From contig NZ_CM001436.1 of the NCBI RefSeq assembly GCF_000243255.1, positions 2,334,020 to 2,398,019 on the forward strand: a DNA stretch of 64,000 bases. The letters are read 5' to 3'. Shown in pieces: positions 1 to 64,000 of this stretch. The stretch comes from Methanoplanus limicola DSM 2279. Lineage in GTDB: Archaea > Halobacteriota > Methanomicrobia > Methanomicrobiales > Methanomicrobiaceae. Made by a program: the position numbers and the translations under genes. The notes under the pieces are model-generated. The model was not told where the DNA came from, searched no databases, and saw nothing but the letters and a program-made list of their open reading frames with translations. Positions within the stretch are counted from its first letter, which is position 1. Every line of letters begins with the position of its first letter.

Positions 1-157
1 CTCTTTCTCCTCTCTCCTCAGCTGCATGCATCCTGAGATCGACCTCGATTATCTCGGTTATTCTCTCTTCATATGCCCTTCTGCTCTCTTCATCTTCACT
101 CATATCACGTAAGCGTTCATACGCCTTCGCGACTTTGGGTTCAGCTTCTGCGGCCAT
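1..157 (-). CDS. Predicted internal-start C-terminal product of Rpn copy A (partial)
   Basis: Inside the nuclease gene and in the same frame, the sequence reads AAAGGAGG-AATTAATA-ATG-GCC. This is a full Shine-Dalgarno eight bases ahead of an ATG (Met200 of the full protein). Translation from here would give MAAEAEPKVAKAY onwards, the charged C-terminal third without the nuclease core. The product is cut by the window edge. Inferred by analogy with the intragenic small antitoxins reported for E. coli Rpn genes; not demonstrated here. Confidence 0.45.
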   Translation of the reverse strand, partial: MAAEAEPKVAKAYERLRDMSEDEESRRAYEERITEIIEVDLRMHAAEERGER

Positions 158-754
158 TATTAATTCCTCCTTTGTTGCTGCATTAAGAAACATCAGCCAC
201 GGTATTTCCGGATCGTTCTTATGTTGTCTACCATCATACTTAAGTTTTGGCAGTTCAACAATGTGAACTTCCAAAACATCAGTTAATTCTATCTCATTCT
301 TCCGGTCATAAAGCCTGAACATAGTATGCATAGGTTCAATCTCAAACAGGTTGTAATCGAGAATAACCAGAGAGATAGTCTTCTTAAGCAGGTGATAACC
401 ATCTCCGGCTGAGATCTGTGATGAATACAGTCTTGAGAGATAATATAAGACTCTCTCCCGGATTGCCGGATGGTCAGTTAACTGGATTTCAACATCAACC
501 TGAACTCCGGAATCAAGAACAATCCGGATGTCAAGTATCCCGGTCTTATCTCCGGAAACCTGCTTTAAGAGGAAGGGGTCTTTAATCTTTATGTCCTTGA
601 CCGGAATATGAAGCATTGCCCTTAGAAAGGCTATTGTGATATCTTTATTCTTCTCATCGCCAAAGAGCAGCCGAAAGGCAAAGTCGTTCTTTGGAGACAT
701 GATGAAAGAACCGTCAGGCGTTGTAATTTCAGGGGGAAAATTGCGTCTTAACAT
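1..754 (-). CDS. Rpn-family PD-(D/E)XK nuclease/putative transposase, copy A (C-terminus outside window)
   Basis: First of five copies of the same family in the first 14 kb, cut by the window edge after the AAEERGEK segment. The start is the ATG at 754, followed by MLRRNFPPEITTPDGSF, which matches the two intact copies. Members of this family (TIGR01784, PDDEXK_2) are DNA endonucleases linked to RecA-independent recombination and, in E. coli, to phage defence. The core is visible: FAFRLLFGDEKN near residue 25, catalytic D in ILDIRI (about residue 75) and the VDVEIQL motif (E89, Q91). Its DNA is nearly identical to copies B and D, which implies recent duplication or gene conversion. Preceded by the same conserved leader of about 57 bp as those copies. 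Confidence 0.88.
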   Translation of the reverse strand, partial: MLRRNFPPEITTPDGSFIMSPKNDFAFRLLFGDEKNKDITIAFLRAMLHIPVKDIKIKDPFLLKQVSGDKTGILDIRIVLDSGVQVDVEIQLTDHPAIRERVLYYLSRLYSSQISAGDGYHLLKKTISLVILDYNLFEIEPMHTMFRLYDRKNEIELTDVLEVHIVELPKLKYDGRQHKNDPEIPWLMFLNAATKEELIMAAEAEPKVAKAYERLRDMSEDEESRRAYEERITEIIEVDLRMHAAEERGER

Positions 755-811
755 AACAGTAAACCCGGGAATAAAAATATATGACCATTGATTATATATT
801 TGCTCCTGTTT
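755..811 (-). promoter_or_regulatory. Conserved leader/promoter of Rpn copy A
   Basis: About 57 bp directly upstream of the start codon are almost identical in front of Rpn copies A, B and D and then diverge abruptly. The block holds an A+T-rich AATATATAAT stretch that would serve as an archaeal TATA box, a CCCGGG and no Shine-Dalgarno next to the ATG. The full-length protein may therefore be read from a leaderless or weakly initiated transcript, in contrast with the strong internal ribosome site. The rest of the gap to 1073 shows no gene. Confidence 0.55.
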
Positions 812-1073
812 ACATGTAAAATAGTTCCATATTACTGATTTTATTGAGTGGGTGTTTTTAATCCGGAAAAATTTTGCTTGCAAAAATAAAAACTAACTGC
901 AAAGTCTGGATGCCTGATTGATAAATCTAAAAAATAAGGGAGGATACAATATAAAAATAGAAAAATGAGTCACTCATATGCCGGTAGATTCTGCATGCAC
1001 ACAGACGGTAAATGAAACATTATGATACCAGGTAAAGATTTTTCATGAGATATTAAAGATTAATTCCCGGTTC

Positions 1074-1445
1074 TCATTTCGATTTTGATTCCGATTCCGA
1101 TTCTGTTTCAGGTTCAGGTTCAGCTTCAGCTTCAGATCTGAGCTGAGCTATTTTTTCTGCCGGAAGTTCGGTCACTTTAATTATGGTCTCGTCATCCATT
1201 CCAAGTGAGATCATTTTTTTGGCGGCACTAATACCTTTCTTTATCTCTCCGATCTCCTCTCCTACCTCTATTCCTTCTTCTCTTCCTCTCTTTTCTCCTC
1301 TCTCCTCAGCTGCATGCATCCTGAGATCGACCTCGATTATCTCGGTTATTCTCTCTTCATATGCCCTTCTGCTCTCTTCATCTTCACTCATATCAAGTAA
1401 GCGTTCATACGCCTTCGCGACTTTGGGTTCAGCTTCTGCGGCCAT
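1074..1445 (-). CDS. Predicted internal-start product of Rpn copy B (123 aa)
   Basis: In-frame ATG (Met200 of copy B) preceded by GGAGG at 1454-1458 with an eight-base spacer, one of the best ribosome sites in the window. It would yield the charged tail alone, starting MAAEAEPKVAKAYERLL. The same arrangement exists in all copies. A role as antitoxin or regulatory subunit of the nuclease is inference from the E. coli Rpn large/small pairs. Confidence 0.5.
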   Translation of the reverse strand: MAAEAEPKVAKAYERLLDMSEDEESRRAYEERITEIIEVDLRMHAAEERGEKRGREEGIEVGEEIGEIKKGISAAKKMISLGMDDETIIKVTELPAEKIAQLRSEAEAEPEPETESESESKSK

Positions 1446-2042
1446 TATTAATTCCTCCTTTGTTGCTGCATTAAGAAACATCAGCCACGGTATTTCCGGA
1501 TCGTTCTTATGTTGTCTACCATCATACTTAAGTTTTGGCAGTTCAACAATGTGAACTTCCAAAACATCAGTTAATTCTATCTCATTCTTCCGGTCATAAA
1601 GCCTGAACATAGTATGCATCGGTTCAATCTCAAAGAGATTGTAATCGAGAATAACCAGGGAAATAGTCTTCTTAAGCAGGTGATAACCATCTCCGGCTGA
1701 GATCTGTGATGAATACAGTCTTGAGAGATAATATAAGACTCTCTCCCGGATTGCCGGATGGTCAGTTAACTGGATCTCCACATCCACCTGCACTCCGGAA
1801 TCAAGAACAATCCGGATATCCAGTATCCCGGTCTTATCTCCGGAAACCTGCTTTAAGAGGAAGGGGTCTTTAATCTTTATGTCCTTGACCGGAATATGAA
1901 GCATGGCCCTTAGAAAGGCTATTGTGATCTCTTTATTCTTCTCATCGCCAAAGAGCAGCCGAAAGGCAAAGTCGTTCTTCGGCGACATAATGAAAGAACC
2001 GTCAGGCGTTGTAATTTCAGGGGGAAAATTGCGTCTTAACAT
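1074..2042 (-). CDS. Rpn-family PD-(D/E)XK nuclease/putative transposase, copy B
   Basis: Intact 322-residue member of the PDDEXK_2/TIGR01784 family. The nuclease core lies in about the first 190 residues: FAFRLLFGDEKN (25-36), D75 in ILDIRI, E89 and Q91 in VDVEIQL, then the helix AIRERVLYYLSRLYSS. Residues 200-322 form a highly charged coiled-coil-like tail with a GREEG/VGEE segment, KKMISLGMDDETI and a low-complexity ESESESKSK end. Copy D carries two extra 12-bp (GREE) repeat units in the tail, so tail length varies by repeat number. It lies in tandem with copy A, with a 319-bp gap. Nuclease activity is inferred from family residues. Confidence 0.9.
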   Translation of the reverse strand: MLRRNFPPEITTPDGSFIMSPKNDFAFRLLFGDEKNKEITIAFLRAMLHIPVKDIKIKDPFLLKQVSGDKTGILDIRIVLDSGVQVDVEIQLTDHPAIRERVLYYLSRLYSSQISAGDGYHLLKKTISLVILDYNLFEIEPMHTMFRLYDRKNEIELTDVLEVHIVELPKLKYDGRQHKNDPEIPWLMFLNAATKEELIMAAEAEPKVAKAYERLLDMSEDEESRRAYEERITEIIEVDLRMHAAEERGEKRGREEGIEVGEEIGEIKKGISAAKKMISLGMDDETIIKVTELPAEKIAQLRSEAEAEPEPETESESESKSK

Positions 2043-2098
2043 GACAGTAAACCCGGGAATAATAATATATGACCATTGATTATATATTTGCTCCTGTT
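2043..2098 (-). promoter_or_regulatory. Conserved leader/promoter of Rpn copy B
   Basis: Matches the leaders of copies A and D (TATA-like AATATATAAT, CCCGGG near the start codon) over about 56 bp. Similarity ends sharply at the TTGCTCCTGTTT side, marking the edge of the duplicated unit. Confidence 0.55.
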
Positions 2099-2190
2099 TT
2101 TATATTGAGTCTTTTTCCATACTACCGATTACTGGCAGTTATATCTCCGGAAATCAAGCCTCCGGAGGCACTGAATCTTTAACAGTTACG

Positions 2191-3987
2191 TCACTGACCG
2201 GAATTTGTGAATCTCCACCTGTTCTTCGGGACAGTTATCTCAAACTTTGCACCTTTCCCGCCGGCCCCTCTCTCTGCTATTGATATGTTTGTTATGTCAA
2301 GAATCTCTTTTGTAAGGAACAGCCCAAATCCGGTATTTCGGCCATAACCACGGTCAAAGATCTTCTTTTTTTTGTCGTCCGGAATTCCGCATCCGTCATC
2401 CTCAACTGTGATTACACCTTCACCGTCATCTCCGGTTCTGAAACCGACTGTGATTGCCTCTGCCCCTTCAGCGTATTTTCCGGAATTTTCAAAGAGGTTG
2501 TAGAATACTTTGTTGATCATCTGGTCGGCAAATATTTCTATATCTTCAGAACGGTCATTTAATGTGAGACCTCCGGAGTATGCTATATGCTCTTCGTGCC
2601 TGATTATATCGTTTAAGTTCTGCCATGACGGGGCATTTACGCCGAGGTTGTGGTATTCTTTTGTAAATGATATCTGTTTCTGGATTGTTGCTGATATTGA
2701 ATCCATTTTATTGATGTAATCCTTTGCCTCTTCTTCTTCAGGCGGAATTTTACCCTCAAGAAGCCGGTTATAAAGAATTAATGCTGAGACCTGGTTGAGG
2801 ATGTCATGGCGGGTTATGCTTGAGAGGAGGTTTAATTTTTTGTTCGCCTCTTCAACACTCTCCTGGTATTTTCTCAGGTCCGTTATATCCTGTGATATAC
2901 CAATGAGCCGCTTTGGCCCGTAGGATTCTGAAAATTCCGCAATTTCGCCTAATAGCATGTACCATCTGAATTCTTTGTTCAGTGACTGAATTCTGCTTAT
3001 AGTAGAGATATTTTTTTGATCTCCGTTCATTATTCTGGTAATACCTGCCTGGAAATTCTCAAGATCGTCAGGGTGTATGTAATTATAAAATTCATTTATA
3101 GGTAGTGTCTCCGGAATGGGAGAGTTAATTTCACGGCCCTGCATATTAATTGTGATTGTATCTTCAGTCAGATTGTAATCAAACAGTGTAAGCCTTGCAC
3201 CATTTAAGGCCAGTTTAAGCCTTTCTCCGTTCTCCAAAATCTCTTTTTCCTGCTTTTTCCTCCCGGTAATATCGTCAAAGACTACGATTATCTCTCCGGA
3301 CGGGACTGTATAGATGAAAAATTCCCTCCATTCACGGATACCTTCTTCATTTATATCCTCCCTGATAAAGTGCTCTTCCCTGCCGGTATCTGATACTCTC
3401 ATAATTTCTTTGTAGATATTAAACCTCTCTACTTCTCTAAGGTTTATTTCATGTCCAGTTTTGTGGATCTCTTCTTCTCTTCTGCTGTCTATCTGCATCC
3501 CTTTTTTATTGAGACTTTTAAGGATGAATTCATCTCCACCGTCTTTTCTGCTGATTATTGCAATACCGCTGCCGATATTGTTGAAGAGTTCCATGAAGAG
3601 ATTTTTATTGACTTCAGACTCTTCTTTTGCACTCTTCTGGATTTGAGAGAGGTAGGAGACCACAATTCCGACAAGTATGAACATTAATCCACGAATCAGT
3701 GCCGAAATTATGATGCCGGAGTTTATCTCCGGAAGGAGCGCCATGCTTAACAGATAAACTATGCTGACAAATCCGGCAAATTTAATGCCATATTTCGGGT
3801 AGTAGTACGATACAAGAATTATCGGGATATAAAAAAGGTGCGTAAATACGATTGTTACGCCTATTGATAAGCAGTATGCGGAGACAGATAAGCAGATGAT
3901 TGTAATTAAAATAATAAGCTGGAGGGATATTGACCGGAAATATTCTTTTAGATTTTGCATCGCTGATAAATAGTATTTGCATATCAT
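2191..3987 (-). CDS. Membrane PAS sensor histidine kinase
   Basis: 598 residues. The N-terminus has several hydrophobic segments (about 20-110) forming a membrane-bound sensor region without an obvious extracellular domain. A first PAS-like region (about 125-240) ends in IVVFDDITGRKKQEKE, and a second PAS/PAC (about 255-370) ends in RLIGISQDITDLRKYQE. The phosphoacceptor box is the methanogen-type RHDILNQVSALI, followed by an ATPase domain with N box NLFENSGKYAEGA, G1 DDGCGIPDD and GFGLFLTKEI. A start at 3960 (MQNLKEYFRS) is equally possible because neither ATG has a clear ribosome site. No response regulator lies next to it, so its partner is unknown. Confidence 0.88.
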   Translation of the reverse strand: MICKYYLSAMQNLKEYFRSISLQLIILITIICLSVSAYCLSIGVTIVFTHLFYIPIILVSYYYPKYGIKFAGFVSIVYLLSMALLPEINSGIIISALIRGLMFILVGIVVSYLSQIQKSAKEESEVNKNLFMELFNNIGSGIAIISRKDGGDEFILKSLNKKGMQIDSRREEEIHKTGHEINLREVERFNIYKEIMRVSDTGREEHFIREDINEEGIREWREFFIYTVPSGEIIVVFDDITGRKKQEKEILENGERLKLALNGARLTLFDYNLTEDTITINMQGREINSPIPETLPINEFYNYIHPDDLENFQAGITRIMNGDQKNISTISRIQSLNKEFRWYMLLGEIAEFSESYGPKRLIGISQDITDLRKYQESVEEANKKLNLLSSITRHDILNQVSALILYNRLLEGKIPPEEEEAKDYINKMDSISATIQKQISFTKEYHNLGVNAPSWQNLNDIIRHEEHIAYSGGLTLNDRSEDIEIFADQMINKVFYNLFENSGKYAEGAEAITVGFRTGDDGEGVITVEDDGCGIPDDKKKKIFDRGYGRNTGFGLFLTKEILDITNISIAERGAGGKGAKFEITVPKNRWRFTNSGQ

Positions 3988-4163
3988 ATATATCCTTTCT
4001 CTTTTAAGATCTCTTCCGAGAATGGGTATCTGTCAGGTTAAGCGAACTTTTCAGATTTTTTGCAGAGCGTCTTTTTTCAATTAAGAAGAAAAAACAATTT
4101 GATCAGTTTTTTAAATATCAAGACGCAATCTAAATAATATTATATTTGGGGTAAGAATAGGAT

Positions 4164-4449
4164 ATGTCCAATGATTTAACATTCATAACCAATCAAGAGA
4201 ACAGAACTCTTTATGACCGTTTTAAGATGCAGAGACATCAAGAGATATAGCTATGAATTCGCTGATCTGTGGTTAATAGCTACATTTCCAAGCAGACATT
4301 ATGATATTGATGATTTTCCGGCTGTAAAAGATTACCTGCTTAGCATAGGTAAAGAGAGATTGGAGCAGACTGGGAAAACACATAAAATAAACGATGGAAT
4401 TGGTGTTCACCGGACAACTGTTGACAATTTCATCAAAGAGAGGATGTAA
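4164..4449 (+). pseudogene. Junction of two decayed defence genes (PLD-helicase N-terminus + type IIG R-M fragment)
   Basis: An ATG at 4164 opens a 28-codon frame (MSNDLTFITNQENRTLYDRF) that resembles the extreme N-terminus of PLD-type SNF2/SF2 helicases of defence islands; it stops at 4248. In another frame (from 4213) follows YEFADLWLIATFPSRHYDID, then PAVKDYLL and GKERLEQTGKTHK. These match the C-terminal specificity region of Eco57I/TaqI-like type IIG restriction-methylases. The segment is far too short for either enzyme, and its last 20 codons look rearranged. Read as a deletion scar joining two former defence genes. The family matches are from memory of motifs, so moderate confidence. 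Confidence 0.5.
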
Positions 4450-4670
4450 TTTTTGAGTATAAATCCGGAAATGAATCAGGATATTGAATATAATGGACTA
4501 TGCATCCGGAAACAAAATTTGAGAGAGAACATTACAGACTAAACATCCGGAAACCGGGCAGAAAACAGGCAGGGTACATAAAACGCTTAGTGTAACATTC
4601 TTAAGAGAGAATATGATATCCGTAGATGAAACGAATATAATTCAGAACCAGCAATAAATTAACTCAGAGA

Positions 4671-4715
4671 TAAGTTTTCATTACGGAAACTTTTTGTTTC
4701 CGGAGCGAAAACTTA
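4671..4715. repeat. Two-stem hairpin repeat, left copy
   Basis: A 9-bp outer stem (TAAGTTTTC/GAAAACTTA) encloses a 7-bp inner stem (CGGAAAC-TTTTT-GTTTCCG). A 26-base core is repeated exactly at 5945-5970, on the far side of the MNT-HEPN genes. The surrounding gap (4450-4833) otherwise holds only the operator-like site at 4746-4787. Confidence 0.7.
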
Positions 4716-4745
4716 TTGTTTACAAAATGAAAACTAAATATAAGG

Positions 4746-4787
4746 TATGTCCGACAGATTGGATATTTCAGACATATCAGTTATGTC
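4746..4787. promoter_or_regulatory. Operator-like TATGTC/GACATA cluster upstream of the MNT gene
   Basis: Three half-sites in 42 bp: TATGTC (4746), GACATA (4771) and TATGTC (4782). The last two form GACATA-TCAGT-TATGTC, a perfect 6-bp inverted repeat. The cluster lies 47 bp before the start of a gene with an N-terminal helix-turn-helix, so autoregulation is a reasonable inference. Confidence 0.45.
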
Positions 4788-4833
4788 AGCATAGCAGAGA
4801 TATACTACTTATATCCAGGAAGGAAAACAAAAA

Positions 4834-5406
4834 ATGATATCTCAGCAGATAAACGCCAAAGGGATTTCTGAAATCCTAAAAACTGAAGACAGAATTGCAG
4901 TCCTGCGTTATGCTTCGGTGAATACATCTTTTACAGCAACTGATGTAGTAGCTTCAACCCGTAAAACCAAAGGTTTTGTTTCGCGTTATCTCAATCTGCT
5001 GTTAAAGGCCGGATATATCACATCACAGGGGAGAAATTATTTCTGGGTTGATAATGCTGAAACACAGTCACTAAAAAGATACTTAAATATACAGTTGCTG
5101 ATGTCAGTTCTGAAACTTCCGGAGTGGGCAAAAGGAATCGGATGCTATGGCAGTTTTGTAAAAGGCACCAATAATACAGACAGTGACCTTGACCTCTTTG
5201 TATTTGTAGAAAAATATTCCTACGAACTGGAGATAAAAGCTGCAAAAATTGAGAGAAATACTGAAAAAGTTATCGGTTCAGAAACAAACATTCTGATACT
5301 GACAGAGGATAAACTAATGGAAATGCAGGAGAATGATCAGCCGTTTTACAACAGTCTTATCAGGACTGCAGTTACTTTAAGGGGTGTTCACATTGAGGAG
5401 TATTGA
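4834..5406 (+). CDS. HTH-MNT nucleotidyltransferase (antitoxin side of an MNT-HEPN pair)
   Basis: 190 residues. Residues about 15-70 form a winged helix-turn-helix (TDVVASTRKTKGFVSRYLNLL). A minimal nucleotidyltransferase domain follows, with GSFVKGTNNTDSDLDLFVF, the G-S-x(n)-D-x-D active site, at about 105-125. In MNT-HEPN modules the nucleotidyltransferase AMPylates or otherwise neutralises the HEPN RNase. Start: ATG at 4834 with an AGGAAGG ribosome site. It overlaps the HEPN gene start by about 14 bases, the usual operon layout. The fused DNA-binding domain suggests it represses its own promoter. Confidence 0.85.
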   Translation: MISQQINAKGISEILKTEDRIAVLRYASVNTSFTATDVVASTRKTKGFVSRYLNLLLKAGYITSQGRNYFWVDNAETQSLKRYLNIQLLMSVLKLPEWAKGIGCYGSFVKGTNNTDSDLDLFVFVEKYSYELEIKAAKIERNTEKVIGSETNILILTEDKLMEMQENDQPFYNSLIRTAVTLRGVHIEEY

Positions 5407-5831
5407 TGAATGTTTCAGGAAGAAACTCCTCCGAAAGGTTGAACCATCAAAGAAAAAAGCTGAAGAATCGTTAAAAATTGCTGAGGCCCATCCTGAAGAA
5501 GCAGAACAGGCACTATCAGCCGGAGCAAAAAGAATGGCAATTTCAGGTGCATATATGGGTTGGTTTCACTCATCACGTGCTGTATTATTCAGAGATGGCA
5601 TCCGGGAGAAAAGCCATTACTGTATAGAACTGTATCCTGAAAACCTATGTCAAATCAGGTTATCCTGAAGAAGAATGGATTTTAACGCTTAACCGAATCA
5701 GATCAAAGCGCCATGACAGCCAATATTCTTTTGCACCACAACCGGATGAAGAGGAAATTAATGCATCAATTAACGGAGCTGAAAAATTCATTGAACGAAT
5801 AAAAAGGCTCCTGTCAGAGACTGAAAAATAA
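5393..5831 (+). pseudogene. HEPN-domain toxin, frameshifted
   Basis: Starts at a TTG (5393) or GTG (5384) overlapping the end of the MNT gene. The first frame gives IDECFRKKLLRKVEPSKKKA through AYMGWFHSSRAVLFRDG and ends at 5668. One extra base near 5635-5640 breaks it: removing it continues as LKTYVKSGYPEEEW, LNRIRSKRHDSQYSF (the HEPN Rx4-6H RNase motif) and a terminal helix ending KRLLSETEK at 5831. The catalytic motif is thus lost from the open frame. The toxin is probably inactive, unless the shift is a sequence error or is rescued by slippage. The intact upstream antitoxin is then a bystander. Confidence 0.8.
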
Positions 5832-5932
5832 TCTCGCAGATTGCAGCAACAATGAAATATTCCTTACGAAAAGATCAGAACCCGAACATATTCCAGTCAC
5901 CAAAAACCAATCATAACTCTACATGGATATAT

Positions 5933-5972
5933 GTTTTTCATATCAGAAACTTTTTGTTTCCGGAGCGAAAAC
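5933..5972. repeat. Two-stem hairpin repeat, right copy
   Basis: Second copy of the hairpin at 4671-4715. The core GAAACTTTTTGTTTCCGGAG and the following CGAAAA are identical, while the outer stem is imperfect here. The two copies bracket the MNT-HEPN cassette in the same orientation. Confidence 0.65.
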
Positions 5973-6053
5973 CAACCCAACACAAAACCACAACCAATAA
6001 TTACCTCCTGCTCATTCAGGAATTTATATCCATAACCCGACAAATAATAACTA

Positions 6054-7034
6054 ATGCTTTTTGATGAGACATTCATTTTTAAAAGTCACGAATGTGCCAA
6101 AAGTTTTCTCTCCGTGTTAAAAGAGGGCGGAGTTAAAACCCGGATAAATGAAACTATTAGTAACCTGCCAAGGGATTATGTCACCGGAAAAATGGAGGAC
6201 ATAAACAGGTGGCTGCTGGCACTCTTGGAGGAAAGAGAGGATTTAAAAGATGTTATTCATTTAATGCATAAGAAAAACCTGGAACTAAAAGACAGAATTG
6301 ATAATTACCTTAAAGATAAATCCAAAGGGGACTTCCTCTACACCCATGATGAACTGAAACGGGATACAGTCAGGGCATATACCAGATTGCAGGAAGAGAT
6401 TAAAAATAGCGACCCGGACGATTTTAAGAGCGCAAATGGCTTATTACCTGAGCTACTTGATACTTCATCATTAAGTATAATTCACAGATTGCTTAAAGAA
6501 CAGGGCATTCTTGAGGAATGTGAAGAGGGGTACATACTTAAAGATGACATAACCGGAGCAGACATTATTTATAAAGCCCCGGCGATGGATCTTAGGTTCT
6601 GTGAAGGGCCGGCATTTTCCGGATTAAAACTTTTAACTATATTTGAACCAACTATCAGATACGAAGTTAATGTCAGTATTATAGATATTATCGACATTGA
6701 TCTGGAGGAACTAAAATTAATCATGCTTGCATGTGAAATGAAATCCGATGATGCGGTCAATATGGCTACAGATCATCTATTTAAGAAAAGTATTATCGGA
6801 CTGATCCTAAAAGGAGTTGATGAAAACAATGGAATATCTGCTGAAGAGTTGTCATTATATATTATGGATAAATGGAACTCTCTAAAAACCTTTGACAATA
6901 GAAAGACAGAACTTAAGCTAAGAGAAGAGATCGTAACTGCATTCATATCAGAACTAAAAAAGGCAGGTATAATTGCAGGAAATGTTAACAGTCTCAGGAT
7001 TGCTCCGGTTAAAAGCCGTAAAAAGAAGAGATAA
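6054..7034 (+). CDS. Hypothetical protein, 326 aa (unknown family, paralogue 1 of 3)
   Basis: Not recognised. It shares an end-to-end plan with the genes at 10643 and 15295: an N-terminal MLFDETFIFKS start, VTGKMEDINRWLL (about 42-54), KDKSKGDFLYTHDEL (about 88-102), LSIIHRLLKEQGILEE near the middle, then GPAFSGLKLLTIFEPTIRYE and VSIIDIIDIDLEEL. It ends in a basic KSRKKKR. No signal peptide or membrane segment; mostly helical and soluble in character. Similarity to paralogue 3 is high, to paralogue 2 weak. It stands alone on this strand after the MNT-HEPN cassette, with Rpn copies downstream on the other strand. Confidence 0.8.
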   Translation: MLFDETFIFKSHECAKSFLSVLKEGGVKTRINETISNLPRDYVTGKMEDINRWLLALLEEREDLKDVIHLMHKKNLELKDRIDNYLKDKSKGDFLYTHDELKRDTVRAYTRLQEEIKNSDPDDFKSANGLLPELLDTSSLSIIHRLLKEQGILEECEEGYILKDDITGADIIYKAPAMDLRFCEGPAFSGLKLLTIFEPTIRYEVNVSIIDIIDIDLEELKLIMLACEMKSDDAVNMATDHLFKKSIIGLILKGVDENNGISAEELSLYIMDKWNSLKTFDNRKTELKLREEIVTAFISELKKAGIIAGNVNSLRIAPVKSRKKKR

Positions 7035-7144
7035 TTTAGAGGGAACCGGCCTGAAAAACCCGTATAATTTCAGCAGAGTCCGGACTTTTCTCCATCAAAT
7101 AATTTTTTAGCAGGCAGCCATAAATGATTCGCGGTATCCGATTC

Positions 7145-7486
7145 TCATTCTGATTCAGCTTCAGATCTGAGCTGGGCTATCTTCTCTGCCGGAAGTTCGG
7201 TCACTTTAATTATGGTCTCGTCATCCATTCCAAGTGAGATCATTTTTTTGGCGGCACTAATACCTTTCTTTATCTCTCCTATTTCCTCTCCTACCTCTAT
7301 TCCTTCTTCTCTTCCCTCTTCTCTTCCCTCTTCTCTTCCTCTCTCCTCAGCTGCATGCATCCTGAGATCAACCTCAATTATCTCGGTTATTCTCTCTTCA
7401 TATGCCCTTCTGCTCTCTTCATCTTCACTCATATCACGTAAGCGTTCATACGCCTTCGCGACTTTGGGTTCAGCTTCTGCGGCCAT
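7145..7486 (-). CDS. Stand-alone Rpn C-terminal fragment, copy C (113 aa)
   Basis: Only the last third of an Rpn gene is present. Similarity to copies B and D starts at about 7541 and runs to the stop; the nuclease core is gone. The internal ribosome site (GGAGG at 7495-7499) and the ATG at 7486 are preserved, so MAAEAEPKVAKAYERLRDM onwards can be made as a free protein. An ATG at 7522 (MFLNAATKEEL) is possible but has no ribosome site. It lies 149 bp downstream of intact copy D on the same strand, so both may be on one transcript. Either a decayed duplicate or a dedicated extra antitoxin gene. Confidence 0.55.
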   Translation of the reverse strand: MAAEAEPKVAKAYERLRDMSEDEESRRAYEERITEIIEVDLRMHAAEERGREEGREEGREEGIEVGEEIGEIKKGISAAKKMISLGMDDETIIKVTELPAEKIAQLRSEAESE

Positions 7487-7671
7487 TATTAATTCCTCCT
7501 TTGTTGCTGCATTAAGAAACATCAGCCACGGTATTTCCGGATTAATCTTATGTTATGCTTTCTGAAAAATCTGAGGGCCGGGTGGGGTATTGCTAGTATT
7601 GGGGGAGAAGAGATGTTTTAAAAAATATTGATTCCCGGCGAAAACTCAGGGTTAAGGTTAATTCCCGGTTC

Positions 7672-8043
7672 TCACTCAGATTCGTTTTTGGGTTCAGATT
7701 CAGCTTCAGATCTGAGCTGAGCTATTTTTTCTGCCGGAAGTTCGGTCACTTTAATTATGGTCTCGTCATCCATTCCAAGTGAGATCATTTTTTTGGCGGC
7801 ACTAATACCTTTCTTTATCTCTCCTATTTCCTCTCCTACCTCTATTCCTTCTTCTCTTCCCTCTTCTCTTCCCTCTTCTCTTCCCCTCTTTTCTCCTCTC
7901 TCCTCAGCTGCATGCATCCTGAGATCGACCTCGATTATCTCGGTTATTCTCTCTTCATATGCCCTTCTGCTCTCTTCATCTTCACTCATATCACGTAAGC
8001 GGTCATATGCCTTCGCGACTTTGGGTTCAGCTTCTGCGGCCAT
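7672..8043 (-). CDS. Predicted internal-start product of Rpn copy D (123 aa)
   Basis: In-frame ATG at Met200 with GGAGG at 8052-8056, as in copy B. Would give the charged tail alone. Predicted from the ribosome site and by analogy to E. coli Rpn small proteins. Confidence 0.5.
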   Translation of the reverse strand: MAAEAEPKVAKAYDRLRDMSEDEESRRAYEERITEIIEVDLRMHAAEERGEKRGREEGREEGREEGIEVGEEIGEIKKGISAAKKMISLGMDDETIIKVTELPAEKIAQLRSEAESEPKNESE

Positions 8044-8640
8044 TATTAATTCCTCCTTTGTTGCTGCATTAAGAAACATCAGCCACGGTATTTCCGGATC
8101 GTTCTTATGTTGTCTACCATCATACTTAAGTTTTGGCAGTTCAACAATGTGAACTTCCAAAACATCAGTTAATTCTATCTCATTCTTCCGGTCATAAAGC
8201 CTGAACATAGTATGCATAGGTTCAATCTCAAACAGGTTGTAATCGAGAATAACCAGGGAGATAGTCTTCTTAAGCAGGTGATAACCATCTCCGGCTGAGA
8301 TCTGTGATGAATACAGTCTTGAGAGATAATATAAGACTCTCTCCCGGATTGCCGGATGGTCAGTCAGCTGGATTTCAACATCAACCTGAACTCCGGAATC
8401 AAGAACAATCCGGATATCCAGTATCCCGGTCTTATCTCCGGAAACCTGCTTTAAGAGGAAGGGGTCTTTAATCTTTATGTCTTTGACCGGAATATGAAGC
8501 ATTGCCCTTAGAAAGGCTATTGTGATATCTTTATTCTTCTCATCGCCAAAGAGCAGCCGAAAGGCAAAGTCGTTCTTTGGAGACATGATGAAAGAACCGT
8601 CAGGCGTTGTAATTTCAGGGGGAAAATTGCGTCTTAACAT
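7672..8640 (-). CDS. Rpn-family PD-(D/E)XK nuclease/putative transposase, copy D
   Basis: Intact 322-residue copy, almost identical to copy B, with the same core residues (D75, E89, Q91). Differences cluster in the tail: three GREEG units in a row where copy B has one, and a different low-complexity end (ESEPKNESE in place of EPEPETESESESKSK). The tail repeat is a 12-bp CTTCTCTTCCCT-type tandem array, so tail length can change by slippage without loss of frame. The C-terminal-only copy C follows 149 bp downstream. Confidence 0.9.
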   Translation of the reverse strand: MLRRNFPPEITTPDGSFIMSPKNDFAFRLLFGDEKNKDITIAFLRAMLHIPVKDIKIKDPFLLKQVSGDKTGILDIRIVLDSGVQVDVEIQLTDHPAIRERVLYYLSRLYSSQISAGDGYHLLKKTISLVILDYNLFEIEPMHTMFRLYDRKNEIELTDVLEVHIVELPKLKYDGRQHKNDPEIPWLMFLNAATKEELIMAAEAEPKVAKAYDRLRDMSEDEESRRAYEERITEIIEVDLRMHAAEERGEKRGREEGREEGREEGIEVGEEIGEIKKGISAAKKMISLGMDDETIIKVTELPAEKIAQLRSEAESEPKNESE

Positions 8641-8697
8641 AACAGTAAACCCGGGAATAAAAATATATGACCATTGATTATATATTTGCTCCTGTTT
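8641..8697 (-). promoter_or_regulatory. Conserved leader/promoter of Rpn copy D
   Basis: Same block of about 57 bp as at 755-811 and 2043-2098, with the TATA-like AATATATAAT. Conservation stops abruptly after it. Confidence 0.55.
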
Positions 8698-8824
8698 TTT
8701 TCCGGAAACCTGAAGTAATTAAACCGGGGAAGATTAAACCTCCATTGACAATCACAGATTACATAATCACTATGCAGGAAAAATTTTTTGAAAGTGTAAA
8801 TGGTCAGATTTTTGCTAAAATATA

Positions 8825-8902
8825 GACTGTAACCAACAATTAAACAGAAAATCATAGATTATAACCGACAGTTTGATTATTTATCAGAGACCATAACCTG
8901 TT
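8825..8902 (+). promoter_or_regulatory. Three direct repeats at 32-bp spacing upstream of the ATPase gene
   Basis: GACTGTAACCAACA, GATTATAACCGACA and GACCATAACCTG recur with TAACC at 8830, 8862 and 8894, exactly 32 bp apart (about three helical turns). The last repeat abuts the start codon of the ATPase gene. Probably a multi-site operator or the promoter itself; no known regulator is implied by the sequence. Confidence 0.5.
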
Positions 8903-8904
8903 AT

Positions 8905-10221
8905 ATGGACCCAAATATGCAGATGGCACTTGAAAGCCAGAACCCCTGGTGGTTTTCAAAGACTTTCAATACCGGAATTGACCGCCTGCAGATGTTCCCG
9001 GAGATAATGCAGTATTTAAAAGCCAAAGAGGTCCTCATCCTGACCGGAGCAAGAAGGACCGGCAAATCAACCATTGTCTATCAGATCATTGACCATCTGC
9101 TAAAATCAGGGACAAATAAGGAGAATATTCTGTATGTCAACCTTGACGAACCACTTTTTATGTCAATGGCAGATGACCCACAGCTTCTCGGAAGGATTAT
9201 CGAAGAGTACAAAAGCAGCAGGGCAAAAGACGGGATACTGTATCTCTGCATAGATGAAATTCAGAATTACAGATACTGGGCATATGCTGTAAAGACTTTT
9301 TACGACACTAAAGAGGATATAAAATGCATCCTTTCCGGTTCAACATCATCAACCCTCAAAAATGATGCAGCTATGAGATTATCCGGAAGATATCTCACAT
9401 GCACCATTTATCCGTTGTCTTTTCAGGAATTCCTGACATTTAAAGGAGATAAAAACCCGCCACTCATTGAAAAAACACAGTTCTTTGAGGAATACCTGAA
9501 GTTTGGAGGCTACCCCCGTATTGTCCTTGAAGAGGACAGGGATCTCAGACAAAAGATCCTGAAGAACTATTATGAAACAATCTATCTAAAAGACATAATA
9601 CTCCCCAATAATCTCCGGAACAGTTCAGACCTTATAAACCTCCTCTACTATCTGATATCAAATCCGGCAAACCTCTGTTCATATAATAAAATAGCAGAAA
9701 TCCAGCATGTATCTCCTGAAACAGTGAAGGAATACATTGAATATGCGCAGAACTGCTATCTGCTGTACACTCTCATGAAGTTCAGCTACTCAGTAAAAAA
9801 ACAGATTGCCAACCCAAAGAAGATATATGCACTTGACACCGGACTTATCAATGCCGTATCTTTTTCATTCTCTGAGAATAAAGGTAGAATTCTTGAAAAT
9901 TATGTTTTTAACTGTCTTAACCGGAACTTTGACGGGATTTATTACCATAAGGAAAGATACGAATGTGACTTTGTTGTAAAATCCAAAGATAAAATCGCCC
10001 TTGCAATGCAGGTAACTCTGTCGCTTAAAGATCCGGACACAAAAAAAAGAGAAATTCGCGGACTTAAAGAAGCTATGGACAGTTACAGTCTTTCAAAGGG
10101 ATATATCATAACAGAGAGTGAAAAAGATGTGATAATAACGGATAACAAAAAGATCTATATCATTCCGGCTTATGATCTTGAAAAGGAGACTGAAAATGAA
10201 TCAGAAAACATATCCGCCTGA
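8905..10221 (+). CDS. AAA-family ATPase with DUF4143 domain
   Basis: 438 residues. P-loop GARRTGKST at about 51-59, Walker B LYLCIDEIQN at about 113, a sensor-like LSGSTSSTL at about 146, then a C-terminal winged-helix and DUF4143 nuclease-like region (ALDTGLIN, ILENYVFNCL, YYHKERYECDFVV, AMQVTLSL). This AAA_14/DUF4143 family is abundant in methanogens; its exact role is unknown, and it is often considered mobile or toxin-related. The CDFVV...MQV pattern resembles a degenerate PD-(D/E)XK core. A second member starts at 63826. Its stop codon lies in an 11-bp tandem repeat. Confidence 0.88.
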   Translation: MDPNMQMALESQNPWWFSKTFNTGIDRLQMFPEIMQYLKAKEVLILTGARRTGKSTIVYQIIDHLLKSGTNKENILYVNLDEPLFMSMADDPQLLGRIIEEYKSSRAKDGILYLCIDEIQNYRYWAYAVKTFYDTKEDIKCILSGSTSSTLKNDAAMRLSGRYLTCTIYPLSFQEFLTFKGDKNPPLIEKTQFFEEYLKFGGYPRIVLEEDRDLRQKILKNYYETIYLKDIILPNNLRNSSDLINLLYYLISNPANLCSYNKIAEIQHVSPETVKEYIEYAQNCYLLYTLMKFSYSVKKQIANPKKIYALDTGLINAVSFSFSENKGRILENYVFNCLNRNFDGIYYHKERYECDFVVKSKDKIALAMQVTLSLKDPDTKKREIRGLKEAMDSYSLSKGYIITESEKDVIITDNKKIYIIPAYDLEKETENESENISA

Positions 10222-10252
10222 TTTCCGGATGATTTCCGGATGATTTCCGGAT
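10220..10252. repeat. 11-bp tandem repeat, three units, over the ATPase stop codon
   Basis: GATTTCCGGAT repeated three times without spacer, beginning in the TGA stop of the DUF4143 ATPase gene. The unit length matches two other 11-bp arrays in the window (51309 and 54207). Confidence 0.8.
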
Positions 10253-10642
10253 GAATAACAGATATTCCATCTGCACAGACCCATCACGGATTATCATCAT
10301 CTATCAGTTTGTGATAATATGATAGATAATGACAGATAATGATTAAATCATCTTATATTTTATAATCAGATTATAGCTACTGAATACTTTAGCAATCCCC
10401 CGGTTTTTAGAGACCATACCAAAGCGTGCATTCTAATCGCACTACATAAGTCTTAAACAAACTTTCCGGAATGTTTCGTATCAGACTATTGCCCGGAAGG
10501 GCCGTTAAGAAGAAGAAAAAGAAAAAGAAGAAGATAATGCGGACTAAAATCCCAAAAATCCCAAAAATCAAAAAAATCCCAAAAATCCCAGGCCGTCTTT
10601 TAACCAGTCACTTTTTTCTATTCCCTGCACTTAATAATCTGT
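10253..10642. other. Gene-free stretch with an imperfect palindrome and a purine-rich run
   Basis: 10288-10316 contains GATTATCATCATCTATCA followed by a near inverted repeat up to about 10339. The same 29-bp word recurs at 13952-13980 with four differences. From about 10505 to 10585 the DNA is low complexity (AAGAAG runs, then AAAAATCCC repeats). A lysine-rich frame across it is not credible as a gene. No RNA gene seen. Confidence 0.5.
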
Positions 10643-11641
10643 ATGATACTTGAAGAGCAGGTCACATTTTTAACAGATGAAGCGGCTGAGAAGTTTACAG
10701 AATGGCTGATAGAAAAAAACTGCCACCCGGAAGTGAAAAAACATTTAGACACAACCCTGAATGTGCTTGCAAGAGGGACCTTAGATGACATAATCGACTG
10801 GTGCGAAGATATGACTGAGGAGGATGAAGAGCAGTGGGAGGAATTTTCTGTCCTGCAGGAGTTTAATGAGGACTATAAAGAAGCATTATCTCTGCTTATT
10901 GACGGGAAAAAACCCGGAGATCTGCTATATACCCATGAGGACTTTGAGGTCTCAACCGTTAAACTTCTCACAAGCGTCTGCCCGGATTTAGAACTGAAAG
11001 ACGATATTGAGCTTCCCGGTTATTCATCGGAGACACTTGAAGATGAGATATTCAGTCAGGTTCCGCTCTCAATAATCCATACAAATCTTGAAGAAGAGAG
11101 TTATATTAAAGAGTCTGAGAGAGGCTTTATTCTCTCTACAGATAAAGAACCGGGTGAGATGATAACGGAGACTGATGTTACCTCTTTTGAACTGCCGACC
11201 CTGGAGAATTCTCCCGGAATTGTTTATGTCTCTGCTTTCATTGCAGATGAGAGCTTTGAGGTTATATTCCGGATGCCGGAGTACCTTGTCATAGAAGCCG
11301 ATGAACTCAGTGAAGTTCTGGTTGATCTTGGACTTGATGAGGATGAAGTTATGGATATTGTAAACAACTTCCGGCTTAAAAAAACCATTCTGGCATATAT
11401 ACTGGGTATAGTTGAAAAATACGGTGAAATTACGGTTGACGACCTGAAAAGAAATATCGAAAAGTTATGGAAAGAATCAGGTGTTAAAACCGGCAGCTAC
11501 TCAAAGATAGCTGTCACATCCGGACTTATGGAGTCAATAACCAGGGAGCTTGAACATGATGGTATTTTAACCAAAGAAGGCAACGTTGTTGCTGCTTCGC
11601 CCTTATGGAAAGAAAGGCTCAATCAAAAAAGTCACCCATAA
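10643..11641 (+). CDS. Hypothetical protein, 332 aa (unknown family, paralogue 2 of 3)
   Basis: Not recognised; the most diverged of three paralogues. It keeps the plan MILEEQVTFLTDEAAE..., RGTLDDIIDWCED, KKPGDLLYTHEDFE, LSIIHTNLEEESYIKESERG, and FRLKKTILAYILGIVEKYGE in the place of LFKKTIIELILTGVDENRG. It is much more acidic than the others and lacks their GPAFSGLK motif and basic tail. Its last codons (QKSHP-stop) are supplied by a dispersed intergenic repeat that starts at 11624, so its natural C-terminus may have been replaced by repeat insertion. Confidence 0.78.
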   Translation: MILEEQVTFLTDEAAEKFTEWLIEKNCHPEVKKHLDTTLNVLARGTLDDIIDWCEDMTEEDEEQWEEFSVLQEFNEDYKEALSLLIDGKKPGDLLYTHEDFEVSTVKLLTSVCPDLELKDDIELPGYSSETLEDEIFSQVPLSIIHTNLEEESYIKESERGFILSTDKEPGEMITETDVTSFELPTLENSPGIVYVSAFIADESFEVIFRMPEYLVIEADELSEVLVDLGLDEDEVMDIVNNFRLKKTILAYILGIVEKYGEITVDDLKRNIEKLWKESGVKTGSYSKIAVTSGLMESITRELEHDGILTKEGNVVAASPLWKERLNQKSHP

Positions 11642-11690
11642 GCCAGCCGGTTCACAGATGATGAATGAAACAGTTATTATTTCATAGGAG
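11624..11690 (+). repeat. Dispersed 65-bp hairpin repeat, copy 1
   Basis: One of four copies (also 34564, 38853, 50161). Consensus: CAAAAAAGTCACCCATGA, then GCCGGTTCACAGATGATGA, then ATGAAACA-loop-TGTTTCAT and AGGAG. In this copy the hairpin is ATGAAACA-GTTAT-TATTTCAT, with one mismatch. It begins inside the preceding gene and provides its stop codon. Confidence 0.75.
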
Positions 11691-11763
11691 ATAGGCCACA
11701 ACAGTTCCGGCACGCAGATATTTCAGCTGAAGATATCTGTCATTATTGTATAATATGACAGTA

Positions 11764-11972
11764 TATTTCTCCGAAAGGCTGAAGCACCGGAGAAAAAAAC
11801 AGAAGAAATATTGAAAGCCGGCAGAAATCATATCCGGTAAAAGCAGGGGCGGAACTGTCTGCCGGATATAGCACCTTAAGGTGCAGATATGGGCCGATAT
11901 CATCCATAACGTAATATATTGTTCAGAAATTTCAGCCTGAAGAAGAGGCATTCACAACACCATCAGAATAAA
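11764..11972 (+). pseudogene. Decayed HEPN-domain gene remnant
   Basis: Translating in shifting frames recovers pieces colinear with the HEPN protein at 5393-5831. FLRKAEAPEKKTEEILK matches its LLRKVEPSKKKAEESLK. Then ADMGRYHP-stop-RNILFRN matches AYMGWFHSSRAVLFRD, and QPEEEAFTTPSE matches QPDEEEINAS. There are stops and frame changes, the RNase motif is not recognisable, and no MNT partner is left. This explains the otherwise empty gap between 11641 and 12096. The two antisense frames open here are not genes. Confidence 0.6.
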
Positions 11973-12095
11973 TTTTTTTACACTTCAACACCTGCTGAAG
12001 AGAAAAATTGCCCGGTAATAAAAAGGACTGATAAATTATCATCTCTATATTTAAGAAAGTTATTAATAATATTGGCTGACAGAGATCATTAATAT

Positions 12096-13046
12096 ATGAC
12101 TCAGGGTGATCGCGATGGTGGGATTTCACCAATAATTGCTGAAATCCTGATGATTTTTCTTGTAATTCTTGTATTCGGAATAGTCATTGTGATCTTCTCT
12201 GATGAAGTGCCTGTCCCTGAAAAGGTGCCTGTTGTGGCAGCTAAAATAGAAAAGGACAGTACAAAAATTGTAATTGAGCATCTCGGCGGTGATGAACTTC
12301 CATCTGATGATTATTATGTGTCAGTTGACGGGGAGATAATCCCAAAGGACAGCATCACCCTTCAGGACGGTTCTTATCCGTGGTCCCCGGGTGAGAACCT
12401 GTACATTAATCATTCTGATACCGGTTCTGTTCGGGATGTTGTCTTGGTATTTGACGGAGATAAAAGTCCTGTCATTCTGGCAAGGAAACATTATGACTAT
12501 GTGAGTGCAGGTGATTCCAACACTACTCAGGATGATTACGTCCGTTATCCGGGATTTACTGCCGAAGCATGGATTAAGTGGAATGTAAATCCAAATCCCG
12601 GCGGGGATTCGTCACGGAAGTGGGCGACAATTGTTGTTGACGGAAATACCGACAGAAACAGGAGATACCAGCTTCAGCATAACAGTGACAATTCAAAGTT
12701 TGAATTTGCGGTTGCAACAGAGAGCGGAGACCGCAGTGGAGTGCCGCTCTTCTCATCCACATCTCCCGTGACGGGTGAATGGTATTACCTTACCGGAGTC
12801 TATAACAGGACAGACGGGAAGGTCTTTTTGTATGTAAACGGAAATCCCGATTCTTCAAGGTCATATGACACTTCAGGACTGAGGGACTCCCCAAATATGT
12901 ATCAGGTCGGCGGCCCGTCCGGAATACTCTGGCACAGCAGCACCGGCCAGAGGAAATTTAACGGTGAAATTTCCGGGCTTAACACATATGGGGAGGCATT
13001 CTCGCCTGAGGAGATTAAAGCCCGGTATGATGCCGGACGGGGATGA
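12096..13046 (+). CDS. Archaeal pilin-like protein with LamG/concanavalin A-like domain
   Basis: 316 residues. The N-terminus DRDGGISPIIAEILMIFLVI is a typical archaeal type IV prepilin (DUF1628) signal: a short charged leader, a G-ISPIIAE processing site and one hydrophobic helix (about 10-33). It would be processed by a prepilin peptidase such as EppA and left at the cell surface. Residues about 45-130 form a beta-rich domain, and about 155-310 a LamG-like jelly roll with FTAEAWIKW, GEWYYLTGVYN and GKVFLYVNG. Likely a surface adhesin or minor pilin binding a glycan or protein; the ligand is unknown. Monocistronic, no pilus genes nearby. Confidence 0.85.
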   Translation: MTQGDRDGGISPIIAEILMIFLVILVFGIVIVIFSDEVPVPEKVPVVAAKIEKDSTKIVIEHLGGDELPSDDYYVSVDGEIIPKDSITLQDGSYPWSPGENLYINHSDTGSVRDVVLVFDGDKSPVILARKHYDYVSAGDSNTTQDDYVRYPGFTAEAWIKWNVNPNPGGDSSRKWATIVVDGNTDRNRRYQLQHNSDNSKFEFAVATESGDRSGVPLFSSTSPVTGEWYYLTGVYNRTDGKVFLYVNGNPDSSRSYDTSGLRDSPNMYQVGGPSGILWHSSTGQRKFNGEISGLNTYGEAFSPEEIKARYDAGRG

Positions 13047-13122
13047 AAAAAGAGATTTTTTGTCTTTTCTGTCCTGCCGGCCGCCGGATATTCGTAAGCC
13101 TGTGTAAGTAGCTGAACACCGG

Positions 13123-13827
13123 TTACGGGCTTATGCTCTCCTCATATAACCGTCTGTTCTCCCCGTCATCGCTCATCTCAAGTAAAAGGTCATACGCCTT
13201 CGCGACTTTGGGTTCAGCTTCCGCAGCCATCCTTAACTCCTCCTCTGTTGCTGCATTAAGAAACATCAGCCACAAAACTTCCGGACTTTTCTTATTCTGT
13301 TCTCCATCAGATTTCAGTTTTGGCAGTTCAAAGAGGTGCACTTCCATAGAATCTGATAATTCAATATCATTCTCACAATCATAAAGCCTGTAAGTAGTAT
13401 GCATCTCTTCAGCCTGGGAGGCATTGCAGTCAAGAATAACCAGTGAGAGGCTCTTTTTAACTGAACCGGACCGTTCTCCGGAGAAGAACTGTGAGAAGGT
13501 CATATTATAGAGGGAAGGGACTACTCTTTCCTTTATTGCCGGATCATTGCCCAGCCAGACCTCAACATCTGCCTGCCCTCCTGAAGCCAGAAACATGCGG
13601 ATTTCAAATATTCTGCTTTTATCTGCAAAAGCCTGCTTTAGAACAGAAGGATCTTTTATATTGATGTCCTCAACCGGAATATTGAGCAATGCACTCAGGA
13701 AAGATATTGTGACCTCCTTGTTCTTCTCATCCCCAAATAGCAGCCGAAAGGCATAGTCATTCTTCGGAGACATAATAAATGAACCATCAGAAGTGGTAAT
13801 TTTGGGTGGAAAGTTTTGTTCAGACAT
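13123..13827 (-). CDS. Diverged, truncated Rpn-family protein, copy E (234 aa)
   Basis: Aligns with copies A-D from SDGSFIMSPKNDYAFRLLFG onward but only moderately. Two active-site positions have changed: D75 is E (IFEIRM) and Q91 is W (ADVEVWL). The long charged tail is missing, the protein ending about 35 residues after Met200 at YEESISP. The start at 13827 (MSEQNFPPK) aligns with the family; an upstream in-frame ATG at 13884 is less likely. The internal GGAGGAG site and ATG at 13230 are kept but would yield only 35 residues. Probably a catalytically dead relic. Confidence 0.75.
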   Translation of the reverse strand: MSEQNFPPKITTSDGSFIMSPKNDYAFRLLFGDEKNKEVTISFLSALLNIPVEDINIKDPSVLKQAFADKSRIFEIRMFLASGGQADVEVWLGNDPAIKERVVPSLYNMTFSQFFSGERSGSVKKSLSLVILDCNASQAEEMHTTYRLYDCENDIELSDSMEVHLFELPKLKSDGEQNKKSPEVLWLMFLNAATEEELRMAAEAEPKVAKAYDLLLEMSDDGENRRLYEESISP

Positions 13828-14001
13828 AGATATCAACTCAAATATAACAATATCTGTTTGTATATTATATATTAACTCCTTCATTTATTTAGAAATCCGA
13901 ATATATTTATTCCGGACCGGATGAAAGAGACTATGTACTGATGCTGATTACAGATTATCATAATCTATCAGATTGTGACAAACTTATAGATTTTTGCGAC
14001 T

Positions 14002-14202
14002 GACAATTCAGTTTGTACGGAACAGAATACTATTTGGTTACGGACAAAACCATTTGTACGTAACAGATCGGGGTATCATTACGGACAAATGAAGTTGTAC
14101 GTATTCTGTGACTGACAAAACCATTTGTACGTAACAGATCGGGGTTTCATTACGGACAAATGAAGTTGTACGGATTTTTATGACTGACAAAACTATTTGT
14201 AC
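14002..14202. repeat. Six helically phased 17-bp GACAAA-N5-TTGTAC sites
   Basis: Sites start at 14002, 14043, 14084, 14114, 14155 and 14186: spacings of 41, 41, 30, 41 and 31 bp, all near whole helical turns. Each is an imperfect palindrome of the form GACAAANNNNTTTGTAC, and two intervening blocks (GTAACAGATCGGGGT) are duplicated. They lie between two minus-strand genes, upstream of Rpn copy E and downstream of the acyltransferase. A 29-bp word at 13952-13980 is shared with 10288-10316. A multi-site operator or iteron-like array; not CRISPR, since units and spacers repeat together. Confidence 0.65.
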
Positions 14203-14249
14203 AGAGCATAAAGCCTCCCCGGTTAAAACTTATCTGCTAAGCATCCTTT

Positions 14250-15080
14250 TCAGATTTCGCCTTCGGATTTCAAATCCGGAATTATCCCGGCAAAGGGGCT
14301 TTTTTTATCCGGAATTTTCTCCTCGTTCTGAAATGCTCCCCTGTTAAACCAGGTATGCTTCAGTTCAGCACCCAATTTTCCTTCGTGTTTCCTTTCACGG
14401 ATAAATTTAGCCGGATTTCCGGATACGACCGACCAGGCATGGACATCCTCTGTCACAACCGAACCTTCCCTCACAATTGCACCCTCACCGACGGTAATTC
14501 CGGGCAGGACAAGTGCACCTGCGAGTATTTTTGAATAGGGTTCCACCGTCACCGGACTGTATGATCTTTCAGTCTGGTCAGACTCACAGTGAGAATGTGT
14601 AAGAATCCGGACATATTCCCCGATCTCAACCGAGCTGCCTATCTTTATGCCGCCTTTTGTATCCAGAAATGCTCCTCTTGAGATGAAGACATCGTCATCT
14701 ATGGATAATTTCCTCCCGAAATTAAACCTGACATCAGATTCACAGATAAGATTTCTGCCGCATGATAAAAAGGCCCTTTTCGCAATTAAACGGCGGTATA
14801 AATATGCAAAATTCACTGCAAGGGAGATCGGATATCTGTCGATAGCTTCCCAGAGGAACTGGAGATTTCTCTCCTTCTCTGTAAAGCCAATCTCTTCTGC
14901 CATAGGGAGATATTCACTGTATATTCTAAGTTCAGAGATCATATCCGAGCAGCATGCTATGCCGATGGTCTGCATAACTGCACGCACCGCCTCGTGATTG
15001 GTGCTGTCATCAAGGATGAATTCTATTTTTGAAAGAATTTCATCTATTCTGCTGCCTTCATAGGTCATTATATCTGGCAT
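14250..15080 (-). CDS. Left-handed beta-helix (hexapeptide) acyltransferase
   Basis: 276 residues. Residues about 1-105 are helical (an extra N-terminal domain not found in simple maltose O-acetyltransferases). Hexapeptide repeats run from about 110 to 225: ICESDVRFNFGRKLSIDDDV, FLDTKGGIKIGSSVEIGEYV, LTHSHC (probable catalytic His) and ILAGALVLPGITVGEGAIVREGS in pieces, closing with SVVSGNPAKFIRER, the classic end of CoA-dependent O-acetyltransferases. The C-terminal 40 residues are extra. Substrate unknown; such enzymes usually modify surface sugars. Monocistronic. Confidence 0.85.
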   Translation of the reverse strand: MPDIMTYEGSRIDEILSKIEFILDDSTNHEAVRAVMQTIGIACCSDMISELRIYSEYLPMAEEIGFTEKERNLQFLWEAIDRYPISLAVNFAYLYRRLIAKRAFLSCGRNLICESDVRFNFGRKLSIDDDVFISRGAFLDTKGGIKIGSSVEIGEYVRILTHSHCESDQTERSYSPVTVEPYSKILAGALVLPGITVGEGAIVREGSVVTEDVHAWSVVSGNPAKFIRERKHEGKLGAELKHTWFNRGAFQNEEKIPDKKSPFAGIIPDLKSEGEI

Positions 15081-15294
15081 ATCCTGGTTTTATCTCTTTA
15101 CGCCGGAAGAGTATATTATAATGACTGCTGCTTTTTTTTCAACCAAAACTATTAAATAAAAACTCACAAACAATCAGATTTCATTTCCCTGTTCCGGGAT
15201 TTCAGGAAATAATTACTGTATTCCCATACACCTGGTGAGATGTTGATTTAACCCATCAGAATGATATATCTGCACTCCGGTTTAATGTATTTTA

Positions 15295-16278
15295 ATGATA
15301 TTTGATGAGAAATTTGTCTTCTATGACCAGCAGTCTGCCAAAAATTTACAATTGGTTCTGAAAAAGTTCGGTGCTAAAAGTCGTATAAATGAAGATATCT
15401 ATAACGAACAGGAAGAGATTGTCACCGGGAAACTGGATGACATAAACAGGTGGCTCCTTTCAGTTGCAGATGACAACAATAGCGATATTAAAAATATTAT
15501 TTTTGCAATACATGAGAAAAATGTGATAATAAAAGATACAATTGATCAATATCTAAAAGACAAATCCAAAGGTGACTTCCTGTACACCCATGATGAACTT
15601 GCAGAAGATGTTATGGAGGTAAGTGAAAATATGGAGGAGCAGATGCACGGAAAAGACCGGGACAATCCTCAAGATCTAATTGACTTAATATCCACATTTA
15701 TCGAGAGTTCACCATTAAGTATAATTAACAGGGTTCTGGAAGATCAGGGCATTCTTGAGGAGACTGAGGAGGGATTTTGGCTTAAGGAAAAAATAAGCGG
15801 AGGAGATATAATTTATCAGGTGCCGGCTATGGAAGCTGAATATTGTACAGGGCCGGCATTTTCCGGGTTAAAATGTATTACCATATTTAAACCGGTTATA
15901 AAATACGAGGTCACAATCAACATTATGGACATCATTGACCTTGATATGGATGACATAGGCATTATTATGATGGGATGTGGAATGGAGCCTGATTATACGG
16001 CTGATCTGGCCTTAGATTATCTATTTAAGAAGACTATTATAGAGCTGATCTTAACGGGAGTTGATGAAAACAGAGGAATATCAGCTGAACAGTTGTCTGC
16101 CGATATTATGGATGAATGGAGCTCTGTATCCTATATGGGGGATTTGGAATCCAGACTTGATTTAGACCCGGAAATCATACCGGCTTTTGTTGCAGAGCTT
16201 AAACGTGCAGGTCTTTTATCCGGAAATCTCAATCATCTTAAGCCTGTCTCAGCTAAAAGCAGTAAAAAGAGGAGATAA
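15295..16278 (+). CDS. Hypothetical protein, 327 aa (unknown family, paralogue 3 of 3)
   Basis: Not recognised. Close relative of the 6054 gene: MIFDEKFVFYDQQSAK, VTGKLDDINRWLLS, LKDKSKGDFLYTHDEL, LSIINRVLEDQGILEETEEG, GPAFSGLKCITIFKPVIKYE, MDIIDLDMDDIGIIM, LFKKTIIELILTGVDEN, and a basic KSSKKRR tail. The conserved blocks are separated by variable acidic stretches, which suggests a two-domain soluble protein with the centre most conserved. It ends 223 bp before the convergent hsdR gene. Confidence 0.8.
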   Translation: MIFDEKFVFYDQQSAKNLQLVLKKFGAKSRINEDIYNEQEEIVTGKLDDINRWLLSVADDNNSDIKNIIFAIHEKNVIIKDTIDQYLKDKSKGDFLYTHDELAEDVMEVSENMEEQMHGKDRDNPQDLIDLISTFIESSPLSIINRVLEDQGILEETEEGFWLKEKISGGDIIYQVPAMEAEYCTGPAFSGLKCITIFKPVIKYEVTINIMDIIDLDMDDIGIIMMGCGMEPDYTADLALDYLFKKTIIELILTGVDENRGISAEQLSADIMDEWSSVSYMGDLESRLDLDPEIIPAFVAELKRAGLLSGNLNHLKPVSAKSSKKRR

Positions 16279-16311
16279 GAGCGAAGAAACGGGTGGATGC
16301 GGCAGAACATT

Positions 16312-16356
16312 AATAATAGTGCAATAACCACATAAATAATAGTGCAATAACCACAT
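16312..16356. repeat. 23-bp direct repeat, two units
   Basis: AATAATAGTGCAATAACCAC with its following AT occurs twice with 23-bp period, in the convergent gap between paralogue 3 and hsdR. Confidence 0.7.
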
Positions 16357-16501
16357 AACAGTCACTGACAGCAGATTTCCGGCCGGGATATTTCTTTATG
16401 CCGGCATTTTATAAATCTGTGGAAAGTGGCCGTTATATCCCGGAATCTCCGGCATTCCTGTATATCTCCGGATGGTATCTTTAGAATGTGAAATTATAAT
16501 T

Positions 16502-19500
16502 TCAGATTGTATCTTCATTAAAATTGTCAGTCCACATCTCACACTGGGCAATAACTGTGCTTAATGCATCTTCCATACCCTCAGGAGGATATTTATGCTG
16601 CTTTAGCAGCCGCTTGACAAGCCGCCTCATGCCGGCTCTCGCCGTCTCTTTCTTCTGCCAGTCGATTGTCCTGTTTTTTTGCAGAAGTTCTGTCAGTTCT
16701 TTGGTGATGGCGACAAGTTCTTCATTTTCGTAGAAATCTTTTACTGCTTCGGGTTTTGTAAGAGCGTCATAAAAGGCCATCTCTTCAGGTGTAAGGCCAA
16801 GCTTTTCACCTTCTTTTTGAGCTTCTGCCATTTCCTCTGCCATTTTAAGCAGTTCTTCGATGACCTGTTCATTTGTCAGAAGGCCGTTTATGTACCTGTT
16901 CATTGCTTCTGACAAAAGCTCAGAAAATCTGGCAGATTTTACTACATTAGTCCCTGAATAAACCCTGATCTGTTCTGACAGCAGTTTTTTAAGCAGTTCG
17001 ACTGCAAGGTTCTTCTCTTTCATCCGGGAGATTTCCAGGAGGAATGCTGAATCAAAGAGTGAATATTTATCCCCGACATCAGAGAAGAGATTAATTACTC
17101 CATCGCTCTGGATGCTCTGCTTTAACAGTTCGTTTATGCGGCTGTTTATATCTTTTAATGAGATTTTCCCTTTTCCTTCAATCCGTGTCAGAAGGGTTCT
17201 GACGGCTTCAAAGTAGGCGGCTTCAAATCTCTGGCTCTTTGAAAGAAGACTCCGGCAGAGAGATAATGCATGGTGAAGAAGAAGGGATTCTTTGATATAT
17301 CTCTTCTTAATCTCGTCTTTTGAAGGTTGTGAGAGGAAATTGACTCCGCCTTTGATGAGTTTTGCCCTCTTTAAGTCTGTGCCGGTTTCAAATCCGGAAT
17401 AGTCATAGCCGTGGAATAAATCCCGGCAGACTTCCAGTTTTTCAAGGAATTTTGGAAAGGCAGTTTTTGCTATGTCGGGATTGCCGTAGTTTTTCCGGTC
17501 ACGTCCGGTATAATCCTTCATCGCTTTTCTGAGTGCACCGGCGATTCCGACATAATCGACAATGAGTCCGCCCTGTTTGTCCATATAAACGCGGTTTACA
17601 CGGGCTATTGCCTGCATCAGGTTATGACCGGTCATTGGTTTATAGACATACATGGTGCAGAGTGACGGGACATCAAAACCTGTAAGCCACATATCAACAA
17701 CGATTGCGATCTTTAAGGGGTCGTTATTGTCCTTAAATTTCGTCCTCATGATCTCCTTATGCTTTTTATTACCGATGACTTCACGCCAGTCTTCAGGGTC
17801 GTTGTTGTCAGAGGTCATGACAACACCGATTTTTTCCGTCCATTCCGGGCGCATTTTCAGGATCTCACGGTATATTTTCATGGCGATTGGTCTTGAGTAG
17901 GCAACTATCATCGCTTTTCCGGTCTGCTCAAACTGCCTGTATGTCCCGTAATGTCTGACGATATCTTCGCAGAGCGTTGTGATTGTTTCAGGTGCTCCGA
18001 GTATGCTTTCAAGCTGTCCGAGTTGATGTTTGCTTTTTTCGACAACGTACTCTTCTGCCTCTTCTGAGACGCGGTCGTACTCTTCGTCTATCTCCTGAAG
18101 GATTTTTCCGTCCAGTCTTAGAGCAACTACCCGGCTTTCATAAAATATGGGAACGGTTGCGTTGTCTTCGACAGACTGTGTCATGTCGTAGATGTCGATG
18201 CAGTTGCCGAATATCTCCTCTGTATTTCTGTCAGCAAGGGAGACGGGCGTTCCGGTAAATCCTATGTATGTCGCATTTGGAAGGCTGTTTCTGACTTTTC
18301 TGGCTGATCCTGTCCGGATTTTTCCGGTCTTTGCATCAAATTTTTCCTCAAGGCCGTACTGGCTCCGGTGGGCTTCGTCTGCGATTACGACAATGTTTCT
18401 CCGTTTGGAGAGGGGGGCGTCATACTCTTCAAACTTCTGCATTGTTGTAAATATTATGCCGTTTACCTCCCTGTTCAGTATGAGTTTTTTTAGATCGGCC
18501 CGGCTTTCAGCCTGAACGGGGGTCTGTCTCAGAAAGTCTCTGCATGCTGCAAACTGGCTGAACAGCTGTCCGTCAAGGTCGTTTCTGTCGGTTATTACGA
18601 TTATTGTCGGGCTGTCAAGTACTTCCCGGAGCTGTTTTGCATAAAAGACCATTGAAAGAGATTTTCCGCTTCCCTGTGTGTGCCAGAATACTCCTCCTTT
18701 TCCATCGGTTAAGGTTGCCTCTTTTGTCGATAGAAGGGCCTTTTTTACTGCAAAATACTGGTGATATGCTGAAAGTATCTTTTTGTCATCCGGGATTTCC
18801 TTTGAGAAGCAGATGAAGTTTTTAAGGAGGTCAAGGAATCTGTTTTTATCAAATATTCCTTCAAAGAGGACGTCAAACGCGGCGTACTGGGTATTTTCAT
18901 AGCTGCCGTCAACGGTCTTCCATTCCATGTACCGGTCTTCATCAGCTGTGATTGTCCCGGCCTTTGATGTCGCCTGGTCGCTCATTACACAGAATGCATT
19001 ATAGACAAAAAGACTGGGGATGTCATAGAGATAGTTTCTAAGCTGTCTATATGCTTCCGATACGTCTGTTTCTTCTCTGGATGGCGATTTTAGTTCAATT
19101 ACCACAAGCGGAAGTCCGTTTACAAAGATGACAATGTCGGGCCGTTTTTCTGCTTCGTCGATGACTGTCCACTGGTTTATGACATGAAAGGTGTTATTTC
19201 CGGCACAATCGGCATTTCCATCATATCCAAAATTCCCATCGCCAAAGTCTATGAGATAGACGAGGGTTGAGCGTTCTTCTTTTCCGTCGTAGTATTTCAC
19301 CGGAATTCCGTTCTGGAGATATTCTGTAAAGATGAAATTCTTCTGTATCAGGGTTCCGGTCCCGATATTTCTGAGCTTGTAAACCGCTTCTTCAATGGCG
19401 GCTTCCGGAAGTTTTGGGTTTATTCTTCTGAGGGAGGATAGGAGCACTTCTTCATACAGCGGGCTGTGATAGTCCCGGACTATGTAAGGGCCGTATTCGT

Positions 19501-19570
19501 ATGTATAGCCGAGGTTGTCCGAAAAGATTTCAATTATTGCTTTCTCAAAATTTGCTTCCGTGAAGGTCAT
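16502..19570 (-). CDS. hsdR: Type I restriction enzyme, R (endonuclease/translocase) subunit
   Basis: 1022 residues, normal for HsdR. The N-terminal nuclease has the PD-(D/E)XK core: D145 in KRPDIVIFVNG, then E159 and K161 in VVIELKSP, followed by AYRQLRNY. The SF2 motor has GSGKS (about 300-304), DEAH (398-401), YIGFTGTP and QAIARVNRVY. The C-terminal helical part binds the methylase core. It translocates DNA and cuts away from unmethylated sites when bound to HsdM2S. Its ATG overlaps the stop of the 19567 gene by four bases, so the two are translationally coupled. hsdS and hsdM lie upstream on the same strand. Apparently intact. Confidence 0.95.
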   Translation of the reverse strand: MTFTEANFEKAIIEIFSDNLGYTYEYGPYIVRDYHSPLYEEVLLSSLRRINPKLPEAAIEEAVYKLRNIGTGTLIQKNFIFTEYLQNGIPVKYYDGKEERSTLVYLIDFGDGNFGYDGNADCAGNNTFHVINQWTVIDEAEKRPDIVIFVNGLPLVVIELKSPSREETDVSEAYRQLRNYLYDIPSLFVYNAFCVMSDQATSKAGTITADEDRYMEWKTVDGSYENTQYAAFDVLFEGIFDKNRFLDLLKNFICFSKEIPDDKKILSAYHQYFAVKKALLSTKEATLTDGKGGVFWHTQGSGKSLSMVFYAKQLREVLDSPTIIVITDRNDLDGQLFSQFAACRDFLRQTPVQAESRADLKKLILNREVNGIIFTTMQKFEEYDAPLSKRRNIVVIADEAHRSQYGLEEKFDAKTGKIRTGSARKVRNSLPNATYIGFTGTPVSLADRNTEEIFGNCIDIYDMTQSVEDNATVPIFYESRVVALRLDGKILQEIDEEYDRVSEEAEEYVVEKSKHQLGQLESILGAPETITTLCEDIVRHYGTYRQFEQTGKAMIVAYSRPIAMKIYREILKMRPEWTEKIGVVMTSDNNDPEDWREVIGNKKHKEIMRTKFKDNNDPLKIAIVVDMWLTGFDVPSLCTMYVYKPMTGHNLMQAIARVNRVYMDKQGGLIVDYVGIAGALRKAMKDYTGRDRKNYGNPDIAKTAFPKFLEKLEVCRDLFHGYDYSGFETGTDLKRAKLIKGGVNFLSQPSKDEIKKRYIKESLLLHHALSLCRSLLSKSQRFEAAYFEAVRTLLTRIEGKGKISLKDINSRINELLKQSIQSDGVINLFSDVGDKYSLFDSAFLLEISRMKEKNLAVELLKKLLSEQIRVYSGTNVVKSARFSELLSEAMNRYINGLLTNEQVIEELLKMAEEMAEAQKEGEKLGLTPEEMAFYDALTKPEAVKDFYENEELVAITKELTELLQKNRTIDWQKKETARAGMRRLVKRLLKQHKYPPEGMEDALSTVIAQCEMWTDNFNEDTI

Positions 19571-20160
19571 TGGGATTTCTCCTTTTGGGAGAGGAATGTT
19601 TTATATTTCTGATTAGGGGATGTTGGTTTATCAGGGTTTGTTTTAATCAGCTTTTTTTCGTTTAACAGTCCAGAGATATATTTATAATAGAAAGTGGAGC
19701 GGCTTTTTTTCTCTAAAATAATACACAGTTCATCAATTGTAAATTCCGCCTGTGAACAGATTTCACGAATTAAATCTTTCATTATCTCCGGCCGGGTTCG
19801 TTTTCCCAATTTTAAAAGTGCCATTTTGGTTTCTTCAGATAATGATGATAATAACAAGTCTCGTTCAGTTAAAGCTTCACTTCTAAGAGCATCAGGCTTC
19901 ACTTCTAAAGAGTCAGCTTCATGTTTAGTGATGGAAACTTCATGTTTAAGAGTCCCAGACTTCCCCTTTAAGGGGTCAGCTTCATGTTTAGTGATAGAAG
20001 CTTCATGTTTAAGAGTCCCGGGCTTCACTTCTAAGGAGTCAGCTTCAAAGGTTACTTTTTCTATGAGTTTGTCAGTCCCCATGTATTCACAGAGTTTTGC
20101 TTCGCTTATATTTTTTAGATGATTACTCTGTAAATCCGCTGACATTTCTAAAATTCCCAC
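19567..20160 (-). CDS. Small protein with 21-residue tandem repeats and C-terminal winged helix
   Basis: 197 residues, not a known Hsd subunit. Residues about 40-102 hold three tandem 21-residue repeats (EADSLEVKPGTLKHEASITK type), encoded by 63-bp DNA repeats. After a linker, residues about 125-195 look like a winged helix (FTIDELCIILEKKSRSTFYY, ISGLLNEKKLIKT), similar to the C-terminal DNA-binding domains that follow AlbA_2 (Schlafen-like) regulators. Coupled by ATGA overlap to hsdR, so probably co-expressed. Could be the remnant of an AlbA_2 regulator that now serves as an R-M controller; function unknown. Confidence 0.7.
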   Translation of the reverse strand: MGILEMSADLQSNHLKNISEAKLCEYMGTDKLIEKVTFEADSLEVKPGTLKHEASITKHEADPLKGKSGTLKHEVSITKHEADSLEVKPDALRSEALTERDLLLSSLSEETKMALLKLGKRTRPEIMKDLIREICSQAEFTIDELCIILEKKSRSTFYYKYISGLLNEKKLIKTNPDKPTSPNQKYKTFLSQKEKSQ

Positions 20161-20350
20161 GCTTTATTATATTATAGAATGTTTTTGATTAATATATATG
20201 GTGTGTGTTTTTGATTAATATAAATGGTGTGTGTTTTTGTTTTTGGTATTTCTGAGAAGTTTCATTATTTGAAAAAAGCATACCAGATTGTCGCAAAAAA
20301 ATTTATTCACAATAAGAAATTTAATTTTTTCAAAGGGTCTGATTAAAAAT

Positions 20351-20752
20351 ATGAATGTTTTGCTGTCCATTAAACCAAAATATACATCAAAAATAGTTGA
20401 AGGGACGAAGAAGTATGAATTCCGCAAATCAATTTTTAAAAATAAGTCCGTAGATTCGGTTTATATTTATTCAAGCCATCCTGTAAAAAAGATAATTGGC
20501 AAATTCACAATTTGCGACATCTTAGAAGATCATCCGGATAATCTGTGGGATACTGTTAAAGAACAGTCAGGACTTATCGAATCAGATTTTTTCAATTATT
20601 TCAAAGGAAAAACAAAAGGATTTGCAATAGAGATTGATGAGTTCACACACTTCAAAAATCCGGTTGATCCAAGACTTCACTATGAGAATTTCACTCCTCC
20701 CCAGTCATTTTGCTATATCAATAATGAGATTGAGGAGTTTTGTGAGTATTAA
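20351..20752 (+). CDS. ASCH-domain protein
   Basis: 133 residues from the ATG at 20351 (MNVLLSIKPKYTSKIVEGTK). The motif set SIKPKY...I..GTKKYEFRKS, YIYSSHPVKKIIGKF and FAIEIDE is that of ASCH (PUA-like) RNA-binding proteins. The frame extends 21 codons further up, but the family starts at the LLSIKP strand. It is transcribed against the hsd genes, between hsdS and the 19567 gene. Sparse in TCCGGA words and A+T-rich like parts of hsdS, which hints at separate acquisition. ASCH proteins often sit near restriction or toxin loci; the specific role is unknown. Confidence 0.8.
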   Translation: MNVLLSIKPKYTSKIVEGTKKYEFRKSIFKNKSVDSVYIYSSHPVKKIIGKFTICDILEDHPDNLWDTVKEQSGLIESDFFNYFKGKTKGFAIEIDEFTHFKNPVDPRLHYENFTPPQSFCYINNEIEEFCEY

Positions 20753-20779
20753 CCGGATTCAGTAATTACAAAAAAATTT

Positions 20780-22012
20780 TTATACCTCAATCTCCCCGTT
20801 CATTAGTTTTGGTAAAATATTTTTTTGAATATCCTTTAAATGACAATTCATTTGTATATCTTCTTTAATCTGAAGCAAAATTGAATGAACAACCATATTG
20901 AACTGAATTATTACTTTTTTGGAAGGAATAACAACAGGATATATTTTCATATGGCTCCATTTTGCACGCGGCATTCTGGTACCTTCTGATGCTGAATTGG
21001 CATATGCAACAAATTTATCGGAAGATACGTAGCAAAGGACTAACGAGAGGTATTCTGTATCTATCGGCGAAATTACAAGAATGTCAGTTGAACAAATGCC
21101 GTTAATTGGAGATAATCCAACTTTATGGAAATATGGTCGCAATGTGCCAAATAAGATATCATTTTCAATAAATGCTGTTTTTGTACTCTTTATCTCTCCA
21201 GAGCAACCCCATTTATCTAAGACCATATGATGTTGTGGCATATGTTCCAACCCCACATATGGATAATTATCACTGAGTGAAATTGGTTCAACAAGATTTC
21301 TTTTTCTATAGCAAATATCCCCCAAAGTTCCAACTTCCCACCCCTCCGGCACAGGCCCCATCTCAGACTCAACCATCTTCCCGCCGGATGATTTATACGG
21401 CCTGCCTTTTTCGTCCGGAAACTCAAACTCCACAAACCACCGGTGAAAGAGGGCACGGGCAGTCTCTTCAAGCACTTTGTTCATGCGGGTGTTTAGTTCG
21501 ATCTTGTCATCGAGGGAGGAGAGGATTGCTGCGATTTTTTTTTGGGTGGGGAGTGGGGGGAGATATATTTCCAATTCTTCTAACATATTTTTAGTTAGTG
21601 CATTCCGAGTTGCACCGCTACTTGCAAGTTGTAATAACTGCGGCTTTATGAATTGCAAATAATAAAATACATAATGAAAATTAGCTAACTCATTTGTCCT
21701 AACTATTGATACATGCTGATTAACTCTTGCAGGAAGGACATCCTTAGGAACTATACAAACTCTTGCAACAGAATCACCTGTAATATTAAGTAAAATATCA
21801 TTTTCTTTAACTATGACATTTTTTAATCTATCTGCTTGCACATCATCAATAAATGCAAGATTATCAATTGAAAATTCATAATCCAATACATTTTGACTTC
21901 TTATTAATGATATTCCTGAATTTATATAAGATGAGTTTCCTCCTTTTGGAGTTGCACCACTTCCAATCTTAGATGTCAGATTATTTAATCTAACAATTTT
22001 TTTTTGTCCCAT
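20780..22012 (-). CDS. hsdS: Type I restriction-modification specificity subunit
   Basis: 410 residues with two target-recognition domains. TRD1 spans about 1-150 (SKIGSGATPKGGN, GISLIRSQNV) and ends in the conserved helix PPLPTQKKIAAILSSLDDKI with RALFHRWFVEF. TRD2 spans about 225-375 (VPEGWEVGTLGDICYRKRN) and ends VVIPSKKVIIQFN with the second helix DIQKNILPKLMNGE. The two TRDs dictate a bipartite recognition sequence, which cannot be read from sequence. TRD1 DNA is more A+T-rich than the middle, as expected for domain shuffling. It lies downstream of the DUF1016 relics and shares their strand. Confidence 0.92.
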   Translation of the reverse strand: MGQKKIVRLNNLTSKIGSGATPKGGNSSYINSGISLIRSQNVLDYEFSIDNLAFIDDVQADRLKNVIVKENDILLNITGDSVARVCIVPKDVLPARVNQHVSIVRTNELANFHYVFYYLQFIKPQLLQLASSGATRNALTKNMLEELEIYLPPLPTQKKIAAILSSLDDKIELNTRMNKVLEETARALFHRWFVEFEFPDEKGRPYKSSGGKMVESEMGPVPEGWEVGTLGDICYRKRNLVEPISLSDNYPYVGLEHMPQHHMVLDKWGCSGEIKSTKTAFIENDILFGTLRPYFHKVGLSPINGICSTDILVISPIDTEYLSLVLCYVSSDKFVAYANSASEGTRMPRAKWSHMKIYPVVIPSKKVIIQFNMVVHSILLQIKEDIQMNCHLKDIQKNILPKLMNGEIEV

Positions 22013-22217
22013 TTTATTTCTCTCTTATTCACTATCCCAGCTGTCATATTTGCATTCAACACTCTGTTCTCGGAAACACCCTGACATCGTCCTCAATGAA
22101 ATTATCGAGTTCGAGGGCTGAAGTGAGAAACACCTCATATTTGAATACAAAAAGATCGTCGGCCATCCCTGCCGTTGCATAGCGTACAAGTTTATCATTA
22201 TTCTCAGGTGGTGTTCT

Positions 22218-22246
22218 GAATTTAGGAGACACTGTCTCCCAAATTC
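22218..22246. repeat. Palindromic element inside DUF1016 relic (copy 2)
   Basis: 29-bp inverted repeat GAATTTAGGAGACAC followed by TGTCTCCCAAATTC, one mismatch. Same element as 23791-23819. Confidence 0.7.
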
Positions 22247-22363
22247 CTTCTATATATTGGTTGTCATCATTATCTGCTGAAGAGTGTATTGTAAGATAAT
22301 GGCCCTTAACGGCCTTTGGGGGGTTTGACATTGGGACAATCATTTTTTCAGGCGAAGTTCTGA

Positions 22364-22388
22364 ATTGAGGGGACAGTGTACCCTCAAT
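22364..22388. repeat. Palindromic element inside DUF1016 relic (copy 3, with paired changes)
   Basis: ATTGAGGGGACA-G-TGTACCCTCAAT, an inverted repeat with one mismatch. Relative to the 23791 copy, both arms have changed in a matching way (TTTGGGA to TTGAGGG, and TCCCAAA to CCCTCAA). Confidence 0.65.
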
Positions 22389-22463
22389 ACCTCCTATGAA
22401 ATTATGTTGCTCATTAACAGGAGATGCAGGAGATGAAACTAATTGCGAGTCCATCTTTCTAAA

Positions 22464-22543
22464 CCTCAAACCCGACACTCTTAAGCTGCCGGCGGATCTC
22501 ATCTTCGGCCTCACAGCTCTTTGCAATACCAACAGCCAAAATC
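22464..22543 (-). pseudogene. hsdM 3'-end remnant 2
   Basis: Reads AKSCEAEDEIRRQLKSVGFE then V-stop, matching the last codons of the intact hsdM (DAEEEIRRQLKSVGFEV). DNA similarity to 24193-24250 is very high. It sits just in front of the second DUF1016 relic, reproducing the hsdM-DUF1016 gene order. Confidence 0.65.
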
Positions 22544-22559
22544 ATATCAAACATATTAC

Positions 22560-22943
22560 TCAATCCCCCTTAATCCCGCCGCATTTACCAGGCAGTGTTA
22601 CATTATGGTACCATGTAATTTGTGCAGCGGCCTGCTGCACGAAATTCTCTTCAGGCCATGCCCTGGCAAAAGAACGCATATACTTCAGATTCCGGGGAGA
22701 AAGTCCTTTCATATCCGGAAATTCCTTCTTAAGATCGGCAGAAAGGCGGTCGATCACCTTCGCACCCCAGCCTTCCTCTTCCTGCCGCCTTAGAATATCA
22801 CTCCCGATACTCCAGTACAGAAGAATGAGCTCACGGTTAACAGAAAGGGCGGCCTTTACCCGTGCCTCACGGATGCGTCTCTTCAGATCTGATAAAAATC
22901 CGGAATAATCATCCGGCAGATTCCTGCGATCACTCATAACCAA
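22560..22943 (-). pseudogene. DUF1016 N-terminal domain fragment (127 aa)
   Basis: The frame carries a DUF1016_N domain: SDLKRRIREARVKAALSVNR, LILLYWSIGSDILRRQ, WGAKVIDRLSADLKKEFPDM, LSPRNLKYMRSFARAWPE, and ITWYHNVTLPGK where the full family continues. It stops there, before the nuclease domain. It is not a copy of the neighbouring intact DUF1016 gene but a different family member with the canonical N-terminus. Its ATG lies within a second hsdM-tail remnant. Possibly expressed, but not a complete enzyme. Confidence 0.65.
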
Positions 22944-23020
22944 GACTCCGCAGGTTCTTCCTTATTTCTTCCTCTGCCTTCCTGCTCTTTGCAAAAAGAC
23001 CGGAAAACTCCCCGGTCAGA
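22930..23020 (-). pseudogene. hsdM 3'-end remnant 1
   Basis: Reads FSGLFAKSRKAEEEIRKNLR then SLGYE-stop, homologous but not identical to the HsdM tail SDLFRKSRDAEEEIRRQLKS. It lies between the intact DUF1016 gene and the DUF1016_N fragment, so hsdM-tail plus DUF1016 recurs three times in a row. Confidence 0.6.
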
Positions 23021-23037
23021 TGACAATATCTGAACAA

Positions 23038-24186
23038 TCATCTCTGCTCACCACCCTGACCCTTTAGCAGTTTCATTTCTTCCTCGATGAAATTCTCGAT
23101 TTCGATAGTTGAAGGAAGAACAACCTCATACTTCGATACAAAGAGATCGTTGGCCATACCTGCCGTTGCGTAACGTACAAGCTCGTCATTCTTCTCAGTG
23201 CAGAGAAGGATTCCAACCGGTGGGTTGTCGCCCTCACAGAGTTCATTTGCTTTAAACCAGTTAAGGTATGTATTGAGCTGACCGACTGCCTCATGGCTCA
23301 TCTTCTCTGTTTTAAGCTCAACCAGAATATGACACTTCAGTATCCGGTGATAAAAAAGAAGGTCAACAAAAAAATACTCATCTCCAATCAGGATACGTTT
23401 CTGGCGTGCCTCAAAACAAAAACCCCGTCCAAGTTCAAGCAGAAATGTCTCAAGTTTATCAAGAATAGCAGACTCAAATTCCGACTCATCCATCACCTCA
23501 GCCGGTTTAAGACCTAAAAATTCAAAGACGTAAGGGTCACGGATAGCCATTAAAGGTGATGAGATCTCTGCTCCTTCGTTTGCAATACGGCTTAAAGCCT
23601 CTTTGTTCTCTGATAGACCGGACCGCTCATAATAAAGTGAACCTATCTGCCGTTTTAACTCACGAACCGACCAGCAGCCTTTGATGCATTCAATCTCATA
23701 AAAAAGACGTTTTAACGGGTCATCAATCTCCATAATCTCTGAAATATGGGAATATGCCAAGGAGGTTATTAGTTTTTCAGGTGGTGTTCTGAATTTGGGA
23801 GACACTGTCTCCCAAATTCCTCCTATATAATGATTGTCATCAGCATCTGCCGGAGAGCATACTGACAGATACTGATCTTTAACAGCCTCAGGGAGAAGAG
23901 AACCAATATCCGGATAGCACCTGTAAAGTAAGATATAACGCTGAAGATCTCTTTGATTGCATCTTTTAAGACCTGCGGACTTTAACTCTTTAGAGAGATT
24001 TAAAAGCAGTTTATCCCCGTAACCGGCACGGTTTGAGCCATGAAGTTCAAATTCGGAAATATACGCACCAATGCACCAGTTCCGCAGAGTAAGATTCACA
24101 TTCACTGCCTTAACAGCAGATGAGACAAACCCGGAGTCCATCTCACGAATAGAACCTACAAGTACATCAAATGAAAAATCCCCCAT
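23038..24186 (-). CDS. DUF1016/YhcG-family PD-(D/E)XK nuclease
   Basis: 382 residues. The N-terminal DUF1016_N helical domain (about 1-120) contains LRNWCIGAYISEFELHG and GLKRCNQRDLQRYILLY. The linker carries GIWETVSPKFRTPPEK (about 137-152) encoded by a perfect palindrome. The C-terminal nuclease has DDPLKRLFYEIECIKGCWSV, RELKRQIGSLYYERSGLS, EFLGL, then the active site around FVDLLFYHRILKCHILVELK (D, then ExK) and LNTYLNWFK. The family commonly sits inside type I R-M loci. Here it starts three bases after hsdM ends, so it is in the same operon. It may process DNA or recombine specificity genes; the role is unproven. Confidence 0.88.
   Translation of the reverse strand: MGDFSFDVLVGSIREMDSGFVSSAVKAVNVNLTLRNWCIGAYISEFELHGSNRAGYGDKLLLNLSKELKSAGLKRCNQRDLQRYILLYRCYPDIGSLLPEAVKDQYLSVCSPADADDNHYIGGIWETVSPKFRTPPEKLITSLAYSHISEIMEIDDPLKRLFYEIECIKGCWSVRELKRQIGSLYYERSGLSENKEALSRIANEGAEISSPLMAIRDPYVFEFLGLKPAEVMDESEFESAILDKLETFLLELGRGFCFEARQKRILIGDEYFFVDLLFYHRILKCHILVELKTEKMSHEAVGQLNTYLNWFKANELCEGDNPPVGILLCTEKNDELVRYATAGMANDLFVSKYEVVLPSTIEIENFIEEEMKLLKGQGGEQR
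23791..23819. repeat. Perfect 29-bp palindrome within DUF1016 coding sequence
   Basis: 14-bp arms GAATTTGGGAGACA and TGTCTCCCAAATTC around a single C. It encodes the IWETVSPKF segment of the linker between the two domains. Related palindromes lie at 22218 and 22364. Confidence 0.8.
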
Positions 24187-24189
24187 CCC

Positions 24190-25692
24190 TCATACCTCAA
24201 ACCCGACACTCTTAAGCTGCCGGCGGATCTCCTCTTCAGCATCACGGCTCTTCCTGAACAGATCTGAAAGCTCCCCCGTCAGCCGCTCCATCTTATCCTC
24301 AAAAGGCTCACCATCGTCCTCGACATCCGCAATTCCGACATATCTTCCGGGTGTCAGGATATAATCATGCTTTGCAATCTCATCCGTTGAAACAACAGCA
24401 CAAAATCCTTTGACCTCTTCAGGAGTTCCGGCCTCGAAATCCGAGACAGTCTTACCTATAAGCTCAATCTCCTCCTGAGTCAGTTCACGAAGTTTTCTTG
24501 ACCGCATCGTCCCCATATTCCGGGCATCAATAAACAGAGTCTTTCTCTTCTGCTTCTTCTCCCTGCTGATAAACCAGAGGGAGACCGGAATCTGCGTTGT
24601 ATAGAAGAGCTGCGGAGGCATTGCAACAATACACTCCACAAGATCAGCCTCAACGATCTTTTTTCTGATCTCACCCTCACCTCCGGACTGTGAGGATAAA
24701 GAACCGTTTGCCAGTACCAGCCCTAACCGTCCTTTGGTGGACAAGTGGTGAATCATATGCTGCATCCAGGCAAAGTTGGCATTTCCGGCAGGCGGAATTC
24801 CATACTTCCAGCGTACGTCATCACCAAGCTTGTCAGCTCCCCAGTTTGAGAGATTGAAAGGCGGATTTGCCATAATAAAATCGGCCTTCAGCGTCGGATG
24901 AAGATCATTGTAAAACGTATCCGCACTGAACTTTCCAAGGTCTGCCTCAATACCACGGATTGCCAGATTCATCTGTGCCATCTTCCATGTGGTCGGGTTA
25001 GAATCCTGACCATAAACAGAGATATTATTTATATTGCCCCGGTGGTTCTCTATGAAATGCACTGACTGAACAAACATCCCGCCGCTCCCGCAGCAGGGAT
25101 CATAAACCCTTCCCTGACATGGCTGCAAGACCTCAACGAGCGTCTTTACAACACAGGCCGGAGTATAGAACTCGCCGGCAAGTTTACCCTCCTGCTCGGC
25201 AAATTTCGCCAGACAGTACTCATACGCCCTTCCGAGAATATCCTTACTGTCGCCTTGATCTGCCATCCGGATATTTGTAAAGAGGTCAACAACCTCACCA
25301 AGCCGGCGTTTGTCAAGTTCGGGCCGGGAAAAAGTCTTGGGCAGAATATCCTTAAGGCGCCGGTTCTCCTTCTCAATTGCCCGCATTGCATCGTCAATAG
25401 CCGTTCCAATCTCTGCCGTATGTGCTCTTTTAGCAATCGCACCCCACCGTCCCTCAGGAGGGACATAAAAAACACCCTCTGCAAGGTACTCATCGCGGTC
25501 CTCCTCAAACCCGTCACCCTCTGCTTTGAGAGCATCATACTTCTGCTCAAACTTATCGGAGATATATTTTAGAAAAATCAGACCTAAAACGACATGCTTG
25601 TACTCCGAAGCATCCATATTTCCCCGAAGAACACATGCCGCTCCCCATATCTCCTGTTCAAACCCTATATCTGCGGTATTTTTATCTGCCAT
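24190..25692 (-). CDS. hsdM: Type I restriction-modification N6-adenine methyltransferase subunit
   Basis: 500 residues. The HsdM N-terminal helical domain (about 10-165) contains [20 protein letters not shown]. The methylase core has YDPCCGSGGMF (about 197-207, AdoMet binding) and ANPPF (275-279, adenine flipping), plus EFYTPACVVKTLVEVL and GRLGLVLANGSLSS. The C-terminal helix DAEEEIRRQLKSVGFEV interacts with HsdS. First gene of the minus-strand operon hsdM-DUF1016-hsdS-hsdR. Its promoter and first about 43 codons are duplicated at 26881-27359. Confidence 0.94.
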   Translation of the reverse strand: MADKNTADIGFEQEIWGAACVLRGNMDASEYKHVVLGLIFLKYISDKFEQKYDALKAEGDGFEEDRDEYLAEGVFYVPPEGRWGAIAKRAHTAEIGTAIDDAMRAIEKENRRLKDILPKTFSRPELDKRRLGEVVDLFTNIRMADQGDSKDILGRAYEYCLAKFAEQEGKLAGEFYTPACVVKTLVEVLQPCQGRVYDPCCGSGGMFVQSVHFIENHRGNINNISVYGQDSNPTTWKMAQMNLAIRGIEADLGKFSADTFYNDLHPTLKADFIMANPPFNLSNWGADKLGDDVRWKYGIPPAGNANFAWMQHMIHHLSTKGRLGLVLANGSLSSQSGGEGEIRKKIVEADLVECIVAMPPQLFYTTQIPVSLWFISREKKQKRKTLFIDARNMGTMRSRKLRELTQEEIELIGKTVSDFEAGTPEEVKGFCAVVSTDEIAKHDYILTPGRYVGIADVEDDGEPFEDKMERLTGELSDLFRKSRDAEEEIRRQLKSVGFEV

Positions 25693-26034
25693 TTATTTCA
25701 AAATCTCCCAGGCAACTGACAATTATAATAGTAACTGTTTATTTTAATTAGATATTCATAAATCAATCGAAATAACCTGAATAGTATTCTCCTCCGGACC
25801 TTTTTTCAATATCGTTTGTTAACAAAAAAACCATTGCAGTAATAAATATATAATTTACACTCCACATTAGGTATGAAAAAACCACACAAATTTCTTATGT
25901 GACAGGTAAATTCCAAAAAAAGGATACTGAATTATATGACAAAAACCAGATAATTACCATTGCCATTTGATTCAGATAATACGCCTAAATTCCTGTTTTT
26001 AAACAATCAAATCTTATGTGATGGTCATGTGACA
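25556..26034. repeat. Segmental duplication, hsdM-proximal copy (promoter plus 5' end)
   Basis: About 480 bp with strong identity to 26881-27359, covering the first codons of hsdM, its ATG and about 340 bp upstream. Both copies keep CTTATGTGACAGGTAAATTC and GTGATGGTCATGTGACA words, possible regulator sites. The rest of the gap to 26267 shows no gene. Confidence 0.8.
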
Positions 26035-26267
26035 ATTTCAGTACTTTAAACATTTCCTGAAAAATCCTGTTTTTAGCTTAGGGTATTTCTGCATAACTTT
26101 TTAAATGCTCCAAAAATGTTTTTAGAAGCGGGAAAAGGAATACTTAAAAAAGGCCAGGAGTATAATTTTGCAATTGATATAACGCAATTTAAATGATACC
26201 CTAAGAATCGCCACCCCTATATCTGTCATTTCCTAAAACACCCAGTCAGTCATATTTCATATCCATA

Positions 26268-26942
26268 TCAGTCATTACCATCTCCGGCAATCTCCCAGTG
26301 ACCGCCTTTTCTTGGCCCGGACCGTTTTATCCGCCCGGAAATTTTCAACTTTTTTATCTGCCATTCTATTCCTTTGGATGATATGCCCGTCTTTTGTGCC
26401 ATCTCGTCCATGGTGACAAACGGGTTTTCTGAAATCAGAGCGATAATTTTTTCGCGGGTTTCTTCAGTTTTATCCCTGGTACTTTCGGTTTCTTCCCTAG
26501 TACTTTCGGTTTTATCCCTGGTAATTTCGGTTTTATCCCTAGTAATTTCAGTTTTATCCCTAGTACTTTCAGTTTTATCCCTGGTAATTTCAGTTTTATT
26601 CCTGGTAATTTCAGTTTTATCCGAAGGTTTTTCCTCTGCTTTGACCAGATGGATAACTGTCCGGAAACCATCAGTTACGGTAAACTCCGGTTCAGGCAGA
26701 CCGGCTTCACTGCAACGCCTTATCATATCACCAGTTCCTGTACCCATCCGCTCAATGTACTTAGTAAGGTACATTGGTTCTGCAAGGAGTGGATTTCCCG
26801 GAACTGAGCCATGTGCAACCCGAAGTTTTTCAAGGGTAAGGGAAGGCGGAAGTGCTCCGGGATTCCAGACTTCAAGCCTGTCGGAGATGTATTTTAAAAA
26901 AATCAGACCTAAAACGACATGCCTGTACTCCGAAGCATCCAT
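26268..26942 (-). pseudogene. Chimera of duplicated hsdM 5' end and AlbA_2-type C-terminus, with heptad repeats
   Basis: The duplicated hsdM start codon is present, but codon 16 (Trp in HsdM) is TGA at 26970-26972. Translation can only restart at [20 protein letters not shown]. After SDR the sequence switches to the C-terminal half of an AlbA_2 regulator: [37 protein letters not shown] and GLPEPEF. Then come about nine seven-residue repeats of the DKTEITR type and a winged helix ([20 protein letters not shown]). Origin: a duplication of the hsdM promoter fused into an AlbA_2 gene. The 224-residue product may be made from the copied promoter as a DNA-binding protein; the ATPase/AlbA domain is lost. 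Confidence 0.65.
26455..26625. repeat. 21-bp tandem repeat array encoding DKTEITR heptads
   Basis: Eight to nine near-perfect 21-bp units (TTTTATCCCTGGTAATTTCG type on the plus strand) within the chimeric gene. Units vary at two positions (I/S, K/E), so the array mixes old and new units. Confidence 0.8.
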
Positions 26943-27359
26943 ATTTACCCGAAGAACACATGCCGCTCCTCATATCTCCTGTTCAAACCCTATATCTGCG
27001 GTATTTTTATCTGCCATTTATTTCAAAATCTCTCAGGCAACTGGCAATTATAATAGTAACTGTTTATTTTGATTAGATATGCATAAATCAATCGAAAAAA
27101 CCTGAATAGTATTCTCCTCCGGACCTTTTTTCAATATCGTTTGTTAACAAAAAAAACATTGCAGGAATAAATATGTAATTTACATTTATTTCCGGTGTGA
27201 AAAAAACCACACAAATTTCTTATGTGACAGGTAAATTCCAAAAAAAGGATACTAAATTATATGACACAAACCAGATAATTACCATTGGCATTTGATTCAG
27301 ATAATACGCCCAAAACACCATTTTTTAAAAATCAAATCTTATGTGATGGTCATGTGACA
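26881..27359. repeat. Segmental duplication, distal copy
   Basis: Partner of 25556-26034. It contains the duplicated hsdM ATG (27018) with the Trp-to-stop change and the same upstream words. It fills most of the otherwise gene-free stretch up to rsgA at 27518. Confidence 0.8.
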
Positions 27360-27517
27360 GCTCACAGCATAATGTAACAAATCAGGCAGATCTCCTGAGC
27401 AGTTATCCCGGATTAAAATCATAAAGCACCGTCCACAACTTAAAGCCAACTTCCGGCCCTTCACCCCACCGCCAGAATATTAACATTAAACGGCCAAATA
27501 TTAAATTAAGGATTAAA

Positions 27518-28621
27518 ATGACAGAAAAAACTGTACATTCTTCTGAAACCGATGAGTTACGGGCACACCAGGAACTGAGCATGGACAGTATCCAGACAGA
27601 GACATTCTCACGGTACACTGGCCCGTATATCGCCGGAAGAGTTGCAGCCAGACACCGGACTGCATTTGACGTCATCACAGAGAACAGAAAATTCCGGGTA
27701 AAAACCTCCGGTGCACTCCTTAAGATCGGAAAAATTCCGGCAGTTGGAGACTTCGTAGTCATCCTCAACCAGCCTGAAACAGGAACACGGATGATCGTTG
27801 ACATACTGCCAAGAAGGAGCATATTAACCAGGGGAGCAGCAGGCGAGGGAAATACTGAACAGGTAATTGCTGCCAACCTCGATATAGTATTCATAGTGAC
27901 AGCAGCAGGGAGCGACTTTAACCCCCGGCGGCTTGAGCGCTATCTGACAATCGTGCATGCCTCCGGCGCTAAACCTGTCATCGTCATAAACAAATCTGAT
28001 CTGGCAGAAGATGCAGAGAAGATCGCCGCAGAAGCAGTAAAAATTGCAGGCAAAGTTCCGGTAGTAACAATAAGTGCCCTTAAGAAAAACGGCCTTGAAG
28101 AACTTGAAAATTATCTCATGCCAGAAAAAACAGTCGCACTCGTTGGATCGTCAGGTGTCGGCAAATCCACCATCATCAATGCACTACTCAGTGAAGAGGT
28201 GCAGGATACATTTGACACCCGGAAATATGACGAAAAAGGCCGGCACACAACAACAGTCAGGCAGCTCTTCACCCTTCCCGGCGGTGCGGTAATTATTGAC
28301 AACCCCGGAGTGCGTGAAATTCAGATCGGTTCAGCTGCTGCCGGAATTGACGAGACATTCCCTGAAATTGCTGAATTTGCACCCGAATGCCGGTACCGCA
28401 ACTGCCGGCACACTGACGAGCCCGGATGTGCCGTTATTGAGGCAGTAAATGCCGGATTTATCCCAAAAGAGAGGCTTGAGTCATATCATCGGCTTATGAA
28501 GGAGAGTGAATTTCAGGCTGAAAAGGAAGAGATAGGGCTTAAAAGAATTGAGAAGAAGAAATATAAATGGATAGGAAAAGCTGCAAAACGGATCCATGAA
28601 GACAAAGAAAGATGCAGATGA
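27518..28621 (+). CDS. rsgA: Ribosome small-subunit GTPase RsgA (YjeQ)
   Basis: 367 residues. OB-fold (about 30-105), then the circularly permuted GTPase in order G4 NKSD, G5 SAL, G1 [10 protein letters not shown] (about 208), G2 region, G3 DNPGV. The zinc-binding tail holds [15 protein letters not shown] (about 290-305). RsgA helps the final maturation of the 30S subunit. The family is mainly bacterial; its presence in a methanogen is known for some Methanomicrobia and suggests old transfer. It is followed, with a 26-base overlap, by a GNAT gene. Start at 27518 fits the family; little sequence is left for a longer form. Confidence 0.93.
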
Positions 28622-29282
28622 AGAACAGCAGAAACAGATGATTATTAACAGTAGCCCAATAACGATCCGCCCGTTTGAAGAGAGTGACTCTCCGGCAGTG
28701 AACAGAATACTTGCACAGTCTTTTTACAGCAAAATTCATTCACTGACCGGCCTTTCTGAGGAGAAAGCAGTCCTTCTTGCAGAAGACGCAAAGATATTCC
28801 CGGACAGGCCGATTGACGGATATTTCGTTGCCGAATACATGGGAGAGATCGCCGGTGCAATCCTGCTGAAGTTTACAGGACAGAACAGACCAAAAGAGAA
28901 GATAGGCATATTTCCGGTTGCGAAAAAACACGGCATCTTTAAAACCCTGAAACTGCTGTACGGATTTTCAGTGCTGGTTGAGAGCGTAAGGCCGGAGGAA
29001 TGCTACATAGAATTACTCGCCACAGATAAGAAATTCCGGGGGAAAGGAATTGCAACGGCCCTTATCAGGCATGCCGGAGAGTTTGCAGAAAAGTGCGGCT
29101 TTGAGGAGTTTACACTGTATGTCGCATCCGGAAATCCGGCACAAAAACTCTACGGGAGGCTTGGGTTTGAGGTGCAGAGTTCATACAAAAGCCTGATTAC
29201 AAAGTTCATCTTCGGAATTGACACCTGGGTTTACATGATAATTCCGGCCCATAAACCTGTTGAATTCAAAGAGATAGCCTGA
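28596..29282 (+). CDS. GNAT-family N-acetyltransferase
   Basis: 228 residues. The GNAT fold is recognisable by [20 protein letters not shown] at the start, the acetyl-CoA-binding [20 protein letters not shown] (about 140-160) and the final [20 protein letters not shown]. The start at 28596 overlaps rsgA by 26 bases; an ATG at 28638 ([13 protein letters not shown]) is nearer to the domain and may be the true start, as neither has a strong ribosome site. Substrate unknown. Confidence 0.85.
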
Positions 29283-29297
29283 AAAAGCCATAAGCCG

Positions 29298-30602
29298 CTA
29301 CCTCCCGTCATTCGCCTTTGCAGGTGCTTTTTCCTCCAGAACTTCTGCTTTAACAAGCCTCTCCTTAAATTTTTCAAGTTTTGGGATGAGATCAGAACGC
29401 TCCTTAGAAGCATAATTTTCAAATACAAATATGGCCCTTTTAAGGACTCTAATCTCTTCAGAATACTCTTTTTTCTTCCGGTAGATTATCGCAAGGCGCT
29501 CATACGGGAAATTTCCTTCAAAACCCTCTGCGATATTCTCTTCATATAACAAAACCGCCCCTTCAGCATCTCCATTCTTTTCAAGTTCCCTGCCTTTCAG
29601 ATTTCTCTCAACCTGGATCTTAAACCGCCTCTCTTCAGCAGATTCAGAATTTCCGGAACTGCCGGAACTGCTCTCAGCAGAGACTGAAGGGTTATTCATT
29701 CTGTTTATCAGGCCCTCAATAATTGACATGAGCATCAGGCCGGAGAAGTTTTCTCTGTATACCCTGCCATCAACATTAATATCCACCTCCACCTCCGGAA
29801 TTCCGACAAAGTACTGCATCTTCTCCCTGTTCTCCCGGTTAACTCCGATACCGTCAGAATATGGATTTATTGAGATTATCTTACTGAGACTGATAGCGGT
29901 TGTCTTTTTATTCCCGGAAAATATGAGCCTTTTTGTTGTAATTGTAAAAAGACCACGGTCAATATCCCGGATTTCATCATGAGATTCACTGGATGCACCA
30001 AACGCACCAAGACTGAAAGATACTCCTTTTGCAACCCGGAATCTTGGCCCTGCATAACCGCCTGTGGTTTTTCTGACCGCTCTTGGCTCTTTTAATGTAA
30101 TGCCCGGAAAGGTTACGATATGCTCCTCATTTATCTTCAGTATTACAGGACAGTCCGGACTTTTTCCGGGGTCAATATTTCCAAGGCTCAGTTCAGAGTA
30201 GTAATGCTCAAGATCGACAGTTCTCTGCTTCTCATCAGAAATCCCGCCATGTGAAATTCTCACCCATTCTTCCGGCGATAGTGGTTTTTCCCCATATTCC
30301 ACCCAGATTTCATTACCTTTGTCAGATACAGATATAAGTTTATATTTATCATCTTCTTTCAGAAAGACTGATCTGCATTTCGGGCAGTCGTATGATTCTC
30401 TTGATTTAAGACCCAAAAATACCTTCTTTATATTATATTGCAGGGATGCTTTTTTGCAGACCGGACATAAACCAGTCCATTCTGCCGGATTTCCGGCTGA
30501 AAAATCTTCCGGAAATTCTTCAGCATTATCCTGCTGCAACCGGTTTCCACATTTTGAGCAGAAATTCCCCTCATCATCAGACCCGCAATTGGAACATTTC
30601 AT
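29298..30602 (-). CDS. Zinc-ribbon protein with PH/GRAM-like and TPR-like regions
   Basis: 434 residues. Two zinc ribbons at the N-terminus: MKCSNCGSDDEGNFCSKCG (1-19) and CPVCK...YDCPKC (about 46-76). A domain with RGLFTITTKRLIFSGNKKTT (about 217-236) has the look of a bacterial PH/GRAM-like fold. After a serine-rich linker (about 310-325) come TPR-like helices (GDAEGAVLLYEENIAEGF, EEIRVLKRAIFVFENYA). No transmembrane segment. No precise function can be given; it could be an adaptor. Convergent with the GNAT gene. Confidence 0.8.
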   Translation of the reverse strand: MKCSNCGSDDEGNFCSKCGNRLQQDNAEEFPEDFSAGNPAEWTGLCPVCKKASLQYNIKKVFLGLKSRESYDCPKCRSVFLKEDDKYKLISVSDKGNEIWVEYGEKPLSPEEWVRISHGGISDEKQRTVDLEHYYSELSLGNIDPGKSPDCPVILKINEEHIVTFPGITLKEPRAVRKTTGGYAGPRFRVAKGVSFSLGAFGASSESHDEIRDIDRGLFTITTKRLIFSGNKKTTAISLSKIISINPYSDGIGVNRENREKMQYFVGIPEVEVDINVDGRVYRENFSGLMLMSIIEGLINRMNNPSVSAESSSGSSGNSESAEERRFKIQVERNLKGRELEKNGDAEGAVLLYEENIAEGFEGNFPYERLAIIYRKKKEYSEEIRVLKRAIFVFENYASKERSDLIPKLEKFKERLVKAEVLEEKAPAKANDGR

Positions 30603-30649
30603 AAGAGATATTCTATAAATTAATAAATAAAACTATTTGATAATGATTT

Positions 30650-31510
30650 TTAATTGATCTCATCCATTATATTTTTTTTCAATATTTCAAATTCGTCATC
30701 TGTTATATGGCCGTCTTTCTTTAATTTCACTAACCTTTCGAGATCCCCGATATCATCACCGGACTGACACCTGTCATTTTTTAACTCCTCAATATATCCG
30801 GAGGACAGGATCCCGGTTGGCAATGCAACAAAACCAATTCCCAGGATAGCTATTACACTTGCCATTAATTTTCCTATAGGTGATATAGGGTAAATATCCC
30901 CATATCCCACAGTTGTCAGAGAGGCAACTGCCCACCACATGGAATGCGGAATGGATACAAAGGCATCCGGCTGAACATCTTTCTCTGCAAAGTACATCAG
31001 TGACGAGGAAATAATTACAACCAGAAGCAGGATAAAAAAAGTTATTATTAATGCTTCTTTTTCACGAATCAAGACCCTTTTTAAAAGATTAAAGGAACGG
31101 GTGTATCTCGTAAGTTTAAACAACCTAAAAAGCCTTAAAAGTCTCAGAAGTCTTAATACCCTTAGATCCACATTAACCAGGTACGGCAGATAAAACGGAA
31201 GAATTGCCAGCAGGTCAATAATGGCAAGTGGTGACAGTGCATATTTAATCCTTCCAATTACAGGTCTGCTGAAATTTTTGTCTTCAGTACATGACCATAA
31301 TCTAAGGATATATTCTATTGTAAATACAATTACTGAAAATAATTCAATTACCAGAAATATTTCAATAGTGGCAAAATTAGTGATGCTTTCAATAATGACT
31401 GACGCTACGCTTGCGATAATCAGAACAATAATTAATATATTCAGAACAACTGCCAGTCTGCCTGAATTCTCATTCAGTTCAAGGGCATCATAAATCTGTT
31501 TTTTCAACAT
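30650..31510 (-). CDS. Voltage-gated potassium channel with SHOCT tail
   Basis: 286 residues, six membrane segments. S4 is the arginine ladder DLRVLRLLRLLRLFRLFKLT (about 115-134). The pore helix and selectivity filter read WWAVASLTTVGYGD (filter 200-205), followed by S6 with ASVIAILGIGFVALPTGIL. The C-terminal about 35 residues (DIGDLERLVKLKKDGHITDD, FEILKK) form a SHOCT motif, common as an oligomerisation helix. It conducts K+ across the cytoplasmic membrane in response to voltage. Monocistronic. Confidence 0.92.
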   Translation of the reverse strand: MLKKQIYDALELNENSGRLAVVLNILIIVLIIASVASVIIESITNFATIEIFLVIELFSVIVFTIEYILRLWSCTEDKNFSRPVIGRIKYALSPLAIIDLLAILPFYLPYLVNVDLRVLRLLRLLRLFRLFKLTRYTRSFNLLKRVLIREKEALIITFFILLLVVIISSSLMYFAEKDVQPDAFVSIPHSMWWAVASLTTVGYGDIYPISPIGKLMASVIAILGIGFVALPTGILSSGYIEELKNDRCQSGDDIGDLERLVKLKKDGHITDDEFEILKKNIMDEIN

Positions 31511-31662
31511 ATCCTGAGAATAATCTTAATTTCACTGAGATATAATTTCTATTATAAACCACAGATGCAGACTTTTTCCGGGCTTTAGCAATCGGTTATA
31601 ATTTCAGCCATTATGGTGAATCAGGATCATACAGTAACTTATAGTGGCCAGAAAACGAGGAT

Positions 31663-32280
31663 TTACCTCTTCTTACCCTTACCATACGTCTTGTCCATAT
31701 GCCATTTCTTTTTTGTGAGTGTGTTGTAAGTACCCCTTGAGATGAAACCTTTCTTCAGCATCCCGTCTGCGATCTCCTCTCTCCGGTCATATATATCATC
31801 ATAAATTTCAGACCTTACAGCCATCTTTGGGAATTTCCGGAAATTTAAGAGCAAAACCTCTTCATCTGAAAAAATGCTCTGTTCATTCACAAGCCTCTTC
31901 ATCACAATATACCGGTTTATTGTCTCCGGATCAAGCTTCATTTTTATGATGATCTGTCCTGCTATATTTCTGCCATATTCTGTAAGTCCGACGTAACCGC
32001 CGCTAAGTCTGTCACCTTCATCAGGCTCTGTGTACATAAACTCTTCATCGTTGAAGATCGGAGATTCAACCGCCTCTCTGACATCCACGGAGGATGCACC
32101 AAGTTCAGAAGGGGTAAATCTCCGCTCGAAATATGCTGAAAGGCCGTTGTTATAAGCGTTAAAGAGCATCTTTTCAAAGACTGTATATGACATTCCCTCA
32201 TCACTTATCCCAAGCATGACCAGAATTAAGCTCTCAAGCCTGCCTTCCGCCTCAAATTCGTTATCATCGTCAAAAAACAT
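31663..32280 (-). CDS. Hypothetical protein, 205 aa, paralogue of the 34644 gene
   Basis: Not recognised. Two halves are seen: an N-terminal part ending GGYVGLTEYGRNIAG, and a C-terminal helical part VLLLNFRKFPKMAVRSEIYD, DIYDRREEIADGMLKKGFIS. The same arrangement (GGHIVLTESGRDMYRK, MLMLSYNTFPKYAERSDLYE, QREAIANKLLKKGRI) is in the gene at 34644. The overall plan resembles the PadR/Panacea-type small helical proteins seen beside toxins, but no motif is decisive. Diverges from the D12 methylase gene with a 233-bp gap. Confidence 0.7.
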   Translation of the reverse strand: MFFDDDNEFEAEGRLESLILVMLGISDEGMSYTVFEKMLFNAYNNGLSAYFERRFTPSELGASSVDVREAVESPIFNDEEFMYTEPDEGDRLSGGYVGLTEYGRNIAGQIIIKMKLDPETINRYIVMKRLVNEQSIFSDEEVLLLNFRKFPKMAVRSEIYDDIYDRREEIADGMLKKGFISRGTYNTLTKKKWHMDKTYGKGKKR

Positions 32281-32513
32281 ACTATAACAACCACTTAACT
32301 CTCAGTAATCCATTATACCGTTGGTTCTTAAGAATAATATATCTTAAGTCCCGATAATGGATAAATTCGGGTAAACTTCCGGAAAAATAAATAAGACAGA
32401 TGTGCCGACAGGAGATAGCATATCTGATAATATCTACAAATCAGGCAGTTATGCCTGAAAATAAATAAAGATAAGATGTTCTGATACAGACATTACCGGC
32501 AGTTCTGACTGAT

Positions 32514-33707
32514 ATGTCACCCTTCAAACAGCATAGCGGAAGAGATGCCAGAGAGGTGCATTACCTGGCAGAATCCAGATATTCAGGAATTCCGGCAGAT
32601 TTAAAAAATTCCGGAGAGGAAAAGAGAAACTTGCATAATAAGAACAATGCTTCAGGGAATGATAACCGCAATAACAGCCACCCCTTCCCAAAAACCCGCT
32701 ACCAGGGGTCAAAGGCCAAGATTACTGAGTGGATATGGGAGAGCATAAAAGATATAGAATTTGAAACCGTCCTTGACGCATTCGGCGGCACAGGCTGCAT
32801 GTCCCATATGCTGAAGAGAGAAGGAAAGACAGTAACATACAACGACATCCTGAAGTTCAATCATATAATCGGGAAGGCACTGATTGAAAATGATTATGTA
32901 GAGCTGACAGCTTCTGATACCGAATTTCTGCTCAGAAAGGATGAGAACATAGAATATCCGGCCTTTATTCAGGACAGTTTCAGGGATATTTTTTACCTCG
33001 ATGAGGAGAACGCCTGGCTGGATATGGTCATAACAAATATAAACCTCCTTGATGACGGATACAAACAGGCTGTCGCCTGGTTTGCCCTATTTCAGTCATG
33101 CATTATTAAAAGACCATACAACCTCTTTCACCGGGCAAACCTCTATATCAGGACATCTGATGTAAAACGGAGTTTTGGCAACAAAACAACATGGGATAAG
33201 CCGTTTGAGGAACTCTTCATAAAATTCATAACAGAGGCAAATAACGCTCTATTTTCCGGCGGAAAAAAATGCAGGTCCATAAACTATGACGCACTGAAAA
33301 TTCCGGAAAGCCATTACGATCTCGTATATATCGACACACCATATATATCCGGCCGAGGTGTGGGCGTTGACTATATAGACTTCTATCATTTTCTCGAAGG
33401 CATGACAGACTACGAAAACTGGGACAGAAAAATACTGGACAGATATAAGCACCGGCCGATAGCAGGCAGGGGCGAAAATGTCTGGTCTGATAAAATGAAG
33501 ATCCACGGAGCATTTGAGGAATTGATCCGGAAATACAAAGATTCAGTGCTTGTCATCTCATACAGAAGTGACGGCATACCGTCAGAGGATGAAATAAGAG
33601 AAATGCTGAATAAATATAAAGGAAATGTCTGTGAGGTTAAAAATACGGATTACAGATACGCCCTTTCCAGCAAAAAGACCTCTGAAGTCCTCTTTATCGC
33701 TGAATGA
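32514..33707 (+). CDS. D12-class N6-adenine DNA methyltransferase
   Basis: 397 residues. After about 57 residues of an N-rich, probably disordered extension come TRYQGSKAKI (61-70), the AdoMet site VLDAFGGTGCMSHML (87-100) and the catalytic DTPY (274-277, a variant of DPPY), then IDFYHFLEGMT and DSVLVISYRSDGIPS. It methylates adenine in a short DNA site. No restriction endonuclease is adjacent; the flanking unknown genes at 31663 and 34644 (paralogues of each other) are the only candidates for partners. Could be an orphan methylase or part of a new system. Confidence 0.85.
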   Translation: MSPFKQHSGRDAREVHYLAESRYSGIPADLKNSGEEKRNLHNKNNASGNDNRNNSHPFPKTRYQGSKAKITEWIWESIKDIEFETVLDAFGGTGCMSHMLKREGKTVTYNDILKFNHIIGKALIENDYVELTASDTEFLLRKDENIEYPAFIQDSFRDIFYLDEENAWLDMVITNINLLDDGYKQAVAWFALFQSCIIKRPYNLFHRANLYIRTSDVKRSFGNKTTWDKPFEELFIKFITEANNALFSGGKKCRSINYDALKIPESHYDLVYIDTPYISGRGVGVDYIDFYHFLEGMTDYENWDRKILDRYKHRPIAGRGENVWSDKMKIHGAFEELIRKYKDSVLVISYRSDGIPSEDEIREMLNKYKGNVCEVKNTDYRYALSSKKTSEVLFIAE

Positions 33708-33942
33708 TTCTGACCCTGCAAAGTTATGTATAACCTGCCCCTGTAAACAGAGCAAAAACCGTTTGTTGTGAATTATCACACATACGGGGATTTAAAAAAA
33801 TATTTCCTCACCGGAAAATCTTCCGGAATGAGGCATAAGAGATCAATAGTATCTCTCTTACGGTGACTGAAATTATAACAGACTTTTTAATTTAACAGGA
33901 TTTATCACTGAACTTTCGGGCTAAACCCTGAATTATTATTTT

Positions 33943-34095
33943 TCAGTTGTTGAATTCGGTGTATCCGCACTTACCGCAGGAGACACGGTCCTTGTGCTGA
34001 GCCATATAGACACCGGCTCCGCAGCGTGGGCAGTTCTTCTTATCTGTTACTGCCTTATCGCCCTCAACATTGTAATACTTGTAGCGGCTGACCAC
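33943..34095 (-). CDS. rps27ae: 30S ribosomal protein S27ae
   Basis: 50 residues from a GTG at 34095. Starts [15 protein letters not shown] and holds the zinc finger [20 protein letters not shown] followed by GKCGY. The GTG is preceded by GGAGG ten bases upstream, located in the last codons of S24e, so the two genes are coupled. In many archaea the pair is followed by the kae1-bud32 gene; here a convergent DNA methylase gene follows instead. Confidence 0.93.
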
Positions 34096-34100
34096 CGGAA

Positions 34101-34400
34101 TCAGGCCTCCTCTTCTGCCTTAACTTCAGCTGAGTTGCGCTGTACAAGATAGTCAAGCTCAGTAGATTTCAGCACCTCTGCATCTGCGTAGATGCGTGCC
34201 TTTGCGATGATTTCCTGCTTACCAAATTCGCTTTTGAGTGAATCAATGACGCAGTTTTCTGTCGGAACATTGCGCATTGCACAGAGTTTACCGAGTATCT
34301 CTTTTCTCGAAGGTGTCGCACCCTCGTAATTAATTACGAATTCAAGCTCTGTGCGGTTCAGAAGCTTGTTTTCCCCTTCCTTATTGAATACAAATTCCAT
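34101..34400 (-). CDS. rps24e: 30S ribosomal protein S24e
   Basis: 99 residues, usual length. [34 protein letters not shown] and [20 protein letters not shown] are the conserved blocks; the acidic AEVKAEEEA end is typical. Archaeal/eukaryal-specific small-subunit protein. Transcribed with S27ae five bases downstream. Confidence 0.95.
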
Positions 34401-34563
34401 GAATATCTATAGATATTGTATGCAGATTTATTTAAAACTATCAAATAGTCACATCTGATCCGGGCAGCCTCTGCCGGGTTGGTATAAGTCATCAGATGAG
34501 AGCAGAGATACGCCGATATTTACAGGGAGAAATTTCCCGCCGGCCCTAAGCCGGATTTCCGGT

Positions 34564-34633
34564 CAAAAAAAAAGTCACCCATGAGACTGCGGGTTCACAG
34601 ATGATGAATGAAACAGTTATTGTTTCATAGGAG
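34564..34633 (+). repeat. Dispersed 65-bp hairpin repeat, copy 2
   Basis: CAAAAAAAAAGTCACCCATG, then GGTTCACAGATGATGA and a perfect 8-bp-arm hairpin ATGAAACA-GTTAT-TGTTTCAT, then AGGAG. Here it is not attached to a gene on the plus strand; it lies just after the stop of the minus-strand 34644 gene. Confidence 0.75.
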
Positions 34634-34643
34634 TCAGGTGGGA

Positions 34644-35414
34644 TCACTGCCATCTGTGCCATTCATCAACCGCAAGCTCTCTGTATCTATCTTTGTCAAT
34701 CCTGCCTTTTTTCAGCAGTTTATTGGCTATAGCTTCCCTTTGGGCATATATTTCTTCATATAGGTCAGACCTCTCTGCATATTTTGGGAAGGTATTGTAG
34801 GAGAGCATGAGCATTCCGGCATCAGAATATTCGTTGTAAGCTTTTCTGACAGCACGGATATTCTTCAGATAGCCTTTAAAGTCCTCATCAGCGCCAGGCC
34901 TGTGAATACTCTTCCTGTACATGTCCCTGCCCGATTCTGTCAGGACGATATGCCCGCCGCTGTAATGATCGTCTGAATCCGGGAGGGTGTATTTCCATGC
35001 ACCTTTCAGATATTCTGGGTTTATCACCGCATCTTCAAGCTGAACAGAATATTCACCCATCACATGCGGATGGAATTCAAACTCCGTGTAGCCGGAGACT
35101 TCCTTGAGCTTTAGGACAAAAAATATCTTCTCCAGGAGGAGCAGGGAGATCTTCTTTTTATTTGCCCCCAAAACGAGCAGAACTGAATTCTCAAGCGCAA
35201 ATTTCAGGTCACCGCTCTTTTCATCACCGGAAGGATCATTATTAATCTCTCTGCTGCCTGTATTGTCAGTCATATCCTCACCGGAAGGATCATTATTAAT
35301 CTCTCTGCTGCCTGTATTGTCAGTCATATCCTCACCGGAGGTATTGTTATTGATATCCGTATTGTCAGTCATGTCCTCGTCAGCCATATTATCATTTATT
35401 TCATCATAATTCAT
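34644..35414 (-). CDS. Hypothetical protein with 18-residue N-terminal repeats, paralogue of the 31663 gene
   Basis: 256 residues from the ATG at 35414, which has a GAGG nine bases upstream (an upstream ATG at 35438 is less likely). The first about 60 residues are an acidic Asn/Asp-rich tail with 18-residue repeats (GEDMTDNTGSREINNDPS) encoded by a 54-bp DNA repeat, probably disordered. The rest parallels the 31663 protein: KKKISLLLLEKIFFVLKL, GGHIVLTESGRDMYRK and YNTFPKYAERSDLYEEIYAQ. Function unknown. Followed on the same strand by the ribosomal pair, preceded by a Panacea-like gene. Confidence 0.7.
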   Translation of the reverse strand: MNYDEINDNMADEDMTDNTDINNNTSGEDMTDNTGSREINNDPSGEDMTDNTGSREINNDPSGDEKSGDLKFALENSVLLVLGANKKKISLLLLEKIFFVLKLKEVSGYTEFEFHPHVMGEYSVQLEDAVINPEYLKGAWKYTLPDSDDHYSGGHIVLTESGRDMYRKSIHRPGADEDFKGYLKNIRAVRKAYNEYSDAGMLMLSYNTFPKYAERSDLYEEIYAQREAIANKLLKKGRIDKDRYRELAVDEWHRWQ

Positions 35415-35595
35415 ATTATTCTTCCTCTTTTCCCTCAAAAAAATCAGTTTTCACCGGTTTACGGTGCACAGACAGGGCAGGCTTTCCGGATTTTTCCGGG
35501 CAGGAAAACGCCTGAAAATCTCAGATTAACTTTCCGGTCAGAAAAAAAATACGCCTGAATGGCGCGAAAAAGAGAACTCACAGATTTTCCGGCTC

Positions 35596-36573
35596 TCAGA
35601 TTTGCATACTGCCGTCCGAAAGTGCATCTACCTTGTGTTTTTTAATATGCAGGGAGTTACTGCACGACTTCATCAGTTCAATGAAGGCCTTATCTGATGT
35701 TTTTTGAGGAGATTTTCCGGAGAACTTATCCCCGTCAAGCAGGAAATCACGGATATTCTGTATCTTTACACTGTAATCGTCATATGCACATTTTACAAGA
35801 CTGCTGTATTGAGTAGAACCGCATTCATTTGTAGCTATGCAATAGTTTTCGCAGAACTGCCGCCCTAACAGATCGGCAAAAATGTGATAGTCCTTAACAA
35901 GCAGCCTGAAGGCCTCATCCCAGACAAGATAGGTTTCATAAAAGAGGTCACCAAAAGATTCCGGAAATTTTTCCCTGATCTCACCCAATTTCCAGTTTAC
36001 AAGAACCGGGTCAGGTCTGCCCATACGGGAGACTTCCCTTGAGAAGAGATTGATACTCCGTGTAAACTCCTGCTCCTCACTGATATGTGAAAAACCAAAG
36101 CAGCTGAGTTTTCCCGCATCGTCCGGATCAAGATAAAACTTCTTCAGCGGAATTGTTCCACTTTCGTCAGCCCCGGAGCAGAGTTTAAATCTGCTGACAT
36201 AGCCTGAGAGTTCCCCGTTCTCCATATCCATGGCCTTTCTCAATACCTTAAGCAGGAGGTAATACTCATATATGCTGAATTTACTGAGATCGGGCTTTTT
36301 TTTAAGAAGAGAAGTGACATCCAGAGCATCCTTTCCGGCACTCTCAGACTCAGACAGATCTACGGAAAAATACTCCTCACTTCTGTCATAGGCATATGCA
36401 GACACAGGGCCGTATGGCATCCGGAGATATGTGTCATCCAGAATTGTTGTGCCAATCTGGTTATAAGAGATGAGGTCAACGATAAAAGGGATATATATTA
36501 TTTTATTTGACCCTGCATCAGGGTATCTCTCCAAAGCGTAAAATATCGCATTCAAAGACTTCGCGCAGGACAT
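35596..36573 (-). CDS. Panacea/DUF4065-like protein, 325 aa
   Basis: The N-terminal about 75 residues resemble the Panacea (DUF4065, SocA-like) fold: LNAIFYALERYPDAG, IYIPFIVDLISYNQIG and the hallmark DDTYLRMPYGPVSAYAYD. Panacea domains act as antitoxins or adaptors in many TA loci. The C-terminal about 150 residues (FSREVSRMGRPDPVLVNWKL, CIATNECGSTQYSSLV) are not recognised and may be the effector. Monocistronic; upstream lies the repeat operator array of the divergent AbiE-like module. Confidence 0.6.
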   Translation of the reverse strand: MSCAKSLNAIFYALERYPDAGSNKIIYIPFIVDLISYNQIGTTILDDTYLRMPYGPVSAYAYDRSEEYFSVDLSESESAGKDALDVTSLLKKKPDLSKFSIYEYYLLLKVLRKAMDMENGELSGYVSRFKLCSGADESGTIPLKKFYLDPDDAGKLSCFGFSHISEEQEFTRSINLFSREVSRMGRPDPVLVNWKLGEIREKFPESFGDLFYETYLVWDEAFRLLVKDYHIFADLLGRQFCENYCIATNECGSTQYSSLVKCAYDDYSVKIQNIRDFLLDGDKFSGKSPQKTSDKAFIELMKSCSNSLHIKKHKVDALSDGSMQI

Positions 36574-36737
36574 AGGATATCAATAATATATCCCAATAAC
36601 TTAAAAAAACTTTCCTTTGCATATCAGCATGCTTCTTATTTCGGATTTATATAAATACCAACCCTATTTTCACACCTATACACCGCATCTGTCACCATCA
36701 TGCCCAGACAATTATTAGTCTCAGAATATAAATATCA

Positions 36738-36933
36738 GTGGTAACAATAAATAGTTATCACAATTTAGTATAACATATCAGTGATAACATTAAATAGTTA
36801 TCACAATTTAGTATAACATATCAGTGATAACATTAAATAGTTATCACAGTTTAGTATAACATATCAGTGATAACATTAAATAGTTATCACAATTTAGTAT
36901 AACATATCAGTGATAACATTAAATAGTTATCAC
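36738..36933 (+). promoter_or_regulatory. Five-operator array: 24-bp inverted repeats at exact 43-bp period
   Basis: GTGATAAC-N8-GTTATCAC occurs at 36738 (one mismatch), 36781, 36824, 36867 and 36910. The 19-bp spacer AATTTAGTATAACATATCA is identical apart from one base, so whole 43-bp units are in tandem. The last inverted repeat ends 19 bp before the ATG at 36953. AbiE antitoxins are known to repress by binding inverted repeats in their promoter, so this is very likely the autoregulatory region. Not a CRISPR array: the spacers do not vary. Confidence 0.8.
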
Positions 36934-36952
36934 AAAACAAGGATACATTAAC

Positions 36953-38047
36953 ATGGAACAGATGAACCTGAAAGATACTGAAAAATATATCCGTTCTTAT
37001 CTTAGATTAAAAGATGGAGATAATCCGAAATACACAACGCCGGGCATTTCAGAAACAACATCAGAATCAGAGGAAAAGACCGACACCAAACCATATGAAC
37101 CTGAAATAATCAGTGACTATTTCCAGCCGGATTTAATAATCAAAGATAGAAATACAATCTATTACATAGAAATAAAAAACAGGGCCTCACTGGATGCAAT
37201 AGCACACCTTAACTTCTACTGCTATCTGGCAGCAAAAAAGAACAAAAGTAACACAGACAGGATAAAAATTGTTCCGGTTCTTGCTTCAAAAACAATTGAC
37301 ACACAAAACAGTAAACTTGCAGAAGAAGCAGGAATAACAACAATAAAACTCCCCTGGGACTTAGTTATAAAAAATCAGGATGTAAAATTCCCTGCAACAT
37401 CCAGAGTTAAAATTACATCTGATAAATCATGGAAAGTCGTCTCCCGCCTCCTAAAAGGGCAATCATCAATAAGGCAGATCTCAAAAAAGGAGGGAGTATC
37501 ATATGGCTGGGCACATAAAACAATAAATTCGCTGATCGATCAAAATATTGCAGAAAAAGAAGATTTTTCCACCAGAATAACAGACACAAAGAAGATCCTC
37601 AACGGAATAGCATGGGAGAGGCCAATGAAGAATCTCCTTCACAAAGAAATATTCGTGGAATTTGATAATTCCTTTCAGGCAGCAGTATCAATAACCCAAA
37701 ATCTTGATTCAGCCGGAATACCCCATGCCTTTACAGGAAGAACTGCCGGAAGTCTTTATACCGGATATGCATTCCGTCATGATACAGCAGATATATACCT
37801 AAACAAAAATGATATAAAAACATTCACTGATAATTTTGAATATTCATATTTTACGGATGAAAACTCAGGAAATCCTACTGTAAAATTATGTATCTACATT
37901 CCTGACAGAGATGTATTCAAAGAAACCAAAATAATAGAATCTGTCAGAATAGTATCACCCGCAGTTGCCCTTCTGGATCTTGCAGGAATGGGCTTTGGTG
38001 AGCGTGACCATACAACAGAGCTTTTAAAGATTTATGCCGGAATATAA
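36953..38047 (+). CDS. AbiEi-like antitoxin/regulator with PD-(D/E)XK-like N-terminal domain
   Basis: 364 residues in three parts. Residues about 40-150 look like a PD-(D/E)XK domain (PD59-60 in FQPDLIIKD, E73 and K75 in YYIEIKNR, then HLNFYCYLAAKKN). Residues about 155-200 form a helix-turn-helix (IRQISKKEGVSYGWAHKTIN). The C-terminal about 150 residues (FDNSFQAAVSITQNLDSAGI, TGRTAGSLYTGY, RIVSPAVALLDLAG) resemble the C-terminal domain of AbiEi-type antitoxins. It overlaps the next gene by 14 bases and is preceded by the five-operator array. The nuclease-like extension is unusual for AbiEi. Confidence 0.7.
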   Translation: MEQMNLKDTEKYIRSYLRLKDGDNPKYTTPGISETTSESEEKTDTKPYEPEIISDYFQPDLIIKDRNTIYYIEIKNRASLDAIAHLNFYCYLAAKKNKSNTDRIKIVPVLASKTIDTQNSKLAEEAGITTIKLPWDLVIKNQDVKFPATSRVKITSDKSWKVVSRLLKGQSSIRQISKKEGVSYGWAHKTINSLIDQNIAEKEDFSTRITDTKKILNGIAWERPMKNLLHKEIFVEFDNSFQAAVSITQNLDSAGIPHAFTGRTAGSLYTGYAFRHDTADIYLNKNDIKTFTDNFEYSYFTDENSGNPTVKLCIYIPDRDVFKETKIIESVRIVSPAVALLDLAGMGFGERDHTTELLKIYAGI

Positions 38048-38789
38048 AATAAATCCCGGAATTATCAGAGAATCCCTGAATGAATTAAAGATTATTCAGT
38101 CCTGGATTAAAAATATAGGTATTAATCCGGAAAATCCACAGATAATTCTTATCGGCGGATGGGCTGTTGATGCATACAATTCATGGTATGGTTCTGTAGA
38201 TATCGATATCATAACTACAAGCGACATACGAAACGATCTTAAATACTACCTGAGAAAAAAACATGGTTATCTTGAGAGCAGAAGAGAACTTCAGATGCCT
38301 TCAGGAATTGAGAAAAATACAGATTACGGAAAAATAATAATTGATTTTATTCCAAAAGGACTAAATCAGCCATTTGAAGGTCAGGACATCCCTTTTCACT
38401 TTTCAATAACTGAAGGAAATGTCACATTAAAATCTATCCGCAATACTTGCAGTATGTATATACCTACACGGACAATTCTGATATTTTTAAAATTAAAGGC
38501 AGCGTGGGACAGAAACTTCAGGGTGGAGAATAATTCAAGCAATGATCCAGACTGGGACAGAAGTAAACTCATAAAGGATTATGCAGATATTCTGGCATTA
38601 CTTGACCCTAAATCCAGTGGTTACGAAACGAATCTGGATAAACTGGGTGATTTATTTGATAAATATCCTTTTCTGCTCCAGACTCTTTTTAAAATACAGT
38701 ATAGCCGTGAAGCTCTGGAAAGATACGGAAGACTTGAAAAACCTGAAATAAAGCACATATTTGATCATCTGGATAATTATTTCAGATAA
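38034..38789 (+). CDS. AbiEii-like nucleotidyltransferase toxin
   Basis: 251 residues. Nucleotidyltransferase signature IILIGGWAVDAYNSWYGSVD with IDI (GG...D-x-D, about 40-60), a second-strand acidic IIDFIPKG and a helical C-terminal part (TRTILIFLKLKAAWDRN, KDYADILALLDP). AbiEii/MenT-type toxins transfer nucleotides to tRNA or other acceptors and stop growth; target unknown here. Coupled to the upstream regulator by a 14-base overlap. Followed by a copy of the dispersed hairpin repeat. Confidence 0.75.
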   Translation: MPEYKINPGIIRESLNELKIIQSWIKNIGINPENPQIILIGGWAVDAYNSWYGSVDIDIITTSDIRNDLKYYLRKKHGYLESRRELQMPSGIEKNTDYGKIIIDFIPKGLNQPFEGQDIPFHFSITEGNVTLKSIRNTCSMYIPTRTILIFLKLKAAWDRNFRVENNSSNDPDWDRSKLIKDYADILALLDPKSSGYETNLDKLGDLFDKYPFLLQTLFKIQYSREALERYGRLEKPEIKHIFDHLDNYFR

Positions 38790-38852
38790 AAACCCTTTAA
38801 ATATTGCCGCTCTTCAGACATAATCCGGACCCAACAGGAGACAGCACTTAAT

Positions 38853-38916
38853 AAAGTCATTCATGTACCAGCTGGTTAACAAATAATGAATGAAACAGTG
38901 CACTGTTTCATAGGAG
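38853..38916 (+). repeat. Dispersed 65-bp hairpin repeat, copy 3
   Basis: Contains the perfect 20-bp palindrome TGAAACAGTGCACTGTTTCA (38891-38910). The left part is more diverged than in the other copies. Confidence 0.75.
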
Positions 38917-39014
38917 ATATAATGGCACTTAGATTTTGTAAAACCGGCACAAACGATTATTTTTAACACGGCGGTGACAACATTAACTTACAGTCAAAAA
39001 ACGCACCGGCAAAA

Positions 39015-39596
39015 CTAACCTTTTGATGATCTGAAATCAGCTGTAAGATGCAGCCAGCCGGAAACATTCCTCAGGGCCGGCTCATATTTGTCAAATATCT
39101 TATCCAGCCGGTCTGTAACATCATCGTCATAATTATCCTGCCGGAGATACAGTATCAGGTAGCTGTCAAAACCGGCAGGATCTCTGTATAACTCCAGGGA
39201 TATCTCAGAAACTGCCTTCTCGGGAGATTTTGTATCCTTAAAAACCTCTGAAAATTCCTCAGCGGTCAGAATTCCGGCATAGAGTACAACATCGCCAATT
39301 TCCGGATGCCTGTCCATATAATCCTTTACCCCGGCAATGTCCGGGATTTTAATGCCATAACATTTAGCAAGTATTGTTAATGACAATTCGGTTGAAATCC
39401 GGAAAATTCTGCTGCCATAGCCGGACTCTTCAGGACTAATCCCGGACGATATGGATTCACTGCAGTCAAAATTATTTCTGCTGAATATCCATGATAAATG
39501 CTCATGCAGTTTTACCCGCCATGAACTTTCAGCTTCATAATCAACAGAAGATATGCCATACACCCCGGATAATGATAATATATCCTGAATGCTCAA
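39015..39596 (-). CDS. Hypothetical protein, 193 aa
   Basis: Not recognised. Soluble, acidic and mostly helical. The sequence runs SSWRVKLHEHLSWIFSRNNF, ISTELSLTILAKCYGIKIPD, DAGVLTAEEFSEVF-like and VSEISLELYRDPAGFDSYLI, with no catalytic motif. Stand-alone between the AbiE-like module and the two-component cluster. Confidence 0.65.
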   Translation of the reverse strand: MSIQDILSLSGVYGISSVDYEAESSWRVKLHEHLSWIFSRNNFDCSESISSGISPEESGYGSRIFRISTELSLTILAKCYGIKIPDIAGVKDYMDRHPEIGDVVLYAGILTAEEFSEVFKDTKSPEKAVSEISLELYRDPAGFDSYLILYLRQDNYDDDVTDRLDKIFDKYEPALRNVSGWLHLTADFRSSKG

Positions 39597-39747
39597 AATA
39601 TTTTCTGTACATTATCAGGCCCGTTTGGCACTTATTTTACCCCACGGAAAAATTATATTAAATTCCGCCGCCATATCTGCCGGACAATAACAGCGAGTCA
39701 GCAGAAATGCCCGCAAAAAACAGACCTGACCCAAATCCGGAGACCTC

Positions 39748-40425
39748 CTAAGAGGGCCTCACCCTACAGACATCATCATCCATCAAATCATCTGGCAGCA
39801 GATCTGACAGCCCGAGTTCATCAGTAAGGTCATAAAACCTCTTACTCCTGAGCCGGCACTTCTCCATAATCTGATCCAGTGTATCCGGCATTCCGGTCTT
39901 AATCGCCCCTTCCTTCAATATCCCACCATATTCATCCTCAAAAACCTTTACAAGTTTCTTAAGGACATAAAACTGCCGGCCAGACTCCGCCCACTCATCA
40001 ACCTTGGCAGAATCTGAACACCTCTGATGAGCATTATGAACAATATCCCGGTACTCCTCTCTGATTTTAAAGAAATCGTTAATACGGTCAGAAAGTGCAT
40101 TAAGAGTAAAAGGCTTAATCAAAAACCCGTCAATATACCCGCCATAAAGATTAATATCCTCAATAGTCAGAGCCTTTGCTGTGAGCATCAGAACCGGAAT
40201 TTTCTTCGTCTTCGGATTTGAGCGGATCTGCATCAGAGTCTCCCAGCCATCCATACCGGGCATCATAATATCCATCAGTATAACATCAGGCACTTCATTC
40301 TTCAGGAGATCCAGACACTCAGCACCGGACATAGAATGCAGGACTTCAAAGCCCCTCTCCGAAAGTCCGGTAGTATAGATCTCAACCAGCATTTTATTAT
40401 CATCAACAATTAATAACTTCATCAT
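39748..40425 (-). CDS. Response regulator with helical output region
   Basis: 225 residues. Receiver domain 1-120: acidic pair D8-D9, phosphoacceptor D52 in VILMDIMMPGMDGWETL, conserved T in VLMLTAK and K in GFLIKPF. The remaining 100 residues are helical with no known DNA-binding motif. Its ATG overlaps the stop of the upstream REC-PAS gene. Last of four co-directional signalling genes. Confidence 0.88.
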   Translation of the reverse strand: MMKLLIVDDNKMLVEIYTTGLSERGFEVLHSMSGAECLDLLKNEVPDVILMDIMMPGMDGWETLMQIRSNPKTKKIPVLMLTAKALTIEDINLYGGYIDGFLIKPFTLNALSDRINDFFKIREEYRDIVHNAHQRCSDSAKVDEWAESGRQFYVLKKLVKVFEDEYGGILKEGAIKTGMPDTLDQIMEKCRLRSKRFYDLTDELGLSDLLPDDLMDDDVCRVRPS

Positions 40426-41576
40426 TTTACCCCATCCTCACTAAAACCGTGATGTTTTATCAGATAATTACGGATCTTTGTGGACTCAAGCCAGCCCCTG
40501 TCAAGCCTTGATACAATACTGTTTATTATCTCAACCTGATTAAGAATTTCTTCTGAACTCTCACCCTCATCAATGCTGACGATTCCGGAAATGACAGCAA
40601 GAGGATTTCTAATTTCATCATTTAAGATCGAAAGCTGAATGAGATTCTCCTCAATCTTCTCCAGTGCCTCAGATTCACGCTTCAGACCCGCCTTCTCGGC
40701 AGTCAGATCACGCACAAGTGACAGTATATATTTATCCCCGCCAAATTCAATTAACTTTGCCTTCACATGGACAGGAAATAACGAACCGTCCCTTCTTTTA
40801 AACTCGGCCTCAAATGAGACCCTACCCATAAGGGCAATCCGGTCATATCCTGCACCTGCCTCTTTACCGGCAGGGGTAAGAGCGATCTCACCGATCATCT
40901 TATCCAAAAGCTCGTCATGGGAATAGCCAAGATTTCTGCATGCAGTCTCATTTGCCTCAACAATGACCCCCTGCGGACTTTCAAAGAGACATTTATGGAG
41001 AAAAACAGACTCACTGATATTCTCAAAAAGTTCCCTGTACCTCCTCTCACTCTCCGCAAGTGCCCTGCGTGACTCAACAAGCTCAAGGTTCTTCTCTTCA
41101 AGCTCCTCTATCTTCTTCTCAAGCTGGGCAAAAATTCTGCGGTTGTAATCCTGAAGAAAACTGTCCTCCGGCACGACTCCGGTCTCCGGTTCTGAAGGGA
41201 CAATCGAGTTGGCTTCAGAGAGAATATCCCGGATAACGGAGAGGAACTCGTCCGGATCAACCGGCTTTATAATATAACGGTCAGCACCGAGGTCAAGCCC
41301 GAATTTCTGATCTTCAGGAGTTGTATATGAGGCAGTATAAAAGACAAAAGGGATATTTTTCAGGTTTTCATCTGCCTTCACTTCACGGCAGAGCTGAAAG
41401 CCGTCCATCTTCGGCATAAGGACATCGGTAATTATCATGTCAACCGGAGATTTACGCAGGATGTTTAAGGCATCAAGACCGTTATTTGCAGATATTACCT
41501 GATAGCCGGCACTTTTAAGGGCAGATTCAAGGAGATATCTGTTGGCCTTCAGATCATCTGCTACAAGAATTTTCAT
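40422..41576 (-). CDS. REC-PAS protein with degenerate dimerisation box (no kinase domain)
   Basis: 384 residues. Receiver 1-118 (D51 in MIITDVLMPKMDGFQLCREV), a coiled coil (about 148-185), a PAS/PAC domain (about 185-300, ISESVFLHKCLFESPQG, YILSLVRDLTAEKAG). The end has LNDEIRNPLAVISGI, where a histidine kinase would have H-E/D-I-R-N-P: position 320 is Asp instead of His, and no ATPase domain follows. Probably an adaptor or phospho-sink rather than a kinase. Four-base overlap with the downstream regulator gene. Confidence 0.85.
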   Translation of the reverse strand: MKILVADDLKANRYLLESALKSAGYQVISANNGLDALNILRKSPVDMIITDVLMPKMDGFQLCREVKADENLKNIPFVFYTASYTTPEDQKFGLDLGADRYIIKPVDPDEFLSVIRDILSEANSIVPSEPETGVVPEDSFLQDYNRRIFAQLEKKIEELEEKNLELVESRRALAESERRYRELFENISESVFLHKCLFESPQGVIVEANETACRNLGYSHDELLDKMIGEIALTPAGKEAGAGYDRIALMGRVSFEAEFKRRDGSLFPVHVKAKLIEFGGDKYILSLVRDLTAEKAGLKRESEALEKIEENLIQLSILNDEIRNPLAVISGIVSIDEGESSEEILNQVEIINSIVSRLDRGWLESTKIRNYLIKHHGFSEDGVK

Positions 41577-41587
41577 AACCGGCTCAC

Positions 41588-41947
41588 CTAAAGATATTCT
41601 TTTATCTGGGCAATAATCTTATCGGGATCTATCGGTTTTTCGATATAACCTGTGCAGCCAAGCGAGAGTGCCTTCTCACGATCGCCTGTCATTGCATAGG
41701 AGGTAAGGGCGATTATAGGAATATCGGCTGCCTCCTCTGACTGACGGATTCTCCCTGTCGCCTCAAATCCGTCAATGTCCGGAAGCTGGATGTCCATCAG
41801 TATGATGTCCGGCTTCTCTTCAATGGCCTTTTCAACTCCCTTCTTTCCTGTGTCTGCCTCAGTAACCTCAAACCCGTGCTTTTTAAGTATAAACCGTATC
41901 AGGTAGAGGTTATTTGGATTGTCCTCAATTACAAGTACTGTCGTCAT
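41588..41947 (-). CDS. Single-domain response regulator (DivK/CheY type)
   Basis: 119 residues from the ATG at 41947 (MTTVLVIEDNP), which overlaps the stop of the sensor kinase gene as ATGA; an ATG 12 bases further up is less likely. Receiver only: D in IILMDIQLPDIDGFEATGRI, T in IIALTSYAM, K in GYIEKPIDPD. Likely the phosphate relay from the upstream kinase to the downstream REC proteins. Confidence 0.9.
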   Translation of the reverse strand: MTTVLVIEDNPNNLYLIRFILKKHGFEVTEADTGKKGVEKAIEEKPDIILMDIQLPDIDGFEATGRIRQSEEAADIPIIALTSYAMTGDREKALSLGCTGYIEKPIDPDKIIAQIKEYL

Positions 41948-43875
41948 TCTTCTGTGCACCTAAGCGGTATTGTCAGGGCGAATTCACTGCCCTGCCCTAA
42001 AATACTCTTAAACGTAATTCCACCCCCAAGTGCACGGGCTATCTTTTCTGAGAGGTACAGGCCAAGTCCTGTACCTTCGGTAAGTCTGCCCTTTGTATGC
42101 ACCCTGAAAAACGGCATGAAAAGTCCGGAGATCTTCTCTTCCGGAATTCCAATCCCTGTGTCAGCCACCGAAATTACGGCGGAGTCATCCACGGCCTCTG
42201 CCTTTAATGTCACTGTACCTTCATCAGTGAATTTAATGGCATTGCTCACCAGATTGAGCACTATCTGCTTTGTTCTTCTTTCATCACCGTAGATATTAAT
42301 CATTCCGGGAAGGTCGGATTTAAGGGAGATGCCCTGTTCTTCTGCCTGTTCCTTAAATGAGTCCATGACCTCTTTCAGAACAAAAACAAGGTCAAAGGAT
42401 GAGTATGAAAGTTCAACGGTTCCGGCCTCTATTTTGCTTATGTCAATTACATCATTTATCAGGCTTAACAGGTGCTTTGAGCTGCTCTGTATAATTTTAA
42501 GCTGTGTCTCCTGTTCGTCATTGATCTCCCCGCTCCAGCCTTTCAGAAGTATCCCGGTAAAACCGATTATGGAGTTTAGAGGTGTTCTCAGTTCATGGCT
42601 CATTGAGGCGATGAACATTGACTTGAGCCTGTCAAGGTCCTTTAGGTGCTCGTTCGCCTCCGCAAGTTCGGCCGTTCTCGCCTTAACCTCTTCTTCAAGT
42701 CCGTCCCTGGCTCTCTTAAGTTCCGCTTTTGCCTGCCTCTCACCTCCCAGTGCCTCTTTAATCTCTCTCTCTTCTGTCTTTATCTTCTCAAGCATCTCCT
42801 TAAAGGCAGCTTCAAGAATGCCGATTTCACCCGAGGACTTAACGGTTATCTTCTGGTCAGGGTTTCCGGTCTCGACAATCTTTCTGCTGACCCCGGTCAG
42901 TTCTTCAAGTGGTCTTATAATCTCACGGTTCAGGGCAAAGACTGAGATCACAGAGAGCAGTATAAGTCCGGCTATCAGATAGCCAAGGACCATAAAAATT
43001 ACCTCGTTGGTCTCGGTTTCGATGTCGGAAAACGGGATCAGTATGCCTATCTTCCAACCGGTTTCAGACGATATGCTGTGTACAAGATAGCCTTTATCCG
43101 TCCGGATTATGCCGCTCTCTTCAGTGAGGAAACTGAAGGTCCCGTCCTTTAAGAACCGCCTTATGTCGTTATAGTTCTGGGATTCATCTGATGAAGTGAG
43201 AACTATGCCGTTTTCATCCGAAATTATCAACTGGCTGCTGCCTTCAGGGTCGATTCCGGATATGAAATCTGATATGCCCTCCAGGGTTATGTCAGCCCCT
43301 ACAACCCCGTAAAATGTGCCGTTTTCGTCAACAAGGGCCTTTACAACGCCGATGTTCATATCCGGAGTTGTGACAGAACGGTACGTCCCGGTGATAACGA
43401 CTGAGTCGGGGTTCTCTTCTGCAAGTATGTACCATGGCCGGTCCCTTGGGTCATATGCAGTGTTGTTCCCACGGGGATGTGATCTCACAAATGCGCCATT
43501 TTCCCGCCCCATATAAACGGAATTCACATACGGGTTTGTTGTCCGGTAGTTGTTCAGGATTGTTATTATCCCCTGCTCCTGTTCATCCGGGCTTAAAATA
43601 AAGGTCTCTTCATCGGCGTTGAGATAATTTGTAAACCCGCTGTCGTCTCTGTCACGGACTGCCGGGTTTTGCGAGAGTTCAAGGACATGGCTTTTTGCCG
43701 AGGATATAAACGCTGATATGGAGTGGTCAATGAGGGAGATCTGAAGAGATGAGCTTTCTGTTGCTGATTTCAGGGTCTGTTCATGGATGGCTGAGGGCAG
43801 TATTACTCCGACAAGTGCAGTTACCAGAAAGAAAATTATGACAAATATCAGAACTACTCTTGTCTGGAGTTTCAT
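41944..43875 (-). CDS. dCache sensor histidine kinase
   Basis: 643 residues. Membrane helix near 7-27, extracellular dCache ligand domain (about 35-275, with NPYVNSVYMGRENGAF, DPRDRPWYILAEEN, TGWKIGILIPFSDIE), second helix (about 288-308), HAMP (about 310-362), coiled coil (about 365-415), HisKA with MSHELRTPLNSIIGFTG (His about 426) and HATPase with LVSNAIKFTDEG, DTGIGIPEEKIS and GTGLGLYLSEKIA. First gene of the four-gene cluster. The ligand is probably a small organic molecule, as usual for dCache; not predictable. Confidence 0.93.
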   Translation of the reverse strand: MKLQTRVVLIFVIIFFLVTALVGVILPSAIHEQTLKSATESSSLQISLIDHSISAFISSAKSHVLELSQNPAVRDRDDSGFTNYLNADEETFILSPDEQEQGIITILNNYRTTNPYVNSVYMGRENGAFVRSHPRGNNTAYDPRDRPWYILAEENPDSVVITGTYRSVTTPDMNIGVVKALVDENGTFYGVVGADITLEGISDFISGIDPEGSSQLIISDENGIVLTSSDESQNYNDIRRFLKDGTFSFLTEESGIIRTDKGYLVHSISSETGWKIGILIPFSDIETETNEVIFMVLGYLIAGLILLSVISVFALNREIIRPLEELTGVSRKIVETGNPDQKITVKSSGEIGILEAAFKEMLEKIKTEEREIKEALGGERQAKAELKRARDGLEEEVKARTAELAEANEHLKDLDRLKSMFIASMSHELRTPLNSIIGFTGILLKGWSGEINDEQETQLKIIQSSSKHLLSLINDVIDISKIEAGTVELSYSSFDLVFVLKEVMDSFKEQAEEQGISLKSDLPGMINIYGDERRTKQIVLNLVSNAIKFTDEGTVTLKAEAVDDSAVISVADTGIGIPEEKISGLFMPFFRVHTKGRLTEGTGLGLYLSEKIARALGGGITFKSILGQGSEFALTIPLRCTEE

Positions 43876-44174
43876 GTCTGAAAATATTCTTTATTAGTAT
43901 ATATACATATCCCGGCTTTATTTCCGGAGAAATCTTTGGGTGAAATTTTATGCCCCAAAAGGTCACAATATTAATGACATTGCAGAGCGATCTGATCTAT
44001 TATGGATGTATTATCAGTAGATATGATGTGTCTCTTCTGCACTGTTTTGATATGCTCCGATTCCGGCAGTCATCCCTCCATGGTACATGGGGCAGTATAT
44101 CTATAACAGCAGTTTATTTAAACACGAAATAATAAATTTATGTATTATTTTCCAGAAAGCTGAAGATGTGAATT

Positions 44175-44990
44175 ATGAGCGAAAAAACCGGCAGAAACGA
44201 TCCCTGTCCATGCGGGAGCGGGAAGAAATACAAGAAATGCTGCATGAATAAAGACCGGCTGGAGGCACAAAAAGATAAGGAGGATGAGAGCCGTTTTGCA
44301 GAGGAGTTCCGGAAATATATTGCGAACCATAATGAAGCTGATCTCTTTTCTGAGGAGGAGGAATATGAGGTTTTTGCCCCGATTGAGGTTGACAGGATTC
44401 CTGATTACGGGCCTTTCCCGCACGGACACATTCTCTTTGATCAAAATGAACTGAATAATTTTAAAATGAGTCCTCCGGAGCTTTTTTATGACGAGCTGAG
44501 CTGTGGTATGGAGCATCAGGAGGAGCTTGATACGCTTGCCTGTGAGGTTAAAATGCCAGGGAGGGAAATCGGGAAAAAAACTGAATATTCTGATGATCCA
44601 AAAGTGTTTTTCGGGAGTTTTGATGAGCTGACCTGTATAGGACACTATGCATCAGCGATGAAAAAGGCAGCGGAGTTTGGTCAGGATGCAGGGCATTTTA
44701 TCTCTGAACGTTTGATTGAGACAGAATCTGAGCATCTGGCAGAGATGTTCGTTAAGATGCTCCATTTCAGCCCGTGTGATTTCAGGCAGGATATTCTGGC
44801 AGTTATGAATGCTCCGCCGAAAAGTCCTTATGTACTCTCGATTCTCTGCATTGAGCTGTCATATTATAATATACGGGAGGACGCTAATATGATATGGAAC
44901 TGCTATAATTTCTTTATGGAGTATTATCCGGATACCAGCCTCTCTGACGGGCCGGTTATTGCACTTACCCGGATGGAATCGCTCCGGTAA
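44175..44990 (+). CDS. SEC-C motif protein 1
   Basis: 271 residues. The N-terminal SEC-C zinc motif [18 protein letters not shown] (6-23) is the metal-binding tail known from SecA and many stand-alone proteins. The rest is acidic and helical ([33 protein letters not shown]-like). Function unknown. Tandem paralogue of the next gene, 18 bases apart. Confidence 0.8.
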
Positions 44991-45008
44991 ATAAACTCAG
45001 GTATTATC

Positions 45009-45890
45009 ATGGCTAAAAAAACAGGAAGAAATGACCCGTGCCCCTGCGGAAGCGGGAAGAAATACAAGAAATGTTGTATGAAGAAGGATGAGGAAAAGAG
45101 TAAGGAAGATAAGAAATTCTGCATTGAAACATATGATAGAGAAAGTGAGGAGTCTTATGTATCCGGCGGCATTGAGGACCTTTATAATGCGATGTTTGCC
45201 GGGAGCGAGTGCGAAGCTCCGGAATTCAGTTTAAAACCGCTGGATGTTGAAGAGATTCCTGATTATGGCACTCCGGAACTGGATGAAGATCTCTTTGAAC
45301 CTCTAAGAACCAAATGGAATACGGGTATCAGAGAATTTTACAGCGATGCCACACGCGGGATTGATTATCTTGAGAGGAGGGATGATTATGTAATAATCAA
45401 AGGTTCTCTTGATGAGGAGTTTACTGAAATGTTCGGGGATTGTAATGACCTGAACGGGTTCTTCAGTTATATTGACGATAATTGTGAGAAGATCAGTGAA
45501 TCCCTGATGATCAGGATGTCAATGAAGTATGGGTGTTCTGCCGGGCCATATTTATTAGAGAGGATGAATGGGAGTTATGATTCCGAAATTATGGTTTGCT
45601 ATGCCGATATGATTCATTTCAGTCCGTGTGATTTCAGAGAGGATATTCTTGAACTGATAAATAAACCGGTCAAAGAACCGTTTACTCTCTCAATCCTGTC
45701 TCTGATGCTCTTTAGGTATAACAATCCGGATGATTATCAGGTGTTATGGAATTGTTATAATCTGTTTAAGGAGCATTATCCGGATACACTTCTCTTTGAA
45801 GGGCCTTTAATTGCTATTCAGCATATCTGGGCTATTGAGAACAATAAGGAGTTTGTAATGGCTTATACTCCGGAATTGCCGGAGTTATGA
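45009..45890 (+). CDS. SEC-C motif protein 2
   Basis: 293 residues. Same SEC-C motif ([18 protein letters not shown], 6-23) and the same later blocks as the 44175 protein: [59 protein letters not shown]. Clear tandem duplication. The two probably form a pair or have related targets; no enzymatic motif beyond the zinc site. Confidence 0.8.
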
Positions 45891-45964
45891 TTATTTCAGC
45901 CATACTTTTTTTCATGGCCGGTAAGAAGAGGTCCTCAAATAATTGTTTTTATCATATTGCCACA

Positions 45965-46180
45965 TCAGGCAGTGTTTTTTAAAATAAGCTCTTTGTTGCG
46001 CTTTATTGACGGAATTATCTTCACATCGGTCGGCTCTTCTGCTATGACTGCATCGGTAATTTTTCTGTTCATTGCGGCAATCTCTTCGTCTGTGAATTTA
46101 CCGCCGGTTTCTTCTTTTGTGAGGCCGGAGAAGGTCATAAACTGCTCAATGTCGGATGGTGTCATTATGAATCGTGTCAT
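45965..46180 (-). CDS. Hypothetical small protein, 71 aa
   Basis: Soluble and mixed-charge: MTRFIMTPSDIEQFMTFSGL, KFTDEEIAAMNRKITDAVIA, then a basic end. No family recognised. Favoured over the frame on the opposite strand because of its amphipathic protein-like composition and a GGAAG-type ribosome site. Confidence 0.5.
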   Translation of the reverse strand: MTRFIMTPSDIEQFMTFSGLTKEETGGKFTDEEIAAMNRKITDAVIAEEPTDVKIIPSIKRNKELILKNTA

Positions 46181-46345
46181 ATATCGGGTGCTTCCTTCTT
46201 TAAGTTATTCTGGGTTTTAGATTTAAGTTTCTGTAAAATTGTCCCTGGCTGATAATTTGTGTATATATTTATCTTTTCGATATACCTTAAAAATGTGGAT
46301 AGGAACAGATATAATCCCGGATTATTTCTGATGATGACCTGTAGT

Positions 46346-46957
46346 TTACAAAGAATTCAGAAATGAGATCAGCTCATCCACATTTGTGTATGGATTTACT
46401 GAAACAGAATGGAGATCCGGGCACTGATTCTCAGTTTCATGAAATTTTCTGAGCCTTTCTGCATTTTTTATCGCGTCTTTCTCTTTCAGCCTCAGAGAGT
46501 TATAGATATTATCAACATCCGGTTTATCATAATTTCTTTCATATTGTCTTAGTTTTTCGATAGGCTCCCGGCAGGCAAGATTATCCTGATAATACCGGTA
46601 ATGCAGGAGAAACCAGAATTCAAAGTCCGGGTTTGAGATGATGAGATTCATGTTTTCAGGCATTTTCTTCATTGCCGATTTAATATCCCCGTCTCTGGCA
46701 TCATCCAGATCCATAACCAGGAATACTTTATCATTTTTGTTCCTGTTATAGTCCCCTGCCTTTATATTCTGCTTCGCATAACTGACAAGATCTACCGCAG
46801 TTTTTCTGTTAGAATGTACTGCCTCAATTCTGATATTCCGGTTACCCCTGAGATCACCTTTTTTGAGCCTGAAGTAATTAATTTCCGTTTCTCCGCTTGA
46901 AAAGATCAGTATTAAAGGGTTTATCTGCCGTTTTTGGGATTTTCGAGTTCTTGTCAT
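46346..46957 (-). CDS. RloB-like protein
   Basis: 203 residues. RloB/AbiLii domain: LILIFSSGETEINYFRLKKG at the start (TOPRIM-like acidic motif SSGETE), VFLVMDLDDARDG, ISNPDFEFWFLLHYRYY and the C-terminal NPYTNVDELI. Partner of the RloA-like ATPase, two bases downstream of it. RloA/RloB (AbiL-type) pairs are linked to restriction loci and abortive infection; RloB is thought to be the nuclease. Confidence 0.85.
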   Translation of the reverse strand: MTRTRKSQKRQINPLILIFSSGETEINYFRLKKGDLRGNRNIRIEAVHSNRKTAVDLVSYAKQNIKAGDYNRNKNDKVFLVMDLDDARDGDIKSAMKKMPENMNLIISNPDFEFWFLLHYRYYQDNLACREPIEKLRQYERNYDKPDVDNIYNSLRLKEKDAIKNAERLRKFHETENQCPDLHSVSVNPYTNVDELISFLNSL

Positions 46958-46959
46958 CC

Positions 46960-48219
46960 CTAAATACTCCCGTAAAAGATATCCGGCAATCCTCCATAGC
47001 GTCCTGAGAGATATGCTTTCTCTACCGAACGATCAACCCGGTCTTCATAGTCAAAAAGGGAGTATAATTCAGTGTTCCTTTTCTCTTTGTTCTTCTCTGT
47101 AAACCAGATCTGTTCTCTTCTGAAGAAATCCTGTGAGAGTATCCTTGTATTATGGGTTGTGACGATCAGCTGTGAGTTTGCCTTATTATATTCCTCATCA
47201 TGAAATATTCTGAGCAGATACATGATAAGATCAGGATGAAGCCTTGTATCAAACTCATCCATCACAAGAATTCTCTGGTGACCTTCAAGGGCATCAAGAA
47301 ATACTCCAAGCATTTTAAAGAAGACAATGGTTCCTGCGGATTCAAATTCTTCAAATTCCGAAATGAATTCACTGCCATCATCTCGCCTGTGAATACTTTT
47401 AAGTTCGGTTTTTGAAAATTCTTCATCTTTCAAAGGCTTGTTTGTTTCTTTTTCAATGATATTTAATATGAAATCCGGAATTTCTGATCTATCCATTTTA
47501 ATCTTTTCACCGGATACATCTTCAATGTCAAAATCTGCATTTTTAAGAATATTTAAAACTCTCTTCTTATTTTCTTTTGATTTATTCATGTAGTCAATGA
47601 TGAGATCATCCCTGATTGCAGCAGTCTGTCCGATGTACTGAAGACTGACATTAAACCACTCAAAAACCTCACCAAACGGTTTGTATTCATTATTTGCCTT
47701 TGACAAAAAGAGTACATTGTCTCCGGTATGCTTAAATAGCCCCCTTAATTCATCTTCATCCACAGACACCTCAATCTGATCTCTTTTCCGGCAATAAACC
47801 CTGATTTCATTTTTATTTTTGAAATAACTCAGTTCCTCAGAGATAATCTCATCTGCATTGTATGAGAATGAATATTTATACTCCTTTTTTCCGCTGATAA
47901 AATCTATCTCAAAATATGTAGGCTCCTCATCATACCCACTGCTAAGCATGAACGGAAAATATGGCAGTTTATCCCCTTTATTGAGATTTTTAGACATTAA
48001 AACAATAAATTTGATGAGATCAAGTGCACGAATCTGGTTCGTCTTTCCGGATGCGTTGGCACCGTAAATAACTGAACTTTTCAGTAATTTTGTAATGCCG
48101 GGAATGCCTTTTATTTTGATTAAATTATGCTTTTTCTTTATCTCTTTTGAAGTCAGCATAGAAAGTGTCGTTTTCTCTGAAATGGAACGGAAATTTTCGA
48201 CACTGTACTCAATCAGCAT
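46960..48219 (-). CDS. RloA-like AAA ATPase
   Basis: About 419 residues from the ATG at 48219 (MLIEYSVENFRS); a 13-codon upstream extension would run into the operator hairpin at 48257. ATPase domain of the AAA_15 (SMC/OLD-like) type: Walker A VIYGANASGKTNQI, ABC-like signature region, Walker B RILVMDEFDTRLHPDLIMYL, and IVTTHNTRIL. Acts with RloB in the next gene. Diverges from the ATPase gene at 48435. Confidence 0.85.
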   Translation of the reverse strand: MLIEYSVENFRSISEKTTLSMLTSKEIKKKHNLIKIKGIPGITKLLKSSVIYGANASGKTNQIRALDLIKFIVLMSKNLNKGDKLPYFPFMLSSGYDEEPTYFEIDFISGKKEYKYSFSYNADEIISEELSYFKNKNEIRVYCRKRDQIEVSVDEDELRGLFKHTGDNVLFLSKANNEYKPFGEVFEWFNVSLQYIGQTAAIRDDLIIDYMNKSKENKKRVLNILKNADFDIEDVSGEKIKMDRSEIPDFILNIIEKETNKPLKDEEFSKTELKSIHRRDDGSEFISEFEEFESAGTIVFFKMLGVFLDALEGHQRILVMDEFDTRLHPDLIMYLLRIFHDEEYNKANSQLIVTTHNTRILSQDFFRREQIWFTEKNKEKRNTELYSLFDYEDRVDRSVEKAYLSGRYGGLPDIFYGSI

Positions 48220-48256
48220 GAATATTATAGTGCCCTGAGAGATAATATAATTTATC

Positions 48257-48279
48257 ATTCTACGAAAAAATCGTAGAAT
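48257..48279. promoter_or_regulatory. Perfect inverted repeat in the RloA/ATPase divergent region
   Basis: ATTCTACGA-AAAAA-TCGTAGAAT, 9-bp arms and 5-bp loop, 38 bp upstream of the RloA start. Candidate operator for the rlo operon; it could also affect the divergent ATPase operon, together with the TATA-like CGTATATAAATC near 48313. Confidence 0.55.
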
Positions 48280-48434
48280 CTAACGATCCAAATGAGCATA
48301 ATTATTAATCGTATATAAATCAATATCATTCACAGCACATTTGTATTACAATAGCACACAGATAAATATACTATTCAGTCTGTGTACAGCCAAATATCGG
48401 CAGGAAATCTGTAAAATAAATAAGGGGCAGAAAG

Positions 48435-49526
48435 ATGTACAAATCATTCGGGATTAAAAATTTCAGAGGCTTTAAAGAATTAAAAATAGAGGACTTAAAA
48501 CGCTTAAATCTGATTGCAGGGAAGAATAATGTTGGAAAAACTGCTGTACTTGAAGCCTTATTCATACACTGTGGCGTGCTGAATCCTGAGTTGGTACCTG
48601 TTGTAAATGCAATTAGAGGATATGACATTATTAAACTGAAGAACAGAGTTTCATCAACTGAAACTACCTGGGATTCGATATTTTATAACTACAATACATC
48701 CAACAAAATAGAACTTTCCGGAACTTATTCAGACAACCATCGAAGAATGCTGGAAATTTCAATCAAATCCAGCAGAAGAATAAACATCCCTGCTTCAATT
48801 AAAGAAGAGAATAACTCATACAATCAGATTCATACCAATTCATCAAATATAATGGATCAGTATTATCCTGCACTCGAATTAAAAAGTACTGAACCCAAAA
48901 AAAAGGAATTATCAAATGATATTGTGATATGGCCGGGTGGCATAAGTATAAAGCAGTCTTATAAACCCACAAATGTTAGTTATTTCCTCTCTTCAGGAAG
49001 AGTAACAAATCCCAAAGAAAATGCTGAATTATTGGGAGAACTTGAAATTAATCTTAAAAGTGAAGAGATAATACCAATAATGCAGATTATTGAACCAAAA
49101 CTTATTGCTCTCAATACCATTCCAATGGGTAACACTTCAGTAATTCATGCCAATATTGGTATCGGGAAACTGATTCCGGTATCTCTTCTTGGCGAAGGAA
49201 TTAATAAATTAATGGCCATAATAATCAGGATAATTAATGCTGAAAATTCCTGTATTTTTATTGACGAAATTGAAAATCGATTCCATTACTCAATAATGAA
49301 TAAGATTTGGGAAGTCATTGACAGTGTTTCAAAAAAATATAATGTACAGGTTTTTGCAACTACACACAGCCTGGAGTGCATTAAGGCTGCACATGAAACA
49401 CTGAGCAGCAGTGATTATGATTTTTCTTTAATCAGACTTGATAAAACCGATGATTCAATCATTCCGACATACTATGATTGTGAATCACTTGACATCTCAA
49501 TTGAGAATGAATTTGAGGTCAGGTAA
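48435..49526 (+). CDS. OLD-like ATPase (AAA_15/AAA_21)
   Basis: 363 residues. FGIKNFRGFKELKIEDLKRL at the start, Walker A LIAGKNNVGKTAVLEAL (about 27-43), a signature region VSLLGEGINKLMAI and Walker B SCIFIDEIENRFHYSI, then VFATTHSLECIKAA. It has no nuclease of its own. The next gene, three bases on, encodes a TOPRIM-like DUF3226 protein, so together they resemble a split OLD protein or the two-gene PARIS arrangement. Diverges from the RloAB operon. Confidence 0.85.
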   Translation: MYKSFGIKNFRGFKELKIEDLKRLNLIAGKNNVGKTAVLEALFIHCGVLNPELVPVVNAIRGYDIIKLKNRVSSTETTWDSIFYNYNTSNKIELSGTYSDNHRRMLEISIKSSRRINIPASIKEENNSYNQIHTNSSNIMDQYYPALELKSTEPKKKELSNDIVIWPGGISIKQSYKPTNVSYFLSSGRVTNPKENAELLGELEINLKSEEIIPIMQIIEPKLIALNTIPMGNTSVIHANIGIGKLIPVSLLGEGINKLMAIIIRIINAENSCIFIDEIENRFHYSIMNKIWEVIDSVSKKYNVQVFATTHSLECIKAAHETLSSSDYDFSLIRLDKTDDSIIPTYYDCESLDISIENEFEVR

Positions 49527-49529
49527 TTC

Positions 49530-50178
49530 ATGACTAACCGGATAACAAAGAAGATCATTCTCATTGTTGAAGGGTGCGATGAGAACCACTTTTTTAATGA
49601 ATTTTTCAGACATATTACAGATTCAGGAAAGAGTGACGGCATAGTTCCGGATGATATACAGATAATCCCCCTGCATGGTAAAGACAAACTGAAGAAGGAA
49701 TTAAAGGCCCTTTCAATGACAAGTGAATTTAAATCCGTTGAAAAAAATAGGTATCCTGCAGGATGCCGACAATGATCCCAAACTTGCATTTAATCAGATA
49801 GCTGAAACATTAAAAGAGCTAAAATTTACCCCGCCAAAAAAACAGATGTCATTATCCGGAGGAGATCCATCCTGGATAATTATTATAAATCCTATGGATA
49901 AACCGGGTATGCTCGAAGATTTAATAGTTGAGAGTTTTTCCGGAGATCATGCAATGAAATGTGTTGACTCATTTCATGAATGTGTTGGTAATAATGGAAA
50001 ATATAAGCCTAAAAATTATTCCAAAGCCTATTTGCAGACATATTTTTCGTCAAACAATAAATATATAAAAGACATCGGAGTTGCTGCCAAAGAGAGGATA
50101 CTTGATTTCGATCATGAAGCTTTTGGGAATTTCAGGACCCTGATTAAAATTCTTACGGACCAAAAAAGTAACCCATGA
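49530..50178 (+). pseudogene. DUF3226 TOPRIM-like partner, frameshifted at an A7 run
   Basis: The first frame (MTNRITKKIILIVEGCDENH, TOPRIM E in LIVEGCDE) ends at 49775. The second, from about 49748, gives IGILQDADNDPKLAFNQIAE with the DAD metal motif and continues to DQKSNP at 50178. Removing one A from the run AAAAAAA at 49741-49747 joins them as SVEK-IGILQDADND, a full DUF3226 protein of about 215 residues. Either inactivated, or expressed through slippage at the A7 run. Its last codons come from the dispersed hairpin repeat. Confidence 0.8.
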
Positions 50179-50228
50179 ACCAGCCGGTTCACAGATAATA
50201 TATGAAACAGTGCACTGTATCACAGGAG
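50161..50228 (+). repeat. Dispersed 65-bp hairpin repeat, copy 4
   Basis: CAAAAAAGTAACCCATGA, then CCAGCCGGTTCACAGATAA and TGAAACAGTGCACTGTATCA (19 of 20 palindromic). It starts within the DUF3226 frame and supplies its stop, as in copy 1. Confidence 0.75.
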
Positions 50229-50309
50229 TTTATTCAGCATGGGCCAGATAATCTCATTGCTGCTAAGAGAATAAATATATCAGGTGAAGAGAATAATTTA
50301 AGGTAGATC

Positions 50310-51080
50310 ATGACTGCCGGAAAGAGAAAAAAAGCGGTCCGTCCCGGGTTTCTCCTTTTACTGATAATATCTGTAGCAGTCGCTCTTCTTCTTATCTTCT
50401 CTTCAGCGTCCGGAATTTCACTTAGGGATAATATCTATCCCTCCATAACTCCTGAAGGCGATGACACTCCGGTAAATATTACAAACAGTTTCATATTCAG
50501 GGGGAAAATCTTTTCAGTAACAGTTCCGGTTGGAAATGATGTCCTTACAGGTGCAGTGAATGCACGAAAGGAGGCACAGATCTTTAAGAGATCTGAGATA
50601 ACCGATACTCTGAAGAAATATTATGCGGCCTTCATATTCGACCCGGCACAGGACTGCATGTATGACGAACTTTCTTCGGCCTTAAATGAGATAAAAGCCG
50701 CCGAAAACCTCTCAGATTCCTAATATGTCGATCTGATGGCTTCGTTTGTCCGGGCTATTCCGTACCGGGGAAATGCAACTGACAGAGGGGGCAGATTTCC
50801 GGCTGAAACCCTCGCTTACGGCGGCGACTGTGACAGCAAGAGTTCCCTTTTAATCGGAATGCTTGCACATGAAGGGTATAATGTTTCCATGCTGATGTTT
50901 CCAAAAGTCCGGCATACAGCAGTCGGGGTTGCTTCAGATGGTCCCGAATACAAAAATTCCGGCTATATATACATCGAAACAACCACAGTCTCACCTGCCG
51001 GATTTATACCCGATATTGTAAAAGATGCGGAGAGATTTTTGGTTATTCATTACGGGGACGGTGACAGGAGGTACCCGTAA
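50310..51080 (+). pseudogene. Transglutaminase-like membrane protein, copy 1 (nonsense mutation)
   Basis: Almost identical in DNA to the intact copy at 53031-53810. Codon 138 (GAA, Glu, in copy 2) is TAA at 50721-50723, giving a 137-residue product without the catalytic region. The downstream frame is open again to 51080 and keeps GGDCDSKSS and RHTAVGV. The last codons differ (DGDRRYP). Confidence 0.88.
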
Positions 51081-51308
51081 AACAAAACATATTGAATTCA
51101 ATAGAATTCGTCCGCTGTGATGATTCCGAAAGAGAAAAACATCTGAGAATAACTATAAATAAATCAATATCGCAGATAAGTCAGAGAGATTCCGGCCGCA
51201 AAAACTCCCTGACAAAGAACGGGTAGAGTAATATTGAGAGATTTCAGGAACGCTGCCGTATCAGGGAAGAGAGAGAAAGATCAGAGAGAAAGATCATAAA
51301 CAGAATAA

Positions 51309-51385
51309 TAATCGGGTACTAATCGGGTACTAATCGGGTACTAATCGGGTACTAATCGGGTACTAATCGGGTACTAATCGGGTAA
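51309..51385. repeat. 11-bp tandem repeat, seven units
   Basis: TAATCGGGTAC repeated seven times with no spacer (last unit TAATCGGGTAA), in the 430-bp gap between copy 1 of the transglutaminase-like gene and the AlbA_2 gene. The rest of the gap (51081-51308) matches the region after copy 3 at about 54830-55010. Confidence 0.9.
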
Positions 51386-51510
51386 TGGTTGTAAAAAACT
51401 ATTATGGGTGAAAGGCCGGAATTGTTCAAAAATCAGGCAATACAACGCTTTTAAACCTGAAAATTATTGTTCTGGATATGTTTTGATTTTTTTGAAAGTT
51501 CAGAATAGTA

Positions 51511-52845
51511 TCAAATTTTATAATTTGTACCTCTTCCTTTTCCACACTTCTTAAATAACTCAATTGAAACAAGTTCTCTAAGCTCTTTTTTTGCAATAGT
51601 AGTGGATACTGAATTTATTTCCTGATATATTCTATTGCTGATATCCCCATTTTCAATAACATATTCTACAGCCCGGAGCTGACGGGCGTTTAAATCTCTA
51701 TTTTTTATGAGGCTATCAAGATTGACAGACTTTCTGAAATAAGCTGAAAAACCGCCAAATTCTTCTTTAAATTCAGGTTCAGGTAGACCTGATTCAAAAA
51801 TAGCTTTACAAATTCTATTTATACCTGATCCCCACACCTCAATAAAACCAGATCTGTATATAACATCTGCAATTAGTGGGTTTCTTTGAACAGATGAATG
51901 TAACCTTTTCAAATCGTCAATACTAATTCCATCAGGAAGTCCTCCGGGATTATGAAACCAGATGAAATCATCAAAAATCTTAATTTGTGTCTGCCGGTTA
52001 GACATAAAATAATCCCGGTGAACCAGAGCATTTAAAAGTGCTTCCCTTATTGCATCAATTGGATAATCCCAAATTTCTTCCCGCTTAAATGAATCTCCGG
52101 TAATATTATATCGAATGTTAATAAAAGACAATATTGCCTCTTCAGCACCTTCAATCTGCCTGAAAAGATTCCCGTTTACGACTTTATCTCCAATAATTAT
52201 ATTTTCATCTTTAAAGTGACCAACTCTGACAATAGCATTTATAAAATATTTCCTGGGATTTTTACCAAAGAGAATTATTGCGCCATTTGTAAGTTTTCCA
52301 TTACAGATTAGACCTAAATGACTGAGTATATCATAAATATTTTCTTTAAATGCAGATTCGGGCATTCTCCCGGATTTAACAGACATTTTTACAAAATCAC
52401 CCACAGATCCAGGATCAATTTCATCAATGTCGTAATCTCCGGCAATACAGTCCCACTGACTTGAATTCAAAAAATAATTTCTCAGATCTTCAGATTGCAT
52501 TTCGCGTGTAGTGTTTCCAATTCTTTTATAATATCTACCTTCAAAAGAAACAGGGCATGAACTTTTGGCCACTTTAATTTTGAGAACTTCCTTGCCATTA
52601 ACTGAAAACGATTCTATTACCGGATGAATTAACAATTTATTGACGATATTGTCACTTATCTGCTTAAGGTTATCATTGGAACAATCAAAACCAATAACAT
52701 TTTTATCATCTGCTACACCAACAAGAACAGATCCTCCATCCGTATTTGAAAATGCACATAATGTTTTGTACATTCCCTTCACAACCGATTCTTTGAATTC
52801 AATCTGCTGGTTCTCAGTACCCAATAAAATTTCTTCAACTCTCAT
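51511..52845 (-). CDS. AlbA_2 (Schlafen-like) domain ATP-binding regulator
   Basis: 444 residues. AlbA_2/SLFN domain: TENQQIEFKESVVKGMYKTL, AFSNTDGGSVLVGVADDKNV (about 8-50) and YYKRIGNTTREM. A GHKL-like ATP-binding part follows: AIREALLNALVHRDY, FDDFIWFHNPGGLPDGIS, NPLIADVIYRSGFIEVWGSG and GLPEPEF. The C-terminal winged helix (ISNRIYQEINSVSTTIAKKE) binds DNA. Earlier called RecG-like helicases, these are regulators or defence proteins. Located between two transglutaminase-gene copies. The chimeric gene at 26268 has the same C-terminal half. Confidence 0.88.
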   Translation of the reverse strand: MRVEEILLGTENQQIEFKESVVKGMYKTLCAFSNTDGGSVLVGVADDKNVIGFDCSNDNLKQISDNIVNKLLIHPVIESFSVNGKEVLKIKVAKSSCPVSFEGRYYKRIGNTTREMQSEDLRNYFLNSSQWDCIAGDYDIDEIDPGSVGDFVKMSVKSGRMPESAFKENIYDILSHLGLICNGKLTNGAIILFGKNPRKYFINAIVRVGHFKDENIIIGDKVVNGNLFRQIEGAEEAILSFINIRYNITGDSFKREEIWDYPIDAIREALLNALVHRDYFMSNRQTQIKIFDDFIWFHNPGGLPDGISIDDLKRLHSSVQRNPLIADVIYRSGFIEVWGSGINRICKAIFESGLPEPEFKEEFGGFSAYFRKSVNLDSLIKNRDLNARQLRAVEYVIENGDISNRIYQEINSVSTTIAKKELRELVSIELFKKCGKGRGTNYKI

Positions 52846-53030
52846 TTAGATATTAGATCTCCATAATTCCTGACAATGTAATTTAGATAATTATAATCTC
52901 TCTGTGAGGATATTAATAAATATGCAATCATTCAATATCTGCATAATTAATATTCCCGCCCTTATTTTCCGGCATCAGAATTAATAAACCTGAAGGAGAG
53001 TATAAACATAGCCACCATATGTGAACAGTC

Positions 53031-53810
53031 ATGACTGCCGGAAAGAGAAAAAAAGCGGTCCGTCCCGGGTTTCTCCTTTTACTGATAATATCTGTAGCAG
53101 TCGCTCTTCTTCTTATCTTCTCTTCAGCGTCCGGAATTTCACTTAGGGATAATATCTATCCTTCCATAACTCCTGAAGGCGATGACACTCCGGTAAATAT
53201 TACAAACAGTTTCATATTCAGGGGGAAAATATTTTCAGTAACAGTTCCGGTTGGAAATGATGTCCTTACAGGTGCAGTGAATGCACGAAAGGAGGCACAG
53301 ATCTTTAAGAGAACTGAGATAACCGATACTCTCAGAGAATATTATGCGGCCTTCATATTCGACCCGGCACAGGACGGCATGTATGACGAACTTTCTTCGG
53401 CCTTAAATGAGATAAAAGCCGCTGAAAATCTTTCAGACTCAGAATATGTCGATCTGATGGCTTCGTTTGTCCGGGCTATTCCGTACCGGGGAAATGCAAC
53501 TGACAGAGGGGGCAGATTTCCGGCTGAAACCCTCGCTTACGGCGGCGACTGTGACAGCAAGAGTTCCCTTTTAATCGGAATGCTTGCACATGAAGGGTAT
53601 AATGTTTCCATGCTGATGTTTCCAAAAGTCCGGCATACAGCAGTCGGGGTTGCTTCAGATGGTCCCGAATACAAAAATTCCGGCTATATATACATCGAAA
53701 CAACCACAGTCTCACCTGCCGGATTTATACCCGATATTGTAAAAGATGCAGAGAGATTTTTGGTTATTCATTACGGGGACGGTGGTAAGAGTTATTTAAC
53801 GGATAATTAA
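53031..53810 (+). CDS. Transglutaminase-like membrane-anchored protein, copy 2 (intact)
   Basis: 259 residues. Basic start (MTAGKRKKAVRPG), one membrane helix (about 13-30) and an extracytoplasmic domain. The transglutaminase-like triad is suggested by C174 in YGGDCDSKSSLL, H202 in KVRHTAVGV and an acidic residue in YIYIETT. Related proteins are cysteine proteases or cross-linkers of archaeal surface proteins; the substrate is unknown. A nonsense-mutated copy lies at 50310 and a 3' fragment at 54691. Start: same ATG in both copies. Confidence 0.8.
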   Translation: MTAGKRKKAVRPGFLLLLIISVAVALLLIFSSASGISLRDNIYPSITPEGDDTPVNITNSFIFRGKIFSVTVPVGNDVLTGAVNARKEAQIFKRTEITDTLREYYAAFIFDPAQDGMYDELSSALNEIKAAENLSDSEYVDLMASFVRAIPYRGNATDRGGRFPAETLAYGGDCDSKSSLLIGMLAHEGYNVSMLMFPKVRHTAVGVASDGPEYKNSGYIYIETTTVSPAGFIPDIVKDAERFLVIHYGDGGKSYLTDN

Positions 53811-53915
53811 AACCCCAAAAATAATGTATTATCGGCTAAATGGTATAACTTCAGAAGGCATCATCAATTCAGCCACATGAAAAAAACATGATGTCAAATT
53901 ATAATTCAAAATTAT

Positions 53916-54321
53916 TCATATAAATGGATTATAAATTTCAAGTCCATGAATATTATTAAAATCACCTTCATTTCTGGTGATGAGATTTAAGTCATAATTT
54001 ATAGCTGTTGCTGCAATAACGGCATCAGGCAGTTTAATTTTGTATTTTCTTCTTAAGTCAATTGTAATCTCAGAAATTTCTTTATTTAAGGAAAATATTC
54101 TGGAATAACTCATGAATTCAACAGCTTTCCTGTAACCTGTTTCTGTATGGCCGGACCACCCCAGAAACTCAATATTTGTGATTATTGAAGTATTAAACAA
54201 ATTTTTCAGGATTTTTTCAGGATTTTTTCAGGATTTTTTCAACATTAAATAGAGATTCTGAAGGTATCCGGTCTGCAAAATAATATATTAAGATGTTTGT
54301 ATCAAAGAGATATTTTAGCAT
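53916..54321 (-). pseudogene. PIN-domain (VapC-like) toxin broken by 11-bp repeat expansion
   Basis: The gene begins at 54321 with MLKYLFDTNILIYYFADR (PIN Asp in FDTN). After VEKILKKS it runs into a TGA within three 11-bp repeats (54207-54239). The rest, NTSIITNIEFLGWSG to LPDAVIAATAINYDLNLITR and the acidic NEGDFNN, is open in another frame to 53916. With a single repeat unit the frame reads VEKILKNLFNTSII and the whole PIN protein (about 128 residues) is restored. The antitoxin gene overlaps its start by seven bases. Confidence 0.85.
54207..54239. repeat. 11-bp tandem repeat, three units, inside the PIN gene
   Basis: CAGGATTTTTT three times on the plus strand. Two extra units (22 bp) shift the PIN reading frame; loss of two units would restore it. 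Confidence 0.9.
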
Positions 54322-54521
54322 TCTCTTACCCATTCATCCCGTAAATTCCGGATATCTTCATCCAGATCCAGATCAATGTTTTTGTAAATTCCTCTGAAAT
54401 CCTGCGGCCTGAATTCAATATCGTCCCTTATTTTCATCTCTTCTTCATCCCAGATCTCTATCGGGATAATAACTCCCGTTTTGTTTCCTTTTGAATCGTA
54501 AACATACTGAAGAGTTGCCAT
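54315..54521 (-). CDS. Antitoxin of the PIN toxin
   Basis: 68 residues: LQYVYDSKGNKTGVIIPIEI, then IRDDIEFRPQDFRGIYKNID, acidic throughout. The start resembles the VapB-type antitoxins with a DSKGN-x-TGVIIP strand found in archaea and cyanobacteria. Its stop overlaps the toxin ATG (ATGCTAA), the typical TA layout. Intact although the toxin frame is broken. Confidence 0.78.
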   Translation of the reverse strand: MATLQYVYDSKGNKTGVIIPIEIWDEEEMKIRDDIEFRPQDFRGIYKNIDLDLDEDIRNLRDEWVREC

Positions 54522-54690
54522 AATATCACATTCCGGCTAATATTTATTCTAAAGACAATTTATCTTTTATCTGATCATATGCTGTTTTTATCATAAATAA
54601 TGTTTTTTGATCCAATGACATTGAAAGGGACCGGACTTTTCCTGTGCCATCTCAGGACCTGCCAGACTTATACCTGAATCAGAAAACCGG
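54522..54690. other. Gap without a recognised gene
   Basis: Contains the promoter side of the antitoxin gene and no convincing frame. Confidence 0.4.
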
Positions 54691-54824
54691 AATACACAAA
54701 TTCCGGATATACATACATAGAAACGACCACAGTCTCACCTGCCGGATTTATACCCGATATTGTAAAAGATGCAGAGAGATTTTATGTAATTCCATACGGG
54801 GACGGCGGTAAGAGTTATTCATAA
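54691..54824 (+). pseudogene. Transglutaminase-like gene, copy 3 (3' fragment)
   Basis: Matches the last about 45 codons of the 53031 gene (IETTTVSPAGFIPDIVKDAE, then RFYVIPYGDGGKSYS-stop). It is followed by about 190 bp (ending near 55010) that match the region after copy 1, including TTGAGAATAACTATAAATAA and AAAGTAATATTGAGAGATTT words. Confidence 0.75.
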
Positions 54825-55033
54825 AAGTGAATGTCAGACTGTAAATGTAAATTCCTCATTACAATAATTCAGCCTGAAAGGAGAATTTGAGAATAACTAT
54901 AAATAAGACAGTATCACAGATACATCAGATACATTTTAACCGCAAAAACCCCTGACAAAGGGCGGGCAAAGTAATATTGAGAGATTTCGGGGATGTTGCC
55001 CGTATCTGATAAGAGATCTCAGGACTATAAAAT

Positions 55034-55852
55034 ATGAAAACAACGGTATATTACTTCACAGGAACCGGAAACAGCCTGTGGGTTTCAAAGGGCCTTGCAG
55101 AGAGGCTCTCGGAGAAGACAGGTATGAGCACTGATTTCTGCCGGGGCGAAACAGAGTTAATCCCAATAGCAAAAGTGATGAGAAACAAAAATCCGGTGAA
55201 ATGCCCAAAAGGTGCTGTGGGCATAGTCTGCCCGGTGTACCAGTGTGGAATTCCTCTCATAGTATCTGAATTCATAGAGAAAGCCGACTTTAAACTTCCG
55301 GATTATATCTTCATAATCCTGACATATGGGTCACATACTGCATCTGCTGAAGATATTGCATATGATCAGATGAAAGAGTCCGGAAGGGCACCGGATTATG
55401 TAAATAAGATTAAGATGGCAGATAATTACCTGCCGTTATTTACACCGCCTTCCGGCGAGAAACTTGATTCGCTCATGAAATCCGCTGAAGCTGAACTTGA
55501 AGCGGTTGCCGCAGATATTGCCGCAAGGAAGAAGAAAATCCCGAAGTCCGGAATTTTTGCAGACCTGATTACAAAATTCATGTACGGCGATCTCAGAAGA
55601 AAAGGGCATGCTAAGGACAAAAAATTTCATGCAGATGATTCATGCAATGGCTGCGGGACATGCGAAAAGGTCTGTCCGGTCGGAAATATCACAATAGAGA
55701 ACCAAAGACCAGCCTGGCACCATAACTGTGAGTTCTGCTTTGCCTGCCTGCACCTCTGCCCGAAGAAGGCCATACAATACAAAAATTCCACAAAGAAGAA
55801 GCCAAGATACAAAAATCCGGAGATAAAAATCAGCGAATTGATGAGACGTTGA
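55034..55852 (+). CDS. Flavodoxin-ferredoxin fusion (EFR1 family)
   Basis: 272 residues. Flavodoxin-like N-terminal domain: VYYFTGTGNSLWVSKGLAER (FMN phosphate loop TGTGNS), VGIVCPVYQCGIPLIVSEF, IILTYGSHTA. The C-terminal domain has two [4Fe-4S] motifs: CNGCGTCEKVCPVGNI and CEFCFACLHLCPKKAI. Electron carrier in the cytoplasm, typical of methanogens and clostridia (EFR1). The last codons are duplicated: ATGAGACGTTGATT occurs at 55841 and again at 56028 on either side of a repeat array. Confidence 0.92.
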   Translation: MKTTVYYFTGTGNSLWVSKGLAERLSEKTGMSTDFCRGETELIPIAKVMRNKNPVKCPKGAVGIVCPVYQCGIPLIVSEFIEKADFKLPDYIFIILTYGSHTASAEDIAYDQMKESGRAPDYVNKIKMADNYLPLFTPPSGEKLDSLMKSAEAELEAVAADIAARKKKIPKSGIFADLITKFMYGDLRRKGHAKDKKFHADDSCNGCGTCEKVCPVGNITIENQRPAWHHNCEFCFACLHLCPKKAIQYKNSTKKKPRYKNPEIKISELMRR

Positions 55853-55860
55853 TTGAATGC

Positions 55861-56027
55861 CGGAATAGTCAGCGAAGTCAGATAATTAATGATACATATT
55901 CTGTTTTCGATGACCTCAAGTTATTTTGTCGGAATAGTCAGCGAAGTCAGATAATTAATGATACATATCCTGTTTTCGATGACCTCAAGTTATTTTGTCG
56001 GAATAGTCAGCGAAGTCAGATAATTAA
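55861..56027. repeat. 69-bp tandem repeat, 2.4 units
   Basis: Units start at 55861, 55930 and 55999 (CGGAATAGTCAGCGAAGTCA), identical apart from one or two bases. Bounded by the 14-bp direct repeat ATGAGACGTTGATT. A frame through it is only the repeat translated and is not a gene. Confidence 0.9.
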
Positions 56028-56189
56028 ATGAGACGTTGATTACCTTTTATAGGAGGCATCAGCGAAGTGAACGGGCAGATCTCTGCAAATATTACGGGAT
56101 GAAACGGGTAAATGGCCCCGGATATTATCGGACCGCAAAAAAGAGAAAGATAAAGTCTGAAAATAAAAAAAAGACGGAGGTGAACTGAG

Positions 56190-56540
56190 TTATTTCTCCC
56201 ACTTATCCCTGCTGCTTACCGGACGTTCAAGTATCTCATATCCGGACTCAAATTCACGCTCGACATCTCCGAGATACTGATCAACCCTCTGGCGTCTCTC
56301 TGCCCACTCGTTCACTGAGGAGTGTTCGATCATGTCAATCTCGACACATGCCTGGCTTTTCAGACTTTCAAGATTAACAAACCATGACTCAAGCTCTTTG
56401 CATACATCTTCAGAGACATCTTTCATTCTCGTTTTGATGTCCTTTTCCATACCGTTAACATCTTTAACACGTGCGATTGCCTGATCAAGGAATTGTCGCT
56501 GAGATTCACTTAATTTATGTCCCTTATCTGTTTCTGCCAT
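56190..56540 (-). CDS. Hypothetical coiled-coil protein, 116 aa
   Basis: Soluble and strongly helical: LSESQRQFLDQAIARVKDVN, KDIKTRMKDVSEDVCKELES, VNEWAERRQRVDQYLGDVER. Charge pattern of a long coiled coil. No known family. Convergent-divergent neighbours are the EFR1 gene and the helicase. Confidence 0.7.
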   Translation of the reverse strand: MAETDKGHKLSESQRQFLDQAIARVKDVNGMEKDIKTRMKDVSEDVCKELESWFVNLESLKSQACVEIDMIEHSSVNEWAERRQRVDQYLGDVEREFESGYEILERPVSSRDKWEK

Positions 56541-56687
56541 GATAAATACCCCCTATCCGGGATTGCGGGATATTGTCTTTAATAATATATACTTCTTTTC
56601 ATGCCGGAGATTTGTGTGATATCCGGAATTTATCACCAAATTCATTTCAAAAATATTATTTGATTTTAATTTATAGAGTAATACAAT

Positions 56688-59600
56688 ATGCAGCTCTCAA
56701 ATGGAATCTATGAACAAGTAATTAATGAGTATATCTCCGGCAAACTAAAATTACTTGATGAATCATGGAAGCCAGAGAAAGATAAGATTGACATCGAAGA
56801 TTCAAAGGCAATTCTTGCGAATTATCTATCATTAATAATCAGAAGAGCACTTGGCCATATTAAAGAAAAAAACCGGAGTATTGAAGATCAGATCGCCGCA
56901 TGCAACCACATAATACATTACCTCTCCGAAATTTCCGGTGAGGGATCTATAAATGAATGCCATATTGGAGAAGAAGCTGAGATACTCCTCTCCTTATATG
57001 ACAAAGTAAATTTTCCGGAGATTACATCCAGATCAATTATCCGGCCGGAGACCTCAATTGCCCAGAGCAGCCTTTTTACAGGTGCTGCGATAGAGCCGAG
57101 TATGGCAGGAGAACTAAAAAAAGAGATCCTCTCATCTGACAGAATTGAGATTCTGGTCTCTTTTATTAAATGGGGTGGCATCCGTATAATTGCAGATGAA
57201 TTGCAGGAATTTTCAAATTCCGGCAAAAAAATCCGGATAATTACCACTTCGTACATGGGTGCAACAGATTACAAGGCGGTTGAATTTTTAGAAGGTCTTG
57301 CAAACTGTGAGGTCAAAATCTCATATGATACAAAAAGAACAAGACTGCATGCAAAATCATATACTTTTTACAGGGACAATGGTTTTTCAACAAGCTATAT
57401 CGGTTCATCCAATCTCTCAAACCCGGCAATTACAAGCGGACTTGAATGGAATGTGAAGATTACAGAGAAAGATAATTTTGACCTTTTAGAGAAAGTTAAG
57501 GCAACTTTTGAGACATATTGGAATGACTCTGAGTTTATAACTTTCAGGCCGGAAGATTCTGTCATCTTAAAAGAAGCCCTAAAACTTGAGAAGGGTGAAA
57601 TTCCGGGTGACAAAACTCTCTGTGCCTTTGAGATTAAACCTTATTATTACCAGAAGGAGATCTTAGAGAAGCTTAAATCCGAAAGAGAAATTCACAAAAG
57701 TTTCAAAAACCTCATCGTTGCAGCAACAGGTACAGGAAAGACGGTCATATCTGCTTTTGACTATAAGGATTTTTATAAATCGAAGTTCAACACCGGGAAT
57801 TACCCCAAACTCTTATTTGTTGCACACAGAGAAGAGATACTTAAACAGAGCCTTTACACATTCAGGGGGATTTTAAGGGATCAGAATTTCGGAAATCTTC
57901 TTGTAGGCAGCCATGAGCCGGACTCACTGGATCATCTGTTCATTTCTGTTCAGAGTTTTAACAGCCGGAATTTATGGGAATATACGAAGCCGGATTATTA
58001 TGATATGATCATTGTTGATGAGTTTCATCATGCCGCTGCACCGTCATACAATAAACTGCTCTCATACTATAATCCTAAAATTCTGGTAGGCCTTACGGCA
58101 ACTCCTGAGAGAATGGATAACTTAGATATTCTGGAGTATTTTGACGGGAAGATTGCTGCCGAAATAAGACTTGCTGAAGCAATCGACAGAAAATTACTCT
58201 CTCCCTTCCACTATTTCGGAGTGACAGATATTGTCGATCCCGATTCTGTTAAATGGAGTCGTGGAGGTTATGACAGAAATGAGCTCTCAAAGGTTTATAC
58301 AGGAAATACAGAGAGGGCGTATCATATTGCAGATTCTATTCAAAAATATGTTACCGAGATTTCCGGTGTTGCCGGACTTGGATTTTGTGTGAGTATTGAG
58401 CATGCAATATTCATGGCTGAGACATTTAATAAGCTGGGGATTAGATCAGCAGCCCTTCATTCAAAGAGCAGCAGGGAAGAGAGAGATTTAATTCAGGGAA
58501 AGCTTACAAAAAGAGAGATAAACTTCATCTTTGTCATTGATCTCTATAATGAGGGTGTTGATATCCCTGAAATTGATACCGTCCTCTTTTTACGGCCGAC
58601 TGAGAGTATTACAGTATTTCTTCAGCAGCTTGGAAGGGGGCTCAGGCTGCATGAGGATAAGGAGTGTTTAACAGTGCTTGATTTTGTTGGCCGGCAGAAT
58701 GAGCACTATCGGTTTGGGGATAAACTTTCATCAATTCTTGAAGTGTCAGCTTGTTCTGTAATGAATCAAATCAAGACCGGAAATTTCATGCTTCCGAGAG
58801 GTTGCCATATACATCTTGAAAAAGTTGCAATGGATAAGATACTTGAAAATATAAGAGCCAATCTCAATAATAAGAGAAATCTGACAAACCTTATTAGAAA
58901 TTTTGAATCTGATTCAGGACTGACGCTTAATCTTAAAAATTTCCTTGATTATCATGCCATAAATCCGGCGGATCTCTATTCAGCCGCCACTTTTACTGAA
59001 CTATGCAAAAATGCCGGATTTTTAACCCATTGTGCCATTACTAAAGATGACGAATTTACAGTGCATAATAAACTCCTGAAAGATGCTGTTTACAGGTTGA
59101 TAACCGTTAATTCAGTCAGTTTAATTGGAGAGATCATCAGGCTTCTCAAAAATCCGGATGAGCTGCCTGAATTTACCAGGTCCTCCTATGGCAGGAAAGT
59201 CATCTCAGTTCTTTATTATTCGGCATATAATGCTCCGGTCTTGGATGAACCTGATTCTGAGAGAATCTTTTCCGGAATTTTTGATAATGAATGGATTAGA
59301 GATGAAATTATCAGTGCCCTTGAATATGTTACAGGAAAGATAAATTTCATAGAAAAACCGCTTGATTTGGGATTTAATACCCCACTTAAGCTTCACTGCA
59401 CATATTCAAGGGATCAGATTTTCGCCGGACTTGGATATTATACTCCAAATGAAAAACCACCCAGAGGATCACGTGAGGGCGTTGTGCATTTCAGGGAGAA
59501 AAATCTGGATGTATTCTTTATAACTCTCAATAAGACTGAGAAATATTTCTCTCCATCGACCATGTATGAAGATTATGCTGTTAATGAGAGGCTCTTTCAC

Positions 59601-59852
59601 TGGCAGTCCCAGAGCACGACTTCAGAGAATTCCAAAACCGGAAAGAGATACATGAACCAAAAAGAAAATTCCGGCAAGGTCCTCCTTTTCGCAAGGGAGT
59701 CCAAAAAAATTCAGGGCAGAACAAGACCATACCTATGCCTTGGAACGGCAGAATATGTAAGTCACACCGGCAGCCGGCCAATGAATATAATCTGGAGACT
59801 TGATGAGGAGATGCCGGCAGGATTTTTAAAGGTTGCCATGAAGATGACGTGA
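56688..59852 (+). CDS. PLD-nuclease/SF2 helicase with DUF3427
   Basis: 1054 residues. N-terminal about 120 residues are helical. Phospholipase D-like domain at about 125-265: HAKSYTFYRDNGFSTSYIGS with SNLS (HxK at 221-223; N in SSN). SF2 helicase: Walker A VAATGTGKTVI (about 344-354), DExH box IIVDEFHHAAAPSY, VGLTATPERMD, VIDLYNEGVDIPEID and QQLGRGLRL. C-terminal DUF3427. Such PLD-helicase proteins are anti-phage nuclease-helicases. Stand-alone here, intact, followed by a gap of about 560 bp. Confidence 0.92.
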   Translation: MQLSNGIYEQVINEYISGKLKLLDESWKPEKDKIDIEDSKAILANYLSLIIRRALGHIKEKNRSIEDQIAACNHIIHYLSEISGEGSINECHIGEEAEILLSLYDKVNFPEITSRSIIRPETSIAQSSLFTGAAIEPSMAGELKKEILSSDRIEILVSFIKWGGIRIIADELQEFSNSGKKIRIITTSYMGATDYKAVEFLEGLANCEVKISYDTKRTRLHAKSYTFYRDNGFSTSYIGSSNLSNPAITSGLEWNVKITEKDNFDLLEKVKATFETYWNDSEFITFRPEDSVILKEALKLEKGEIPGDKTLCAFEIKPYYYQKEILEKLKSEREIHKSFKNLIVAATGTGKTVISAFDYKDFYKSKFNTGNYPKLLFVAHREEILKQSLYTFRGILRDQNFGNLLVGSHEPDSLDHLFISVQSFNSRNLWEYTKPDYYDMIIVDEFHHAAAPSYNKLLSYYNPKILVGLTATPERMDNLDILEYFDGKIAAEIRLAEAIDRKLLSPFHYFGVTDIVDPDSVKWSRGGYDRNELSKVYTGNTERAYHIADSIQKYVTEISGVAGLGFCVSIEHAIFMAETFNKLGIRSAALHSKSSREERDLIQGKLTKREINFIFVIDLYNEGVDIPEIDTVLFLRPTESITVFLQQLGRGLRLHEDKECLTVLDFVGRQNEHYRFGDKLSSILEVSACSVMNQIKTGNFMLPRGCHIHLEKVAMDKILENIRANLNNKRNLTNLIRNFESDSGLTLNLKNFLDYHAINPADLYSAATFTELCKNAGFLTHCAITKDDEFTVHNKLLKDAVYRLITVNSVSLIGEIIRLLKNPDELPEFTRSSYGRKVISVLYYSAYNAPVLDEPDSERIFSGIFDNEWIRDEIISALEYVTGKINFIEKPLDLGFNTPLKLHCTYSRDQIFAGLGYYTPNEKPPRGSREGVVHFREKNLDVFFITLNKTEKYFSPSTMYEDYAVNERLFHWQSQSTTSENSKTGKRYMNQKENSGKVLLFARESKKIQGRTRPYLCLGTAEYVSHTGSRPMNIIWRLDEEMPAGFLKVAMKMT

Positions 59853-60415
59853 GAATAAATACCTATATTCTTCTAAATTCATAACGAGAATGAGCGTTTT
59901 CAGAAAACTGACAATATATCAGCCTAGTTGCAATTTAACGAATAGTACGCCAAATTATTCTCATAAATATATGCCACTGGGAATGCAGATTAAAGGGAAT
60001 AAAAGTTTGAATGACGTTAGATGCCCCAACCTTTCATCAAAAATTAGGGAGTTTTGAGAACATAAGATAATGTTATGATGATTAAATCAATATCCTATCA
60101 ATCAACATTATAATCTCTAATTAATTTCTATTTTTGCATTATTCCTATCATTTTAGGGATAAATATATAGCAATTGAATTCTGATCTATAAGATGTTCAG
60201 ATCATTTTAAATTACAATTAGGAAAAAATCCAGCAAAAAATATCAGAAAATTAGACTTGAGATACTAAAATAACTAACCCACATAACTGCATATATCTGC
60301 AATTATATAATACCACCAATCACGAGATTGAAACTTAATACAGACTTACATCAAATACAACAAATTGTGATTAAAACAAGGGGATTACAATGATCTGGGG
60401 AGATGAAATAAATTC
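59853..60415. other. 563-bp gene-free, A+T-rich stretch
   Basis: No credible frame, repeat array, tRNA or CRISPR unit. A GATTGAAAC word near 60328 is single. A TATA-like region before 60391 may be the promoter for the WYL gene. The short frame from the ATG at 60391 ends after 16 codons. Confidence 0.4.
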
Positions 60416-60709
60416 ATGCATTCAAAAATATGTGACGCAATAAAAACCAAAAATCAGATAAAAATTATTTATGATGGACAAACAAGGATTATTAATCCAC
60501 ATTTAATTGGAATACATCATAAATCTGGAAAAAAGACATTAAGAGCATATCAAGTTGGTGGACACAGCAATTCAGGAAAAATACCAGACTGGAGAATGTA
60601 TTCTATTGACAAAATCAGCAGTGTTTCTCATTTAGATAATTCTTTTGAAATTAATCAAGGTTATAATCCAAATGACAGTCATATGTCATCAATCATATGT
60701 AGAGTATAG
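60416..60709 (+). CDS. Small WYL-domain protein, 97 aa
   Basis: A lone WYL domain without the usual HTH: KNQIKIIYDGQTRIINPHLI, GIHHKSGKKTLRAYQVGGHS, GKIPDWRMYSIDKISSVSHL. WYL domains sense nucleic-acid or nucleotide ligands and control or complete many defence systems. Located 32 bp upstream of the OLD gene, same strand, so probably the first gene of a three-gene operon. Start at 60416 with an A/G-rich ribosome region. Confidence 0.75.
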   Translation: MHSKICDAIKTKNQIKIIYDGQTRIINPHLIGIHHKSGKKTLRAYQVGGHSNSGKIPDWRMYSIDKISSVSHLDNSFEINQGYNPNDSHMSSIICRV

Positions 60710-60741
60710 TTAACCAGACAATACTTATTCAAACCATTTTT

Positions 60742-62652
60742 ATGAAGATCAAATCAATTTCCGTTTGCAATTATAAATGTCATCGCATAATAGAAAATCT
60801 ACCATTTCATGAATTTACAACATTAATAGGTGAGAATGATTCAGGAAAAACTGCAATCATTGATTTCCTGGAAATAATGCTTACAAACGCAATTCCAAAA
60901 TTTGAGGACTATTATAGATATCTTGCTCTAGATCCACAAAGTGGACATGATCATGAAGTTACAGCGGAAGACATTTCAGGTGAGGTCATCTTCATCGTTG
61001 ATGAAGATGAAATTATGGACATTCCAGATTATCTAGATGAAAACGGCTGTTTCAGGCTGAAAAAAGAATTTACTTCTGAAGATAATCATACATATCTATA
61101 CACTCAGAGATATTCAGATGAACGGTTTTACAATTACAAAAAGATGAATGCCAATGATCTTGGGGTTTTTGTTGAAGAGTTAAGATTATCTCCAAAAGAA
61201 GGAACCAAGTTTAACAATCAGGATGAGAGAAAAACCGCAGTAAAAGATTACATTCAAATCAAGTCCCAAGAAATTCCTTCTAGCTTGGATTGGCATGAAA
61301 TAAATTTCAAGGATATTCAAAATTTCCTTCCAAAGCTTATTCGCTATAATGTAGATGATTACAACAATCCCGAAAATCTTATCTTCAAAGTGCTGAAAGA
61401 ATCCTTTGAGGATGAACTTTATTGTAAAGACCAAAATGGAATTAAAAAGCTGAGAGATCAAAAAATTCAGGATGCAATGGATCGTGCAAAAGAGAGGTTA
61501 AACGAAGAGTCCGGGCAATTCCTAAAACATCTCCAGAAATTTAATCGGAGGATCGATTCAATCAGCATTGAGCCTGAGATTGATCTTACTTCCGGTCTGA
61601 AACAGACTCCTGTAAAAATCAAAGAAAAATACGAACCTTATCAATATCTGAATAACAAAGGTTACGGAACTAAAAGAAGGATGTATCTTGCAATATTTGA
61701 ATGGAATAAGGAAGTTCTCTCAGGGATTGATCAGGATTATGCAATACGGTGTTATGATGAACCCGACAATAATCTACATATTGAAGCTCAGAGAAGCTTA
61801 TTCAGGACCCTTAGATCAGTAGTTGATGATTCCAAAGGGAAAAATCAGGTAATCCTATGTACCCATTCACTCTTTATGATAGATTCTGTATCCTCTTCCT
61901 CAATAAACCTACTGAGGAATTGCCATGGAAGTACTGAAATAGATTATTTAAAATCAGATGATGACCCTACAATTCAGGAGTTTATTTCTCTGATGTGTAG
62001 GGAAATGGGACTTTCAAATAGCCATCTCTTCTTTGAGAAGTGCTTCATTATTATTGAAGGACCTACTGAATCAAATTTTATTCCTCAGGCATACAGAAAA
62101 CTATATAATTCTTCTATGGCAGAAGATGGAATTACACTTATTGAACTTGGTGGAAACGGAGCCGCTCTGAATTTCTTAAAACTTCTAATGAAAAATAAGA
62201 GTGACCTAATAATCCTATTCCTTGACAACGATACTAAAAGAATCAGAAGGGAGAAATTGCTCACTGATGATATGATTTCTTCTTCAGGAATGACAGAAAG
62301 CGATTACAGGATGTCTGTCGATAATTTTTTTAAGGAGAGGTTAATTTATATTGGAGAGAAGGAATTTGAGGATACATTTTCCAATGAAGTAATATTAAGC
62401 GTTTTAAACAGATATAGGCCAAAAAAGGATGAAAAATTGTGGATTGATGAAGATATACGGAAGATGCGAGAGAAGAACAAATTTTCAGATGAAATAATTT
62501 CATGTGTAGCAAAAGAATGTAAACCAAACTATCTTAATAAACCTGAACTTGGAACTTTTCTTGCTTCTTTAATTGAAAAGGAAGATATTCCACAGACTGT
62601 AAAAGATCTTTTTAGTAAAGCCAGAGATATTTCAGGTGTAGAATTTTTGTAG
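60742..62652 (+). CDS. OLD-family ATPase/TOPRIM nuclease
   Basis: 636 residues. SMC-like ATPase with Walker A LIGENDSGKTAII (GENDSGKT at 30-37), a long central helical insertion, and Walker B/D-loop YDEPDNNLHIEAQ (about 339), then VILCTHSLFMID. C-terminal TOPRIM with IIIEGPTESNFI (E about 437), LGGNGAALN and ILFLDND (about 492). Same architecture as GajA and Class 1 OLD nucleases, but no UvrD-like GajB is nearby; instead a WYL protein precedes and a 106-residue unknown follows. Unlike its neighbours it is poor in TCCGGA words, suggesting recent acquisition. Confidence 0.9.
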   Translation: MKIKSISVCNYKCHRIIENLPFHEFTTLIGENDSGKTAIIDFLEIMLTNAIPKFEDYYRYLALDPQSGHDHEVTAEDISGEVIFIVDEDEIMDIPDYLDENGCFRLKKEFTSEDNHTYLYTQRYSDERFYNYKKMNANDLGVFVEELRLSPKEGTKFNNQDERKTAVKDYIQIKSQEIPSSLDWHEINFKDIQNFLPKLIRYNVDDYNNPENLIFKVLKESFEDELYCKDQNGIKKLRDQKIQDAMDRAKERLNEESGQFLKHLQKFNRRIDSISIEPEIDLTSGLKQTPVKIKEKYEPYQYLNNKGYGTKRRMYLAIFEWNKEVLSGIDQDYAIRCYDEPDNNLHIEAQRSLFRTLRSVVDDSKGKNQVILCTHSLFMIDSVSSSSINLLRNCHGSTEIDYLKSDDDPTIQEFISLMCREMGLSNSHLFFEKCFIIIEGPTESNFIPQAYRKLYNSSMAEDGITLIELGGNGAALNFLKLLMKNKSDLIILFLDNDTKRIRREKLLTDDMISSSGMTESDYRMSVDNFFKERLIYIGEKEFEDTFSNEVILSVLNRYRPKKDEKLWIDEDIRKMREKNKFSDEIISCVAKECKPNYLNKPELGTFLASLIEKEDIPQTVKDLFSKARDISGVEFL

Positions 62653-62658
62653 AAAATT

Positions 62659-62979
62659 ATGGATGTAACAGGCTGTTCAAATGGTTCTCCTGACATCAAA
62701 ACTGGTTCAGGATATGGAATCAGAATCAAATCAAAGGATCGTGATCTATTTTTCCAGAAAGAATGGAACTCTGTTGAGGTTATAATCGATAGTGAAAAGT
62801 TTATTGAAGTTTCGATCTCAAAATCTTTTTGGAATACTTGTATTGAACTAAAAAGTAAGGAGATCGGCAGGTGGATGCTTGATAATAATCATGCACCATG
62901 GCCGAAATATAAGACTCCTAAATTTAAGCTGGAGCCTTCAGAAAACCGAAGATTTATACTTACAAATAATCAGAAATAG
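62659..62979 (+). CDS. Hypothetical protein downstream of the OLD gene, 106 aa
   Basis: MDVTGCSNGSPDIKTGSGYG opens a mixed alpha/beta protein: GIRIKSKDRDLFFQKEWNSV, ISKSFWNTCIELKSKEIGRW, MLDNNHAPWPK, EPSENRRFIL. No family recognised. Six bases after the OLD stop, so almost certainly co-transcribed. Could bind nucleic acid (basic, aromatic) or be the partner of the OLD ATPase. Confidence 0.7.
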   Translation: MDVTGCSNGSPDIKTGSGYGIRIKSKDRDLFFQKEWNSVEVIIDSEKFIEVSISKSFWNTCIELKSKEIGRWMLDNNHAPWPKYKTPKFKLEPSENRRFILTNNQK

Positions 62980-63082
62980 ATTTTAAACTATGAAATTTAA
63001 TGATGTGTGTATTATTATGGCAAAGTCATAATTACAAATATTATTTATTACATCGAGAATATCCGCAAGAGAGAGATCGACC

Positions 63083-63514
63083 TCACGCGACATAGACGAC
63101 CTCACTCATCACATCGTCACGGATATGTGGGTTTAAACCGTCATATGTGACAAGGTCAACACTTCTCTCAAAGATGGATTCAGGATAGAATTTAAGTTCC
63201 ATATAATTGTCAAAAGTCTTTTCTCCTTCCCTGAATTCAACAAATACATCAACATCACTCTTTGGGGTATCTGTTCCCCTGGCACATGAGCCGAATATGC
63301 CAATCCTTAATACCCCGAATTTTTGAAATATTTCAGCCTCATATTTTATCAGGAGGTTAATTGGTGATGTTATGTGTGACAGTGCAGATGACATGGTGTG
63401 TGGTATAGTTGTAGCATTCAGTGGGTTATCATTATTACCATTATTCTCTGATGTTTTCAGGTTATCTAATGAGCCAGTTTTTTCTGTTGATTTTGAATTA
63501 TATGATGTATTCAT
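63083..63514 (-). CDS. MNT-type nucleotidyltransferase (solitary)
   Basis: 143 residues. After about 55 residues of Asn/Ser/Thr-rich tail comes the minimal nucleotidyltransferase domain: FGVLRIGIFGSCARGTDTPK, SDVDVFVEFREGEKTFDNYM (GSxARGTxxxxSDxDxxV), RSVDLVTYDGLNP. Ends EVVYVA, typical of MNT antitoxins. No HEPN gene is next to it in the window. Start at 63514 gives the long tail; a later ATG (63394, shortly before the domain) is possible. Confidence 0.82.
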   Translation of the reverse strand: MNTSYNSKSTEKTGSLDNLKTSENNGNNDNPLNATTIPHTMSSALSHITSPINLLIKYEAEIFQKFGVLRIGIFGSCARGTDTPKSDVDVFVEFREGEKTFDNYMELKFYPESIFERSVDLVTYDGLNPHIRDDVMSEVVYVA

Positions 63515-63618
63515 TTTCTGTACCGGACATATGTTCTTAGATAATAAATAACTGCTGCTTACCCGGGATTTTCTGCCTGTAAGAAATTACCAGGTCACCG
63601 ATCATACAGAAATCTGTC

Positions 63619-63790
63619 ATTAACTATTATCCATATCTCCGGATAATTCTGATTTAAGATTAACTAATGTCCAACAATACATACAGTGAAAATTAACTAA
63701 AATGGGACATATTATAATGCAAGTATTAACTAATAATGAACAAAAGATAATGTAAGAATTAACAAAAATTCATAAAAATATAACATACAC
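63619..63790 (+). promoter_or_regulatory. ATTAACTA repeats at 33-bp spacing upstream of the second DUF4143 ATPase gene
   Basis: ATTAACTA at 63619, 63659, 63692, 63725 and (as ATTAACAA) 63758: spacings 40, 33, 33 and 33 bp. The 33-bp units share further bases (ACA, ATAATGNAAG). The last unit is 68 bp from the start codon. Matches the idea of the 32-bp repeats in front of the other DUF4143 ATPase gene, with a different core word. Confidence 0.5.
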
Positions 63791-63825
63791 TAAAACATTA
63801 TATCCTGTCACGGCAATAACTAATC

Positions 63826-64000
63826 ATGCAGGAACTCACAAAACTTGAGATCCTGGAGATCCTGAATGACTGGAATTACTGGAACAGGGACTTTGAAGAA
63901 TACATCCCAAGACAGGAATACCTTGACAGGATAAAACTCTTCAGGAAATCAGGAGAAATAATTGTCCTGACCGGGATTCGGAGGAGTGGAAAATCAACTC
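63826..64000 (+). CDS. AAA-family ATPase, DUF4143 type (3' end outside window)
   Basis: Only the first 58 codons are in the window. MQELTKLEILEILNDWNYWN, IIVLTGIRRSGKST with the P-loop at the very end. Same family as the protein at 8905 (WWFSKTFNTGIDRL, GARRTGKST) but not a close copy. Confidence 0.8.
   Translation, partial: MQELTKLEILEILNDWNYWNRDFEEYIPRQEYLDRIKLFRKSGEIIVLTGIRRSGKST

Follow-up and report, generated by a model that had tools for sequence, protein, structure and literature searches.

In Escherichia coli, rpn genes encode a toxic large protein, RpnL, that is neutralised by a small protein, RpnS, made from an internal start, and the published account also describes an intragenic promoter for RpnS, separate rpnS genes that are expressed, and rpn arrays that appear to arise via tandem duplication (PMC10327210). 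Specificity in this system is set by repeats, one extra repeat abolished neutralisation, and a C. difficile gene also makes RpnS (PMC10327210). The available text counts Rpn in two archaeal phyla and contains no archaeal test (PMC10327210). We find the internal start of RpnA to be AAGGAG-6-ATG at Met244, and the K240/E241/M244 mutant of RpnA described in that text agrees with a start at this methionine (PMC10327210). Archaeal internal in-frame translation has been described for Haloferax volcanii Cas11b, made from cas8b and called the first known case (PMC11899642). Cas11b resembles the arrangement considered here in being a small protein translated in frame from within an archaeal defence gene, but it is a CRISPR subunit needed for interference, belongs to another gene family and, in the available text, is not described as an antitoxin (PMC11899642). 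The original prediction knew of no archaeal description for Rpn, and our literature searches, conducted by title and the opening of the abstract with most subscription papers outside their scope, likewise gave no archaeal internal start for Rpn.

We analysed a 64,000-nucleotide stretch of the methanogen Methanoplanus limicola DSM 2279 (NZ_CM001436.1, positions 2,334,020 to 2,398,019; hereafter the window), which carries five Rpn copies, A to E, all on the (-) strand. The in-frame GGAGG-8-ATG that the original prediction placed at the Met200 position of every Rpn copy was located in all five. Copy B (1074..2042, PF12784/TIGR01784) and copy D (7672..8640, PF12784) are full length at 322 amino acids and are the proposed RpnL genes; the internal start methionine is residue 200 in both, with the sites at 1443..1458 and 8041..8056, respectively, and each site would begin a putative RpnS of 123 amino acids (1074..1445 and 7672..8043). 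Copy A (1..754, site at 155..170) is of the full-length type, and its ORF runs past the window edge into a run of N, as does the product of its SD-ATG. Copy C (7145..7522, site at 7484..7499) carries the site as a stand-alone C-terminal ORF and not as a full Rpn gene, encoding 125 amino acids from Met188 or 113 if the SD-ATG at 7486 is used; an in-frame stop lies 23 codons upstream of its Met200, and copy D sits 149 bp upstream of it. Diverged copy E (13123..13884, site at 13228..13243) has an ORF of 253 amino acids that stops short of the C-terminal domain. The small product had been put at 113-123 residues with a charged tail, which agrees with B, C and D (123, 113 and 123 residues) and not with copy E, where only 35 residues follow the methionine and the site is kept without a charged tail.

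The site reads AAAGGAGG-AATTAATA-ATG on the coding (-) strand of copies A to D and, via other codons, GGAGG-AGTTAAGG-ATG in copy E; the 16S end in this genome, ...GGATCACCTCCT, is complementary to GGAGG. The full-length starts of copies B and D (TTCCCGGGTTTACTGTY-ATG) lack a Shine-Dalgarno sequence, as predicted, which is not special in the window because an SD-like word precedes the first ATG in just 10 of its 41 long ORFs, in a survey where the true start may differ from the first ATG and where some of the ORFs are probably spurious. A single copy with the site is likewise unremarkable, since the window has 19 occurrences of GGAGG-5..10-ATG where 12.2 would be expected (19 was reached in 3 of 100 shuffles), and the case is carried by family-wide conservation. 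Internal in-frame GGAGG-4..10-ATG was found six times among the 41 window ORFs of at least 200 amino acids (15,337 codons, with some ORFs probably spurious), and Rpn copies A, B, D and E account for four of these sites.

Copy B scores well above the cut-offs of both family models (173.5 bits against 52.1 for TIGR01784 and 189 against 27.4 for PF12784), and copy E is also above them (80.3 and 136.2 bits); stand-alone copy C falls below (37.3 and 17.1 bits), as expected for a part. The PD-(D/E)XK catalytic residues, which we take to be D75 and E89-x-Q91 in copy B numbering, occupy near-invariant columns in one family alignment (A2) and can be read in copies A, B and D. Copy E has altered catalytic positions (D75 to E, Q91 to W) and is probably a decaying copy; persistence of the site there had been offered as an argument for selection, which is weak given the truncated ORF and the altered positions, and we replace it with family data below. 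An AF2 model of copy B (23 sequences, mean pLDDT 82.6) shows a mixed alpha/beta core to about residue 177, with helices from 183 and helices spanning 195-307. Met200 falls within helix 195-204, just past the nuclease core, so that a product begun there would be without the nuclease core. A Foldseek search with this model returned no match at E<=0.001. The PDB sequence search with our A1 profile reached RpnA (7th0) only at E 0.22; its best match was to another chain, 8vd6, at E 6e-4 with no stretch passing alone, and a search with the single protein matched 6hlk (0.0015) across residues 196-277.

The locus shares with E. coli RpnA-E and plasmid RpnP2 (PMC10327210) the TIGR01784 subfamily model, a nuclease N-terminus, a helical C-terminus with 4-residue repeats, an internal SD-ATG and separate rpnS genes. 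It differs in its archaeal host, in that a single full gene is followed by one to three stand-alone units, and in family, RpnA being PF04754 and the window copies PF12784. The start also lies about 45 TIGR01784 positions earlier, at roughly 182 for Met200 against near 227 for RpnA by an estimate from end points without alignment, and Met200 is some 47-50 residues ahead of the repeats, compared with 8-20 in E. coli (PMC10327210). An annotated Rpn family gene on a Clostridioides plasmid also has a possible SD-ATG inside the gene; its candidate start, Met301 with GAGGT, lies near the repeats in the E. coli-like place, and our scan found no Met200-type site in it.

We regard it as likely that the full-length genes constitute a gene-within-gene toxin-antitoxin system of the E. 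coli RpnL/RpnS kind, and the interpretation put forward in the original prediction is supported. The weakly started ORF, without a Shine-Dalgarno sequence, would make the PD-(D/E)XK nuclease RpnL, and ribosomes would initiate at the strong SD-ATG at Met200 to make RpnS, the helical C-terminal region with its 4-residue repeats. By pairing with the matching region of RpnL, RpnS would keep the nuclease inactive until release, for example on infection, and separate genes that start near the same point would be copies of it. That RpnS binds, inhibits and so neutralises RpnL in the methanogen copies, and that the Rpn system acts in defence against viruses, we infer by analogy with E. coli. The longer distance from start to repeats counts against this account, as does the retention of the site without a useful product in copy E and in a remnant elsewhere in the genome (at 294676, described below). 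If true, this reading would carry the gene-within-gene antitoxin into archaea and into the PF12784 branch, with the start in a different place, and would open the RpnS hypothesis to testing in a methanogen.

Conservation of the start signal across the family provides the main evidence. We gathered homologues by PF12784 and by protein searches; within this archaeal phylum PF12784 is uncommon, being present in 6 of 391 sampled genomes, and from the 229 ORFs that match the iterated profile, 159 cover at least 150 columns and 82 are left below 60% identity, a set of related genes whose counts are not independent events. Methionine occupies the Met200 column (model column 203) in 31 of the 82, and 23 of these 31 have GGAGG-4..10-ATG, against an expectation of 4.67±1.93 and a maximum of 11 in 200 within-gene synonymous shuffles, which are conservative because the site's own codons stay in the pool. 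The same pattern occurs in none of the genes at the other Met-rich columns, 93, 101, 112 and 190 (33, 19, 19 and 16 methionines). Within the site, GGAGG underlies 42 of 77 XE[EDVGA] tripeptides, compared with 74 of 700 in the remainder of those genes (Fisher 3e-18). Anti-SD energy at column 203 averages -9.75 against -5.0 in shuffled sequence (z -9.3); the signal at column 19 near the N-terminus, whose methionines we take to be full-length starts, is weaker (-7.1, n=8, z -4.1), columns 201 and 223 give z values of -4.1 and -2.4, and for the 499 methionines beyond the site region the mean is -2.09 (-2.02 after shuffling). The start signal is thus conserved far above chance across PF12784 as judged from sequence, and more than Lys-Glu-Glu codons require, the comparison that the original prediction had called for.

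The GGAGG might instead be a by-product of a Lys/Glu-Glu-Glu-x-x-Met protein motif combined with codon bias, and E196, E197 and M200 are indeed invariant in an alignment of eight sequences. This explanation is scarcely credible in light of the third bases: the E(-4) codon is GAG in 25 of 26 genes (binomial p 5e-11) and K/E(-5) is G-ending in 21 of 25 (p 1e-7; background 552/1711 for both), whereas at E(-3), where the third base lies outside GGAGG, GAG occurs in 8 of 18, like background, so that the constrained bases are those forming GGAGG. The residues vary while GGAGG stays: among 62 distinct 24-base sites with methionine at the column, counted before redundancy removal, GGAGG is present within 21 bases in 48 and at a spacing of 4-10 in 45, and the residues at these sites include KEE, EEE, REE, KEV, KEG, KEA, WEE, PEV and MEV. 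Codon bias and chance are refuted in the present sample by this third-base bias together with the synonymous shuffles, the tripeptide control and the anti-SD energies. A second alternative, that an internal Shine-Dalgarno sequence near the junction of nuclease core and helical tail pauses the ribosome at a domain boundary or promotes frameshifting, with no second product, would suit the position of the site. We judge it very unlikely because an in-frame ATG is part of the pattern: GGAGG is found in the site region of 44 of the 82 genes, 43 of the 44 in the same phase, and 39 of the 44 are followed by an in-frame ATG at a spacing of 5, 8 or 11 (6, 27 and 6 genes), with an out-of-frame ATG in one and no ATG in four, one of which has GTG at 8 by eye. 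Pausing or frameshifting is disfavoured by this spacing, and one stand-alone ORF keeps the site with almost no upstream coding sequence. These observations show, at the level of nucleotide sequence, selection on the start signal, an overlapping signal held inside a nuclease gene for which the evolutionary evidence lies in bases and not in amino acids.

The start signal is kept in archaea and, going by record titles, in Clostridia, deltaproteobacterial lineages and Treponema, and it occurs on plasmids of Bacilli. Further bearing out its conservation, three of five extra plasmid genes picked by taxon have GGAGG-8-ATG, those of Priestia (LEEIAM), Paenibacillus (WEVLTM) and Bacillus arachidis (LEDIAM); the other two, from Clostridioides and Planktothrix, do not. 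The site is far from universal, and the original prediction had named loss in most homologues as evidence against it: of 78 testable non-redundant genes (four more are too short), 43 have the proximal SD-ATG and 35 have none, so that loss is found in part of the family, outside the motif-bearing subfamily. These 35 genes count against the gene-within-gene reading, and they include the archaeal subfamily of two genomes (G257 and G347) in which the motif is missing from 12 of 12 rows, two of them with scattered SD-start places elsewhere. Among 40 rows of archaeal or archaeal-like ORFs, which include cut duplicates and two from a Cloacimonadota MAG (by title), 24 have an SD-ATG at column 203 (AGGAGA and not GGAGG in three); the 16 without it comprise the 12 just mentioned and four that look cut or frameshifted before the site. 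An E. coli-like distal start near the repeats fails as a general solution for PF12784, showing no enrichment: it occurs in 2 of the 43 genes with the proximal site and 0 of the 35 without, against 1.3 and 0.5 in shuffles. The genome's own copies do have a methionine in the E. coli-like place, at model column 245 (42 residues past Met200), accompanied by a weak GAGGT; this column gave no family signal in the anti-SD energy test, and it is Ile in the cluster of a congeneric genome (G024). Viral contigs gave 151 pattern matches with no relative by tblastn, and 7 of 50,697 phage records match.

Stand-alone C-terminal ORFs beginning at about the same place provide separate support for the internal start, and the reading would in turn offer a reason for ORFs that annotation would call fragments. 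Matches number 16 in the 3.2 Mb genome and fall into two clusters, one at 291-304 kb and the other at 2332-2348 kb; six are C-terminal-only ORFs, at 301158-301607, 302968-303342, 303478-303807, 2341571-2341164 (copy C), 2333738-2333289 and 2333170-2332802, all of which keep AAAGGAGG-N8-ATG; five read through to a stop, and the sixth, the last listed, meets a run of N. For the unit whose Met is at genome 303025, the SD-ATG is the sole canonical start, because a TAA closes the frame 20 codons upstream and no ATG, GTG or TTG comes in between; by eye, the DNA upstream of its motif is mostly unlike rpn. At genome 294676, AAAGGAGG and the ATG are kept and followed by 13 codons, a remnant. The only other genome with a match among 28 family genomes (this one included) is G024, of the same genus, where three intact tandem units carrying AAGGAGG-N8-ATG, and a broken fourth, come after a full gene. 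Relative to full genes, the G024 units and the unit at 303517 of our genome have in common a +1 change (CCTTTG) just before Met188, by eye, which suggests that the stand-alone unit is older than the species split. A Methanospirillum-type genome (G407) has C-terminal-only ORFs with homology from just after the Met200 position and no SD, which give no support for the SD as a required part there. Across the family, 38 of the 229 matching ORFs are C-terminal-only, many of them cut pieces, broken genes or fusions; two bacterial loci (L103 and L112) have such ORFs with GGAGG ahead of the Met, and two others (L130 and L197) were dropped as separate C-terminal genes, their underlying matches having internal stops.

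The repeat regions change in steps of four: in all 16 measurable copies, of 23 rows (the other seven being cut by N, truncated, broken or without anchor words), their lengths are 2 mod 4, taking the values 14, 18, 22, 26, 30, 34, 38 and 42. Full gene and adjoining stand-alone unit measure 38 and 34, 14 and 22, 30 and 26, and 30 and 18, and in G024 the full gene measures 14 against 34, 30 and 26 in its three units, so that the lengths are equal in none of seven measurable pairs. This is not evidence of avoidance, because random mismatch is likely with eight length classes; it does count against the gene-within-gene reading, since an extra repeat abolished neutralisation in E. coli. The units could be an expandable antidote bank of varied repeat number, copied out behind full rpn genes, a proposal we consider unlikely; if true, each full gene would be silenced by its own matched intragenic RpnS, and the bank would give immunity to foreign or diverged Rpn nucleases or tuned release of the cell's own.

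Two other explanations concern these units and the small protein. They may be functionless recombination debris of repeated rpn genes, which is compatible with a working intragenic start and which we hold possible though not favoured. Tandem near-identical units, the broken fourth unit in G024, the 13-codon remnant, repeat lengths unlike those of adjoining full genes and a unit in another Methanospirillum genome (G389) that appears frame-broken are all what debris would leave. Debris would be harder to reconcile with matches that begin at copy B residues 175-190 in the two clusters of this genome and at residue 186 in G024, with the +1 change common to units of the two genomes, with five of six ORFs open to a stop, and with the expression of separate rpnS genes in E. 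coli, as reported in the available text (PMC10327210). Alternatively, a genuine internal start might yield not an antidote but a structural subunit, one on which RpnL depends to assemble or to bind DNA in the way that Cascade depends on Cas11. Archaeal internal in-frame translation does work as a subunit in Haloferax Cas11b (PMC11899642), the product here would be about 45 residues longer at its front than E. coli RpnS (an estimate), and stand-alone copies of unmatched repeat length are accommodated equally well by an additive subunit and by an antidote. We nonetheless consider a subunit role unlikely, as E. coli RpnS blocks RpnL activity in the account available (PMC10327210) and both systems fall in TIGR01784.

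PADLOC assigned no family to copy B at E<=1e-5. The window also contains type I restriction-modification genes, an AbiL-like pair, a type IV restriction-like gene and an Old/AriA-like gene, defence-type neighbours that fit the defence setting of rpn reported in the available text (PMC10327210).

Runs of N at L018, the Rpn locus to the left of the window (genome about 2332800-2333940), fall within copy A and one stand-alone unit, an ORF of the Rpn C-terminal part only, and lie inside or adjoining the stretch of four-residue repeats in the tail; these runs may be assembly gaps caused by the near-identical rpn copies, or else bases that were withheld. Scattered between those copies are three mutually similar genes (6054-7034, 10643-11641 and 15295-16278), their likeness judged by eye, and the one tested, 6054-7034, gave no Pfam match at E<=0.001.

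In a Methanospirillum-type genome, a single ORF at L060 (G407:C1:2971887-2972630) consists of two C-terminal units fused head-to-tail; an inner Met is present in each, and no SD was seen ahead of the first. At L059 and L095, an Rpn-like repeat tail is joined to an N-terminal part of different look, that of another protein family, with GGAGG-ATG close to the tail, an architecture suggesting possible tail swapping.

The window also holds type I restriction-modification genes (16502-25692; best hits to REase, specificity and MTase), among which sits a PDC-S02 candidate defence gene (23038-24186), and, by sequence matches, a type IV restriction-like gene with an Old/AriA/GajA-like ATPase gene (56688-62652). 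Neighbouring genes at 46346-48258 match AbiLii and AbiLi, and on these matches the pair is classed as abortive-infection-like.

Follow-up and report, generated by a model that had tools for sequence, protein, structure and literature searches.

What kind of system is formed when a nuclease-like regulator, a nucleotidyltransferase and a five-fold repeated promoter element occur together on an archaeal chromosome? This question is raised by a locus of Methanoplanus limicola DSM 2279 (NZ_CM001436.1), located in a window of 64,000 nucleotides, by which we mean the whole stretch of DNA analysed, in a 3.2-Mb genome assembled as a single contig. The sequence displays an overlapping gene pair, an operator conserved among relatives, a TATA-like box inside the operator unit and catalytic residues that are only patchily retained. 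We consider it probable that the pair is a chromosomal toxin-antitoxin-type operon of the AbiE/MenAT kind that represses itself by occluding its own TATA box. The upstream gene (36953..38047, + strand) encodes a three-domain regulator of 364 aa, a putative antitoxin and autorepressor, and the downstream gene (38034..38789, + strand) encodes an AbiEii/MenT-like nucleotidyltransferase (NTase) of 251 aa, the putative toxin. The two open reading frames share 14 bp (38034..38047, + strand), with the NTase ATG at −14 from the regulator end, in agreement with the first-pass annotation, and the overlap has this length in every one of the 51 relatives whose NTase is intact. As in type IV toxin-antitoxin systems, the putative antitoxin gene comes first in a bicistron, and repeats lie over the promoter.

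The assignment of the second gene product draws on motifs, Pfam and fold. The window protein carries the NTase motif residues GG41-42, D56/D58, K153..R160 and K181-D-x-x-D185; among 20 aligned members, G41, G42, D56, D58, K153, K155 and R160 are invariant, and K181, D182 and D185 are retained in at least 90%. AbiEii motifs I/II (hGG...DhD), III (KLxA..R) and IV (+DxxD), as previously defined (PMC3985639), are present in the family, with A-W in place of the published aromatic in motif III. Pfam AbiEii matches 11 of the 20 members at E ≤ 0.1 (best E = 4e-5), the window NTase itself scoring 16.6 bits, below the cut-off of 22.5, and PADLOC models gave no match to the NTase in any of the 20. Foldseek searches with the AlphaFold model (pLDDT 91.8) returned MenT1 toxins as the top matches (8an5, E = 1.6e-5), with LnuA and CCA-adding enzymes among the next best. 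In line with the earlier description of a toxin-like NTase, these Pfam and Foldseek results support an AbiEii-like NTase.

The regulator begins with a NucS/EndoMS-like PD-(D/E)XK domain at residues 60-133 (37130..37351, + strand; D60, E73 and K75), followed by a winged helix-turn-helix (HTH) at approximately residues 157-209 (37421..37579, + strand) and by a C-terminal domain at approximately residues 210-364 (37580..38044, + strand). The reading frame contains the PD59-60 and E73-x-K75 residues on which a PD-(D/E)XK-like domain ahead of the HTH had been proposed, and the domain itself was recovered by Pfam NucS_C above its cut-off (E = 1.4e-5, 25.5 bits, cut-off 24) and by Foldseek, which matched the regulator model to EndoMS (5gkj) and NucS (2vld). 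Of the 124 positions of NucS_C, the match spans 35-106 and leaves out the leading acidic helix; the profile matches 11 of 26 regulator members at E ≤ 0.1. The regulator is the sole NucS_C match in its own genome, in which a separate NucS was not found. Within the HTH, W160, S172, R174, S183 and Y184 are invariant in 70 of 70 members, as are W221, R223, D277, R319, S335 and D342 elsewhere in the regulator; matches of the HTH region to CARF, Csa3 and TrmB proteins were set aside as generic winged-helix similarity. By sequence search, neither operon protein had a match among solved structures, a CTP synthase match being noise.

The first-pass annotation had also called the C-terminus AbiEi-like, a membership that sequence comparison does not establish. 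No AbiEi Pfam profile matched any of 26 regulator members at E ≤ 0.1, and 148 genomes sampled from the phylum yielded no AbiEi_2. In an hhalign comparison with archaeal AbiEi_1 proteins, the winged helix and the C-terminal domain aligned in the same order, without reaching significance (E = 0.008, probability 5%). The fold search points to an NTase-like fold: the best NTase-type Foldseek match of the whole regulator model was JHP933 (4o8s, probability 0.99, E = 3.7e-3), which most likely falls on the C-terminal domain, our candidate antitoxin domain. Since E-values of approximately 1e-3 to 1e-2 accompany the structural matches of the regulator, we regard them as support rather than proof. AbiEi was reported by Beck et al. 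to resemble adenylyltransferases in DALI (PMC7319586), so that a C-terminal fold of NTase type would agree with AbiEi but does not demonstrate membership.

Upstream of the regulator, the operator array (36733..36945, + strand) comprises five 41-bp units with a 43-bp period, starting at 36733, 36776, 36819, 36862 and 36905 (+ strand). Its core had been recognized as five GTGATAAC-N8-GTTATCAC sites at an exact 43-bp start-to-start period, and the coordinates confirm this (36738-36761, with one mismatch, GTGGTAAC; 36781-36804; 36824-36847; 36867-36890; 36910-36933); 0.21 such sites were expected in the window, and none of 100 shuffles gave five. The last site ends at 36933, 19 bp from the regulator ATG at 36953, as had been noted. 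Given that TATCA precedes each GTGATAAC and that relatives carry a fourth half-site (TGATA) downstream, the full conserved unit is larger than the 24-bp site first described. In the window, the unit reads TATCA-G-TG(A/G)TA...ATTAAATA...GTTATCAC, its N8 "spacer" between half-sites being a TATA-like box (ATTAAATA), and the fourth half-site reads GGATA in the last copy, whereas the four copies upstream have it in a damaged form, GTATAA in place of GTGATA; with this degenerate half-site the array is not a textbook copy of the operator. A genome-wide pattern search found the complete unit at this locus alone within its own genome. A sixth core match near 36578 (TATCAATAATA), 155 bp upstream of the array, was taken as chance.

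The array occupies the intergenic region between the regulator gene and a divergent gene (35596-36573, − strand) for a SocA/Panacea-domain protein, a domain common in antitoxins. The next gene (34644-35438, − strand) is a weak match (E = 1e-6) to PDC-M19A, a candidate defence family of PADLOC, and a perfect 54-bp tandem repeat lies within it at 35224-35339; other tandem repeats of the window lie at 26463-26622 (21-bp period), 14043-14202 (71 bp) and 55861-56027 (69 bp).

Comparison of the regions upstream of relatives defined the conserved unit as 41 bp, TATCA-N-TGATA-N12-TATCA-N8-TGATA. Conservation of the array with the genes was borne out in this homologue survey: the unit was found upstream of 69 of 70 distinct regulators, the exception (L040) having only approximately 30 bp of upstream sequence, and 136 kb of downstream control sequence gave one unit match. 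Three divergent Thermoplasmata/Euryarchaeota members outside the 70 carry it as well. One unit was counted at 11 loci (some of them cut by contig ends), two at 52, three at five, and five at the window locus alone, so that five is the highest number seen and two is the norm. Spacing between units is exactly 43 bp in 53 of 66 pairs. A sequence kept in this way across orders, and beyond one phylum, is rare for a transcription-factor site.

Columns 14-21 of the relatives' promoter-proximal units read TTTATATA/TTTAAATA at 1.0-1.9 bits, versus 0.2-1.0 bits in distal units, whereas the half-sites hold approximately 1.6-2.0 bits in proximal and distal units alike, except for the first T of the fourth. 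Likewise, TTTAWAWA with at most one mismatch occurs in 64 of 69 proximal units compared with 21 of 62 distal ones. These conserved columns correspond in the window to a predicted TATA box, ATTAAATA at 36918..36925 (+ strand), inside the promoter-proximal unit and centred approximately 31 bp upstream of the ATG. The regulator would therefore probably cover the TATA box when bound. Archaeal TATA boxes are centred approximately 26-27 bp upstream of the start site. From this general promoter geometry and the TATA position, with the relatives' start codon mostly 44, 47, 48 or 51 bp from the unit start, transcription in relatives is predicted to begin 0-8 nt ahead of the start codon, and the window transcript is predicted to be leaderless or nearly so. 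The AAGGA at 36939-36943 could instead serve as the Shine-Dalgarno sequence of a longer leader. In relatives, the GTGAT of the fourth half-site lies a few nucleotides before the ATG and is complementary to the 16S rRNA 3′ end, so that a transcript with a leader may have its ribosome-binding site within the operator sequence.

Approximately 70 distinct relatives were gathered, mostly from Methanomicrobiales, Methanosarcinales, ANME and Methanoperedens; those of the same order include Methanoculleus, Methanoregula, Methanospirillum and Methanocalculus. The counts above refer to the 70 distinct full-length regulators, that of the window included, left after duplicates and fragments were dropped. 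The regulator was found in 41 of 393 genomes sampled in the phylum, a few by weak HTH matches only. An alignment query of a wider genome collection yielded 58 loci, a single-protein scan of the contigs of the same collection gave no matches, and no relatives were found in viral contigs. The M. mazei pair MM2440-MM2441 was rejected as a relative, since its layout differs and MM2441 is a regulator of the ArsR type. Nearly all strong matches in an NTase search of the order adjoin a regulator, with one clear exception (G045:C41). At 68 loci where the downstream region could be judged, the NTase is intact in 51 and broken or missing in 17; these loci were gathered by regulator search, and assembly errors in metagenome bins may account for some of the frameshifts. 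This bias towards NTase decay next to an intact regulator is consistent with a toxin paired with its antitoxin; L027/L082 presents the opposite case, in which the regulator is frameshifted and the NTase open.

Two functions had been suggested for the array, that of a counting switch and that of a cleavage target for the fused nuclease. A counting or graded switch that requires exactly five sites would be in keeping with the exact 43-bp register across all copies and with the unusual cooperativity that multi-site operators can show, as in Rv2827c (PMC7319586). We nevertheless judge it very improbable, given the variation in unit number among loci described above and the character of the copies themselves. 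Neighbouring units in the window are 95-98% identical over 41 bp (80% for the last pair), also outside the half-sites, and relatives' neighbouring units have a median identity of 71% (52% outside the half-sites). Because the copies are near-identical beyond the half-sites and four share the same damaged fourth half-site, the array points to recent tandem duplication of the promoter-proximal unit, TATA box included, while the 43-bp register is old, being common to relatives with diverged units. With two units usual and the extra copies resembling recent tandem duplicates, counting becomes a superfluous explanation. The locus L015, with three units (spacing 85 and 43) and near-duplicated flanks, represents an independent operator expansion. 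In the survey of the order's genomes, the sequenced congener lacked the locus. As for cleavage, an active NucS-like nuclease that cuts the module's own array, as a self-limiting switch, or invading DNA resembling the array would accord with the D60, E73 and K75 retained in the window protein, with the Pfam and EndoMS matches, and with the D-(E/D)-K triad kept in 48 of 70 regulators. Against this, D, E or K is gone from the other 22 (K is replaced by V, T, I, S, N or R, and E by G, Q or K; approximately four are K to R only), and the tree shows at least 12 to 14 changes of the catalytic state, whereas all three residues, read at match coordinates, are kept by the bona fide NucS domains of the same phylum (30 of 30). 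The profile match, moreover, covers only the later part of NucS_C and lacks the leading acidic helix. Operators also remain intact in the triad-less members (16 with two units, five with one and one with three), which makes cleavage of the array unlikely and weakens its proposed role as a nuclease target. Given that the triad has been lost repeatedly, catalysis cannot be essential to the common function of the family; it may still operate in the window regulator, where the residues persist. We thus regard an active nuclease as quite unlikely, and a bifunctional repressor-nuclease that cuts its own operator or invading DNA upon a change of repressor state, with catalysis lost in some lineages, as more doubtful still.

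The operon might alternatively be a benign regulatory unit rather than a toxin-antitoxin pair, with an NTase that acts on tRNA or on some small molecule and a regulator that does no more than control it. The presence of LnuA and CCA-adding enzymes among the next-best fold matches would suit such a role, as would the failure of PADLOC to recognize the NTase; the best fold matches, however, are MenT1 toxins, and the AbiEii motif IV +DxxD (PMC3985639) is present. The patchy distribution of the regulator (27 of 232 genomes of the order) and the many loci at which the NTase has decayed while the regulator is intact are, furthermore, typical of addiction modules, and we consider the benign reading unlikely. 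For the self-repressing toxin-antitoxin-type operon that we favour, we infer binding, repression, toxicity and antitoxicity. The winged helix of the regulator would bind the TATCA half-sites, and occupancy of the proximal unit would mask the TATA box, together with the predicted start of transcription, thereby excluding TBP/TFB. A second unit 43 bp upstream, approximately four helical turns away and on the same face, would permit cooperative binding, and the five window units, presumably a recent tandem expansion of the usual operator with its TATA box, would be expected to tighten repression or to buffer it further. We presume that the NTase acts as the toxin and the regulator C-terminal domain as the antitoxin part, with the NucS-like domain most likely serving oligomerisation or DNA contacts and its catalysis being dispensable. 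Precedent exists in AbiEi and Rv2827c, which autorepress through repeats over the promoter (PMC7319586).

Collectively, our findings describe an AbiE-like module of archaea whose regulator has an architecture of its own and which current defence annotation misses, and a testable archaeal branch of the AbiE type in which toxin-antitoxin self-repression would take place at the TATA box; the module also offers a way to study what led a regulator to acquire a NucS-like domain. In the open-access literature, we found no description of an AbiE regulator with a NucS domain. Regulator residues 60-133 are homologous to the C-terminal PD-(D/E)XK domain of NucS/EndoMS; here, in contrast, the domain is joined to a winged helix, the rest of NucS is missing and the catalytic residues are not family-wide. 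JHP933, the AbiEii-like NTase of H. pylori, is the best NTase-type match to the regulator model, although profile comparison of the regulator C-terminus with the NTase of its own operon gave no significant similarity. Among solved structures, MenT1 of MenAT1 comes closest to the NTase; the partner of MenT1, MenA1, is an antitoxin of another kind. A NucS-like domain has not been reported for Rv2827c-Rv2826c or MenAT1, whose repeats differ in length and spacing from those described here. Rv2827c-Rv2826c of M. tuberculosis shares a multi-repeat operator over the promoter, with four repeats and negative cooperativity (PMC7319586). The S. agalactiae operator bound by AbiEi consists of two 23-bp repeats with positive cooperativity (PMC7319586), and with these two cases the statement that known AbiE operators have far fewer sites proves overstated. 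The S. agalactiae AbiEi/AbiEii pair is likewise a regulator-first bicistron with a DUF1814-type NTase second, a winged helix plus C-terminal domain in the regulator, and inverted repeats over the promoter. The archaeal regulator differs in adding the NucS-like domain before the winged helix and in a C-terminus not recognisably AbiEi, and its operator is TATCA-based, arranged around an archaeal TATA box, usually with eight half-sites in two 41-bp units. According to a 2026 survey, the AbiE systems of archaea form clusters separate from those of bacteria (PMC12988326), and the operon described here would work like known AbiE operators, yet with a distinct operator design.

Follow-up and report, generated by a model that had tools for sequence, protein, structure and literature searches.

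The defence hotspot

The window that we analysed is a stretch of 64,000 nucleotides from Methanoplanus limicola DSM 2279. Towards its right end lie three genes, coding for a solo WYL-domain protein, an ATPase–nuclease of the OLD family and a small protein that we call S106. They are preceded by a type IV restriction enzyme gene, and the whole is enclosed by two flanking genes:

56190–56540, minus strand: 116-aa sll1863-like protein, left flank of the hotspot (61% identical in the congener G120)
56688–59852, plus strand: PLD-helicase type IV methyl-directed restriction enzyme, mREase_IV (PADLOC model PDLC03659, E = 4e-220)
60416–60709, plus strand: solo WYL-domain protein, 97 aa, no HTH (open reading frame; AlphaFold, Foldseek and VIA-align)
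60742–62652, plus strand: OLD-family ABC ATPase–TOPRIM nuclease, 636 aa (PF13175, PF20469; residues in alignment A4)
62659–62979, plus strand: S106, a member of a family of small proteins, 106 aa (homologues, neighbours, alignment A5 and tree)
63083–63514, minus strand: MntA-like nucleotidyltransferase, right flank of the hotspot (82% identical in G120)

The open reading frames, order, strand and spacing reported in a preliminary description of this DNA match the sequence exactly: all three genes are on the plus strand, with gaps of 32 bp (WYL to OLD) and 6 bp (OLD to S106). The restriction enzyme, 563 bp upstream, is a separate unit in the same hotspot.

The genome of the congener G120 follows that of the window as far as about 56.45 kb, and resumes the match at 63.08 kb. 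Between these common flanks (L161, L162), in place of the window's type IV restriction enzyme and WYL-OLD-S106 genes, G120 contains about 28 kb of DISARM/Mza-type cargo with genes for Vsr, DrmMII, MzaB/C/E, DrmD, DrmA, DrmB and a NERD-helicase. The flanks are conserved and the defence genes between them are exchanged: this is a defence hotspot, which makes both a defence role and horizontal acquisition likely. Acquisition by transfer had been proposed from a shortage of TCCGGA words, and the cargo swap supports it. TCCGGA is 8.5-fold over-represented in the window (124 copies observed, 14.6 expected from dinucleotide shuffles), and there are zero copies between positions 59271 and 63638, so the region is indeed poor in this word. 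Part of the deficit, however, follows from the lower G+C content of the operon (33%, compared with 40% for the window). As sole evidence of transfer the deficit is weak, and we replaced it by the hotspot comparison with G120.

Other features of the window lie to the left of the hotspot. A second OLD-type defence unit, consisting of an AbiLii-like and AbiLi-like pair at 46346–48258 on the minus strand (the ATPase matches the PADLOC AbiLi model with E = 1e-86), is located 12 kb upstream of the operon. It is adjoined by a third ABC-ATPase defence pair at 48435–50178 on the plus strand, an AbiLi/PDC-M38A ATPase followed by a PDC-M38B-like protein. Near-identical gene copies at 50310–51080 and 53031–53810, one of them split into two open reading frames, flank a gene for a 444-aa protein (51511–52845) that matches PADLOC Argonaute-associated models with E-values of about 1e-21. 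The window also has direct repeats of at least 300 bp with 78–100% identity (4–303, 1292–1591, 7333–7632 and 7890–8189), and a 69-bp tandem repeat in intergenic DNA at 55861–56027 (2.4 copies, 98% match).

The OLD nuclease and the solo WYL protein

The OLD protein has an N-terminal ABC ATPase (PF13175, E = 1e-51, residues 1–380) and a C-terminal OLD-type TOPRIM domain (PF20469, E = 2e-10, residues 430–497) in one chain, with both matches above the cut-off. Its ATPase motifs are a Walker A motif GENDSGKT at residues 30–37, a Walker B motif YDEPD at 338–342 (D339/E340) and an H-loop THS at 374–376 (H375), and its TOPRIM motifs are ExxxE (E439/E443) and DxD (D495/D497). The key residues are invariant in an alignment (A4) of the window's protein with relatives that are 62% and 27% identical to it. 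When placed by eye on the published active sites of the Bp and Ts OLD proteins (PMC7049728, PMC6755086), E541/E543 correspond to metal-B residues and K600 to the putative catalytic lysine; their spacing resembles, again by eye, that of T506/E508 and K562 in B. pseudomallei OLD. Judged by its motifs, the nuclease is intact. The E541/E543–K600 spacing also suggests that there is a C-terminal helical domain, a usual feature of OLDs outside class 1 (PMC6755086, PMC7049728, PMC12796447).

We compared the protein and its setting with each kind of OLD system. Its relative in PDB by sequence is T. scotoductus OLD (TsOLD, 6P74), and like the class 1 proteins P2 Old and TsOLD it goes without a helicase, a reverse transcriptase (RT) or a split nuclease. 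However, class 1 OLDs are by description isolated single genes, whereas the window's gene has neighbours 32 and 6 bp away. The 636-aa protein also seems, from the spacing, to have a C-terminal helical domain, which is missing in TsOLD. With class 2 (Gabija GajA) it shares the one-chain ABC ATPase and TOPRIM architecture, matches to GajA models with E-values down to 4e-30, and the spacing of the Bp class 2 active site, as matched by eye (ExxxE, DxD, ExE about 45 residues later, then Lys). The Gabija partner is GajB, a UvrD/PcrA/Rep-like helicase; the window has a solo WYL protein instead, and the UvrD helicase gene gajB is absent from the locus, where the neighbours code for WYL, S106, the type IV restriction enzyme and the MntA-like protein. 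Class 3 OLDs (retron I-B) also have an ATPase–TOPRIM chain, and one relative of the window's OLD is located beside an RT gene, but there is no RT among the scanned neighbours in the window and an Rfam search of 54–64 kb gave no match. That relative (L044:334-3712, in a frame-broken Clostridiaceae MAG) is 45% identical to the window's OLD and has a weakly WYL-like small gene upstream. It is a possible retron, hinting that the OLD lineage of the window may also serve retrons.

The ATPase half resembles PARIS/AbiL in that its best PADLOC match is the AriA model (E = 4e-65, residues 1–380, over a 373-position AAA_15 region), followed by Old (2e-31) and GajA (4e-30). In PARIS the ATPase and the nuclease are on separate genes (AriA/AriB), whereas here they are fused and the TOPRIM domain is of OLD type. 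We rejected PARIS membership, since the AriA model covers the Pfam AAA_15 region and the window's nuclease is fused. The archaeal class 5 OLD, Cran1, is similarly an archaeal protein with an adjacent partner gene, but Cran1 is essential in Sulfolobales, is located next to a membrane-protein gene, is vertically inherited, and serves the cell cycle and not defence (PMC12796447). The window's OLD, unlike Cran1, is probably not vertically inherited; it sits in a variable hotspot, its partner is WYL, and a close homologue is present in just 2 of 232 genomes of the class. By its sequence, the protein is an OLD-family member, but its setting is outside the defining context of each of classes 1 to 5; the literature also describes at least 11 OLD clades that are uncharacterised (PMC12796447). 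The operon sits in a hotspot and has no adjacent GajB, RT or AriB gene; the earlier view, of a possible defence unit whose OLD protein has none of the known partners, is supported.

The WYL protein is only weakly recognisable from its sequence (Pfam E = 0.036, which is under the cut-off, and PADLOC 8e-5), so the assignment needed proof by a structure model. The AlphaFold model, made from eight sequences, has a pLDDT of 93. Its best PDB matches by VIA-align are the WYL domains of PafBC (Z 11.6), ssDNA-bound DriD (10.9), BrxR (10.9) and ssDNA-bound CapW (10.4), and Sm and Hfq proteins score lower (Z 7–9). The predicted structure confirms the WYL assignment, an Sm-like SH3 barrel of the WYL type. 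Its 97 residues comprise the barrel only, and the DNA-binding HTH seen in BrxR, CapW and PafBC is absent, so it is not a classical repressor and BrxR-type repression is ruled out. Its proposed role as a ligand sensor is retained, as a probable one. BrxR, CapW and WYL1 of type VI-D CRISPR, the last a non-transcriptional accessory, are likewise WYL folds located next to defence genes; the window's protein differs from them in having no HTH, no C-terminal extension domain, and an OLD nuclease as its partner.

In an alignment of eight solo WYL proteins (A6), W59 is invariant, and R24, R43 and Q46 vary little if at all. ssDNA is a ligand of the PafBC and DriD WYL domains, and in PafB its binding requires two WYL arginines (PMC11804915). 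Aligned by eye, the PafB pair falls on positions 63 and 66, both of which differ among the members of A6. The arginine pair is thus apparently not conserved in solo WYLs, and the ligand may differ.

WYL and KTSC neighbours of OLD genes

We surveyed the neighbours of 80 OLD relatives drawn from 85,000 species genomes. A solo WYL gene is located within 200 bp of the OLD gene at nine of the 80 loci, co-directional at eight and convergent at one (L062). It is upstream of OLD at L043, L050, L081 and L113, and downstream at L094, L102 (Thermoanaerobacter wiegelii), L108 and L120. The loci span Methanomicrobiales, Bacteroidota, Cyanobacteriota, Actinomycetota, Chloroflexota and Thermoanaerobacter, as well as Candidatus Pyrohabitans (L108). 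On the Deinococcus plasmid pDrdII, the WYL and OLD genes overlap and are followed by a PD-(D/E)XK-like gene. Among the 232 genomes of the class, the two with a close OLD homologue are the window's own and HGW-Methanomicrobiales-6 (G054), and both have WYL directly upstream; a solo WYL is present in only four genomes of the class. Given this rarity, the repeated occurrence of WYL next to OLD in several phyla exceeds what chance would give.

At 12 other loci of the 80, near kin included, a solo KTSC gene occupies WYL's place. For example, a lone KTSC (PF13619) is 3–18 bp upstream of OLD at L046, L049 and L051; at L048 it is divergent from OLD and overlaps it, and at L087, L088, L093, L100, L104, L105, L116 and L118 it is adjacent. 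KTSC likewise adjoins OLD on a Haloferax plasmid. For defence gene pairs, KTSC domains have been described as DNA-binding (PMC9503650). WYL and KTSC were never found together at one OLD locus among those surveyed, and 59 of the 80 relatives have neither. In the window's own OLD clade (10 members, SH-aLRT 96), four members have WYL, four have KTSC, one has neither and one is on a contig that ends before the upstream region–that is, WYL or KTSC is present in eight of the nine members with visible upstream DNA. The presence of WYL on the OLD tree takes at least seven changes, which indicates that WYL was recruited or kept repeatedly. WYL and OLD are the core, recurrent pair, and the alternation of WYL with KTSC is a broader pattern that the preliminary description did not contain. 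A literature search found no published description of OLD with WYL or KTSC. Viral contigs gave no homologues of WYL and one distant match to OLD.

WYL and OLD could instead be independent neighbours, brought together by island clustering alone. The locus is after all a defence hotspot, and solo WYL genes are found with many other partners. Clustering would scatter the matches, however, whereas 21 of the 23 WYL or KTSC matches within 3 kb of OLD genes directly abut OLD, across several phyla and often overlapping it or a few base pairs apart. This argues against mere island clustering, which we consider very unlikely.

Another explanation is that the solo WYL or KTSC protein is antitoxin-like or autoregulatory and holds a toxic OLD off, in an addiction-like arrangement, and is not an activating sensor. 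OLD can be toxic (P2 OLD kills recBC cells; PMC7049728), and the small gene is often directly upstream of OLD, as in many antitoxins. But WYL is without the DNA-binding HTH and is downstream or convergent at several loci, and we regard this explanation as unlikely. We prefer to see the solo WYL protein as a sensor for the nuclease. Solo WYL genes also accompany other ABC-class ATPases, which fits a plug-in sensor: in Aliarcobacter a solo WYL occurs with SbcD-SbcC and an AAA_13 protein, in two halophile genomes (L147:6305-11070 and L148:3669-10898) it is divergent from Mre11-Rad50-like genes that we recognised by eye, and in family members it occurs with a PDC-S46 ATPase. L148 also has an OLD-like gene nearby.

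S106 and a model for the module

S106 has no match in Pfam, NCBIfam, PADLOC, PDB, plasmids, phages or viral contigs, and profile–profile comparison detects no similarity between it and WYL. An AlphaFold model made from two sequences has a pLDDT of 54. The protein is present in 10 of 232 genomes of the class and in 10 of 393 genomes sampled from the phylum, in varied company: its gene overlaps the end of an SNF2/NO-VEIN helicase gene with a methyltransferase near (L135, L139), is 64 bp after HsdM (L137), comes after the gene of a type IIG-like enzyme (L136), forms a fusion with a further domain (L138), or stands alone.

The three genes had been proposed to form a dedicated defence operon, with WYL as the sensor and S106 as the effector or inhibitor. 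This proposal is in keeping with the 6-bp gap between OLD and S106, and with the location of S106 downstream of OLD in the window and in G054, which have the only two close OLD relatives of the class. Against it, S106 elsewhere is alone or beside restriction-modification and helicase genes without OLD, and it is found at no other of the 80 OLD loci. A search for S106 neighbours, suggested as a check, yielded only one other OLD-linked copy, that of G054, and this is a genus-local paralogue: it is 71–82% identical to genus paralogues located away from OLD, but only 47% identical to the window's S106, and it nests among the genus-specific paralogues in the tree. The link between S106 and OLD probably arose more than once. 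We find a dedicated three-gene operon quite unlikely, and a dedicated role of S106 as effector or inhibitor of OLD is not supported; it is simpler to regard the OLD nuclease as the effector. The varied neighbours of S106 and the nesting of the G054 copy point to a promiscuous companion of DNA-defence operons, apparently an undescribed family that is accessory and not OLD-specific. As for co-occurrence, the WYL and OLD part of the operon recurs in many phyla, but all three genes are together in just one other genome, HGW-Methanomicrobiales-6, where a 341-aa gene is inserted. The third genes of the Deinococcus plasmid and G054 have no mutual similarity, so there is no common third component.

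On balance, we lean towards the view that a solo WYL protein and an OLD nuclease form a mobile antiviral module of two genes, to which the promiscuous S106 is attached at this locus. OLD would be the effector, a TOPRIM nuclease that cuts DNA (or possibly tRNA/RNA) under the control of its ABC ATPase. Infection would give rise to a nucleic acid or nucleotide that the Sm-like WYL barrel binds as a signal; by analogy with DriD, PafBC and CapW, our best guess is ssDNA. WYL would then contact OLD, and either recruit it to viral DNA or lift an ATP-gated block. In sister OLDs, the solo KTSC protein would do WYL's job. We infer the physical WYL–OLD complex, its ligand, its target and its defence activity. 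Counting against the module are the 59 of 80 OLD relatives with neither WYL nor KTSC, the apparent lack of the PafB arginine pair in solo WYLs, and the cell-cycle role of the archaeal OLD Cran1.

A wider scheme seems possible to us, and we offer it tentatively. In it, a solo WYL or KTSC protein is an obligate, interchangeable nucleic-acid-sensing subunit that defines an undescribed class of OLD, solo WYL is a general plug-in sensor used also by Mre11-Rad50-like and other ABC-ATPase defence machines, and S106 is a second, independent plug-in for type I restriction-modification, SNF2/NO-VEIN helicase and OLD operons.

How OLD nucleases with neither GajB nor a retron are triggered is unsettled in the field, and a sensor-like partner that is small, recurrent and interchangeable would make the trigger directly testable with two short genes. 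If the module is real, some of the OLD genes now counted as stand-alone class 1 would be two-component systems, and one small barrel domain would have been reused to arm several ABC-ATPase nucleases.
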